This document shows positions 1-38,686 of a stretch of 38,686 nucleotides of DNA, in pieces (the stretch's first letter is position 1; each line of letters begins with the position of its first letter). The position numbers were made by a program, and so were the translations under genes. Below the pieces are notes generated by a model, which saw only the letters and a program-made list of their open reading frames with translations, did no database searches and was not told where the DNA came from. This stretch comes from Corallococcus terminator (GTDB lineage Bacteria; Myxococcota; Myxococcia; Myxococcales; Myxococcaceae): contig NZ_RAVZ01000048.1 in NCBI RefSeq assembly GCF_003611635.1, forward strand, positions 1-38,686, in the 5' to 3' direction.

Positions 1-288
1 ACCCATTCCCACCCCGACACGGAAGTCCTTCCCGCAGAAGAGCGCCACCACCACGCCCTGGAGCAACAGCTCGGTTCCCGCGAAGACGCCTGCCGCGCAG
101 CAGCCGGCCCACGGAATGTCCCCCAGCTCCCTCCGGACCGCGGCCGCGAAGCATTCCGCGTCGTACTGGTCCGTGCACAGGACGAGGGCGAAGGTGGGGG
201 CCTCTGCTCCTCGCAGCGCCTGTTGGCACGCTTCGCGAGAGGCAGCTTCGCAATCCGGCGAGCTGCTCTTTCCAGTCTGGATCCGCAT
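1..288 (-). CDS. FIST N-domain protein, N-terminal part (runs off the window)
   Basis: The minus strand reads openly from an ATG at 288 to base 1, giving 96 codons with no stop. A GGAG sequence sits about 8 bases before the ATG, which supports this start. The peptide contains APTFALVLCTDQYD, then IPWAGCCAAGVFAG, then VVVALFCGKDFRVGVG. This is the order seen in FIST N domains: a beta strand of the 'lalvF' type, a Tyr-Asp, a 'vplvGcstaG' glycine turn, and a strand followed by a basic region. FIST domains are ligand-sensing modules, often coupled to signalling outputs, but the rest of the protein lies outside the window. The neighbouring hydrolase gene is divergent, so the roughly 130 bases between them should hold both promoters. 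Confidence 0.72.
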   Translation of the reverse strand, partial: MRIQTGKSSSPDCEAASREACQQALRGAEAPTFALVLCTDQYDAECFAAAVRRELGDIPWAGCCAAGVFAGTELLLQGVVVALFCGKDFRVGVGMG

Positions 289-420
289 GGACTCCAGAAT
301 CGATATGCACTGAGGGACGCGCTCGCAGGAGTCGACGGCTTCGTTCGCGCCTCGCCCACCAGGATGGCAGCGCCTGTTCGCCCCTTCCGCCTATGCTCGC
401 GGCACCAGGAGAAGCTGCCA

Positions 421-1206
421 ATGGCGCTGGAGCTGCGAATCGCCTCGTACAACATCCTCGCGGACGCCTACGTCAAGCCCGAGTGGTTCCCGCACACGCC
501 CGCGGACCTCCTCCGTCCGCGGGGGCGCCAGGAGGCGTTGGCCCGCCGGATCGCGGGGCTGGACGCGGACATCGTCTGCCTGCAGGAGGTGGAGCCCGAC
601 TGCTTCGCCGCGCTCCAGCAGGCGATGGAGGCGCGCGGGTACTCGGGCGTACTGGCCCTGAAGCAACAGGGCCGGCCTGATGGCTGCGCGGTGTTCCACC
701 GGCTGGAGCGTTGCCTCGGCCACCGGGCCCATTACTTCAGGGACCGGCTGGAGGACGGGCGCATTTCGGGGCACCTGGCGCTGGTCGTGGACTTCGATGT
801 CGGAGGGGACCGGCTGCGCGTGGCGTGCACGCACCTGCGCTGGGACCGGCCGGACAGGCCCCTGGAGCAACACCAGGGGATGCAGGAGGCGACCGAGCTG
901 CTCGAGGAGTTCGTCCGGGGGGACCCGGAGGCCCTGTGGGTCGTGTGCGGCGACTTCAACGCACAGCCCGGGGAACCACTGGTCCGAGCGTTCGCGGCGG
1001 CCGGGCTGCTCGACGCCTATGAGGGGCGGCACCAGCCGACCTGCAACGCGAACGACAGGGCCAAGGCGATCGACTTCATCTTCCACTCCCGCGCGCTGCG
1101 GGCGCAGCCGGACCGGTTGCCGGAGCTGGATGACCGTACGCCCATGCCGTCGGTAACCGAGCCCTCGGATCACCTGCCGATCGCCGCGCGGCTGCTGCGC
1201 CCCTGA
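421..1206 (+). CDS. endonuclease/exonuclease/phosphatase family hydrolase
   Basis: This 261-residue protein has the metal-dependent EEP (DNase I-like) fold in full. An early Asn lies in IASYNILAD (N11). The catalytic metal-binding Glu is in CLQEVEP (E56). The Asp/Asn pair is in VVCGDFNAQPGEP (about 178-180). IDFIF precedes the final SDHLPIAARL motif (Asp/His about 250). The start at 421 has a GGAG upstream, and the longer upstream reading is not needed for the fold. The wording SYNILAD and the SDHLP ending most resemble the CCR4/nocturnin-like branch of the superfamily, whose members act on nucleic acid or nucleotide phosphates. The substrate here cannot be read from sequence. There is no signal peptide, so it is probably cytoplasmic. 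It stands alone, with the PadR operon following after about 120 bases. Confidence 0.88.
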   Translation: MALELRIASYNILADAYVKPEWFPHTPADLLRPRGRQEALARRIAGLDADIVCLQEVEPDCFAALQQAMEARGYSGVLALKQQGRPDGCAVFHRLERCLGHRAHYFRDRLEDGRISGHLALVVDFDVGGDRLRVACTHLRWDRPDRPLEQHQGMQEATELLEEFVRGDPEALWVVCGDFNAQPGEPLVRAFAAAGLLDAYEGRHQPTCNANDRAKAIDFIFHSRALRAQPDRLPELDDRTPMPSVTEPSDHLPIAARLLRP

Positions 1207-1288
1207 ACCGCCGCCTCTGCTTGCCTGGGCGATGGTGGCCAGGCGTGAAGGGGTACACCCGTACGAGCGCATAAAGGCTTGGCGGCCG

Positions 1289-1309
1289 GATATATCAGCC
1301 TGATATATC
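1289..1309. promoter_or_regulatory. perfect 10-bp inverted repeat, likely PadR operator
   Basis: GATATATCAG and CTGATATATC flank a single central C, forming a perfect inverted repeat. It stands out as an AT island in a GC-rich genome and ends 18 bases before the ATG of the PadR gene. PadR regulators commonly repress their own operon by binding AT-rich palindromes, so an autoregulatory site is the natural reading. The TATAT core could also overlap the -10 element. Confidence 0.65.
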
Positions 1310-1327
1310 GCCGTGGAGGAGGTTGCC

Positions 1328-1915
1328 ATGGCGAGGGAGAGCACCTGTCGGTTCGCCATCCTGGGGATGCTGTGCCGGGAGCCGATGAGCGGATACGACC
1401 TGCGAAGCGCCATCGAGCGGTCCGTGGGGCACTTCTGGCAGGAGAGCTACGGCAACCTGTACCCGACGCTGAAGCAGATGGCGCAGGAGCACCTGGTCGA
1501 GCTCGAACCGGAGGAGCCCTCGCGGGGCGGACGGGTCCGGAAGGCGTACCGGGTGACGGAGGCGGGGCGGACGGCGCTCGCGCAATGGCTGAGGCGGCCG
1601 GTGCTCCCCCACGTCGAGCGCAACGAGCTGTTGCTCAAGCTCTTCTTCGGGGCCCAGGTGGGACCCACGGACTCCCTGGCCCAGGTGGAGCGCAGCCGCT
1701 CCGAAGCGGAGGGACTGCTGGCGGCGCTTCGCCTCATTGACGAGAACGTCCGCCACTCCCGGGGAGACGACCCGGAGCGGCCCTACTGGCATCTGTCCAT
1801 TCGCGCGGGGCTGCTCGGGCTGGAGGCGCACCTGCGCTGGTGTGACGAGGCGCGAGAGGCGCTCCAGCGGATGGAGCGGACACCCGGTTCGACGAAGAAG
1901 AGGAAGGCGAAATGA
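1328..1915 (+). CDS. PadR family transcriptional regulator
   Basis: This 195-residue protein begins with a PadR winged helix. CRFAILGMLCREPMSGYDL is followed by FWQESYGNLYPTLKQM, the characteristic family motif, and RKAYRVTEAGRTAL (the wing). A C-terminal helical dimerisation part then follows, with LLLKLFFGAQ and an arginine-rich helix, typical of the longer PadR subgroup. I chose the ATG at 1328 because a strong GGAGGAGG lies 6 bases upstream. The GTG at 1313 would place the ribosome site inside the gene. The stop overlaps the next start (ATGA), so it is translationally coupled to the acyltransferase-like gene and presumably controls it. The inducer is unknown. Confidence 0.93.
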   Translation: MARESTCRFAILGMLCREPMSGYDLRSAIERSVGHFWQESYGNLYPTLKQMAQEHLVELEPEEPSRGGRVRKAYRVTEAGRTALAQWLRRPVLPHVERNELLLKLFFGAQVGPTDSLAQVERSRSEAEGLLAALRLIDENVRHSRGDDPERPYWHLSIRAGLLGLEAHLRWCDEAREALQRMERTPGSTKKRKAK

Positions 1916-3495
1916 GCGGTCATCCGGATGAAGGAGCGCGGCGTCTGCCCATGTTCATGCCGTGGCTCGCCCTGGGCGTGGGCAGCGGACTGTTGCTGTT
2001 GCTGAACACGGAGTGGGCCGTGCTGCCCGGCTGGTGGATGGGCGCCCTGTTCCTCTACTTCTCCCGGCGGCAGCGCCCCGTGGTGGGCTTCGTGGGGCTC
2101 CTGGTGGCCAACACCGTCGCCGCTGGCGTGGCGAACCTGGGGGTGTTCCCGGGCTCCGCCGAGAGCGCCTTTGGCATGGCCCTGGGGGGCGCCGTCGTCG
2201 TCGCGGGGGGATACCTGGCGGACCGGCTCATCGTGGGGCCGCGGGGCTCCTTCGCGGGGACGCTCTTCCTGCCGGCGGCGATGACGGGGGTGGAGTACTT
2301 CAGCAGCCTGGGCAACCCGTTCGGCACCTGGGGCGTGCTGGCCTACACCCAGGCCCGGGTGCCGGTGCTGGTGCAGCTCGTGTCGGTGACGGGGTTGTGG
2401 GGCCTGACGTTCGTCCTGGTGTGGTTCGCCACCGTGGCCAACTGGGCCCTCGAGCACCGGGAGGCGGGGCGTCGCGTCCTGCCCGGGGTGGCGGTGTACG
2501 CGGCCGCGCTGGCGGCCATCCTCGGCTTCGGCGCGCTGCGGCTCGCGGGCGCGGGGAGCGTGGGCAAGCCCGTCCAGGTGGCGGGCATCACCGTGGCGGG
2601 GGAGCTGGCCACGGGCCGCGAGGCCGGGTTGTCCCGGCTCATGAAGGGCGAGGCCTTTGGCGATGAGGACTGGCGCGCCTTCGCCGAGGCCTCGCGCGGG
2701 GTGAACGAGGAGCTGCTGCGCCTGTCGGAGCGGGAGGCCGCGAGCGGGGCGAAGCTCCTCCTCTGGTCCGAGGGGAACGCGGTGGTGCTGGCCGGGGAGC
2801 TGGAGGCGCTCGTCGCGCGGGGGAGCGCGCTGGCGCGCGAGCGGGGCGTGTGGCTGGGCATGTCGGTGGCGAGCTTCACGCCCGAGGTGGAGCGGCTGCT
2901 GCGCAACGAGCTCATCCTGGTGGGGCCGGACGGCGCGGTGGCGTGGCGCTACGTGAAGTCCCGGCCGGTGCCAGGGTGGGAGGCGGAGCACTCCCTTCCG
3001 GGCAGCCCGGAGCCGGCGGTGGGCCCGGCCTCCGGCGTGGGAATCCTGGGGGGCGCCATCTGCTTTGACGGAGACTTCCCGGGGGTGTTCGCCAGCGCCT
3101 CGGAGCGCGGGCTTGAGCTGCTCCTGCTGCCGTCGAGCGACTGGGAGGGCATCAGCCCGCTGCACACGCGGCAGGCGGTGTTCCGCGCGGTGGAGCAAGG
3201 CTTCAGCATGGTGCGCCAGGTCAACCAGGGGCTCTCCGTGGCGGTGGACGGCTACGGGCGTGTGTATGGCGAATTGGATCACTTCACAGCGCAGGAGCGG
3301 GTGCTGCGCGCGGAGCTGCCGGTGGGGCGGGTGTCCACGCTCTATGCGCGCATCGGAGACGCGGTGGGTGTGCTCTCCGGACTGGCGGCGCTGGGATGGG
3401 TGCTTCAGGCCTCCCTTCGCGGGCTCGTCGCGCGGCGGCGAAGCGCCGCCACGGAGCCAACAGGACCGACACCCCACACTCCTGCCACGCCCTGA
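1912..3495 (+). CDS. lnt: apolipoprotein N-acyltransferase-like membrane protein (CN hydrolase)
   Basis: This 527-residue protein has several hydrophobic segments in the first 200 residues, then a carbon-nitrogen hydrolase domain. Lnt moves a fatty acyl chain from phospholipid to the N-terminal Cys of lipoproteins on the periplasmic face of the inner membrane. The expected Glu-Lys-Cys triad is visible: Glu in LLWSEGN (about 287), Lys in YVKSRPVPGWE (about 349) and Cys384 in GGAICFDGDFPG. The segment NPFGTWGVLAYTQ followed by LVQLVSVTGLWGLTF matches the Lnt membrane region. A final hydrophobic stretch lies before the Arg-rich tail. It overlaps the PadR gene by 4 bases, which is unusual because lnt is normally constitutive. 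This may therefore be a second, regulated paralogue with altered substrate preference. The family call is firm; its being the housekeeping enzyme is not. Confidence 0.85.
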   Translation: MSGHPDEGARRLPMFMPWLALGVGSGLLLLLNTEWAVLPGWWMGALFLYFSRRQRPVVGFVGLLVANTVAAGVANLGVFPGSAESAFGMALGGAVVVAGGYLADRLIVGPRGSFAGTLFLPAAMTGVEYFSSLGNPFGTWGVLAYTQARVPVLVQLVSVTGLWGLTFVLVWFATVANWALEHREAGRRVLPGVAVYAAALAAILGFGALRLAGAGSVGKPVQVAGITVAGELATGREAGLSRLMKGEAFGDEDWRAFAEASRGVNEELLRLSEREAASGAKLLLWSEGNAVVLAGELEALVARGSALARERGVWLGMSVASFTPEVERLLRNELILVGPDGAVAWRYVKSRPVPGWEAEHSLPGSPEPAVGPASGVGILGGAICFDGDFPGVFASASERGLELLLLPSSDWEGISPLHTRQAVFRAVEQGFSMVRQVNQGLSVAVDGYGRVYGELDHFTAQERVLRAELPVGRVSTLYARIGDAVGVLSGLAALGWVLQASLRGLVARRRSAATEPTGPTPHTPATP

Positions 3496-3596
3496 AGTCA
3501 CGGTCCCCTCGCACCGGCTGGCGGAACATCCCCTGCCCCGACCCGGTAGGATTCGGGCCTTGGAGCCTGGATGTGTTTCAGGACGAAGAGGGGAAC

Positions 3597-5120
3597 ATGC
3601 AATCGCGGATGAAGTCGTGGGGAGGGATGCGGGGGGGCCTGTCGTTGGTGGTGGCCCTGCTGCTGACGGGCTGTGGATCCTCCGAAAGCCCGTCGGGCCC
3701 CGTGCCGGATGCCGGCACGCAGGTGGATGCCGGCACGCAGGTGGATGCCGGCACGGATGCGGGCGTCGCGAACGACGCGGGAACGGCTGACAGCGGCGTG
3801 GCGGAAGGCCCGCCCTGCGAAAAGACCCAGGGCGTGTGCGCGGGGGCGAAGCGGGCGTGGGTGGATGGCGCCTACGAGCCTGTCTGCACAGCGCGCTCCT
3901 ATGGCGCGGCCTACGAGGCGTCGGAGGCGCGCTGCGATGGATTGGACAACGACTGTGACGGGGTGACGGACCCGACGACGCGGGCGGATGCCGCGCCGAT
4001 GCAGTGGGCTCCTTCCGAAAGCTGGGTGGACAGCCTGCCCGTGGAAGGGGGCTTCCTGCTGGTCTCCTCCGACGGCCTGGCGGCCCTCCAGCTCCTCCGG
4101 TTCGACACGGCCCTGACGCTGCGGAGCACGGTGAACCTGCCGCTGGCGCCTGCTCCCCTTCGCGTGACCGGGGCCCGGTTGGTGCGCACCGCGCGCGGGC
4201 CGGCGCTCTTCTTCATCGCGCTGTATTCCCAGCCGGACGACCTCGTCCAGGGGCGCCTCGTGCAACTCGATGAGCTGGGCGCGCCCGTCGCCTCCCCCGA
4301 GGGCGTCGTCCTCTTCGAAGGGCCCCAGACCTGGGCGTCGGGGCACGTGGCCGCATCCATGGAGGGTGAGCGGCTCGCGGTGGTCTGGACCTGGGGTCTC
4401 GCGGGTGCCCGCGAAGTGCAGGGCATGACCGTGGACGCCGCCGGTCAGGTCCTGTCAGCCCCCCGCGTGGTGCACCGGTCGGACTCCCTCAACCTCTCTG
4501 GTGCGGAGGTGCTGGCCCTGGAGGATGGAGGCTTCCTGGTGAAGGCCCTCGAGAACACTGACTCGTTCGATGACACGCGCGTCTGGCTGCGGCGTCATGA
4601 CCGCGACCTCCTCGCCGTGGGGGATGAGCGGATCCTCACCGTGAAGTATGGGGCCCTTCCCCAACTGCTGCTGACGGCCCCCGAGGAAGAGGGCGGCGTG
4701 CGAGCGCCGACGCTGCTCTACCGTGAGCCGAATGGATTCAATCCCCGGCTGCTGCAGGTGCGGTCCCTCTTCAACGAGGGCACGCCCGAGACGCTGACCG
4801 CCACGACGCAGAGCCAGACCCCCCTGTTTGGCGCCACGATGACCTCACGGGGGCTCCAACTGGCCTGGCTCTCCATGCTCTCCGTCCCTGGCTCCGGCCA
4901 GGATGCCTCGTTCGCCTGGGAGGGCCGGCTCTGGGGCCGGAGCCCGTCAGGTGTCGTGACGGATTGGACTCCCGGCACCAATCCCATCCCCCTCCACGTC
5001 ACCGCGTCCTGGGTGCGGCTGCATGAGCTGCCGGGGCATCAGTTGGGAGCGCTCATGATGACCGCCACGGACAACCCCAGGACCTACACCCTGCGGTCCC
5101 TCCGTTACTGCGCCCCGTGA
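3597..5120 (+). CDS. MopE-motif lipoprotein
   Basis: This 507-residue exported protein has a basic start, a hydrophobic stretch and the lipobox LLTGC (C26), so it is probably anchored in a membrane by lipidation. After the Cys comes a low-complexity linker of repeated D-A-G-T-Q-V units, encoded by near-identical 18-base repeats at about 3705-3760. A Cys-rich part then includes CDGLDNDCDGVTDP, the signature of MopE-like putative metal-binding repeats common in myxobacteria. The remaining 350 residues look like a beta-rich, propeller-type domain with recurring hydrophobic strands, but I recognise no catalytic motif. The ATG at 3597 has AGAGGGG upstream; an internal ATG at 3609 is a weaker alternative. 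Its surface role is unknown. Confidence 0.8.
   Translation: MQSRMKSWGGMRGGLSLVVALLLTGCGSSESPSGPVPDAGTQVDAGTQVDAGTDAGVANDAGTADSGVAEGPPCEKTQGVCAGAKRAWVDGAYEPVCTARSYGAAYEASEARCDGLDNDCDGVTDPTTRADAAPMQWAPSESWVDSLPVEGGFLLVSSDGLAALQLLRFDTALTLRSTVNLPLAPAPLRVTGARLVRTARGPALFFIALYSQPDDLVQGRLVQLDELGAPVASPEGVVLFEGPQTWASGHVAASMEGERLAVVWTWGLAGAREVQGMTVDAAGQVLSAPRVVHRSDSLNLSGAEVLALEDGGFLVKALENTDSFDDTRVWLRRHDRDLLAVGDERILTVKYGALPQLLLTAPEEEGGVRAPTLLYREPNGFNPRLLQVRSLFNEGTPETLTATTQSQTPLFGATMTSRGLQLAWLSMLSVPGSGQDASFAWEGRLWGRSPSGVVTDWTPGTNPIPLHVTASWVRLHELPGHQLGALMMTATDNPRTYTLRSLRYCAP
3709..3756 (+). repeat. short in-gene tandem repeat (Asp-Ala-Gly linker)
   Basis: Successive copies of an 18-base unit (GTGGATGCCGGCACGCAG) encode the D-A-G-T-Q-V linker just after the lipoprotein cysteine. 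Such repeats can change copy number by slippage and alter linker length. Confidence 0.6.
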
Positions 5121-5126
5121 TGCTCG

Positions 5127-5279
5127 GTGGGCGCGATTCACGCCAGCGCCACCACGGAGGACCTGATGCGGCTGGCGGACGCGATTGCCGTCGCCAACGA
5201 AGCCCACCACGGCACCCTGCTCGCGGAGAGCCAACCCGGGCAGGGTGCGACGTTCATTGTGGAGTTGCCTGCTTCTTGA
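5127..5279 (+). pseudogene. histidine-kinase C-terminal remnant
   Basis: Directly after the stop of the MopE-motif lipoprotein, and in the same frame, 50 codons read to TGA at 5277. The last part is GTLLAESQPGQGATFIVELP. This matches the end of the HATPase_c domain of sensor kinases (G-x-hydrophobic-x-x-x-S-x-x-G-x-G-[AS]-x-F-x-[VI]-x-L-P). Nothing upstream supplies the rest of the ATPase or the phosphoacceptor domain, so this is the tail of a lost kinase gene and not a functional ORF. Confidence 0.6.
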
Positions 5280-5294
5280 GCACACCCAAGAAGC
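5271..5294. terminator. 8-bp stem hairpin between convergent reading frames
   Basis: GCTTCTTG and CAAGAAGC form a perfect 8-bp stem around an 8-base loop. It overlaps the end of the kinase remnant and lies just beyond the stop of the convergent putative immunity gene, where a bidirectional terminator would be expected. There is no long T tract, so intrinsic termination is uncertain. Confidence 0.4.
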
Positions 5295-5305
5295 AACACG
5301 GGTCC

Positions 5306-5596
5306 TCAGTAGACGCCATCATCCGGGGCCTTGCCGTCCACATCCGGAACGATAACCGAGAACTTGACCTGCTCCGGAGTGCAGCACTCCTCGAACGACC
5401 AGCAATAAAAACAGTCGCCGATGCGCCCTTCCTTGCGAACATACGCGGCGAGTTCGTCTCCATTGCCGAAGACCCTGCGCGCGGGCGCCCTCGATCCTCG
5501 ATAGAAGTAGTGTGCAACAATCAGATCCGACGCACTGTCGATGAATCGCGACCAGTCTTCCAGGTCGGATTCTTTCAAGATTCTCAGTTCGACCAT
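5306..5596 (-). CDS. putative immunity protein paired with a truncated toxin
   Basis: This 96-residue acidic protein begins MVELRILKESDLEDW and contains GDCFYCWSFEECC and FSVIVPDVDG. I do not recognise the family. The immunity call rests on context. Its ATG at 5596 overlaps the stop codon of an upstream reading frame that looks like the C-terminal end of a toxin (ATG GTC GAA CTG A against TGG TCG AAC TGA), a typical toxin-immunity coupling. GGGAGG lies upstream. The Cys-rich centre (three Cys in about 12 residues) is unusual for a cytoplasmic protein. Local base composition is less GC-rich than its neighbours, suggesting acquisition. Confidence 0.6.
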   Translation of the reverse strand: MVELRILKESDLEDWSRFIDSASDLIVAHYFYRGSRAPARRVFGNGDELAAYVRKEGRIGDCFYCWSFEECCTPEQVKFSVIVPDVDGKAPDDGVY

Positions 5597-5736
5597 GCCA
5601 TGCCTCCCGGGTCCAGGGGGTTCAGCAGAATCTTCCAATTGAATTTCCAGGCAACCTTCGCAGCAATCGCGGCAACGCCCTGCCCCATGTTCGTGTCCGC
5701 AAACACCGCCTTCTCCTTGTTCGAAGGAGCGTATGC
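5584..5736 (-). pseudogene. toxin C-terminal stub, truncated at a dispersed repeat
   Basis: Fifty codons read from 5736 down to a TGA at 5584-5586. The peptide includes NKEKAVFADTNMGQG, AAKVAWKFNWKILLNP and a final LDPGGMAWSN. It has the mixed charged and aromatic composition of a small toxin domain, but I cannot name its family. It has no start or upstream domain: the frame meets repeat copy A exactly at its 5' edge. The stop overlaps the start of the downstream putative immunity gene. Confidence 0.5.
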
Positions 5737-5786
5737 GTATCGGCGGGATGGAGACCCTGTGGCGGGTGAGGGCTGGAGCGGAGGAG
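5735..5786 (+). repeat. dispersed 52-bp repeat, copy A
   Basis: Starts GCGTATCGGCGGGATGGAG and ends GCTGGAGCGGAGGAG. It matches copy B at 8254-8305 over the full 52 bases with about three substitutions and no gap, in the same orientation. It lies between the toxin stub and the stop of the LysR gene. Confidence 0.8.
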
Positions 5787-5790
5787 TGCG

Positions 5791-6693
5791 TCATGCCCGC
5801 GAGCCGATGCGCTTGCGCAGTCGCTCGGCGGCGAAGTCCAGGAAGGCCGCCGCCGCCCGACGCTGGGGGCCCGGCAGGTGGACGAGGTGCACCGGAACAG
5901 GCTCCGACTCGAACGGCTCAAGCACCACGCGCAGCCGCTTGTCCGCGAGCAGCGAGTCCACCTGATAGGAGAGGACCCGCACGAGCCCCACGCCGGCCAG
6001 CGCGGCTTCGATGGCCGCCTGGGCCGTGTTGACGATCAGCCGTGGATGCACGGCGACGCCTCGCTCCCGCCTTCCGCCGCTCGGGAAGGACCACCGGTCC
6101 GCGATGGGGGTCGTGGTCGTGAACGCGATGCAGGCGTGGCGGGCCAGCGCCTCCGGCTCCTTCGGCACGCCCGCGCGTTTCAAGTACGCCGGACTCGCGC
6201 AGAGGATGGACCGCACGTGGCCGACCCCGCGGGCCCGCAGAGCCGAGTCGGAGAGCGCGCCGATGCGCACGCCCAGGTCCATGCCCTCCTCCGCCAGTGA
6301 CACCACGCGATCGAGCAGGGTGAGTCGCAGGTCCAGTTGGGGATGGGCCTCCAGGAACTCCGCCACCACGGGCACGAGGTGGAGCTGGCCGAACAGCACC
6401 GACGCCGTCACGGACAGCGTGCCGCGCAGCTCGGCCCGGGCGTCCGAGGGCGCTTCGAGGAGATCGAACTCCGCCAGCGCCCGGCGGCTGCGTTCAAGGT
6501 AGCGCTCCCCTTCCCCCGTGAGCGAGACGGACCGGGTGGTCCGGTTCAGCAGGCGCGTGCCCAGCCGCTTCTCCAGCGCGGCGACGGCGCGGGTGACGCT
6601 CTGCGGGGAACGTGAGTGGGCGCGCGCCGCCTCGATGAAGCTTCCCAGGCTCGCGACGGACACGAAGAGGCGCCACTCCCCGACTCGATCCAT
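5791..6693 (-). CDS. LysR family transcriptional regulator
   Basis: This 300-residue regulator has the normal LysR length. An N-terminal helix-turn-helix (residues about 5-60) contains FVSVASLGSFIEAAR, SPQSVTRAVAALEKRLGTRLLNRTTR and SLTGEG. A substrate-binding-like effector domain follows, with GTLSVTASVLFGQLHLVP and DLGVRIGALSDS. The pattern fits the CrgA/DmlR-like subgroup. It is divergent from the pyridoxamine-oxidase-like gene across about 130 bases, the classical arrangement for LysR control of a neighbouring enzyme, so that gene is the likely target. The ligand is unknown. The coding region ends four bases after repeat copy A. Confidence 0.93.
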   Translation of the reverse strand: MDRVGEWRLFVSVASLGSFIEAARAHSRSPQSVTRAVAALEKRLGTRLLNRTTRSVSLTGEGERYLERSRRALAEFDLLEAPSDARAELRGTLSVTASVLFGQLHLVPVVAEFLEAHPQLDLRLTLLDRVVSLAEEGMDLGVRIGALSDSALRARGVGHVRSILCASPAYLKRAGVPKEPEALARHACIAFTTTTPIADRWSFPSGGRRERGVAVHPRLIVNTAQAAIEAALAGVGLVRVLSYQVDSLLADKRLRVVLEPFESEPVPVHLVHLPGPQRRAAAAFLDFAAERLRKRIGSRA

Positions 6694-6738
6694 TGTTCCA
6701 CCTCCTGGAATACTGTTACCACGGATGCGCCATTGTTG
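6690..6738. promoter_or_regulatory. divergent LysR promoter region with repeated CCATTGTT
   Basis: CCATTGTT occurs at 6690-6697, overlapping the regulator's start codon, and again at 6730-6737, exactly 40 bases away, close to four helical turns. Paired sites one or more turns apart suit LysR tetramer binding, but the motif is short and could be chance. Confidence 0.3.
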
Positions 6739-6824
6739 ACGGAGTGGGAGGTCCGTACCTTGGGTTTACGGTCGCAGTGCTGGCGGCCGCCACCCCACCG
6801 CCGGAAACCTGGAGGTTCTTGTCC

Positions 6825-7469
6825 ATGAAACCCATCTCAAGTGATGTGGCCTTCTCCCCGGCGGTGAAGCAGGTGCAGGGCGAGCGCGGCTCCAGGGCGG
6901 CGTATGCCCGGATGGAGCGCGCCGGGGGCTTCGAGACCGAGGTGACGGAGAGCCTGCGCGAGTTCCTGGCGCAGGTGGACACGGGGTTCCTGGCCACCGC
7001 GAGCGCGGATGGACAGCCCTACGTCCAGCATCGAGGAGGCCTCCGAGGCTTCATCCAGGCGCTCGATGATCACACGCTCGGGTTCGTCGATTTCGTGGGC
7101 AACCGCCAGTACGTCTCGACGGGCAACCTGTCGGAGAACAATCGGGTCTGCCTCTTCCTCATGGACTACGCGCACCAGCGCCGCGTCAAGGTCTGGGGCA
7201 CGGCGCGCGCCGTCCCCGCGACGGACGCACTGCTGGCCCGGTTCACCCCCACGGAGCCCCGGGCGCGCCCCGAACAGATCATCCTCATCACGGTGAGCGC
7301 CTGGGACGTGAACTGCCCGAAGCACATTCCCCAGAAGCTCGATGCCTCCGAGGTGGCCCAGGCGCTTCAGCGACTGGAGAAGCGCATCGCGGGGCTGGAA
7401 GCCGAGAACCGCGACCTCAAGGCGACGCTCCAACTCCGCGATGCAAAGCCAGGGGTTGGACCCGGATAG
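6825..7469 (+). CDS. pyridoxamine 5'-phosphate oxidase-like FMN-binding protein
   Basis: This 214-residue protein has a split-barrel flavin-reductase/PNPOx-like domain. FLAQVDTGFLATASADGQPYVQHRGG is followed by LGFVDFVGNRQYVSTGNLSENN and RVKVWGTAR, the usual strand order of the family. The last 40 residues form a heptad-like helix (LQRLEKRIAGLEAENRDLK) that could dimerise. The ATG at 6825 has GGAGG 9 bases upstream. Members bind FMN or related cofactors and act in redox or detoxification reactions, but the substrate cannot be read here. It probably does not make pyridoxal phosphate itself, since the sequence belongs to the looser family. The divergent LysR regulator probably controls it. Confidence 0.85.
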   Translation: MKPISSDVAFSPAVKQVQGERGSRAAYARMERAGGFETEVTESLREFLAQVDTGFLATASADGQPYVQHRGGLRGFIQALDDHTLGFVDFVGNRQYVSTGNLSENNRVCLFLMDYAHQRRVKVWGTARAVPATDALLARFTPTEPRARPEQIILITVSAWDVNCPKHIPQKLDASEVAQALQRLEKRIAGLEAENRDLKATLQLRDAKPGVGPG

Positions 7470-7543
7470 AGGTTGTCGGTGCTGCGCGGATGGAACTCGT
7501 CGAAGGTGTTGAAGGACGCCACCTCCTGGGGACTCTCGGGGGT

Positions 7544-7566
7544 GCGTATCAGCGGGATGGAGACCC
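7544..7566 (+). repeat. dispersed repeat, partial copy C
   Basis: GCGTATCAGCGGGATGGAGACCC matches the first 23 bases of copy A with one substitution, then diverges. It lies beyond the 3' end of the small lipoprotein operon. Confidence 0.55.
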
Positions 7567-7576
7567 GTGAGCGACC

Positions 7577-7861
7577 TCAGGGAGCGACATCGCCCTCCCA
7601 TCGCTCGGTGATCCGGTACTCCTGCCGGTAGGCCTTGCCTTCACGCTCGAACTCCTCGACGGCACGCAGGCCGTCGTCGGAGATGACGAGGCGATACCCC
7701 GTGTCACCCTCGGGCGTGCGGGCGTTGTCCCGCATGCTGTAGACGCCAGCGGGGAGCTTGAAGAACTTGCGGGGTTCGCGATCCGGGCAGCAGGCCGTCA
7801 GGAAGGCCGAACCCAGGCCGCTTGTCAGCAGGCCCGCGAGGACGATGCCGAGCTTCTTCAT
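7577..7861 (-). CDS. small lipoprotein, unknown function
   Basis: This 94-residue protein has an MKK start, a hydrophobic run and the lipobox FLTAC (C24), so it should be exported and lipidated. The mature part is about 70 residues, with KFFKLPAGVYSMRD and YRLVISDDGLRAVEEF, and looks like a small beta-rich domain. I recognise no family. Its ATG overlaps the stop of the preceding gene (ATGA at 7858-7861), so the two are translated together and probably work together at the cell envelope. Confidence 0.78.
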   Translation of the reverse strand: MKKLGIVLAGLLTSGLGSAFLTACCPDREPRKFFKLPAGVYSMRDNARTPEGDTGYRLVISDDGLRAVEEFEREGKAYRQEYRITERWEGDVAP

Positions 7862-8211
7862 GGCTGCCTCTGGAGGCGCAGCTGCCGGTAGAGCTCGGCG
7901 GTGCCGCGGAGGGGCTTCGCCTCGAAGACCGTGGCCGCCATGGCCTCGCCGGCCGTCCCGTCCTCGGGGCGCACGGCTCGCACGGCGTAGATTTCCTTCT
8001 CCGGTCCCAGGCCTTCCTCCGGGATGATGGACACGCCGTCCGCGGTGGCGGAGACGAGCTGGAGCCGGAAGCCCTCGGCTTCGTCAACCAGCGGATCACA
8101 CACTCCGCCCTGGAGCTTCGCGCCCGCGAACAATGGCCAGCCGAGCGCGAGCCCTGCGCTGAAGAGCGCCGCGCTGAGGAGTCTCGAACGTTGCAAGGAG
8201 TTGATGGACAT
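7858..8211 (-). CDS. exported protein, unknown function
   Basis: This 117-residue protein begins MSINSLQRSRLLSAALFSAG followed by LALGWPLFAGAKL, a clear signal peptide with cleavage near the Ala-Gly-Ala. The mature part contains CDPLVDEAEGFRLQLVSA and ends in an Arg-rich tail. The start at 8211 is the ATG that gives the signal peptide; a longer in-frame reading upstream would bury it. It is the first gene of a two-gene operon with the small lipoprotein. Repeat copy B lies about 43 bases upstream and may have replaced part of the original promoter. I recognise no family. Confidence 0.72.
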   Translation of the reverse strand: MSINSLQRSRLLSAALFSAGLALGWPLFAGAKLQGGVCDPLVDEAEGFRLQLVSATADGVSIIPEEGLGPEKEIYAVRAVRPEDGTAGEAMAATVFEAKPLRGTAELYRQLRLQRQP

Positions 8212-8253
8212 GGAGCGGGAGCCTCGCCCAATCCGACTCCGGTCCGCCAGGGG

Positions 8254-8305
8254 GCGTATCGGCGGGATAAAGACCCTGTGGCGGGCGAGGGCTGGAGCGG
8301 AGGAG
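8254..8305 (+). repeat. dispersed 52-bp repeat, copy B
   Basis: Starts GCGTATCGGCGGGATAAAG and ends GCTGGAGCGGAGGAG. It is nearly identical to copy A at 5735-5786 and lies upstream of the exported-protein operon. Confidence 0.8.
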
Positions 8306-8513
8306 CCCAGGAGTGCCGCTGACGGGGGCCACCGGAGCCGTGAGCCGGGCGGGTGGAGAAGCCGCTTGTTCTTCCGGGACATGGGGCAGAGCCGTGTCGG
8401 CGCGCGAGTCTTCCTCGCCCAGACCCGCACGCCGCAGGGCCTCGGAGCCTGCGTGGTGCTCAAGCGCAGCCGAGGCGACAGCTTCCCTGACACAGGGGGC
8501 GCTTCCCTTTTTC

Positions 8514-8951
8514 CTACCCGTACTTCTCGCTCATGTGCGTCCACGAACGCATGGCCAGTTCGCGCAGCACCTTCTGATCCACGTCGGCGAGTTTGTTGAT
8601 GTAGAGGCAGCTCTTTCCGTTCTTGTACCTACCCAGCTTTTTCATCAGCGGATCGGACGCGAGGAAATCCGGCACGATGTAGAGCACGGTCGCGCCCTTG
8701 CGTGGGCTGAAGCCGATCTTCGGCCAATCCGCCTCGCCCATCGTGTTCGTGTATTTGTACGAGCCATAGCCGATGATCGACGGCCCCCACATCGCGGGTT
8801 TCTCGCCGGTGACCTCGCGCAGCATCTTGTCGATCGCTTTGGCGTCTGCGCGCTTGGCGTTGTCATCGACGGCGGCGATGAACTCGGCGACTGAGGCCTT
8901 GTTCTTCTGCGTTTTGACTGGCGCCTTCTTGGCTGCGACTTTCTTGGCCAT
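8514..8951 (-). CDS. DUF1801 domain protein
   Basis: This 145-residue protein has a Lys/Ala-rich N-terminal tail (MAKKVAAKKAPVKTQK) followed by a DUF1801 (YdhG-like) domain. VAEFIAAVDDNAKRADAKAI leads to MLREVTGEKPAMWGPSIIGYG, then GATVLYIVPDF and KSCLYINKLADVD. These are the family's conserved Trp-Gly and Tyr/Ile motifs. A strong AGGAGG precedes the ATG. Family members are small cytoplasmic proteins; a frataxin-like fold has been proposed for them, but the role is not settled. The basic tail suggests nucleic-acid contact, which is only inference. It is transcribed alone. Confidence 0.88.
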   Translation of the reverse strand: MAKKVAAKKAPVKTQKNKASVAEFIAAVDDNAKRADAKAIDKMLREVTGEKPAMWGPSIIGYGSYKYTNTMGEADWPKIGFSPRKGATVLYIVPDFLASDPLMKKLGRYKNGKSCLYINKLADVDQKVLRELAMRSWTHMSEKYG

Positions 8952-9044
8952 GAGCGTTCCTCCTGACTCGGGCGCCTCACGCTAGGCAATCGCGCGCGGG
9001 AGCGGAAGCGTCAGGCGCGCGCCGCACCGGTCCGGTCGATCTGA

Positions 9045-9209
9045 ATCCCGCTCCAGCCGCGGCTCCCGGTTCTCCTTGCGCAGCCGGGAGAGCTCCTCGC
9101 GCTCCACCGTCGTCAGCGCTCCAGGCCTGCCCCCGCACCGGTCCGTCTTCGTCTGCTCGACCCACAGCCGCAGTGCTGACTCCATCAGGTCCAAATCTCG
9201 GGCGGCCTG
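9045..9209 (-). mobile_element. IS3-family OrfA transposase fragment
   Basis: The minus strand encodes about 55 residues with DLDLMESALRLWVEQTKTDR, then REELSRLRKENREPRLERD. This is the second half of the IS3/IS911-type OrfA: the end of the helix-turn-helix followed by the leucine-zipper 'ELxRLRKENxxLxxERD'. The first half, OrfB and terminal inverted repeats are absent, so it is a dead remnant. It lies next to a 9-base direct repeat (GAGTCACTT twice, 9213-9230) that may be part of the scar. Confidence 0.75.
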
Positions 9210-9224
9210 GGGGAGTCACTTGAG

Positions 9225-10223
9225 TCACTTCTTCGCTTTGAACAGCTTGCCCTGGCGCCACGCCGCGAAGAGCGCCTCCTCGGAGTAGACGGCCCGGGCG
9301 TTGAACTTGAGTTCCACCTGGCCACCCGCCTCGGCCACCGCGGCGGCGATGGCCTCCGCCTCCGCGCGGTCCATGGGCGACTTCCGCATCGTCCCTAGAG
9401 TCCTGCGCATCGTCTCCGGGAACTCGAGCCAGAGCGGCGGCGGCTTCTGGTCCAGGTACGGTGCCGGGAACCCGGTGATGGCCGCAATGCGGGCCAGCAC
9501 CTCCGGGCTCCGGCCCCCCGTGTCAGTGAGGGTCACCTCCACGGACTCGTCCTTGCCCAGGGCCCCCGCGGTCAGCGCCTTCTTCAGCGAAGCCAGGACC
9601 CCCTTGCCTTGACCCTGCCGGAACGTCTCCATCGGGTAGTGGTGCTCCACGTCGAACGACTGGGCGCGCACGTCGTGTTCGTCCTCGATGAGCAGCCGGG
9701 CCTTCAACCGCCCACCGACGACCAGCGAGTTGTCGTTGTAGTGGCCGACGACCACGTCGCCCCCGTCCAGATGGCCCCCCACGCGAACATCGCCGCTGGT
9801 CCGAAGCGCGCCCACCGCGGCATTCCCCAGGACGATGACGCTGGAGTCGGGCCCTCTGTCCGTGAGTAGCCCCGTCACCTCCAGGTTGCCGAGGACCACC
9901 AGTGTGCCCGCCACGTCGATGGCCCCTGCGACCTTCAAGTCCCCGGGGACGAAGACGCTGTGACCCACCTCCACGCCAGAGGTCCGCTCCGTGGGCGGGG
10001 CGGTCCCCACGCACCGCGCGGCGACCTGGGCCAGCGCATGGAGCCGCCAGGGCGTGGCGCCGGCCCTTCGCATCTCGGAGAAGAGCTCCGCGTAGGTGCC
10101 CACCGCAGGCTCTCGCCATGGCGTCAGCCCATCCGTGTTCTCATCTTCGAAGAGTTCGCCCGGAACGAACTGGGGAAGCAGCTCATCGAAAGCGGTCTTG
10201 AAGGACGACAGATTGATTCGCAT
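9225..10223 (-). CDS. beta-helical (bactofilin-like) protein with C-terminal WGR-type-length domain, unknown function
   Basis: This 332-residue protein has no signal peptide. Residues about 90-185 are a run of short hydrophobic repeats, such as VFVPGDLKVAGAIDVAG, LVVLGNLEVTG and SVIVLGNAAVGALRTSGDVRVGG. They have the spacing of a right-handed beta-helix, as in polymer-forming bactofilins. Flanking parts are alpha/beta, and the C-terminus (AEAIAAAVAEAGGQVELKF and FAAWRQGKLFKAKK) is a separate small domain I cannot name. Bactofilins polymerise into cytoskeletal filaments in myxobacteria. This protein is longer than a typical one, so assembly is not certain. The start at 10223 has GGTGG upstream. 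Its promoter lies against a uracil-DNA glycosylase remnant. Confidence 0.75.
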   Translation of the reverse strand: MRINLSSFKTAFDELLPQFVPGELFEDENTDGLTPWREPAVGTYAELFSEMRRAGATPWRLHALAQVAARCVGTAPPTERTSGVEVGHSVFVPGDLKVAGAIDVAGTLVVLGNLEVTGLLTDRGPDSSVIVLGNAAVGALRTSGDVRVGGHLDGGDVVVGHYNDNSLVVGGRLKARLLIEDEHDVRAQSFDVEHHYPMETFRQGQGKGVLASLKKALTAGALGKDESVEVTLTDTGGRSPEVLARIAAITGFPAPYLDQKPPPLWLEFPETMRRTLGTMRKSPMDRAEAEAIAAAVAEAGGQVELKFNARAVYSEEALFAAWRQGKLFKAKK

Positions 10224-10272
10224 ATCACCACCCACCTTACAGCACGTCCGTACGCCCTGGGCGAAGGCGTGG

Positions 10273-10395
10273 ATGGCGACCTTCCACCCCTCCGCGCTCC
10301 TGCGCATGCCGGACGAGCGGGCGCCGGCCCAGGCGCGCGTCCACTTCGAGGAGGACCTGCGCCGGGTGGCGGACACGCTGCGCGCGCTCGGGTGA
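10273..10395 (+). pseudogene. uracil-DNA glycosylase (family 4/UdgX-type) C-terminal remnant
   Basis: Forty codons ending at TGA 10393-10395 read MATFHPSALLRMPDERA, then FEEDLRRVADTLRALG. HPSALLR is the conserved catalytic-loop motif of family 4 uracil-DNA glycosylases and their UdgX relatives, and the helix DLRRVADxL is their usual C-terminus. The N-terminal two thirds, including the Fe-S cysteines and the GExPG motif, is missing. The reading collides with the start of the divergent beta-helix gene. Confidence 0.65.
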
Positions 10396-10456
10396 AGGCG
10401 CGGGTTGCACGGCGCGCGCCGGCAGCTTGGGGTGCCGCTGGCGATACCGCCCCGGT

Positions 10457-10840
10457 TCACGCCAGGGGCCGCAGATCGGGCTCAACGAACCGGGCCCGCG
10501 CTTCGGCGCTGAAGAGAACCTCGCCAGAGTAATAGTCGCCGAGGAGGTCCTTGCGACGGAATCGTGGGTGGTGCTCGAGGAACGACGTGAAGTCGCGGCA
10601 CGGCTCCACTGCCGCCCGCTCACCCACGAGCCGCGCCCACGCGACCGTCACGGTCTCGTGGAATTTCTCCGGAACTCCGAGCCGATGGGTCAGGAGCCTC
10701 AGTCCAGTACGCGTGAGCTCGACGGCGGTGTCCCTGTCGGTCGCGCGGGTGTGAAGGTAGACCACCCGCACGTGGTCGAGATGCGGGAACTCGCTCAGCT
10801 CGCCTCGTGAGAATCGTTCGAGAAAAGTCTTGTCATCCAT
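10457..10840 (-). CDS. conserved hypothetical protein under tandem-repeat operator control
   Basis: This 127-residue cytoplasmic protein has FPHLDHVRVVYLHTRA, then LRLLTHRLGVPEKFHETVTVAWARLV. The pattern (His-x-x-His, Glu-Lys-Phe-His-Glu-Thr-x-Thr) occurs in a widespread uncharacterised family, and the repeated His/Glu residues could bind metal, which is inference. I place the start at 10840 (MDDKTF) because GGAGGG lies 6 bases upstream, whereas the ATG at 10846 has no spacing from it. Three tandem palindromic 13-bp repeats lie just upstream and a MarR regulator gene is the next gene upstream in the same direction, so it is probably that regulator's target. Confidence 0.8.
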   Translation of the reverse strand: MDDKTFLERFSRGELSEFPHLDHVRVVYLHTRATDRDTAVELTRTGLRLLTHRLGVPEKFHETVTVAWARLVGERAAVEPCRDFTSFLEHHPRFRRKDLLGDYYSGEVLFSAEARARFVEPDLRPLA

Positions 10841-10861
10841 GGTCATCCCTCCGCTATGTAC

Positions 10862-10900
10862 TACGAAAACGTAGTACGAAAACGTAGTACGAAAACGTAG
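10862..10900. promoter_or_regulatory. three tandem 13-bp palindromic repeats, likely operator
   Basis: TACGAAAACGTAG occurs three times in perfect tandem. Each copy holds the palindrome TACG-AAAA-CGTA. The array sits 22 bases upstream of the ATG of the conserved hypothetical gene and 45 bases downstream of the MarR gene's stop. MarR proteins bind palindromes of about this size as dimers, so a cooperative repressor array is likely. Confidence 0.7.
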
Positions 10901-10945
10901 GAAATGAAAGAAGGGGGAGTCCAGGAGGAGACCGTCGCGGGAGGT

Positions 10946-11347
10946 TCAGGAGATTCCGCTGAGCCGTTTCATGAATGCGTTGTGGCCACGGACCGCATCG
11001 GGTCCTACCTCCGCGAGCTTCCTGTCGACTCGCGCGAAAGCGGCCTCGGCTTCTTTACACAGGGCAGCGCCACTGTCGGTGATCGAGACGAGCCAGGAGC
11101 GTCCGTCTGCGGGGTTGCGGGCGCGTTGCACGTAGCCCTGCTGCTCCAACCGCGACACCAGGCTGGTCGAAGTGGACGCTCCGATGTGCAGCGCCGACAT
11201 GACTCCGGTCATCGTCAGGGAGCCAGCCGCGAGCGTGGTCAACAGGACGGCTTCTCCGGCACCGAGGCCCGTGGCTGCGAGCTCGGCGTCCAACAACCTC
11301 GCGACCTTGTGCCCGCCAACGAGCAGTCCCGCGGTCAATCCCGCCAT
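10946..11347 (-). CDS. MarR family transcriptional regulator
   Basis: This 133-residue protein contains a complete MarR winged helix. LGAGEAVLLTTLAAGSLTMTGVMSALHIGASTST is the helix-turn-helix region, SLVSRLEQQGYVQRARNPADGRSWLVSIT is the recognition helix with the DGR-type wing, and C-terminal dimerisation helices follow. The ATG at 11347 has GGGGAGG 4 bases upstream. The tandem palindromes at 10862-10900, upstream of the next gene in the same direction, are its probable binding site. MarR proteins usually sense small phenolic or oxidising compounds; the ligand here is unknown. The region upstream contains a fragment of a peptidoglycan-binding gene, so the original promoter may have been rebuilt. 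Confidence 0.9.
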   Translation of the reverse strand: MAGLTAGLLVGGHKVARLLDAELAATGLGAGEAVLLTTLAAGSLTMTGVMSALHIGASTSTSLVSRLEQQGYVQRARNPADGRSWLVSITDSGAALCKEAEAAFARVDRKLAEVGPDAVRGHNAFMKRLSGIS

Positions 11348-11417
11348 CGACCTCCCCGTCGCCCTCGATGCAGCCACCGTTCGTCCACCTCCGTCGGACT
11401 TCCACCTTACCGTGTGG

Positions 11418-11478
11418 CCCCGGAACGAACACCTACAAGGTGCTCCAGTCCCTGCGGGCCGGGCGAACCTCGGTGTTG
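11418..11478 (+). pseudogene. peptidoglycan-binding repeat fragment, copied from a lysin gene
   Basis: The 37 bases at 11418-11454 are identical to 17848-17884 inside the lysin gene and encode PGTNTYKVLQSL. After a gap of one repeat unit, GCGGG(C/T)C(G/T)GGCGAACCTC resumes a near match to the lysin's 3' end. It is therefore the remnant of a related or duplicated gene that has lost its last repeat. Confidence 0.6.
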
Positions 11479-11529
11479 CATGAAACCTCCGGGAAAAGGC
11501 AGCGCGGCGGCCCATCCGTGGGGCCAACC

Positions 11530-11860
11530 AGGCTGCCTTCATGATCGCATCAGCCGAGCAGAAGGCCTGCACTGTCACCGTCGTCTGGTTGATGACCACG
11601 TTGCGCGGGCAGACCTGGTCGTTGCACCGAGGGTTCTGCTTGCCGGAGAGCAGGCTCGCGGTGGCGAAGCGCTCCCCGGTCATGCGGTGGATGTCGTTCG
11701 TTCCATCCAGGCGGATGGGGGACTGAACACCTTGTCGAACGACCCGTGGATCGTGTTCTCGCGTACTCCTTGCCGTCAATGCGCACCGTGGCAATGCACC
11801 GCACTCGCCTGGCGCTTCCCCCCGGGGAGCCCGCGAGGAGCACGGCAAGAATTGCCGTTC
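11530..11860 (-). pseudogene. frameshifted remnant of a secreted protein
   Basis: Three minus-strand frames join into one plausible protein. It starts with a signal-peptide-like AILAVLLAGSPGGSARR and CIATVRIDGKEYA. A shift near 11762 leads into NTIHGSFDKVFS, and a second shift in a C-run near 11719 leads into IRLDGTNDIHRMTGERF and CPRNVVINQTTVTVQAFC. No single frame encodes it. The family is not recognised. Loss by frameshift fits the decayed surroundings, although sequencing error in homopolymers is possible. Confidence 0.45.
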
Positions 11861-11937
11861 ACAGCAGACCCTGCCAGCAGCGAAGTCTGGGCCGAGCGCC
11901 GGTCATGCCCGGCGCTCGGCGAGCGTTGCGACAGCGT

Positions 11938-14220
11938 TCAGGGCGTGTACAGCTCCGCCGTTGCCAGCCGGAAGCCGGTGTTCCCCCCTCCCCCTGCGAT
12001 GAGGACCTGCCCATTGGGCAAAAGCGTCGCGGTATGGTCCGAGCGCGGTCCGACCAGGGAGCCGGCGGGGCTCCAGGTACCCGTGGCCGGGTCGTACAAT
12101 TGCGGCATCTGATCCGACGCGACGAGCACCTTGCCATCGGGCAGCAGCGTCGCCGTGTGGAGGGCACGAGTTTCGGCCATGGAGCCGACGGGGCTCCAGG
12201 TGCCCGTCGCCGGGTCGTACACCTCCGCCGTCGCGAGGGAGGAGACGAAGATGTCCACTCCTCCCGTGACGAGCACCTTGCCATCGGGCAGCAGTGTCGC
12301 CGTGTGGAAGGCGCGAACTTCGGTCATGGAGCCCGTGGGGCTCCAGGTGCCCGTGGCCGGGTCGTACACCTCCGCCGTCGCCTGAGTGGGGGGACCGAGT
12401 CCCCCTGCGACGAGGACCTTGCCATTGGACAGCAGCGTCGCCGTGTGGGCCCAACGACTTGCAGCCATGGAGCCAGTCGGGCTCCAGGTCCCCGTGGCCG
12501 GGTCGTACACCTCCACCCTCAAGGGCCCGCCGATGTCGCTGATGCCCCCCGTGACGAGCACCGTGCCATTGGGAAGCAGCGTCGCCGTATGGTTGGAGCG
12601 ACGATCCTCCATGGAGCCGGTGGGGCTCCAGGTCCCCGTGGCAGGGTCGTACACCTCCGCCGTCGCGAGAAAGACATTGGAATTGAGTCCCCCTACGACA
12701 AGCACCTTGCCATCGGGTAGCAGCGTCGCCGTGGGCTGCGAACGCGCTTCAGCCATGGAGCCCGTCGAGCTCCAGGTCCCCGTGGCCGGGTCGTATACCT
12801 CCGCCGTCGCGAGAGCTTCGCCATCCGCTCTATCTCCCCCCATGACGAGCACCTTGCCGTTGGGCAGCAGCGCTGCCTTATGGCTGGAGCGAGGCCCCTC
12901 CATGGAGCCAGTCAAGGCCCAACTCCCCCCTGTACAGGCCGGCAGCCCCGTCACGGTGAAGGTGCGGGTGGCTGTCAGTTGGAAGGCATTGGTGACGGTG
13001 GCGGTGATGGAAGGGGGCGCGCTGGCACAGGACGGAGCCATCCAGGTGATGCGGCTGTGGGAGGCGTCGCTGGCCGGCGTGCCCAGCGAACCGGTGTTGG
13101 CCTCCCAGGAGAACGTGAGGGCGGAACCTTCCGGATCGCTGGCCACCACCTCGTAGGTGAGCTCCTGGCCCGGGGAGGCCGTGTCCGAGGAGCGGTAGGA
13201 GCGGATGATGACGGGGTTGAAGTGTTGGGCCGGGGGCGTGTTGCTGACGCACAGCGCGACGGTGCCGGTGTTCTGTCCGCCGCGCCCATCGGTGACCGTG
13301 ACGGTCAGACGGCAGTTGTTACAGGTACCGGCGGGCAGGACCGACGGCGTGAAGTGAGCAGCACTGGAGGAGGCCTGGGCCCAGTTGCCGGCACAAGAGG
13401 CGCTCCAGGCGTAGGAGAGGCTGTCACCGTCCGGGTCGGAAGCCGAGGCGGAGACAGACGTCGTCTGCCCGACGGCCAGGAACGTGGGGCTGGCACTGAG
13501 AGCGGCCACCACGGGGAAACTGTTGAAGGAGATGGACAGGTCCGCATCTCCCTCGCCGCCAGCCGTGACGTTGACAGCCAGCACGACGCTGGAGGACAGG
13601 CCGCGCGAGTCCGTCACGGTCAGGCTCAGGGTCGCAATGCCCGTGGAGGCAGGCGCGGTCCATGACGTGGCGGCAGCCGAGGGAGCGGAGAAGGAGCCCG
13701 CGGTCGCACTCCAGGCGTAGGAGAGGGTATCGCCGGGATTGGGATCATGTGCGGTGGCGGTCAGGGAGATGGAGCCACCTGCGGCCACGGAGGTGGAGGA
13801 GGCCACCAGGGAGTCAATGAGGGGAGCCTCGTTGTCGAAGGGAGGCGGAGGCTGGAGTTGCTGAAGGGTGATGGCGACCAGGGTGCTCTGGTTGGCGGTG
13901 ATGGTGACTCCCGTGGCGGAACCTTCGAAGAGCAGGAGGCCGGAGGAGTCGAAGGCCTGGGCCAGAAAGGAGCGATTGGAGCCCGCGGGGATGTTGCCAA
14001 TGAGGCCTCCCCACCCGCCGTTGGTCGCAGCCAGGTCCACGGTCACCGTGGGGATGTCCGCGGCGCTCGAGGTGACCGAGACGCGAGCGATGTTGGAGGC
14101 GAGGGTCTGGCTGACAGAGACCGCGAACCGGACCGAGCCGGGATCATTCGAGGAATCAGAGCAGCCCGCCAGCAGCGACACGGTGAGCGCGAGCATCAAC
14201 GGAGTGAATGCTTTCTTCAT
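11938..14220 (-). CDS. lipoprotein with Ig-like domains and seven Kelch repeats
   Basis: This 760-residue protein starts MKKAFTPLMLALTVSLLAGC (lipobox Cys at 20), so it is exported and lipidated. The ATG at 14220 has AGGAAGG upstream. Residues about 130-440 hold three or four Ig-like/PKD-type domains, each with a xLSYAWSA core. Residues about 440-760 form a beta-propeller of seven Kelch units of the form EVYDPATGTWSPTGSM, then HTATLLPDGKVLVTGG; one unit is degenerate (VLVASD). Such proteins are numerous in myxobacteria and probably act as surface adhesins or binding scaffolds, which is inference. High DNA identity between the repeats makes the gene prone to recombination. Confidence 0.9.
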   Translation of the reverse strand: MKKAFTPLMLALTVSLLAGCSDSSNDPGSVRFAVSVSQTLASNIARVSVTSSAADIPTVTVDLAATNGGWGGLIGNIPAGSNRSFLAQAFDSSGLLLFEGSATGVTITANQSTLVAITLQQLQPPPPFDNEAPLIDSLVASSTSVAAGGSISLTATAHDPNPGDTLSYAWSATAGSFSAPSAAATSWTAPASTGIATLSLTVTDSRGLSSSVVLAVNVTAGGEGDADLSISFNSFPVVAALSASPTFLAVGQTTSVSASASDPDGDSLSYAWSASCAGNWAQASSSAAHFTPSVLPAGTCNNCRLTVTVTDGRGGQNTGTVALCVSNTPPAQHFNPVIIRSYRSSDTASPGQELTYEVVASDPEGSALTFSWEANTGSLGTPASDASHSRITWMAPSCASAPPSITATVTNAFQLTATRTFTVTGLPACTGGSWALTGSMEGPRSSHKAALLPNGKVLVMGGDRADGEALATAEVYDPATGTWSSTGSMAEARSQPTATLLPDGKVLVVGGLNSNVFLATAEVYDPATGTWSPTGSMEDRRSNHTATLLPNGTVLVTGGISDIGGPLRVEVYDPATGTWSPTGSMAASRWAHTATLLSNGKVLVAGGLGPPTQATAEVYDPATGTWSPTGSMTEVRAFHTATLLPDGKVLVTGGVDIFVSSLATAEVYDPATGTWSPVGSMAETRALHTATLLPDGKVLVASDQMPQLYDPATGTWSPAGSLVGPRSDHTATLLPNGQVLIAGGGGNTGFRLATAELYTP

Positions 14221-14325
14221 GAGGCAGCCTTCCTCATTGACAATTCCTTGCAGCCAGATTGCTGAAGGACAATGATCTCCCTGCGACAGACATGGCGAGG
14301 AGTTTTGGCAATGGAAGGCGGCTCT

Positions 14326-14336
14326 GGACATTGTCC
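14326..14336. promoter_or_regulatory. short palindrome in a divergent intergenic region
   Basis: GGACATTGTCC is a near-perfect palindrome (GGACA-T-TGTCC) between two divergent exported-protein genes. The related words GACAATTCC and GGACAATGA occur within 100 bases. It could be an operator, but nothing else supports this. Confidence 0.25.
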
Positions 14337-14481
14337 CAGTAGCTCATGCGCCGTTGCTCGTCAGACGAATGCGGACGCCTGCTTGGGTACTGTCAGGGGA
14401 TGAGGAGTCCTGGAGGCGGGGGCGCCGGCGTGAAATGCTCTGGCGGAGGCCCGTGAGGCTGGAATCAGGGAGGCAGGGAAG

Positions 14482-15402
14482 ATGGGCGTTGGAAAGCGGT
14501 CCGCTCTGGGTTCGGTGTTCATCGTGCTCCTGGGCGCGGTCGTTCCTGGGGCGAGCAGCGCCGCAGCTCCGGACGGTCTTGAGCTCATGCGCTTCAAGGC
14601 GAGCGAAAAGACCGAAGCGATGTTTGTCCTGCGCGCCTCCGGCTGCCGCAAGGCGGGCGACACCTGCCGGCTCGAACTCGAGCTGAGCGATGGGACGGAC
14701 GGGACGCGCAAGGCGAGGCTGCCCGACGGCATGGCTCACGGGATCCGGAAGGAATCCCGAGGGGCCGCATCCTCCGGGACATGGACCTCGGGCGAGGAGG
14801 AGCGCAACGTCACGACCTCCGTCCAGCCGGTGCGGCTGGAGGCCGGGGAGTGGGGACTCCTCGTCACCCAGGAAAGCGGGTTCGAGCATGTCCATCGCCG
14901 GCACCGCCTCTACGCGCTCAAGGACGGCGGGGTGACGGAAGCCTGGAACGGGGATGAGAACTTCGCCGGTCCGGAGATGTCCCACGTCGGCCCGTACCCG
15001 CTGGCGCCGGGCTCACCGGTCGAGGGCTTCTACAGGGAGTATGCGTTTCTTTCCGCCGACAGGGAGAGCGGCGAGCCCGACCAGTGGAAGCTCGATGCCT
15101 ACCGCTGGGATGCCGCGGGCCGCAAAGCGGTGAAGGAGCTTCGGCACCGGCCCGAGCGCCACGCGGCCATCATTGGAAGCTTCAAGACAGCCCAGGAGGC
15201 GATTGCGTACCGCGACGGCGCGCAGTTGGAGCAGGCCTGCGCGAGCAGTTTCCTGGTCCTCGAAACCAAGCCGTTCAAGCGCCTGACGCCGGGGCTGTTC
15301 ATCGTGACGGGGATTCACTCGAAGAAGAATGCAGCCGAGGCCGCGCTGAAAAACGCGGGCGCCTGCAATCCAAGAGTCTCGGGTTACGTCAAGGCGCTCT
15401 GA
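14482..15402 (+). CDS. exported protein with C-terminal SPOR-like region
   Basis: This 306-residue protein has a signal peptide (SALGSVFIVLLGAVVPGASSA) and should be periplasmic. The central 180 residues contain two Cys (SGCRKAGDTC) and a beta-rich domain I do not recognise. The last 75 residues have the order of a SPOR domain: AAIIGSFKTAQEAIAYRDGA, then FLVLETKPFKRLTPGLFIVTG, then KKNAAEAALKNAG. SPOR domains bind denuded glycan strands of peptidoglycan at division sites. The match is moderate, so this is a likely rather than certain assignment. A GGGAGG lies upstream of the ATG. It immediately precedes the modular lysin gene and may act on the same polymer. Confidence 0.75.
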   Translation: MGVGKRSALGSVFIVLLGAVVPGASSAAAPDGLELMRFKASEKTEAMFVLRASGCRKAGDTCRLELELSDGTDGTRKARLPDGMAHGIRKESRGAASSGTWTSGEEERNVTTSVQPVRLEAGEWGLLVTQESGFEHVHRRHRLYALKDGGVTEAWNGDENFAGPEMSHVGPYPLAPGSPVEGFYREYAFLSADRESGEPDQWKLDAYRWDAAGRKAVKELRHRPERHAAIIGSFKTAQEAIAYRDGAQLEQACASSFLVLETKPFKRLTPGLFIVTGIHSKKNAAEAALKNAGACNPRVSGYVKAL

Positions 15403-15493
15403 GCACGAAAGGAAGCGCGAAGGTGCGTCAACCCTCCCCTACCCTGGATAAGCAGGCTAAGCTCAAAAAGCCTGTTTCAATCCAGGGAGCCGC

Positions 15494-17968
15494 ATGCACA
15501 CCCGAGCCCGTCCAGGGAACTTCATCCAACGCCTCGCCTCGTCCCCCTTGAAGCTGCTGTGGGGCCTCGTCGTCCTGACTGCCTGTGGAGGCCTGGAGCC
15601 GGAGGGCTCGGGGAGCCCCGACGGGGTGACCCAGGCAGAACAGGCCCTTGCGCCAGCCAACGTGCAGGCCTTCTACGCGGAAGCCCGGTGGGGCACCCGC
15701 TTTGGCGTCACGGGTCCCTATTACGGTCCCGCGGGCCACCGGGGGCTCGACCTCCCCGCGGGCGCGGGCCAGGCGATCCCCGCGCTCCGCTCGGGCATCG
15801 TCCGCCGCGTCCAGTACTCCTCCGTCGTGGGGCACACCATCGCAGTGGAGTCCGCCCCCGGTGACTTCTCCGGGTATGCCCACGTCATCCGGACGCGCTT
15901 CGCGGTGGGCGATTCCGTCCAGCAGGGAGACATCCTCGCCTATGTGGCGGGCTCCGGAGATGACCATGGCTCGGCGTGGAGCGGGTCCCACCTCCACATG
16001 ACCCGGGGCACCACGGACCGCTGCGCGTTTGGCGAGAACGTCAGCGACCCCGCGCCGCTCATCCGCAACGTGCTCGGCACCGGCAGCGGCGGAGGTACTG
16101 GCAGCGGCGGAGGCTCCGGGGGAATCCAGGTCAGCATCGACGAGGGGAAGGTCCTCCAGCGCGTGGCCCAGCGCGGCGGCTACACGGGCGCGGTGGATGG
16201 CGTGCCCGGAGTCAACACGTGGAAGGGCGTCCAGACGGTCATCGCCGGCAAGGGCTTCTACTCCGGCCCCATCGACGGCCTGCCGGGTGAGAACACCTGG
16301 AAGGGAGTCCAGCGGCTCGCCCAGCTCGGCGGGTACACGGGCCCCGTGGATGGCTTCCCGGGTCCGTACACCTACGCGGGGCTCAACACCTGGCTGGCCC
16401 AGGGCCCCGGGACGCCTCCACCGTCGGGGATGAGCGGTGTGTATGGGATTGATGTCGGCACGACGCAGCGGGATCTGGATTTCAATGCCATCCGGAGCGC
16501 CGGCTACCAGTTCGCCATCGTCAAGGCCGGCGGCTCCAATGTCTCGCCCCTCTACGTCGCGCCCTACTACACCCAGCAGGTCGCCCGGGCTCGCGCGGCC
16601 GGGCTCCTGGTGGGGCATTACTGGATGGCGGGCTCGTACAACCCCGCCGGTGACGCCCAATACTTCGCGGACCACCTGTATGACCACCGCCCAGGCGACC
16701 TGCTGGTGCTCGACAACGAGGCCATCGACGACGGCATCTTCTGGAACGACTCCATGACCGCGAGCTTCATGCAGGCCATCAAGACGCGGCTGGGAAAAGC
16801 CCCGTTCCTGTACACGTACTCGAGCCTGCTCCAGGCCAACTCCTGGTCCCAGACCCGAGCCGTGGGCTCGAAGCTCTGGATTGCCCATTACACGGGCACG
16901 CCGGGCAACCCGTCCGTGGGGACGGCCTATCCGACGTGGGAGATCCACCAGTACACGTCGTCCGGAAACCAGAACGGGATTCCGCTCGACCTGAATGTCG
17001 CGAAGCTGTCCGCGTTCGCCGGACTGGCCCAGCCCCCGCTGGGCGTGACGCCGCCTCCGCCGACGGCCATCCCCGGAGGGAGCGTGGGCGGAGGTGCCCC
17101 CGTCATCACCGTCGCGCAGGGAATCATCCTGCAGAAGCTGGCGCGCCGGGGCGGCTACACCGGCCCCCTCGATGGCGCTCTGGGGGCGCAGAGCTGGATG
17201 GGCGTCCAGAAGGTCCTGCGCGAGCTGGGTTACTACGCGGGGCCCGCCGACGGCATCCCGGGCCTCAACACCTCCAAGGGATTGCAGTTGCTGGCCCAGG
17301 ACGGTGGCTACACAGGCCCCATCGATGGCATCCCCGGGCCCAATACCTACAACGGTATCCAGGCGTACCTGGACGGGTCCTCCGGCCCCGTGCCGGCTGT
17401 CACCCAGGCCCAGGGCCTGACGCTGCAACGGATTGCCAGCGCGGGCGGATATACCGGCGCGGTGGATGGCGTTCCCGGGACGAGCACGTGGAAGGGCATC
17501 CAGCAGGTCCTCGGTGGCTATGGCTATTCAGGGCCCGTGGATGGCGTCATGGGCACCCTGTCGTACGCGGCGCTCCAACGCTTCGCCGCGAAGGGCGGCT
17601 ACACGGGCCCCGCCGACGGTGCCATGGGCACCCAGTCCTGGAAGGGCGTGCAGACCGTGCTGCGGGGCTTCGGGTACACGGGCCCCCTTGACGGCGTCAT
17701 GGGCTCCCAGTCGTACGCGGCGCTCCAGCGGGTGGCGCGCCTGGGCGGGTACATGGGCCCTTCCGATGGAGCCATGGGCGTGAACTCGTGGCGAGGCCTC
17801 CAGACCTTCCTGAGCGGCGCCGGGTACACGGGCCCCCTCGACGGAGTCCCCGGAACGAACACCTACAAGGTGCTCCAGTCCCTGGCGCACCGCGGTGGCT
17901 ACTCCGGGCCGCTCGACGGCATCCCCGGCCCCAACACGTACGCGGGTCTGGCGAACCTCCTGGACTGA
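15494..17968 (+). CDS. modular bacteriolytic lysin: M23 peptidase, GH25 muramidase, about 13 binding repeats
   Basis: This 824-residue protein starts with a signal sequence ending in a lipobox-like LTAC (C31). Residues about 60-195 are an M23 metallopeptidase: HRGLD (H82, D86) and SHLHM (H166, H168) are the zinc and catalytic residues. A Gly-Ser linker leads to three 24-residue repeats of the form GGYTGPxDGxPGxxTWKGVQ. Residues about 317-510 are a GH25 muramidase: YGIDVGTTQRDLDF (D320), GLLVGHYWMA and LLVLDNEAID (D407, E409). Ten more repeats run to the end. The two catalytic domains would cut stem peptide or cross-bridge and the glycan strand. The architecture resembles phage endolysins that act on Gram-positive cells, so a role in predation is plausible. 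Operon membership with the preceding SPOR-like gene is possible (91 bases apart). Confidence 0.88.
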   Translation: MHTRARPGNFIQRLASSPLKLLWGLVVLTACGGLEPEGSGSPDGVTQAEQALAPANVQAFYAEARWGTRFGVTGPYYGPAGHRGLDLPAGAGQAIPALRSGIVRRVQYSSVVGHTIAVESAPGDFSGYAHVIRTRFAVGDSVQQGDILAYVAGSGDDHGSAWSGSHLHMTRGTTDRCAFGENVSDPAPLIRNVLGTGSGGGTGSGGGSGGIQVSIDEGKVLQRVAQRGGYTGAVDGVPGVNTWKGVQTVIAGKGFYSGPIDGLPGENTWKGVQRLAQLGGYTGPVDGFPGPYTYAGLNTWLAQGPGTPPPSGMSGVYGIDVGTTQRDLDFNAIRSAGYQFAIVKAGGSNVSPLYVAPYYTQQVARARAAGLLVGHYWMAGSYNPAGDAQYFADHLYDHRPGDLLVLDNEAIDDGIFWNDSMTASFMQAIKTRLGKAPFLYTYSSLLQANSWSQTRAVGSKLWIAHYTGTPGNPSVGTAYPTWEIHQYTSSGNQNGIPLDLNVAKLSAFAGLAQPPLGVTPPPPTAIPGGSVGGGAPVITVAQGIILQKLARRGGYTGPLDGALGAQSWMGVQKVLRELGYYAGPADGIPGLNTSKGLQLLAQDGGYTGPIDGIPGPNTYNGIQAYLDGSSGPVPAVTQAQGLTLQRIASAGGYTGAVDGVPGTSTWKGIQQVLGGYGYSGPVDGVMGTLSYAALQRFAAKGGYTGPADGAMGTQSWKGVQTVLRGFGYTGPLDGVMGSQSYAALQRVARLGGYMGPSDGAMGVNSWRGLQTFLSGAGYTGPLDGVPGTNTYKVLQSLAHRGGYSGPLDGIPGPNTYAGLANLLD
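16165..17968 (+). repeat. about 13 peptidoglycan-binding repeats in two blocks
   Basis: Three units precede the muramidase domain (about 16165-16400) and ten follow it (about 17120-17968). Each is 34-37 codons, alternating a GGYTGP-type and a longer GFYSGP-type unit. Nucleotide identity between the units is high, so unequal crossing-over could change the number. Confidence 0.7.
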
Positions 17969-18240
17969 CGCCACCGCTGCCCTCCCTCCATACGTGCGGG
18001 TCCTCCAGGCCCTCCAGGCGCGGATGGACCGGCGCCGGGAAGCACTGGAAGCGGGGAACGAACCCGTTCTGGAAGATGAAGCCGCTGCTGCGTAGCCGAG
18101 CAGGAACGCCTGGCGACCGAGACAGGCCGCCAGATGGCCGTGGGGACTGCCGGGGTCCCCACCCCACTTCGACGTAGACTTCCAGGGTCCACCGGACGAT
18201 TGAACCTCCGGCAGGAGAAAACGCCCCCAGGAGTTTCGCC

Positions 18241-19929
18241 ATGCCCGTCTTGAAGATGAACACCGCCTCCTCCCTGTTCGACCCGAAGGCGCCCACGGGT
18301 CCAGTGCTCGAGGGGATTTCGGGGCGGGCGAAGACGGTCAAGCCGCTGACGGAGCGCGCCTACGCGCAGATCGAGCAGGGGCTCAAGAGTCAGCTCGGCC
18401 GGAAGAGCGCACGGCAGGCGTTCTTCCAGGCGCAGTCCGGCACGGTGCCGGCTGTCGAGCCCAAGCTCGGCTTCCTCCTGGAGCGAGCGAAGATTCCCCG
18501 CGTGCTCGCGCAGAAGATGGCCGACCTGACCGAGGGCTACCACAAGCAGATGCTCGCGCTGATCGAAGCCACCGACACGGTCAACGACGAGGACACCGAA
18601 CTCATGGCCCCGGAGATCCAGGGCCACTTCGAGAAGAGCCGCGTGACGGCGGAGCGCTTCCAGGAAGCGATGGAGGGCATCGAAGACGTCTACACACAGC
18701 TCCGCGCCGAAAGCAGTCAGGTGGTGCTCGAGGCCCTCAAGGCCATCAATGTCCTCTCGACGGACTCACCCACCAAATTGCAGCTCGCGGCCATGCTCTT
18801 CCAGAAGTACGGAATCGAGTACAGCTTCGACACCCAGTTCAACGGGACGCTGAACTTCACGAAGCTCACGCCCAGGCAGACGCTCCTTCCGCTCATGAAG
18901 GGCGCCAACGTCTACGACAACAAGCAGAAGACCTTCGAGTACCTGCTCAGCCACCAGACCAAGGTCAACAATTCCTCGGAGCGGCCCAACCAGGCGACGA
19001 CGCCCGATGGCACGCTCATCGAGATGCTGCATCAGGTGCAGCCGAAGCACGAAACGAGCGTCTTCAGCGATCACGCGGGCTTCATCGCCAGGCTCTCACG
19101 CCCCAGCAAGGACAGCCCGTCGCTGTATGTCTATTACCATTCGCTCGAACACGGCCACCAGCACACCAACACGCGAACCGCCTGGAACTTCGGCTCGCAG
19201 CCCAGCCTGAACGTGTTCCTGCAGGGCGCCGGTGCCTTCAATCCAGAGCAGGCCAAGACCCTGGCGGTGCACGACCCTCGTTCGGCGTACGTGGACAACC
19301 TGAGGAACGGGCTGATTGACAAGCTGATCAAGATCACCCACGCGGAGCAGGCGAACCTGCTACTCATCGTCGGGGAATGCACGCTGTCCATCCATGAGCA
19401 ACTGCTCGACCTGGTCCTCCAGTTCGAGATGCCCGGCGGTCAGCGGCAACGCTTCCCGCTGAGCAAGACCCATGTGCATGGCACGCCCACGCAGGCCCCT
19501 GGCTTCGACCTGAAGGTCATCAACGCCAGCAAGGCCGACGATACGAAGGGCAAGGGGAAGAGCTCCGACGGCCTGGGTGTGCACGCCTTCATGGGCTACC
19601 TGTTCCTCAACACCCAGGTCCCCAAGCCAGGCTTCGACCTGGAGCCGTGCCTGCTGACGCTCACGGATGGCACCCGCCAGAACATGCTCAGCCTCACCTA
19701 CGGACCCAAGGACGAACGGCACGCCTTCGCGCACCTGCTGAACAAGAAGGAGAACGATCTGGCCAACGAACTGTCCAAGTGCGGTTACGTGAGCGTGGGC
19801 GGGGACCTGAACAACATCACCGTCGGCACCGATCTGGTCGAGTCCCTCAGCAACACCGGCACGAACATCAGCATGGGGAGCAACTCCACCGCGAACGTCA
19901 TCTACGACAAGATCACGATGCTGCCGTGA
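18241..19929 (+). CDS. uncharacterised 562-residue protein
   Basis: I do not recognise a family with confidence. There is no signal peptide or membrane segment. The first 180 residues are helical and charged. The middle and end contain SLEHGHQHTNTRTAWNFG, LLLIVGECTLSIHEQLLDL and HAFAHLLNKKENDLANELSK. The C-terminus, VSVGGDLNNI followed about 30 residues later by NVIYDKITM, resembles the GDFN and YDRI motifs of the DNase I-like fold. The final SDH motif of that fold is absent, so the resemblance may be accidental. The start has AGGAG 9 bases upstream. The gene is isolated, convergent with the crystallin-tailed lipoprotein, and less GC-rich than its neighbours in places. A cytoplasmic or non-classically secreted protein is the safest description. 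Confidence 0.75.
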   Translation: MPVLKMNTASSLFDPKAPTGPVLEGISGRAKTVKPLTERAYAQIEQGLKSQLGRKSARQAFFQAQSGTVPAVEPKLGFLLERAKIPRVLAQKMADLTEGYHKQMLALIEATDTVNDEDTELMAPEIQGHFEKSRVTAERFQEAMEGIEDVYTQLRAESSQVVLEALKAINVLSTDSPTKLQLAAMLFQKYGIEYSFDTQFNGTLNFTKLTPRQTLLPLMKGANVYDNKQKTFEYLLSHQTKVNNSSERPNQATTPDGTLIEMLHQVQPKHETSVFSDHAGFIARLSRPSKDSPSLYVYYHSLEHGHQHTNTRTAWNFGSQPSLNVFLQGAGAFNPEQAKTLAVHDPRSAYVDNLRNGLIDKLIKITHAEQANLLLIVGECTLSIHEQLLDLVLQFEMPGGQRQRFPLSKTHVHGTPTQAPGFDLKVINASKADDTKGKGKSSDGLGVHAFMGYLFLNTQVPKPGFDLEPCLLTLTDGTRQNMLSLTYGPKDERHAFAHLLNKKENDLANELSKCGYVSVGGDLNNITVGTDLVESLSNTGTNISMGSNSTANVIYDKITMLP

Positions 19930-19951
19930 CCTGCCGTGGGCAAGCCCAGGT
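19929..19951. terminator. imperfect hairpin between convergent genes
   Basis: ACCT, then GGGC-AA-GCCC, then AGGT can fold with a five-base bulge between two convergent genes that are only 67 bases apart. There is no T tract, so this is a weak candidate. Confidence 0.3.
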
Positions 19952-19996
19952 GCTCCAGAGTCACCGTCGAACGTCCTCCTCCGCTTGCACTCCGTC

Positions 19997-21502
19997 TCAG
20001 TAGGCCAGCCACCGCGCGGAGGACACCTTGTCCCCGAAGCTCCAGTGGTTCAGGTTGACCTCGTGGAGCATGCCGTCGCCCACCAGGTCCTTGTAGCTGC
20101 CCTGATGGTTGGAGTCGTTGTAGAGCCGCACGCGATGGCCCGGCGGGATGCACCAACGGACCGCGGAGGCCTTGTCGTTGAACTTGTCCACGTCGTTGAA
20201 GCGGGCCCAGTTCTTCAACCCCTGGTCCTCGTAGTCGAAGATGACGCCCCGGTCGCTGAAGTCGGAGTCGTCGTAGAAGTCCACGTAGGCGCGCTGGAGG
20301 TCGGCGCGGCAGAAGGGGTCCGCCCAGACGCTGCGGAACTCCACCATCTTCACCGTCGAGCCAGGGCCGTCATCCGCGTGCTCGGTGGCGTAGAGGATGA
20401 GGCTGCGGTCGGGCCCCACGAAGAGGCCGGCGGCCGCGTCCAGGTTGCACTGCCGCGACCCGTCATTGCTGCAGTACAGGTGCTTGGACGCGACGTGTTC
20501 GATGCGCATGTGGCCGTCGAGCTTCACCCGATACAGGTGGGCGTAGTCGTCGCTCACCGCGCCCCAGCGCAGCCCGCCCAGCCGCGTGCCCACCAGGTAG
20601 AGCTGTGAGTCATTGCAATCCGTCACGAAGTTGAGGTTCTGGAACGCGCCCCACTCCCCCTGCCCCAGCTCCGCCTTCTCCCAGAAGTCCACGCGCTGCC
20701 ACTGATTGCTCGCGGAGCGGATGTTGGTTTCCGAGGAGCGGAAGACCTCCAGCGCCTCCGCATCCTCCTGCCCGAGCAGCAGCAGGGAATGCCCGTCCGA
20801 CAGCTTCGTCAGCGACGCCGTGCCCGCGTTCGACGTGAGGCCCTGGATGTAGGCATGGGGGCTCGGGTTCAGGCCCGGGTTGTAGTCATAGAGCGCGACG
20901 CGGCCCAGGCCCGGCCCTTCCTCCAGGGGCAGGGCGAGGACGTTGCCCACCGCCTGCATGCCGCCGCCGTGGCGGTAGCCGCCTGGCACCGGCAGCGCCG
21001 CCACCGCGACGTCCCCAACCGGAGGCGCGGTGTCCTCGGGCTGCTGGGTGGAGACCGCCAGCCGGTTGGAGCGGAAGCGCCGCCCCTCCCCGTTGCGGCT
21101 CTCCATCCGCACCAGGTGCCCCACGTTCCCCAAGGCCGCGTCATCCCGCTTGGACACGACGAGGTAGCGGCCGGAGCCCAACGTCAGGCGCTGGATGCCT
21201 TGCCAGTGGTTGCCGCCCGGGTAGGCCACGTTGAGGTTGAACGGCCCGGGGTGGAAGCCCAGCGCCTCGCCGTGGTCCCGCAGCTCCTGGAAGCGGAGCG
21301 GCACGTCCGGGCTGCACAGGTTGCAGTCCGGGCTTCCCCAGGTGCAGGTGGTATCCCCTCCAAGCCCGACGCTCAGGGAGGACGCCGCGCCACGGACAGC
21401 CACGTCAGGGCTGGGGGCCTCTGGTTCGCAACCAGCGAGCGTCAGCAACCCCGCCAATGACAAGACCACGGTGGGCAGGCGACGACGAGGAATGTGGGAC
21501 AT
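19997..21502 (-). CDS. lipoprotein with beta/gamma-crystallin-like C-terminal domain
   Basis: This 501-residue protein begins with basic residues, a hydrophobic run and the lipobox LAGC (C25). Residues about 60-390 are strand-rich with Gly turns (GVQRLTLGSGRYLVVSK-like pattern, SKRDD) and look like a beta-propeller. The last 95 residues match the beta/gamma-crystallin fold: VDFYDDSDFSDR, ARFNDVDKFNDKASAVRWC, then VRLYNDSNHQG, LNHWSFGDKVSSARWL, with the paired Asn/Asp-Lys-x-Ser-Ser calcium-site pattern. Myxobacterial crystallin-type proteins such as spore coat protein S bind calcium and coat the cell surface, so a calcium-dependent surface role is a fair inference. The ATG has AGGAG upstream. 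Confidence 0.85.
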   Translation of the reverse strand: MSHIPRRRLPTVVLSLAGLLTLAGCEPEAPSPDVAVRGAASSLSVGLGGDTTCTWGSPDCNLCSPDVPLRFQELRDHGEALGFHPGPFNLNVAYPGGNHWQGIQRLTLGSGRYLVVSKRDDAALGNVGHLVRMESRNGEGRRFRSNRLAVSTQQPEDTAPPVGDVAVAALPVPGGYRHGGGMQAVGNVLALPLEEGPGLGRVALYDYNPGLNPSPHAYIQGLTSNAGTASLTKLSDGHSLLLLGQEDAEALEVFRSSETNIRSASNQWQRVDFWEKAELGQGEWGAFQNLNFVTDCNDSQLYLVGTRLGGLRWGAVSDDYAHLYRVKLDGHMRIEHVASKHLYCSNDGSRQCNLDAAAGLFVGPDRSLILYATEHADDGPGSTVKMVEFRSVWADPFCRADLQRAYVDFYDDSDFSDRGVIFDYEDQGLKNWARFNDVDKFNDKASAVRWCIPPGHRVRLYNDSNHQGSYKDLVGDGMLHEVNLNHWSFGDKVSSARWLAY

Positions 21503-21774
21503 GGGATCTCCTATGGCTTCTCTGGCGACTACTTCAGAAGGGGCGGCAGCGGTGACGGGCGCGGGGCTCCGCCATAGGTTCGTCCGAGTCGGAGGAACCA
21601 GCAACGCCACAGTTGACCGAGCACGGTGGCCACGTGGGCTTCGTCACACTGGAGCCCTGCCCATTCATCACCTCCCGACCCGAGCACTAGGCAGGATGGG
21701 CACCTGCGCGTTAGCATCGCGAGCACGTCAATCTTCAGCTCCCAAGCCAATGGGCGAACACCTGGAGGCCTCTT

Positions 21775-22731
21775 GTGGCGCAGCTTCCGCTTCCTCCTGA
21801 GCAGCAAGAGAAAAAGCGACAGAGCGTCCTCAAGGATTACATCTGGCTGCGGCATGAAAGCCATAAGGTCGATCCAAAGCGCGCCAAGCCGCCCAGGGAA
21901 GACACCAGGACGACCGAAGACAAGGAGCCACACCTCGACGCTCAGGCCCTCATCAAGGGGAACCTGGCCAAGGGCGTGCATTCCTACGCGTTCATCAAGG
22001 GCAAGAAGGTCTCCCGCGCGGAAGGAAAGGAGTACTACGCCTGGAACGCATGGAATTTCCTCGGCTCGCTTTCCAGAGGTGACGTCCGCGACATCTACCG
22101 TGGGGCGCCATGCGCCTGGTATGACTTCTACCAGCCCGACTAAAAGCCGAACTTCCACCAAGCCTTTCCCATCAAATCGCTCGGCGGCTACCGCAGTATC
22201 GGGAGCTACGAGGAGCTGAAGGAGTTCGTCGCCTACTACAAGAGCCTGCCCAACCGGAGCGTCGAGGAGAACGCACAGCTCCAGTATGCCGCCATCTGCC
22301 GGGGCAAGGTGGGCATGTCGCTCAATCCCAGCGTCACCGCATCGGTCGTTGGCTGCTCGTTTCCCTACAAATGGCAGGCCCACCACATCCTGCCCATGAA
22401 CTGCTTTTACACATACCTCCAGGACTGGCACGTCCGGGTCATCCTCTCCTCGAACTACGACATCAACGCCGGCTCGAACATCATCTTCCTGCCGGAGAAG
22501 CCCGATGGGATGCTGCACCACAAGCTCCCGTTCCACCGCAGCTCGCATGCCGACTACGACATCCGACTCAAGGGCGACTTCCAGAAGTTCCAGGATCTGC
22601 TGAATGAGAAGAAGGAAGATGACGAGCCCCACGAGGCCATCGCCGAGAACGCCGAAGCAACGCTCCGCGAAATGGAAACCGAAGCATTCCAATACCTGTC
22701 GCGCTCTTTTGGAATGCGCAAGCTGACCTAG
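21775..22731 (+). pseudogene. AHH-type HNH nuclease toxin, interrupted by an in-frame stop
   Basis: The frame starts at GTG 21775 (GGAGG 6 bases upstream) and continues to 22731 apart from one TAA at codon 123 (22141-22143). Both sides are clearly the same protein. After the stop, KWQAHHILPMNCF (His203-His204), SNYDINAGSNIIFLP and LPFHRSSHADYD form the conserved AHH nuclease core of the HNH/ENDO VII superfamily found in polymorphic toxins. Codon 123 differs from the Gln codon CAA by one base, so a C-to-T change is the simplest explanation. Alternatively it is a sequencing error or a reinitiated shorter protein. The downstream genes are immunity-type proteins, which supports a toxin role. There is no recognisable trafficking domain; such short nucleases are often type VI effectors. 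Confidence 0.75.
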
Positions 22732-22754
22732 CCCTGCCGCTGCTTCTCCCTCCC

Positions 22755-23348
22755 ATGGCCAACTCCGTCATCGTCCGAGACACCCGCTTCCAAGATTCCG
22801 CCATCCTCTCGGACCACCCTTCCGAGCTGAGTGACAAGGCATTCCGGTTCCGCCGCGGGGTTCCCCTGAAGGATTGGGTGCCCGTGAACGCCCCGTATCC
22901 CATGTCCCCGCAGTGGCCGGACCGCCGGGCGCTCTACGACTTCCAGAGCAACACGCTCAGCCTGCTCATCATCTCCCGGCGGTGCAGGGACGTGCTCGAA
23001 TCAGGCCACCATGCCAACATTGAGTTCCTCCCCGTCACCCTCCTCGACCATCGCGGGAAGGTCGCGAGCCCCAGTTACTTCATCGCGAACATCCAGGGTG
23101 CCGTCGACTGCATGGACCTGGAGAGATCCATCTTCAGGCCGGAGCCGCTCAAGCCCTCGACCTTCGCCAGTTGCAGTCGGCTCGTGCTCCGCGACGACCG
23201 GATTCCCGAAGACGTTGAGCTCTTCCGACTGAGCAACGGCCCGACAACCTACATTCTCAAGCAATCGCTCAAGGAGCGCCTCGAAGCAGCGGGCATCCAA
23301 GGAGCGGCCTTCATCCCCGAGCACGAATACAACTCGGCGCTCTACTGA
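22755..23348 (+). CDS. DUF1629 / Imm11-type immunity protein
   Basis: This 197-residue cytoplasmic protein shows the complete DUF1629 pattern. An N-terminal strand pair is followed by LLIISRRCRDVLESG, FLPVTLLDHRGKV, FIANIQGAVDCMDLERS, VLRDDRIPEDVELFRL and LKQSLKERLEAAGIQGAAFIP. This family is repeatedly found next to nuclease toxins as an immunity protein. It starts 23 bases after the AHH nuclease gene, in the same direction, so it is the most likely cognate antidote. No strong ribosome site is visible, which suggests coupling to the upstream gene; the TAA in the toxin may therefore reduce its expression. Confidence 0.85.
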   Translation: MANSVIVRDTRFQDSAILSDHPSELSDKAFRFRRGVPLKDWVPVNAPYPMSPQWPDRRALYDFQSNTLSLLIISRRCRDVLESGHHANIEFLPVTLLDHRGKVASPSYFIANIQGAVDCMDLERSIFRPEPLKPSTFASCSRLVLRDDRIPEDVELFRLSNGPTTYILKQSLKERLEAAGIQGAAFIPEHEYNSALY

Positions 23349-23350
23349 CC

Positions 23351-24166
23351 ATGGCGCATCATCTCCACGCGAGCATCGCCAGGTATGAGCTCCAGCAACT
23401 GCTCCAGGGCTTCCAACCGACGTGTGACTTCCGGGAGCGTCTGCGTGTGTACCGAGCCTTCTGCCAGTCGCTGGAGACGCTCGCGTTCTGCGCACTGCTG
23501 GGGCGGGCAGACACCCTGGGCTTCTCGCGGGGTTTGATGCGGGCGGCGCTCCACTGGAAGGCGCTGCTGGAACATGCTCGCGACCATGAGCCCGGCGCCA
23601 GGGTGCCTGCCTCTTGGAATGGCCCCCTGCTGGGAGCCATCTGCTGTGGCCCCCGAAGCTTCGCCTGTGAGCTGGCGGCACTCTCGGCGCGAGCACCCAC
23701 TCCGCCCGAATACGACGACGAGTTCCTCTCCGCCCTACTCCTCCAGCAGTACCTGCGTGCTCGCTTCGTCGCGGGAGGCGAACCCGCGGACCTGGAGGTC
23801 CTTTGTGAGCGCATGGAAGACTACCTCGGGAGGCAGACGCCTCGGGCCGAGGTCTACCGGGCGGTGTCGCGCAGGGATGGGCGCCTGTTCTCGGAGGCCT
23901 TCCAGGCGTGGAACGAGGAGGTTGTGAGGGAGCTGAGAATTCGCGCGGAGGCTCCAGGCGCCCCTCCCGCGCTGGCGGTGGGAAGGTACATCTGGCTGGA
24001 AGGGATGGCCGTGCTGAAGCTGGCCGAAGAGGAAGGGCTTTGGGTTCCCGACCAGATCTACCGGCTGATTCCGCCGCTCGCGCGCAGTGCCCCAACCCTC
24101 GCACCCAGCGCGGTCTCCCTCCTGCTGGGGCACCCCGTGAATGAGCAGGAACTCATCCTGCCCTGA
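23351..24166 (+). CDS. Imm49-like immunity family protein
   Basis: This 271-residue all-helical protein starts 2 bases after the DUF1629 gene. The features of Imm49-type proteins are visible: FCQSLETLAFCALLGRA, ALHWKALLEHARD, SEAFQAWNEEVVRE and the C-terminal RYIWLEGMAVLKLAEEEG followed by YRLIPPLARSA. Imm49 proteins are linked to nuclease toxins in polymorphic toxin and type VI loci. Two immunity-type genes beside a single nuclease suggest either a second, lost toxin or that this protein has become a chaperone or adaptor. Assignment to Imm49 is from pattern memory and is moderately sure. Confidence 0.72.
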   Translation: MAHHLHASIARYELQQLLQGFQPTCDFRERLRVYRAFCQSLETLAFCALLGRADTLGFSRGLMRAALHWKALLEHARDHEPGARVPASWNGPLLGAICCGPRSFACELAALSARAPTPPEYDDEFLSALLLQQYLRARFVAGGEPADLEVLCERMEDYLGRQTPRAEVYRAVSRRDGRLFSEAFQAWNEEVVRELRIRAEAPGAPPALAVGRYIWLEGMAVLKLAEEEGLWVPDQIYRLIPPLARSAPTLAPSAVSLLLGHPVNEQELILP

Positions 24167-24180
24167 ATGAGGCCCTCTCC

Positions 24181-25281
24181 ATGTCCACCAACGCGCTGGT
24201 CATCACCGGCATCGGAATGGCTTCGTCCCTGGGCCCTGCCATCGGCGCTTGCGCCGCCGCGCGTGCGGGTGTCACCCGGACGGCCCCCCTCGACCTCGTG
24301 GTGGGAGGGCCGGACACCGAGGTCCCGCTGCCCGTGACCGGGCATCCCTGTCCGTGGGTAGAAGGGTTCACGGGGGTGGGGCGGCTCGTGGCCCTGCTCA
24401 ACCTGGCCATCGAGGACCTCGTCGGAGGCACGTCCTTGCCTCCGGGCCAACTGCCGCTGCTGTTGGAGGCTCCGCCCGTGGAGGAGCGGCCGGGTCTGCA
24501 GGAGCAGTTGGACGAGGAGTGGGAGAAGGTGCCGGGAGACCTGGAGGGCCGCCTGGGGGAGGGCCTCTCACTGACCCAGGGGAGCTCGGGGCGCGGCTGG
24601 GCGCTCCAGGTCACCCAGCGAGGTCATGCGGGAGGATTGGCCTTGCTCAGCGCGGCGCAGGAACTGCTCCGCTCGGGCCGGCATGAAGCCTGTGTCATTG
24701 GCGGAGTGGACAGCCTCATGGACCTGCTGACCCAGGAGTGGCTCTACGCAACCCGGCAACTGAAGCACCCCAACCACCCGGTGGGACTGATGCCGGGGGA
24801 AGGCGCCGCCGTGGTGCTCATCGAGCGGGCCGCCCATGCGCGGAAGCGTGGCGCCAGGGTGCTGGCGGAGGTGGGCCCTGTATCGCTTCAGGATGAGGAA
24901 TACAGCTTCTCCGATGAGGGCGTCATCCCTCATGGGCGCGCCCTGGCGAGCGCCATCCGGGACGTGGTGCGGGCCCCTCCTCTCCGTGCCCGGAATGTCA
25001 GCGTCATCCTCCATGACCTGAACGGTCAGGTCGTCCGCGCCATGGAGTGGGGCAACACGCTCATCCATCTCGCGGGGGAACTGGAGATGCTGCGAGAGAC
25101 ACGGCGCTGGATGCCTGCCGCGAGCTTCGGCGATGTGGGCTCCGCCTCGGGAGCCTTCTCATTGTGCATGGCGACCCAGGCCTTCGCGCGAGGGTATGCG
25201 CAAGGGACTGAAGTCCTGCTCTGCAACTCTTCCGAGAGCGGGCTCCGGAGTGCCGCCATCCTGGCGGAACCAAGAGACTGA
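24181..25281 (+). CDS. ketoacyl-synthase/thiolase-fold protein lacking the catalytic residues
   Basis: This 366-residue protein follows the ketoacyl-synthase fold: LVITGIGMASSLGPAIGACAAARAG at the N-terminus, LLRSGRHEACVIGGVDSLMD in the nucleophile-helix region, GLMPGEGAAVVLIER, then SFGDVGSASGAFSL at the end. The key residues are gone. The nucleophile Cys position reads QRGHAGG, the NAHGT His reads LNGQ, and the second His (normally in xxGHxxGAAG) reads DVGSASG. It therefore cannot condense acyl chains. It is the last gene of the toxin-immunity run, 14 bases after the Imm49-like gene with GAGG upstream. Thiolase-like proteins recur beside type VI effector genes, as I recall, probably as adaptors that load the effector. 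That role is inference. Confidence 0.8.
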   Translation: MSTNALVITGIGMASSLGPAIGACAAARAGVTRTAPLDLVVGGPDTEVPLPVTGHPCPWVEGFTGVGRLVALLNLAIEDLVGGTSLPPGQLPLLLEAPPVEERPGLQEQLDEEWEKVPGDLEGRLGEGLSLTQGSSGRGWALQVTQRGHAGGLALLSAAQELLRSGRHEACVIGGVDSLMDLLTQEWLYATRQLKHPNHPVGLMPGEGAAVVLIERAAHARKRGARVLAEVGPVSLQDEEYSFSDEGVIPHGRALASAIRDVVRAPPLRARNVSVILHDLNGQVVRAMEWGNTLIHLAGELEMLRETRRWMPAASFGDVGSASGAFSLCMATQAFARGYAQGTEVLLCNSSESGLRSAAILAEPRD

Positions 25282-25395
25282 GCGTCACCCTCTTCCGTGG
25301 CCCCCATGTGATGGGAGGGTGTTCGATGTCGCGCAGTCCGCGGCGCGTATCGCGAGGCACGCGCCGAGTCGGTTCTTCGAGCCCTCAAACCGGCG

Positions 25396-25593
25396 TCATG
25401 CCGTTCCCGGCTCCTCGCCGAAGAGCTGACCCGCCCCGGCCCAGTCGGACGGCTTGATGTCCTCGAAGAGGATGTAGATGTACTTCGGATCGGTCCCCGT
25501 ATTCTTGACAATACTGTCGGTGATTTCGGTGGCGACGGCCTTCTTGGCCTTCGCATCCTTGCCTTCGAACCAACTGACACGAACAACAGGCAT
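25396..25593 (-). CDS. 4-oxalocrotonate tautomerase family protein
   Basis: This 65-residue protein begins MPVVRVSWFEGKDAKAKKAV. Pro2 becomes the N-terminal catalytic proline once the Met is removed, the hallmark of the tautomerase superfamily. The helix KKAVATEITDSIVKNTG and the strand YIYILFEDIKPSDWAGAG match the small-subunit fold. I chose the start at 25593 because it exposes the proline; the longer in-frame reading would not. Small tautomerases act on keto-enol substrates or as dehalogenases. The exact activity is unknown. It is transcribed alone, convergent with the toxin cluster. Confidence 0.82.
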   Translation of the reverse strand: MPVVRVSWFEGKDAKAKKAVATEITDSIVKNTGTDPKYIYILFEDIKPSDWAGAGQLFGEEPGTA

Positions 25594-25793
25594 TGTGGAG
25601 CCATCTTCGGTGGGTGGGAGAAAACGCGTCTGCCTGAGCGAGTGGAGCGCAGGCTCGCCGAGGGACATCGGTCAGGGCGTCGATGCCGGCACGGATTGCA
25701 GCAACCGCCTCAGCATTCGGGCTTTTGCCGACGTCCAAGCGACGGGCACCCTGAGAGCCCCGGTTCGCATGCGCCACTGACGCGGGCGAGGTG

Positions 25794-26207
25794 TCAGCGG
25801 ACGAGACGGAACCCGATGTCGGGCCCCAGCTTCTGCACGTAGCCGAGCAGGATGTTGAGATAGCCGAACGACTCAAGCCACCGAGCGTTGCGCAGCGGCC
25901 CTGCGTCGATGGCATCGAAGCCAAGGTCCCGTCCCAGGCCGAGAACGCGCTCCTTGGCGGAGGCATCATCGGCGGCGACGAGCAGGCTGAGCTTCTCGCC
26001 CTTCACGTGCCCCGTGTCCATGTGCTGCGCGAAGACCGTGTTGAAGGCCTTCACCGCGAGGAACACAACATCGGCCCAGGCAGCCGTCTGACGTACGCCT
26101 GCGGGGTCCTTCCCCACGGCCCTCACGTCGTGCCCGGCGCGTGCCAATCCGCGTTGCAGCGCGCCCCCCACGCTCCCCTTGCCGATGATTCCGATCTTCG
26201 CTGCCAT
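25794..26207 (-). CDS. NAD(P)-binding F420-reductase-like protein with an internal deletion
   Basis: This 137-residue protein starts MAAKIGIIGKGSVGGALQRG, a Rossmann GxGxxG motif, and continues ADVVFLAV. It then jumps directly to KAFNTVFAQHMDTG, which normally lies about 65 residues further along in NADPH-dependent F420/NADP-type oxidoreductases. The rest (KLSLLVAADDASAKERVLGL and LRNARWLESFGYLNILLGYV) is colinear with the family C-terminus. The missing block would contain the central beta strands and much of the active site (ADxxF to DVTN). The reading frame is kept, so a protein may be made but probably not an active reductase. GGAGAG lies upstream of the ATG. Confidence 0.7.
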   Translation of the reverse strand: MAAKIGIIGKGSVGGALQRGLARAGHDVRAVGKDPAGVRQTAAWADVVFLAVKAFNTVFAQHMDTGHVKGEKLSLLVAADDASAKERVLGLGRDLGFDAIDAGPLRNARWLESFGYLNILLGYVQKLGPDIGFRLVR

Positions 26208-26841
26208 GACCGTGCTCTCCTTGAAGAACTCCGGAGCGCAGCGCCCCGGGTCGCTCGGCAATATGTGCAACTCGCCCGTTGCGATAAACGCCATGAGCGT
26301 CAAAGCACTGTTGACGTTGCGTCATGAATGACCAGGGCCTACCCGTTCAACATCAAGCCGTGAAGTGAGCCGGCGCCCCCCAACGGCAGGCACCGCTGGG
26401 AAGTCCGGAGCGTGAGCATGACCTGCTGCGTGAAATGGCCGGCGGCTCCAGAGAAAGCACCGCTCTGGAAGTTGAACGGCGGCAGCGCGCCTGCGAGCCA
26501 GCAGGTGTGGCAACTCCGACAGGCTGGCTGTCGACGAGAACGAGGTCCGCATGTGCTGCCGCCGCGAGTTGCCCGGCGCCCCGACTTCGTATGAGAAGTG
26601 CCAGTCCAACTGACAACCTCAACAAGTCCACGACCCCAACGCTTGTGGCTTCGGCACTGCCCACGCTTGGGGGGAATTACCTCGACAGCCCTTACGCGGT
26701 TGCGCTGCCCTGCGAGCGGTGAGCCGGGCGGCGCGATGGCCAGTTGGACGATGGCGAGCCCATCCGTATCGCGGAGCGAACGGCGCCGCATTTTGGCGCG
26801 GCCACGACTGGACCCCGCTCTCCTTGCTACAGTGCGAGCTC
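26208..26841. other. gene-poor stretch with possible remnants
   Basis: I see no convincing complete gene here. The minus strand has two short protein-like patches in different frames, LAAAAHADLVLVDSQPV (about 26530-26580, vaguely amidohydrolase-like) and FNFQSGAFSGAAGHFTQQVM (about 26420-26480), which suggests frameshifted remnants. The stretch nearest the reductase gene (26208-26330) is probably its promoter region. Confidence 0.35.
26312..26324. promoter_or_regulatory. palindrome upstream of the reductase gene
   Basis: TGACG-TTG-CGTCA is a perfect 5-bp inverted repeat about 105 bases upstream of the reductase start. A further half-site GCGTCA lies at 26297. An operator is possible. Confidence 0.3.
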
Positions 26842-27471
26842 GTGACCCGATGGAAGGCTCCCAGATATCGGTTTCCCCGGATCCGTAGCTCCTATCGGGC
26901 GCCGAATACCTTCAAGACGCCCAAGTACAAGGCGCCCAAAGCCTTCAGGGTACCCAAGGCACCGAAATTTCGGCCCATCCGTATTCCCGCGTTCGCAAGG
27001 GGGCGCCTTCGTCCGCTGAATGGATGCTCGGCGTGTGGCGCCACGTGGTTCCCAAGGGGCAGGGACTTGTCGGCAGTTTGCCCTCGATGCAAGAGCAGCG
27101 CGGTCTTCATCCCGCCGCCTCCTCCATTCAACGTGGGCTTGTTCCTGGCGACAATGTGTCTAGCCCTGATTATTCCTCTGGGGTTGGTGCTTGCTCCAAC
27201 CTGCCAGTCCATCGGTCGTGCGACACGAAGGCATGCTCATCCGGTCGAGGATGCGCCCGTGCCAGTCTTCGAAGAGCACCCGACGCGACGACTCCAGGTC
27301 ATCCGGCGATGCACCGTCTGGAGGGAAGTGAGTGGTAGCTCCGCCGTCATTCGGAAGGCAGTGATTGGTGAAGTCCTTGAGTGGGTAGGGGATGGGGACT
27401 CGGTCTGGCGGTTTCAAGAAGATGGCGGCGAGGCGTACTTCAACAAGCGCTGCGCGGTGCTTCTGGATTGA
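26842..27471 (+). CDS. membrane protein with zinc ribbon and SH3-like C-terminus
   Basis: This 209-residue protein reads in order: a Lys/Pro-rich repeat region (APNTFKTPKYKAP, RVPKAPKFRP), a zinc ribbon of the form C-x2-C-x14-C-x2-C (CSACG and CPRC), a proline run, one membrane segment (LATMCLALIIPLGLVLA), then a C-terminal 80 residues with RRCTVWREVSGSSAV and VWRFQEDGGEAYFNKRC resembling a bacterial SH3 domain. The start is uncertain: the GTG at 26842 is where convincing sequence begins, but no ribosome site is seen. Codon use is visibly less GC-biased than around it. The role is unknown, perhaps a cytoplasmic metal or nucleic-acid sensor tethered to the membrane with an extracytoplasmic binding domain. 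Confidence 0.6.
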   Translation: MTRWKAPRYRFPRIRSSYRAPNTFKTPKYKAPKAFRVPKAPKFRPIRIPAFARGRLRPLNGCSACGATWFPRGRDLSAVCPRCKSSAVFIPPPPPFNVGLFLATMCLALIIPLGLVLAPTCQSIGRATRRHAHPVEDAPVPVFEEHPTRRLQVIRRCTVWREVSGSSAVIRKAVIGEVLEWVGDGDSVWRFQEDGGEAYFNKRCAVLLD

Positions 27472-27553
27472 GCGCGGCTTGAGCGACACATGGGCGCGTG
27501 GGTCTCCGCTGGCTGCGGTGACGCCCAGGCGATGATGCAGGACGCGCAGGCGG

Positions 27554-28819
27554 CTACTTCGGAAGGGGCCGCTGCGGCGGCGGCGGTGGCGGGCGCTGCG
27601 GCTCCGCCTTGAAGGATGCCCAGGACAACGACACCTCCCGGCCCATCGCATCGCGCCCGTGGAGGGTGTCGAGGACCTGCTTCACCTCCGGCCGCACGTC
27701 GCCAGCGGGCACGGTGACCTCACCCCGGAAGCTCCCACGGCCCAGGTCCTCCTCCACGGTGATGAGCTCCCGCCATCCGTGGGTGCGGGTCTCCACCTGG
27801 TCGTCCCAGCTCACGGTGAGGCGCTCCACGCGCTCCCAGACGACGTGGGTGTCCTCGGGCACATCCACCTGGAGCTGGGTCCTCCAGCCGTCGTTCGCGG
27901 AGCGCGCGGCCACCCGCTCCAGCTTCAAGCTCGCCGAGGGAACACCCTCTGGCGGAGGCTGCGCGCGGACCTGCACGAACGCCGTCGCGCCCTGCCCTCC
28001 TCCCGGGCCCCCGGTGGTCAGCCGCACGGGATAGACCCGCACGTCCTGCTCCCCCGGCGCGGGCGGCGCGAAGGCATGCGTGGCTTCAGGCACCGTCGTC
28101 ACGGTGGAGCTTCCGTCACCGAAGTCCCAGGTGTACGCGGTGGCGGGAGCAGGAGACACCGCGCGGAGGTCGAAGGCGGTGGGGTCGCGCTGGGTGACTT
28201 CGATGCGAAGCAGGTGGGCCTGTCCCTCCCCCGCGCCACAGGCGCGCACGTCGATGCCAGCGACCTGTTCGGCCAGCACGCCGACTCGGCGGCCTCCCAG
28301 GTCGCGGCAGAGCTGGAAGCGGACGAAGTACCGGCCCGCTGTCGCGGGAGCACGCCACGCAAGGCGTGCGCCGGGATGCAGCTCCGCCCCGGTCTCCTGC
28401 CCCGGCCACACCCAACGCGGGACGACGCCTGGCTCGGGGGTTCCGCCCACGCGCGCGGACAGCGTCAGCAGTTCACCCGCGCAGACCCACGGGCGGTCCG
28501 CGTCGAGCCCCTCGATGACGGCGCTCGACGCCAGCACCACGCGCTCCTCGTTCAGGGCGGCGGAGAGGGCCTCACCGGTCGCGGCGGACGGGACCTCCGT
28601 GGCGGCGGGCAAGGGCCGCGCGGGAAGCGAGGGGCGCGCGGCGGCCTCCCCCTGCCTCTCGGGCTCCGTCACGACGAGGCGAGGCGGAGCGGGCATGGGG
28701 GAAGCGCTGTCATTCCGGGCCAGCACCCAGGCCATGGCGATGACCAGGAACCCTCCCCCCACCAGGAGGGCACGAGCGGGGCCACTCCCAGACCCGCGTC
28801 CACCACGTCCGGTGTCCAT
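27554..28819 (-). CDS. membrane-anchored PKD-domain protein
   Basis: This 421-residue protein has an N-terminal anchor (ALLVGGGFLVIAMAWVLA, residues 17-34) and then extracytoplasmic sequence. After a Pro/Ala-rich linker come Ig-like strands with two Cys (WVCAGELLTLSARVGG and FQLCRDLGGRR). A PKD domain then contains AYTWDFGDGSSTV at about residue 230, and a second beta domain ends in a proline-rich tail. PKD domains mediate binding to glycans or proteins at the surface. It lies 12 bases after the secreted-protein gene in the same direction and has GAGG upstream, so the two form an operon and may form one surface complex. The function is unknown. Confidence 0.85.
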   Translation of the reverse strand: MDTGRGGRGSGSGPARALLVGGGFLVIAMAWVLARNDSASPMPAPPRLVVTEPERQGEAAARPSLPARPLPAATEVPSAATGEALSAALNEERVVLASSAVIEGLDADRPWVCAGELLTLSARVGGTPEPGVVPRWVWPGQETGAELHPGARLAWRAPATAGRYFVRFQLCRDLGGRRVGVLAEQVAGIDVRACGAGEGQAHLLRIEVTQRDPTAFDLRAVSPAPATAYTWDFGDGSSTVTTVPEATHAFAPPAPGEQDVRVYPVRLTTGGPGGGQGATAFVQVRAQPPPEGVPSASLKLERVAARSANDGWRTQLQVDVPEDTHVVWERVERLTVSWDDQVETRTHGWRELITVEEDLGRGSFRGEVTVPAGDVRPEVKQVLDTLHGRDAMGREVSLSWASFKAEPQRPPPPPPQRPLPK

Positions 28820-28831
28820 GGGCGCGCGACC

Positions 28832-29635
28832 TCAGAAGCCGAAGTCGTTGAGGTGACGCCGGTAGCCCTGGGAGTTGGGGCGGTACCACTGATCATCCCA
28901 GCCAGTGAACGCCACGTCGTCGAGCAGTCGCTCCGTCTTGCCGTCGAGGACGACGGTGTTGATGAGGGGCACCGCGGTGGAGCCCACGTTGCGCGCGGCG
29001 AGCTTGTTCGCGGTGGGATCCAGGTACTGGGCGGTGGTGCGGCTGCAGTAGTCCTGGAGGAAGCAGCCCCGGTCGCACACGGCCAGGGTGTTGTAGGAGG
29101 CGTGTTTGTCCTCGGCCATGTAGAGGACAGGCCATCCGCGATAGCCATTGCGTGAATCGCCCAGGTCATATTCGAGCTGGTCGAACGCGTACCACGCGGA
29201 GGACTCGCACGAACTCTTGCGATGGGCGGACAGGTAGGCCCAGTCGAGGTACCAGCGCCCACCGGAGAAGTGCACCTCGAAGATCTGGAACTCGGGGTCG
29301 CCGTCGTGCCCGGTGGTGACGCCGGTGTCTTCGAAGAAGGTATCCAGATAGACGATGCGCACGGTGCGCGTGGCGAAGGCCTCGCTCTTGACGGCGAAGT
29401 AGGGCCGCCGGCCCATGCCGCTCTCGCCGCTGTCGAACCAGAACAGGGGCATGAACCACTTCGCGAGCTGGTATTCGCAGTCGTCGTTGAGGCCGTCCCG
29501 GTCCGCGTCCGTGCCGGTGCCCCAGCAGTTGTCACCGTAGGGGATGACGGAGAGGCCATCCGCGCGGGCGGCGGGGGCCGACAGCGCGAGGAACATGATC
29601 AACGACAGGAAGGCGGTGCGCGGACCACGGCCCAT
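28832..29635 (-). CDS. secreted protein, weakly Vps62-like
   Basis: This 267-residue protein has a clear signal peptide ([16 protein letters not shown], cleavage after ARA at about 25). The mature part has [20 protein letters not shown], a calcium-binding-like Asp repeat, then [16 protein letters not shown] and [15 protein letters not shown]. The GDxE-x-hydrophobic-strand-SAH order resembles the Vps62/DUF946 family, although the match is partial. Three or more Cys pairs suggest disulfides outside the cytoplasm. CGGAG lies upstream. It is the first gene of the operon with the PKD-domain protein. I keep the function open. Confidence 0.8.
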
Positions 29636-29823
29636 GGAAGTGCTCCGGGGAACTTCGGGGGAGGCCAGAGGCTACCGCATTGGACCGGCCCAGGTGCCGC
29701 TGGAACCCGAGGACACGACGGATGCGTTACATTCCAAGGGCGGGTAGATTCAACGGGTCGTCGCGACATCTCGAACCTGAGGAGTTGCGCACGGCGTCGG
29801 CGGACTCAAAGAAAGGCGTTCCC

Positions 29824-30717
29824 GTGGCAACCGCTGCTACCTTGCGCTTCGAACTCTATCGCGAAGTCGAGCGCGGCAACGCGAACGCAGGCAACAACGG
29901 TCATCCCTTCGTCGAACGGTGCGTGCTCGTGCCACCCGCGGGAGTGGATCCGCTTGCCCTGAAGCTGGTCTTCCTCCCCTGCTTCGGCGACCCGAAGCCC
30001 GAGACGACGCTTGGCGCATACTTCAAGGCCCAGGCCGAGGGATTGGACTTGCCGGGAGGTGACCTTCTCCCCAGGAGCCTTGATGGCTATCTCCACCACG
30101 ATGAGGCCGAACGGCGCGCGTTCGGCACACTCGTCGAGCCACGCTCCGAGCGTTCGAGTGTCCTCGTCGTCTGGAATGGCAAGGCGCAGTGGTACGTCGA
30201 CGAGGTCTTCTATCGCCTCGAAGGCGTGGACGGCTGGACGCGCGGTGCGTGTGCTGACGTGGTCGAAGGCTCGCTCAAGGACTTCATCCGGTTCTCTCCG
30301 TTGATTCAGCCACGTTTGAGCGAGGGGCGTTCCGAACTCCACCACCCCGGGCGCGCGAGGGAGTTCTCCGCGGACGATTGCGTTCTTGGGCTTTCAAAGT
30401 CACCCGGAATGCCCAACACGCTGCGTTACTCGCTGGAGGTCTTCGCCGATGGCCGCTTCCATCGCACGGCCACACACCAATTGGATGTTCATGGCGCGGA
30501 CGTCCATCGGCTCACGACGCTGCTCATCGCGGCCAGCCGGATCAAGGAAGTCCACGACCTCTCGATCCCGCCGCCATTCGTGCATGACCGGCAGACGACG
30601 ATGGTCATCTTCCCCCTCTCAGGTCGAAACCAGAGGGTGACGCTGGGCCCGAACACGAGGCCCGAGGTCGAGGACTTCGCCAAGAAGGTGGCCGCCGCCT
30701 ACGGCATCGAACTCTGA
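29824..30717 (+). CDS. uncharacterised protein
   Basis: This 297-residue cytoplasmic protein has no membrane or signal segment. I chose GTG 29824 because AAAGG lies 8 bases upstream and the sequence becomes convincingly protein-like there (TLRFELYREVERGNANAGN). Alternating strands and charged loops, for instance ERSSVLVVWNGKAQWYVDEVFYRL and PNTLRYSLEVFADGRFHRTATH, suggest two related alpha/beta units. No catalytic motif is visible. It is divergent from the secreted-protein operon and convergent with mtgA. Confidence 0.7.
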   Translation: MATAATLRFELYREVERGNANAGNNGHPFVERCVLVPPAGVDPLALKLVFLPCFGDPKPETTLGAYFKAQAEGLDLPGGDLLPRSLDGYLHHDEAERRAFGTLVEPRSERSSVLVVWNGKAQWYVDEVFYRLEGVDGWTRGACADVVEGSLKDFIRFSPLIQPRLSEGRSELHHPGRAREFSADDCVLGLSKSPGMPNTLRYSLEVFADGRFHRTATHQLDVHGADVHRLTTLLIAASRIKEVHDLSIPPPFVHDRQTTMVIFPLSGRNQRVTLGPNTRPEVEDFAKKVAAAYGIEL

Positions 30718-30772
30718 GCGCCTTTTTGACACTCGGACAAGGCTTCATGCAGCCCGACGCGGGGCTTGCGCC

Positions 30773-31672
30773 TCAGCTCCCGGCGGACAGCCCGGCGCTG
30801 GCCTCCGCCACGAGGCCGGGCGCGGGCGGTACGCCGAAGAAGCGCGAGAGTTCCGCCTGAGCCTCGCGGGCTTGCGCACCGCTGATGCGCCCTTCCCGCT
30901 CCAGCCTCCCGATGATGACTCCAGCGCGGGTGCGCAGGGCTTCGGGCCGTTGGGCCGGCAGCCAGCGGCGCGGGGCGGGCAGCATGGCCGCGAGCATCGC
31001 GCCCTGCGCCACGCTGAGCGCGCGCGCCGAGATGCCGAAGTGTTCGCGCGCCGCCGCTTCGATGCCGTAGACGCCCTCCCCCCACTCCACGACGTTCACG
31101 TACAGCGCGAGGATGCGCTGCTTGCCCAGGTGATCCTCCAACCGGCGGGCGAGCAGCAGCTCCTTGCCCTTGCGCAGCAGGCTGCGGTCCGTGGAGAGGT
31201 AGAGGTTCTTCGCCAGTTGCTGGGTGAGGGTGGAGGCGCCGCGCCCCAGGCGCGCCGCGCGCACCGACTGTTCGAGGGCATTCTCCACCTCGGTCCAGTC
31301 CACGCCCTCGTGCCGGTAGAAGCGCGCATCCTCGGAGATCAGCACGGCGTCCATCGCGTGCGGAGCCACCGCGCCAAGGGAGACCCAGGCCTGGCGCATG
31401 CGCGGCTGCCTGCCCGCCTCGCTCGCCTCCTCGGCTCGCTGATCCATGAGCGCGGTGGTGCGCGGATTCTGCGTCCGTAGGGTGCTCACGTCAGGCAGCC
31501 GCACGTACTCGATGCTGAGCCAGAGCACGAGCAGCAGCCACCCGCCGAGCGCCCAGCGGCCCCAGCCCGGGCCGGAGCGCTTCCCGACGACGCGCCGCGC
31601 GCCAGAGGTGAGCTGTTTGGTCTTCTGCGTCCGGACGGACGAGGCTCGCGCGGAGGGCGGTCGGGAGGCCAT
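30773..31672 (-). CDS. mtgA: monofunctional peptidoglycan glycosyltransferase
   Basis: This 299-residue inner-membrane enzyme polymerises lipid II into glycan strands in the periplasm. One anchor is present (WALGGWLLLVLWLSIEYV). The GT51 domain has all five family motifs: AVLISEDARFYRHEGVDW with the catalytic Glu, GRGASTLTQQLAKNLYLS, RKGKELLLARRLE, KQRILALYVNVVEWGEGVYGIEAAA and AAMLPAPRRW. No transpeptidase domain follows, so it is of the monofunctional type. Arg/Lys-rich residues precede the anchor. It is divergent from the TPR-type gene over only 89 bases. Confidence 0.95.
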   Translation of the reverse strand: MASRPPSARASSVRTQKTKQLTSGARRVVGKRSGPGWGRWALGGWLLLVLWLSIEYVRLPDVSTLRTQNPRTTALMDQRAEEASEAGRQPRMRQAWVSLGAVAPHAMDAVLISEDARFYRHEGVDWTEVENALEQSVRAARLGRGASTLTQQLAKNLYLSTDRSLLRKGKELLLARRLEDHLGKQRILALYVNVVEWGEGVYGIEAAAREHFGISARALSVAQGAMLAAMLPAPRRWLPAQRPEALRTRAGVIIGRLEREGRISGAQAREAQAELSRFFGVPPAPGLVAEASAGLSAGS

Positions 31673-31761
31673 CTATGCGCACATTTCCCCCGGTATGCGA
31701 CCGCTGTCCAGAAGACGGCCGGAGCGGCCCCCAGCGGACCACCCTTGTTAGGGTGCGGCGC

Positions 31762-33360
31762 ATGCTCTCCCTCCGTACCGCGCTCGGCGTGGGTGTCCTC
31801 TTGCTGGGCCTGGGTTCGGCGGGGCTTGCCGTGCAGTCCTTCCAGGAGAAGCGGCGCGCAGCGGTCGAAGCGCGCATCGCGGCCCGCCAGGAGCCCGTCC
31901 TGACGCCGGCTCCGGGCCCAGCGCCCCAGGGGCTTCCCGTCGTCGCGCCGGCCGGGGTCAAGCAGGACAAGGTCCCCCGTGGGCACGTGGACGGGGTGGC
32001 GCTGCGCTCGCTCCTGCTCCGCCGCCAGTTCGAGGAGTTGACGCTGGCGGTGGAGCAACTCCAGTGGGGCATGGAGGCGAACCCCCGGGACGAGCACTGG
32101 ATGACGGACGGCATCCAGGCGCTCGGCAACGGGGCCCCCGATTCGACGGAGCTCCTCGACGCGTGGGTGAAGGCATCGCCGCGCTCGTTCGCGCCCTACC
32201 TCGCCCGGGGGACCCACTGGGTGAACGTGGGCTACCTGCGGCGCGGGACGCGGTTCGGGGCGGAGACGTCGGCGGAGGAGTTCGCCGGGATGCGGAAGGC
32301 CTTCGAACGCGCGCTGCCTGATCTCAACCTCGCCTGGACGCTCCATCCGAAGGCGGTCTCCGCGGCGCGACCGCTGATCCACGTGGCGAACGCGCTCAGC
32401 GACCCCGAGGCGCGCGACCGCGCCTTCACCCGCGCCGCGGAGCAGTGCCCCTCCTGCGCGGACGTCCGGACCACCTACATCCACGGACTGGCCCCCCGCT
32501 GGGGCGGCTCCTACGCGGAGATGGACGCCTTCGCCGAGGCCCAGAGGCGCGCTCACCCCGAGCTGGGCTTCCTGCGCGGCTTCGCCGATTGGGACCGCGC
32601 GCGCTCGCTGCGGGCCGAGGGCGACAACGACCGGGCACTGGCCCTGCTCGCCAAGGCACTGTCGGCCGGTGACTTCTGGGAGTTCCGGCTGGCGCGGGCG
32701 AAGCATCTGCGCCGCGCCCGGGCCCTGGACTCCGCGCTCGTCGAGGCGAACCTGGCCGTGGCCCTGCGGCCCGCTCGCGCGGACGTCTACTTCGAGCGTG
32801 CCCGGGTCCTCGCTTCCAGCCAGAAGTGGGAACGCTCGGGAAAGGATCTCCTCCACGGCCTGCGGCTGGATGCGACGGACGCGGACGGGCGGTCCCTGCA
32901 ACCTGGCGTGGTGAAGGGGCTGATCTCCGCGGCCTGGGAGCAGCATGAGGCCGGACGCCGCGAGGAGGCCCTGCGCCTGCTCGAACTCGCGGGGGAGCTC
33001 GCCCCGGGCGACCCCGAGGTGACGCGCTGGCGCGCCCGGGTCGTGACCTCGCCGCTGCACGCGGAGGCGCGGGTCGGGGAGGAGCAGGCCAACGTGCCGG
33101 ATGACTTTCGCGCCGTGCAGCAGCGGGACTACGCCCTCGCGCGAGAGCGGCGCTTCGCGGAGATCCTCCCGCTCTGGGATGCCTTCCTCGCGCGCAATCC
33201 CGACCACGGGCTCGCCTACCTCGAGCGCAGTGGGACGCACTACCACCTGCGCAATCTCGAGGCCGCGCTGTCCGACCTGAAGAAGGCGTGTGACCTGGGC
33301 ATCAACGAGGGCTGTGCCCGGGCACGCCAGGTCGAACGAGCCAGGGGCGCGGCCCGCTGA
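31762..33360 (+). CDS. membrane-anchored TPR/DUF4034-type protein
   Basis: This 532-residue protein has an N-terminal anchor (LGVGVLLLGLGSAGLAVQ) and a long helical-repeat body. The first part (LRSLLLRRQFEELTLAVEQLQ, FAPYLARGTHWVNVGYLRRG, FERALPDLNLAWTLHPKAVSA) resembles DUF4034. Later parts such as DRALALLAKALSAGDFWEF, ARALDSALVEANLAVALRP and YLERSGTHYHLRNLEAALSDLKKACDLG are tetratricopeptide repeats. Such proteins act as protein-binding scaffolds. The ATG at 31762 has AGGGTG upstream and gives the membrane anchor at once. It shares a short promoter region with mtgA. Confidence 0.82.
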   Translation: MLSLRTALGVGVLLLGLGSAGLAVQSFQEKRRAAVEARIAARQEPVLTPAPGPAPQGLPVVAPAGVKQDKVPRGHVDGVALRSLLLRRQFEELTLAVEQLQWGMEANPRDEHWMTDGIQALGNGAPDSTELLDAWVKASPRSFAPYLARGTHWVNVGYLRRGTRFGAETSAEEFAGMRKAFERALPDLNLAWTLHPKAVSAARPLIHVANALSDPEARDRAFTRAAEQCPSCADVRTTYIHGLAPRWGGSYAEMDAFAEAQRRAHPELGFLRGFADWDRARSLRAEGDNDRALALLAKALSAGDFWEFRLARAKHLRRARALDSALVEANLAVALRPARADVYFERARVLASSQKWERSGKDLLHGLRLDATDADGRSLQPGVVKGLISAAWEQHEAGRREEALRLLELAGELAPGDPEVTRWRARVVTSPLHAEARVGEEQANVPDDFRAVQQRDYALARERRFAEILPLWDAFLARNPDHGLAYLERSGTHYHLRNLEAALSDLKKACDLGINEGCARARQVERARGAAR

Positions 33361-33558
33361 GCCTCAGCCGCGGATCGACTGGTCAGAGAATCCTGTCAGC
33401 ACCCAGCGCTGCCCGTGCGCAGGGCGCCTCCATCACCCACGACCCGGAACGGGTAGCGGTCCGCGCCGCAATCGATTCGCCTCCATCGCGTATTTGAAGC
33501 GTCCTGCGGAGAATCAGGACCGCAGTGCTTCGGATGTATCGAGGGGGGGCAGCACATC

Positions 33559-36500
33559 ATGCGAGTCGACGGTCCATCATTTTCAACCCATACAATTTCC
33601 TCTGGAGACACGGGCAAGGCTGAAGCCCGCGAGGGTTCCGAGGCCAACGTCGTCCGGGAAGAGGCAGCACCCGGCGCGCAAGGTCCGGATTCGACCTCCC
33701 GCTTCGAGGATGCGCCCGCGGCGCACCGGGAGCGGCTGCTGCCCCCGCCGCCTCCTCCCCCTCCCGAACCGCCTCCAGAGCCCTGGCCCGTCCCAGAGAA
33801 GAACCTGAAGCGCGGTGACACCGGCGAGGACGTGAAGCAGCTCCAGGACTCGCTGGTGCAACTGGGCTATCTGACGCACGAGCAGGTCGCCACCGGGCCC
33901 GGCCTGTTCGGTCCGCAGACGCAGGCCGCGCTGGAGAAGTTCCAGGGGGACAACGGCGTCACCGCCCATGGCCACTACGAGGCGGCGACCCGTGAGGCGC
34001 TGTCGAAGTCCCTCACGCGCTCCGCGCAGGCGGGCGGGAAGACGCAGGGCCCGGCCATGTCCGCCGAGGCCGCGTTCATCACCCAGTTCACCTCCCAGTA
34101 CAATCCGAATGGCCCGCGCGGCAGCACCAACTGCGGTCCCGCCAGCCTCGCCATGTCCCTGGCGTACACGGGCCACATGCCCCCGGGCCTCACGAAGGAG
34201 CAGCAGGTGGACCATGCGCGCGCGCTGATGAGCCCGCGCCGCGAGTCGGAGTTCACCTTCGTGAAGGCGTCGGACGGCACGCGCGTGCCGATGCTGGACC
34301 GGGACCATGATCTCACCGGCGGCACCATGGTGGCCGACGGCATCAAGAACGCGGGCCTCACGTCGCGCTACGGGCAGGGCTGGGAGTCGCTGGACCAGCA
34401 GCTCGCGGCGGGCAACCCCGTCATCGCCAACGGCGCCACCCACGCGGCCTGGCGCTCGCAGTTCCCCGAGCGCATGGGCAACGGCGACATCGGCCACCTC
34501 AATGCCATCCTCGGCAAGACGCCGGAGGGGAAGTACCTCGTCGCCGACCCGCTGCACACCGGGGGCCCGGTGGCGATGACGCGCCAGCAGCTCAGCGTCT
34601 TCTTCTCCCCCACCGGGGGCCAGCCGTCCTTCAACGCCCTGCAGGGGGCCTCGCGGGGCACCAGTGCTCCAGCGGCGTCGGCGGGCGCCAGCGCGGGCAC
34701 CACCGCCGCGCTGCTGCTGGACCAGGCCGCCGCGCGCTTCGCACCGATCACGCCGGAGCCCTTCACGCCCCCGACGCGCGTGGGGGTCGCCAGCGTCGCC
34801 ACGGCGAACGCGGCCGGCACGGACGTCAAGACACGCGCGCAGCAGGACGCGCAGGCCCTGGCGGGCACGCTCCAGAACAGCCTGGAACAGGGTGCCCGGC
34901 AGTTCGAGCAGCTCATCGCCAGCAACCCGGACCCCGCCTACCAGGAGGCGTTCGTCCGCGCCGCGGAGCCGTCCCTCGCGAAGATGGGCCAGCTCTTCGC
35001 CGGCGTGTCACCGGAGACGGACCGCAAGCTCCACCCCCGTCCACCGCTGCGCCAACCCGACCTCGTGAATGACCGGCCGCTGCTCGACACGCTGGCGGAG
35101 GCGGAGTCCGCCATCGAGCAGAAGACGTACCTCAGCCTGGCGCGTGCCACGGAGCTGCTGGGGGAGCCGACCGCCGGACTCGTGGGCAAGGCCTTCACCC
35201 GGGATGCGCCGCCGGGCCTCGCCAACCTCTCGCTGACCCACGCCATCAGGACCGCCGTCAACTTCGGCATCGGCACGCGCCTCGCGTTCGACATGGAGCG
35301 CGCGCTGATGAAGCTCGAAATCCATCCGCCAGGCTTCAAGGGGCCCACGCACGCCCTCGATGCCACGGCCATCCACCGGACGCTGTGGAGCTCCATCGAC
35401 GGGCTTCGCGGTCGGTTCTCAGCGGTCGCGGACAAGGCGGAGAAGCACCAGAAGCAACTCACGGAGCTGCTCAGCGGTCCGGCGAAGCTCCTCACCTCGG
35501 AGCAGCAGCAGGCCTTCACCGCCACCTACCTCAACGCCCCCGAGCGCAAGCAGGACCTCGCGGACTTCGAACAGCTCAGCAAGTTGTTGGCCCGCGCGGC
35601 CCCGGATGGCCCGCCCGCGGGCGAACTGGGACCGGAGCTCACGGCGCTGGCCCGCGAGCTGCCGCGGATGGCGGCGACGCAGTCCGGCGCGGAGTACCTC
35701 GCCTCCCAGCTCACCGCCCAGGGCGAAAACCGCCCCGCGTTCCTCGACACCGTCGGCAAGCTGAAGGACCTCAAGGACTTCGACGAGAAGCTCGCCCTCG
35801 CGCTCGTGAAGAGCGCGGGCTCGGGCGCCATCCTCGCGGCCGGCTTCAAGTCGAAGGGAGGCGCCGAGGCCATCTTCAACGGGCTCGCGCGCAACTCCCA
35901 CCTGTTCGGGATGGGCCCGAACGACATGCAGAAGTACGTCAAGCTCCTGCGTGGCATTGGTCCGGACTCGACGCAGGAGCAGGTCCGGGACATCACCCAG
36001 TCCCTCCGGGACCTCTTGCGGGAGCAGAAGACGGGAATGCCGGGCGACCCGGATTCCCCCCGGAGCCAGGCGCTGCGCGGGCTGGGAATCCTCGTCACCG
36101 CGTCGGCGGCCATCGGGGACGCGGCGGGCTGGAACCAGGCGGACTTCGCCGCGAAGATCAAGATTGTCGGCGACGGGCTCAGCGTCGGCGGAGACGGCGG
36201 GACGTTGATCCTCGAAGCGCTCGGCAAGTCGGCGCCGGCCCTCTCCAAGGTGCTCGGCAAGGCGTCCGGCGTGGGCGCCCTGCTGGGCGCGGTGGGTGAC
36301 GGCATCCAGTCCTTCCAGGCCGTGCAGGAGGGCAAGTACTGGAAGGCCGGCGCGTCCGGTGCCCAGTCGCTGGGCGCCCTCCTCATGGCAGGAGGCGCGC
36401 TGGTCGAATGGGTTCCCGGCGCCCAGCTTGTCGGCGCCGCCCTGTTCCTGGGCGGGCTCGTGGTGAAGTACCTGGACCCGGACACGAAGGCCACGCGCGA

Positions 36501-36933
36501 GGCCCAGGTGCGCCTGCTCACCGAAAGCGGCATGGACGCGACGCTGGCGCAGAACCTCATCAGCCTGGGCCCGGACATGCTCGACAAGCGGCTGCGGCAG
36601 GAAGCGCGCATGTCGCCGGAGCAGGTGCAGCGGTTCATCACCGACCACCCGGAGCTCACGCGATTCCGCTACGAGTTCGACAGCCTGAACCAGGCCGCCA
36701 ACGTGATGGGAATGAAGGGCGCGGACTACCCGGAGTTCCTGGAGCGGCTGGCGAAGGCCCACGACATGGACGTCGGCACGCTCGCGGACGAGGTCCACCG
36801 CCGGTTCTTCAGCAGTCCCCAGTTGGGAGGCGCACGCCAGGGGCCGGGATCCCCGAGCGACGAATTCCGCCGGTGGGTGGAGACGCAGACGCCGGAAGTC
36901 GCGGCGTGGGCGAAGCAGCACCGGACGCCCTGA
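33559..36933 (+). CDS. large peptidoglycan-binding, C39-peptidase and hydrophobic-domain protein, putative effector
   Basis: This 1124-residue protein has no signal peptide. Residues 1-80 are a disordered, proline-rich leader (a run of eight Pro). Residues 81-150 are a peptidoglycan-binding domain (LKRGDTGEDVKQLQDSLVQLG and LFGPQTQAALEKFQ). Residues 178-345 are a C39-like cysteine peptidase: Cys192 in STNCGPASLAM, His313 in GDIGHLNAIL, Asp330 in LVADPLH, and an upstream Gln180 as oxyanion residue. A long helical region follows with LIASNPDPAYQEAF (about 450-463). Residues about 870-975 are Gly/Ala-rich and hydrophobic (VGALLGAVGDGI, SLGALLMAGGALVEWVPGA, VGAALFLGGLVVKYL), as in membrane-inserting toxins. 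GAGGGGGGG precedes the ATG. Secretion is presumably by a dedicated machine; this is inference. Confidence 0.8.
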   Translation: MRVDGPSFSTHTISSGDTGKAEAREGSEANVVREEAAPGAQGPDSTSRFEDAPAAHRERLLPPPPPPPPEPPPEPWPVPEKNLKRGDTGEDVKQLQDSLVQLGYLTHEQVATGPGLFGPQTQAALEKFQGDNGVTAHGHYEAATREALSKSLTRSAQAGGKTQGPAMSAEAAFITQFTSQYNPNGPRGSTNCGPASLAMSLAYTGHMPPGLTKEQQVDHARALMSPRRESEFTFVKASDGTRVPMLDRDHDLTGGTMVADGIKNAGLTSRYGQGWESLDQQLAAGNPVIANGATHAAWRSQFPERMGNGDIGHLNAILGKTPEGKYLVADPLHTGGPVAMTRQQLSVFFSPTGGQPSFNALQGASRGTSAPAASAGASAGTTAALLLDQAAARFAPITPEPFTPPTRVGVASVATANAAGTDVKTRAQQDAQALAGTLQNSLEQGARQFEQLIASNPDPAYQEAFVRAAEPSLAKMGQLFAGVSPETDRKLHPRPPLRQPDLVNDRPLLDTLAEAESAIEQKTYLSLARATELLGEPTAGLVGKAFTRDAPPGLANLSLTHAIRTAVNFGIGTRLAFDMERALMKLEIHPPGFKGPTHALDATAIHRTLWSSIDGLRGRFSAVADKAEKHQKQLTELLSGPAKLLTSEQQQAFTATYLNAPERKQDLADFEQLSKLLARAAPDGPPAGELGPELTALARELPRMAATQSGAEYLASQLTAQGENRPAFLDTVGKLKDLKDFDEKLALALVKSAGSGAILAAGFKSKGGAEAIFNGLARNSHLFGMGPNDMQKYVKLLRGIGPDSTQEQVRDITQSLRDLLREQKTGMPGDPDSPRSQALRGLGILVTASAAIGDAAGWNQADFAAKIKIVGDGLSVGGDGGTLILEALGKSAPALSKVLGKASGVGALLGAVGDGIQSFQAVQEGKYWKAGASGAQSLGALLMAGGALVEWVPGAQLVGAALFLGGLVVKYLDPDTKATREAQVRLLTESGMDATLAQNLISLGPDMLDKRLRQEARMSPEQVQRFITDHPELTRFRYEFDSLNQAANVMGMKGADYPEFLERLAKAHDMDVGTLADEVHRRFFSSPQLGGARQGPGSPSDEFRRWVETQTPEVAAWAKQHRTP

Positions 36934-36964
36934 GCCGGTCCCCACCCATCCAGGGGTTCGCGCT

Positions 36965-38461
36965 TCAGCTCAGGCCGCGCTGGCGGTTGACGAACGCGCT
37001 GACGCGGGCGGCGTCGTAGTCCGTGCGCAGGTCCGGGTTGGAGATCTGCTCGCCGAAGGCGCCGTGGAACGGGATGGCCTCTGAGGCGTTCTGGGCCTTC
37101 TCCTGCAGGTTGGACGTCACCCAGCCCTGGAGCTGATCGATGGTCAGGTCCTTGAGCTTGCCCGCGCCGGGGATGGGCAGGTCGGGCAGGAACGACTTGG
37201 CGGAGAAGAGCAGGTCCACCATGCCCTTCACCGCGTCGTTGCGCTTGTTCAGCTCGTCCACGGCGATCTGGAAGCCGCCTTCCAGCGCTCCCACCAGGCT
37301 GCCCATGAGCCGGGCGTCGCGCTTGGCGTCCTGGGACGGCGGGTTCTCGGTGGCGTGCTCCTCGAGGCCGGCGCCCATCGTCTCCAGCCGCGACATGACG
37401 TCCTGGCGGAACGCGGCCTGGCCTTCGAACTCCGGCGGCGAGAAGAGCGTGCGGGTGAAGAACTCGGACATCTTCTTCTCGCCGTCCAGGGTCAGCGAGC
37501 CGGCCTTGTCCTGCAGCGAGGACAGCACGGCATCACCATGCTGGGTGAAGAAGCGGGCGGCGGCGGCGCGCGACTCGCTGTTCTCCCCCAGCTTGTCGAT
37601 GGAGTCCGTGAACAGCTTCAGCGACTCCGGGGTGGGCGGGTTGATGCGGCCGGCCGCGTCCAGCAGCTTGCCCAGCGCGGGCGAGTAGGACGCATCCATG
37701 CCCGCGTTGATGTTCTTGAGGACGTCCGCCATGCCGTCCTTGTTCTCGGCCAGGAACGACTGGAGCCGGTCCGGCGGCATGCCCGCGAGCGCCGTGGCCA
37801 CCGCCGCGCTGCGCTGCTGATCATACCCGCCGTCCGCGCGGATGATCTCCATCTCCTTCTTGGCGTACGTCTCGATGAGGTCCGCGTTGCCCGTGCCCGC
37901 GACGATGCCCGCCAGGCCCTCGTGCGTCTCCCCCGGCAGCTCCCCGCGGTGGGCCGACGCGACAGCCTCCTCCAGCTCACCAGGGGACACCGCGCCCGAG
38001 CGATAGGCATTGTCGAGCGCGCGGGACAGGCCCGCGCGGTCCGCTTCCGGCAGCCGCTGCACGTCGTCCAGGATGGCGCCGGCGACGGGGCCGAATTTGA
38101 ACATCAGGTCCATGAACGCCGCCTGCTTGGCGGGATCCGGGTTGGCCTTCAGCCAGTCGGCGACGTAGCTCGCGTCCCGGCCGTCATGTGCGTTGGCGAT
38201 GGCCTGCTCGGCGGCCTTCTGCTCGGACGCCGTCAGCGCCGTAGGGGCGACGGCCGTCGTGCTGGTGGCCCGCACAGTCGTCGTTTCCGCGCCCAGGCTC
38301 ACCGCGTTGCGCGTCACCGGCGTCGCCTGGAAGGCGTCCCGCGCCCGTTCGGCACGCACCGCGTTGTCACGCACGGCCGGCTTCGTGACCGCCTGACCCT
38401 CCGTGCGCTCCGCGGTTCGGGTCTCGACGCGCTTCGGATTGCCACGCTGGATGGTCGACAT
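36965..38461 (-). CDS. large helical protein, unknown function, related to the convergent gene
   Basis: This 498-residue protein has no signal peptide. A disordered Thr/Ala/Arg-rich leader (residues 1-75) precedes an all-helical body. Residues 103-125 include WLKANPDPAKQAAFMDLM, the same Asn-Pro-Asp-Pro-x-x-Gln-x-Ala-Phe motif as in the 1124-residue protein, followed in both by a Gly-x3-Leu or Ile-x-Asp/Gly-Val pattern. No catalytic motif is visible. The C-terminus has SLVGALEGGFQIAVDEL and LLFSAKSFLPDLPIPGAGK. The ATG at 38461 has GAGGGGG upstream, but that site can pair with downstream bases. The gene is convergent with the peptidase-effector candidate, 31 bases apart. A structural partner, chaperone or second effector are all possible. 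Confidence 0.72.
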   Translation of the reverse strand: MSTIQRGNPKRVETRTAERTEGQAVTKPAVRDNAVRAERARDAFQATPVTRNAVSLGAETTTVRATSTTAVAPTALTASEQKAAEQAIANAHDGRDASYVADWLKANPDPAKQAAFMDLMFKFGPVAGAILDDVQRLPEADRAGLSRALDNAYRSGAVSPGELEEAVASAHRGELPGETHEGLAGIVAGTGNADLIETYAKKEMEIIRADGGYDQQRSAAVATALAGMPPDRLQSFLAENKDGMADVLKNINAGMDASYSPALGKLLDAAGRINPPTPESLKLFTDSIDKLGENSESRAAAARFFTQHGDAVLSSLQDKAGSLTLDGEKKMSEFFTRTLFSPPEFEGQAAFRQDVMSRLETMGAGLEEHATENPPSQDAKRDARLMGSLVGALEGGFQIAVDELNKRNDAVKGMVDLLFSAKSFLPDLPIPGAGKLKDLTIDQLQGWVTSNLQEKAQNASEAIPFHGAFGEQISNPDLRTDYDAARVSAFVNRQRGLS

Positions 38462-38514
38462 GAGGGTCCCCCTCGCCTGGATTCAGGCGATGAGTGAGGC
38501 GGTGTGCGCCTCAC
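38462..38514 (-). promoter_or_regulatory. leader hairpins over the ribosome-binding site
   Basis: Read on the transcript of the 498-residue protein, three hairpins lie in the leader. The first stem, GTGAGGCG with CGCCTCAC, is at 38494-38514. The second, TCGCCTG with CAGGCGA around a 4-base loop, is at 38473-38490. A short GAGGG-GGA-CCCTC pairing at 38462-38474 would bury the ribosome site. Together they could control translation. Confidence 0.4.
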
Positions 38515-38597
38515 GATTTCCTGGAATTATCTCATAGAATCCCTGGAAGTTGCGCCCCCTAGTCCTACAGTTGCAGTTCGGAAGAGACCGCAGTCGG

Positions 38598-38620
38598 CCT
38601 CCTGTTGAAGAAACAGGAGG
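38598..38620. promoter_or_regulatory. 9-bp perfect hairpin in a leader region
   Basis: CCTCCTGTT and AACAGGAGG form a perfect 9-bp stem around a 5-base loop, 19 bases before a possible start codon. The lower arm also contains an AGGAGG that would be a good ribosome site if unpaired, so it may be a regulated leader or a terminator. Confidence 0.4.
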
Positions 38621-38639
38621 GGGCGGAGCGAGACTTCCC

Positions 38640-38686
38640 ATGCAGCAGCCATCAACCACAGAAGCCCAGGTACCGGAAGTCCGGCT
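38640..38686 (+). CDS. possible N-terminus of a gene running off the window
   Basis: ATG 38640 opens a frame with MQQPSTTEAQVPEVR and no stop before the window ends. A GGAG at about 38624 precedes it at a slightly long spacing. Only 15 codons are visible, so this is a suggestion based on the leader-like upstream sequence. Confidence 0.35.
   Translation, partial: MQQPSTTEAQVPEVR

Follow-up and report, generated by a model that had tools for sequence, protein, structure and literature searches.

The window, a stretch of 38,686 nucleotides from Corallococcus terminator, carries an intact open reading frame for a putative lysin (Table 1). The initial annotation, made from the letters alone, had assigned this frame an M23 peptidase, a GH25 muramidase and 13 binding repeats on a myxobacterial chromosome. 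Pfam matches above the cut-offs and 13 loops found by motif bear out this description, and the nearest named ortholog, that of Corallococcus praedator CA031B, is 96% identical. The GC3 of the gene is 0.88, like that of other genes of the window. Purine-rich stretches resembling its ribosome-binding-site-like motif also lie, by eye, 5' of many orthologs; the upstream regions of 18 contexts were compared, minus L072, which had no anchor.

Table 1. Coordinates of the lysin gene and of the features that it encodes.
Feature	Coordinates	Strand	Details
RBS-like AGGGAG 5' of ATG	15484..15489	+	seen by eye
Lysin CDS	15494..17968	+	824 aa, ATG start; lipoprotein with M23, GH25 and 13 loops
Type II (lipoprotein) signal peptide, predicted	15494..15583	+	residues 1-30; lipobox L-T-A
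Cys31 codon, predicted lipidated +1 residue	15584..15586	+	+2 Gly, +7 Glu
M23 metallopeptidase domain	15734..16000	+	residues 81-169; H82, D86, H130, H166, H168
Module A, loops 1-3	16130..16408	+	residues 213-305; four predicted helices
GH25 muramidase domain	16448..16981	+	residues 319-496; D320, D407, E409; D499 just beyond Pfam match
Module B, loops 4-6	17105..17383	+	residues 538-630; four helices, modelled alone
C-terminal block, loops 7-13	17399..17965	+	residues 636-824; eight predicted helices

Catalytic domains, anchor and binding loops

Three Pfam families matched the protein: M23 (PF01551; 47.5 bits, cut-off 28.7), GH25 (PF01183; 95 bits, cut-off 27) and, in four stretches, PG_binding_1 (PF01471; 62.1 bits, cut-off 23). 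The M23 domain has the HxxxD and HxH motifs and aligns with solved M23 domains, LytM among them. The five residues that we take to be the key ones of the M23 motif are kept in 24/24 rows of an alignment of 23 orthologs and a Cryobacterium homolog (see below). The presumed catalytic residues of GH25 (D320, D407 and E409) are identical in the same 24 rows, and the catalytic Asp and the DxE pair are in register with 1jfx and 4kru (cellosyl and other GH25 structures). The active residues are thus intact, and the predicted catalytic chemistry is well supported by the alignments. This is the sole GH25 found in the draft genome to which it belongs.

The signal sequence with a lipobox-like Cys proposed earlier proved to be LTA-C31. 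A lipobox with an invariant Cys after a hydrophobic stretch is present in 23/23 orthologs, and it has been retained despite drift of the signal region: of the distinct orthologs set against the window, six are only 22-33% identical to it there. The predicted anchoring signal is therefore well supported. In Myxococcus xanthus, a Lys at +2 and an Ala at +7 matter for the placement of lipoproteins (PMC3222651). The orthologs have Gly at +2 (23/23) and Glu (21) or Gly (2) at +7; since neither +2 Lys nor +7 Ala is present, these rules point to sorting to the outer membrane. Such a lipoprotein would probably be exposed at the surface, but it may instead face the periplasm of its own producer.

The 13 loops begin at residues 229, 254 and 280; 554, 579 and 605; and 652, 677, 702, 727, 752, 777 and 802, that is, in groups of three, three and seven. 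Their motif is degenerate, of the GY-x-GPxDG type. The GGYTGPxDG repeat described by the initial annotation stands as to number; by eye, only about four loops have this literal form and the rest differ by one or a few letters (e.g. GFYSGPIDG). A 75/150-bp periodicity was found independently by TRF. Every one of the 13 loops keeps its DG unchanged in 24/24 rows, so the loops are not a product of chance. Modelled alone, module B folded with high confidence (pLDDT 96.4, pTM 0.88) into four helices with three loops. The AlphaFold model of the whole protein was poor (mean pLDDT 43.9, the C-terminal block being of low confidence), and only its helix count for the repeat blocks was therefore used; on this count, we read the C-terminal block as a pair of modules with one loop linking them. 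Foldseek with the whole-protein model returned nothing at E ≤ 0.001, the best match being the GH25 structure 2x8r (E 0.016).

The best solved match to the module was the SleB N-terminal domain (Z 5.0 and rmsd 4.0 over 70 aligned residues), and domains of SltB3 and AmpDh2 also resembled it; all PDB matches were at Z ≤ 5.0, and the lack of a better one proves nothing. These resemblances would fit a self-wall enzyme, i.e. an outer-membrane lipoprotein facing the periplasm that acts on the peptidoglycan of its own producer, remodelling it for instance during sporulation or fruiting. The M23 domain likewise matches MepM and EnvC, very weakly (E 0.14 and 0.21). We consider this reading unlikely in view of the relatives and the distribution of the gene, described next.

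Relatives in Actinomycetota and their phages

The closest relatives are actinobacterial and are not confined to self-wall genes. The only other full-length copy found outside myxobacteria comes from Actinomycetota: Cryobacterium sp. LW097 carries it on a linear plasmid (NZ_CP021994.1), with recombinase and transposase genes nearby. This protein (WP_240632544.1, whose record annotates a shorter start) is 61-63% identical to the myxobacterial ones and has the same order of M23, three loops, GH25, three loops and seven loops, with similar glycine-rich linkers. It differs in having no signal peptide and begins where the myxobacterial mature domain begins. In a register test, 10 of the 13 loops best matched the Cryobacterium loop at the same place; the misses include loop 4, whose score for the corresponding position was 0, probably an effect of trimming at a gap. 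When plasmids were searched with the repeats alone, 8/8 matching records were from Actinomycetota.

The likeness to lysins of actinobacterial phages, claimed earlier, was borne out. The five best PHROGs families for the lysin are endolysins (best E 2.8e-37), and a Foldseek search of BFVD with the module placed a Microbacterium phage Lysin A and an endolysin among the five best matches; the binding and catalytic modules are thus of endolysin type. The module fold recurs in Lysin A of ValentiniPuff (TMq 0.69, E 3.6e-4) and in the endolysin of BonaeVitae (TMq 0.69, E 3.6e-3), and Zooman endolysin is 29.6% identical over the repeats, with 31% of the query covered. These lysins differ in being phage-encoded, and their matches span the repeat part only. 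Among 50,697 phage records, 26 distant matches were found, at most 35.5% identical and covering no more than 31% of the lysin; the Cryobacterium protein matched 6 records of this collection. Scans of IMG/VR with single proteins or with the repeat alignment A3 gave no confirmed relative, and a two-row alignment (A1) gave five partial ones. Contigs of IMG/VR carry endolysins with the same repeats, and a protein whose gene is flanked by phage tail genes has the M23 head, with 42% identity.

Taken together, the resemblance of the modules to phage lysins and an ancestry of the Actinobacteria type are well supported by sequence comparison. Transfer would have run from Actinomycetota to myxobacteria, a direction that is not proven since the searches brought up a single full-length homolog from actinobacteria. 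The location of this copy, a plasmid in a Gram-positive bacterium, suggests that a potential prey group may be the source from which the predators took the enzyme before anchoring it in their own envelope.

The same genome encodes another repeat lipoprotein (L002-type). Over 213 columns it has 37% identity with a protein of a viral contig, which may hint at repeated conversion of lysins to lipoproteins.

Patchy distribution and changing neighbors

Among 96 genomes of the family (Myxococcaceae), a full-length lysin is present in 23 and absent from 73, including 9 of the 16 of the same genus; no full-length match was found beyond the family among 195 genomes of the phylum. The median dN/dS over 253 ortholog pairs is 0.16, and 0.098 for GH25 alone, indicating purifying selection. 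Over the same number of pairs, comparison of the lysin with rpoB gave a Pearson coefficient of 0.51, and 0 of 2000 permutations were as high. AU tests support movement of the lysin from one genus to another. The gene has also been lost at times, since in one genome (G063) the only match is C-terminal and 64 residues long, within a frame of 76 residues.

Different neighbors flank the gene in nearly all of 22 contexts, an immediate neighbor being common to 3 of 231 pairs. In six Corallococcus genomes the lysin flanks were common to 0/15 pairs on either side, whereas those of another gene in the same six, taken as a control, were common to 6/15 pairs upstream and 15/15 downstream (10/21 and 21/21 with genome G009 added; G009 was excluded from the lysin set because its lysin reaches the contig end). 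For the gene that precedes the lysin (14482-15402), eight other Corallococcus loci were examined: in G009 the lysin follows its homolog, 1.85 kb further on, and the other seven have no lysin there. The DNA after the upstream gene is shared by some of these seven (G010, G006 and G011; G011 and G008; G004 and G006), and these shared parts were not found in the window. The location and neighbors of the lysin thus vary, and both this and its absence from most genomes of the family argue against remodelling of the producer's own wall; the low dN/dS agrees with such a role, though it is expected of any working enzyme.

As claimed earlier, no phage genes lie around the lysin: among ten other proteins of the window (9225-25278), PHROGs matched only a Kelch/PKD protein; of the families hit, four have no known function and one is a Hoc-like decoration family. 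By its context the lysin is not a phage endolysin, as no phage genes were found among these ten proteins and no constant neighbor in the 22 contexts. The gene might also be a prophage endolysin that has lost its function, being in decay or only recently captured. Such a gene would share its modules with phage lysins and would leave remnants such as that in G063. Full-length copies in 23 genomes, the selection on them, the presence of a signal peptide, the maintenance of its lipobox and the lack of phage genes nearby make this reading barely credible. A defence-system reading was also rejected, as PADLOC matched neither the lysin nor two of its neighbors.

A patchy, wandering distribution and a conserved lipobox are also what might be expected of a SitA-like toxin, which would pass by outer-membrane exchange and strike non-kin from the periplasm in kin discrimination or competition. 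PMC10433427 describes SitA proteins as lipoprotein toxins with linked immunity, which after transfer act in the cytoplasm of the recipient and not on walls. Since no neighbor of the lysin recurs beyond the 3 pairs above, no linked immunity gene is apparent. The window does contain an Imm11 immunity gene, some 5 kb downstream of the lysin and next to an AHH nuclease; the neighbors that recur beside the lysin in the 22 contexts do not include it. We regard a SitA-like toxin as very unlikely.

Proposed role and comparison with known systems

We favor, with moderate confidence, a foreign-derived, exported lipoprotein lysin that is anchored in the outer membrane and cuts foreign, probably Gram-positive, walls. 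A bicatalytic hydrolase assembled from modules of the kind found in lysins of actinobacterial plasmids and phages (M23, GH25 and the four-helix module) would have entered the myxobacterial family. With its architecture of 13 loops kept whole and a lipoprotein signal added at the N terminus, it would then have spread and moved about in the family as a solitary gene. After Sec export, lipidation at Cys31 and sorting to the outer membrane, it would be displayed at the surface of cells or vesicles. There the loop modules would hold the peptidoglycan of another cell while M23 cut peptide bridges and GH25 glycan strands, and the result would be lysis of mainly Gram-positive prey or competitors, actinobacteria being our first guess. 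This target and a use in predation are what we infer; Gram-negative prey may also be lysed. A more specific proposal, which we put forward tentatively, is that a plasmid or phage lysin of the actinobacterial prey group was made into a surface-tethered contact weapon by the added signal and is shared as a solitary gene without an immunity partner. None would be needed if the outer membrane and the target preference shield the owner.

An enzyme of identical chemistry could also digest the wall debris of dead cells, with the tether keeping the products near the producer. Such scavenging differs from the lysis of foreign cells proposed here only in whether the substrate cell lives; nothing specific speaks against it, though we hold it to be improbable.

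To our knowledge, the breaching of Gram-positive walls by myxobacteria is known for few enzymes only. The lysin is a defined, single-gene and patchy candidate, and since carriers and non-carriers occur naturally within one genus, its role in prey range is directly testable. It is also a clear example of an entire multi-module lysin common to Actinomycetota, where it has no leader, and to a Gram-negative predator, where it is a lipoprotein. A bicatalytic lysin with 13 loops might find antibacterial use.

The layout of a weaponised peptidoglycan hydrolase of the zoocin A or Woldo type, i.e. an export signal with a catalytic and a binding domain, is present here. Woldo of the archaeon Halogranum salarium (PMC12352652), which kills a bacterium, is likewise an exported M23 followed by PG_binding_1 domains in a host outside the group of its target; it differs in having no GH25, two binding domains and a Tat signal. 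Against the NCBIfam peptidoglycan hydrolase equivalog NF052336, which we take from its name to be the Woldo family, the lysin scored 59.2 bits, below the cut-off of 500 for membership. Woldo was inactive on the single actinobacterium assayed (PMC12352652), so the ancestry of a binding domain does not fix its target. Horizontally transferred GH25 muramidases with antibacterial use across domains of life (Metcalf et al. 2014, PMC4241558) belong to the same enzyme family; the available portion of that paper does not describe an architecture of M23 and 13 loops, and a word search of its text found no 'myxo'. In the main text of the paper on the secretome of Corallococcus silvisoli (PMC10875029), a word search found neither GH25 nor M23. 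The myxobacterial GH19 lysozymes LlpM and C25GH19B, as described in part of PMC9098779, are likewise bacteriolytic wall hydrolases of a predator, from another enzyme family. Weaponised or transferred peptidoglycan hydrolases are a known kind, and the lysin is a variant of it.

Architecture and conservation of the lysin

The open reading frame was described in the initial annotation as an M23 peptidase joined to a GH25 muramidase and 13 binding repeats, and this was borne out: M23 (residues 81-169), GH25 (319-496) and PG_binding_1 all lay above the Pfam cut-offs, and a degenerate motif search recovered 13 loops, grouped 3, 3 and 7. The layout is a lipobox signal peptide, M23, three loops, GH25, three loops and seven loops, with linkers rich in glycine and in proline. 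In the draft genome of the window (863 contigs), the lysin was the sole GH25 found, and no second full-length copy was found. A structure model of the whole lysin had a mean pLDDT of 43.9, with helices separating consecutive loops. A single three-loop block was modeled separately, using an alignment of 11 modules from the window, orthologs and viral contigs, and this gave a four-helix unit of high confidence (93 residues, pLDDT 96.4, pTM 0.88). Since the seven-loop block has eight helices, predicted at low confidence in the whole-protein model, we read the 13 loops as four putative four-helix modules, 3 + 3 + [3+1+3].

Full-length lysins were present in 23 of the 96 family genomes (by genus, 7/16, 4/6, 3/4, 4/7, 1/1 and 4/27); a search of 195 phylum genomes (E <= 1e-20) found none outside the family. 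The family genome G063 had a 64-residue match (73%) inside a 76-residue frame. Named carriers are Corallococcus praedator, sicarius, carmarthensis, llansteffanensis and sp. CA053C, Myxococcus llanfairpwllgwyngyll..., a Myxococcaceae MAG, Pyxidicoccus caerfyrddinensis, Archangium violaceum Cb vi76 and A. lansinium. Genome sizes (rounded) in the window's genus are at least 10.2 Mb for each of the 7 carriers and at most 10.1 Mb for each of the 9 non-carriers, probably a subclade effect. The initial annotation had raised loss of the active residues as an objection; all 24 rows of the alignment (the 23 orthologs and a Cryobacterium homolog) keep M23 residues H82, D86, H130, H166 and H168, GH25 residues D320, D407, E409 and D499, and the DG of each of the 13 loops. 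The median dN/dS was 0.16 and the maximum 0.26 (253 pairs); by part, it was 0.098 for GH25, 0.178 for M23 and 0.185-0.251 for the loop blocks.

Coordinates of the lysin, its neighbors and related loci
Feature	Locus	Position	Strand	Remarks
Lysin CDS	window	15494-17968	+	824 residues
Kelch/PKD lipoprotein	window	11938-14331		144-bp tandem repeats
562-aa protein	window	18241-19929		no Pfam, PHROGs or PADLOC match
Effector-immunity block	window	22309-25281		AHH-type nuclease fragment, Imm11 immunity protein, ketoacyl-synthase-like protein in a row
1124-aa protein	window	33559-36933		PG_binding_1 and C39-like peptidase domain
Cryobacterium lysin frame	L044	15016-17340		annotated start about 350 bases later (15370)
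Cryobacterium small repeat protein	L044	30408-31001
M23 protein of Streptomyces pair	L045	about 3886-4797	-
GH25 protein of Streptomyces pair	L045	about 4827-5963	+
Repeat lipoprotein, window genome	L002 (G000:C117)	913-1824		GYTGPxDG repeats
Three-loop-only lipoprotein	L060 (G071)	1180-1752

Actinobacterial and phage relatives

A tblastn search against plasmids matched the lysin over residues 47-823, in a single piece and at 61.2%, to the linear plasmid NZ_CP021994.1 of Cryobacterium sp. LW097 (Microbacteriaceae, Actinomycetota), from glacier sediment. Because the other listed matches were partial and 24-45% identical (29 of the 45 other plasmid matches shown and 26 of 26 phage matches), 61% across phyla is far above background. 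The two proteins are collinear across the linkers (63% in a global alignment), and the homolog lies at distances of 0.345-0.370 from the 23 myxobacterial copies. For 10 of the 13 window loops the best Cryobacterium match was at the same position; because of this register, the 13-loop array is probably older than the divergence of the two lineages, and the gene would have been transferred whole. The start of the Cryobacterium frame has a ribosome-binding-like stretch (by eye) and gives MAVPANVLSFYAESRW, aligned with A53-P54-A55-N56 of the lysin; upstream of this start the frame contains no signal peptide. The late annotated start in the record hides the M23 domain.

The seven-loop block by itself matched eight plasmid records, all from Actinomycetota (Streptomyces, 7; Cryobacterium, 1). 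On the Streptomyces sp. NBC_00012 megaplasmid, adjacent M23 and GH25 proteins stand back to back with identical repeat tails, which suggests that the two halves of the lysin were formerly separate proteins. Among IMG/VR viral contigs, L110 encodes an amidase-type endolysin (PHROGs) with three loops, L111 and L113 are near-identical to it by eye, L112 joins three loops to a different N-terminal domain, and L109 encodes, between tail genes, an M23 protein that lacks a leader, shares the FYAESRWGNR start and is 42% identical. The best five PHROGs families for the lysin are all endolysins. Three of the five best matches of the module among predicted viral structures carry names: an uncultured Caudovirales M15B peptidase (TMq 0.81, E 1e-6) and, from Microbacterium phages, ValentiniPuff Lysin A (TMq 0.69, E 3.6e-4) and the BonaeVitae endolysin (TMq 0.69, E 3.6e-3). 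The nearest solved structure was the SleB N-terminal domain, at a weak Z of 5.0, followed by parts of SltB3, CtpB and phiKZ gp144, also with weak Z. The phage modules support the likeness to actinobacterial phage lysins initially proposed. Given the plasmid and phage relatives, among them a single full-length actinobacterial copy, transfer from Actinomycetota to Myxococcaceae would be the simpler reading.

Phage context around the lysin was looked for and was absent, as initially noted, and we therefore do not class the lysin as an endolysin. The L002 lipoprotein resembles a protein on viral contig L112 (37% over 213 columns, E 7e-21 in a two-sequence blastp comparison) and is perhaps another converted lysin. 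The myxobacterial L060 lipoprotein is similar to the small repeat protein encoded by the Cryobacterium plasmid, at 46% over 161 columns, perhaps through another exchange between these two groups.

Movement within the family

Lysin contexts were compared in 22 of the 23 carrier genomes, one upstream only, with G075 left out. Any of up to ten neighbors was common to 14 of 231 context pairs, and an immediate neighbor to 3. In the contexts that were compared, homology reached no farther than about 90 bp upstream of the start codon and about 60 bp downstream of the stop (judged from matches over 60 bp). Among six Corallococcus carriers, none of the 15 pairs had 1.4-kb lysin flanks that aligned over 30%, upstream or downstream; in the same genomes, the flanks of the L002-type lipoprotein aligned in 6 of 15 pairs upstream and 15 of 15 downstream. 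The lysin tree rejected monophyly of genera g41 (p-AU 2e-7), g8 (0.0019) and g12 (0.035), and also a g15+g16 clade (0.0007), a group picked after rpoB was seen; monophyly of g1 was not rejected (0.157). In the rpoB tree, g41 is together and g15 groups with g16. Since lysin and rpoB distances correlate (0.51), inheritance is partly vertical. Together, the flank, neighbor and tree results show transfer of the gene between genera of the family. No mobile-element genes are visible next to it in the window.

Predicted lipid anchor and comparison with known enzymes

The signal-peptide region is 22-33% identical to the window's in 6 of 14 other distinct orthologs (Archangium type) and 53-97% in the remaining ones compared. 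Despite this divergence the lipobox Cys, also part of the initial description, holds in all 23 orthologs; position +2 is Gly in all, and +7 is Glu in 21 and Gly in 2. In M. xanthus, lipoproteins of the inner membrane are reported to have Lys at +2 and those of the matrix Ala at +7, outer-membrane lipoproteins having no conserved sorting signal (Bhat et al. 2011, PMC3222651). By these rules, because of its +2 and +7 residues, the lysin would be sorted to the outer membrane; it may be exposed at the cell surface. M. xanthus vesicles contain lipoproteins (8 of 46 vesicle-specific loci, PMC4158809), and vesicles would be a possible route out of the cell.

A weapon or digestive tool against other cells fits the lysin better than a housekeeping enzyme, judged from its two different chemistries, its numerous grip modules and lipid-anchor signal, the lack of a constant partner, its patchy carriage and its foreign ancestry. 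The interpretation initially put forward is plausible, its function putative and its ancestry and anchoring now better supported. Elsewhere in the window, the lysin is followed, about 4 kb downstream, by the effector-immunity block, the 1124-aa protein is possibly another wall-directed protein, and of the 96 genomes searched only 4 others have homologs (54-55%) of the 562-aa protein.

In the literature searched, which most subscription papers lie outside, no description of the lysin was found, nor, by titles and opening abstract lines, any paper on a myxobacterial GH25, and "GH25" is absent from the main text of a myxobacterial CAZyme survey (PMC12093494). A review notes that the lytic enzymes of myxobacteria characterized individually are few (PMC10433427); a Corallococcus GH19 lysozyme lyses Gram-positive cells and, to a lesser degree, Gram-negative ones (PMC9098779). 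For GH25 genes, both transfer and antibacterial use are on record (PMC4241558). Binding-domain similarity often indicates the target: for 256 of 479 phage endolysins the host ranked within the top ten. An exception is Phycicoccus, the actinobacterium tested, which Woldo did not inhibit (PMC12352652). Woldo itself, an exported M23 and PG_binding_1 protein of Halogranum that kills Halalkalibacterium halodurans (PMC12352652), is the closest tested analogue of the lysin.
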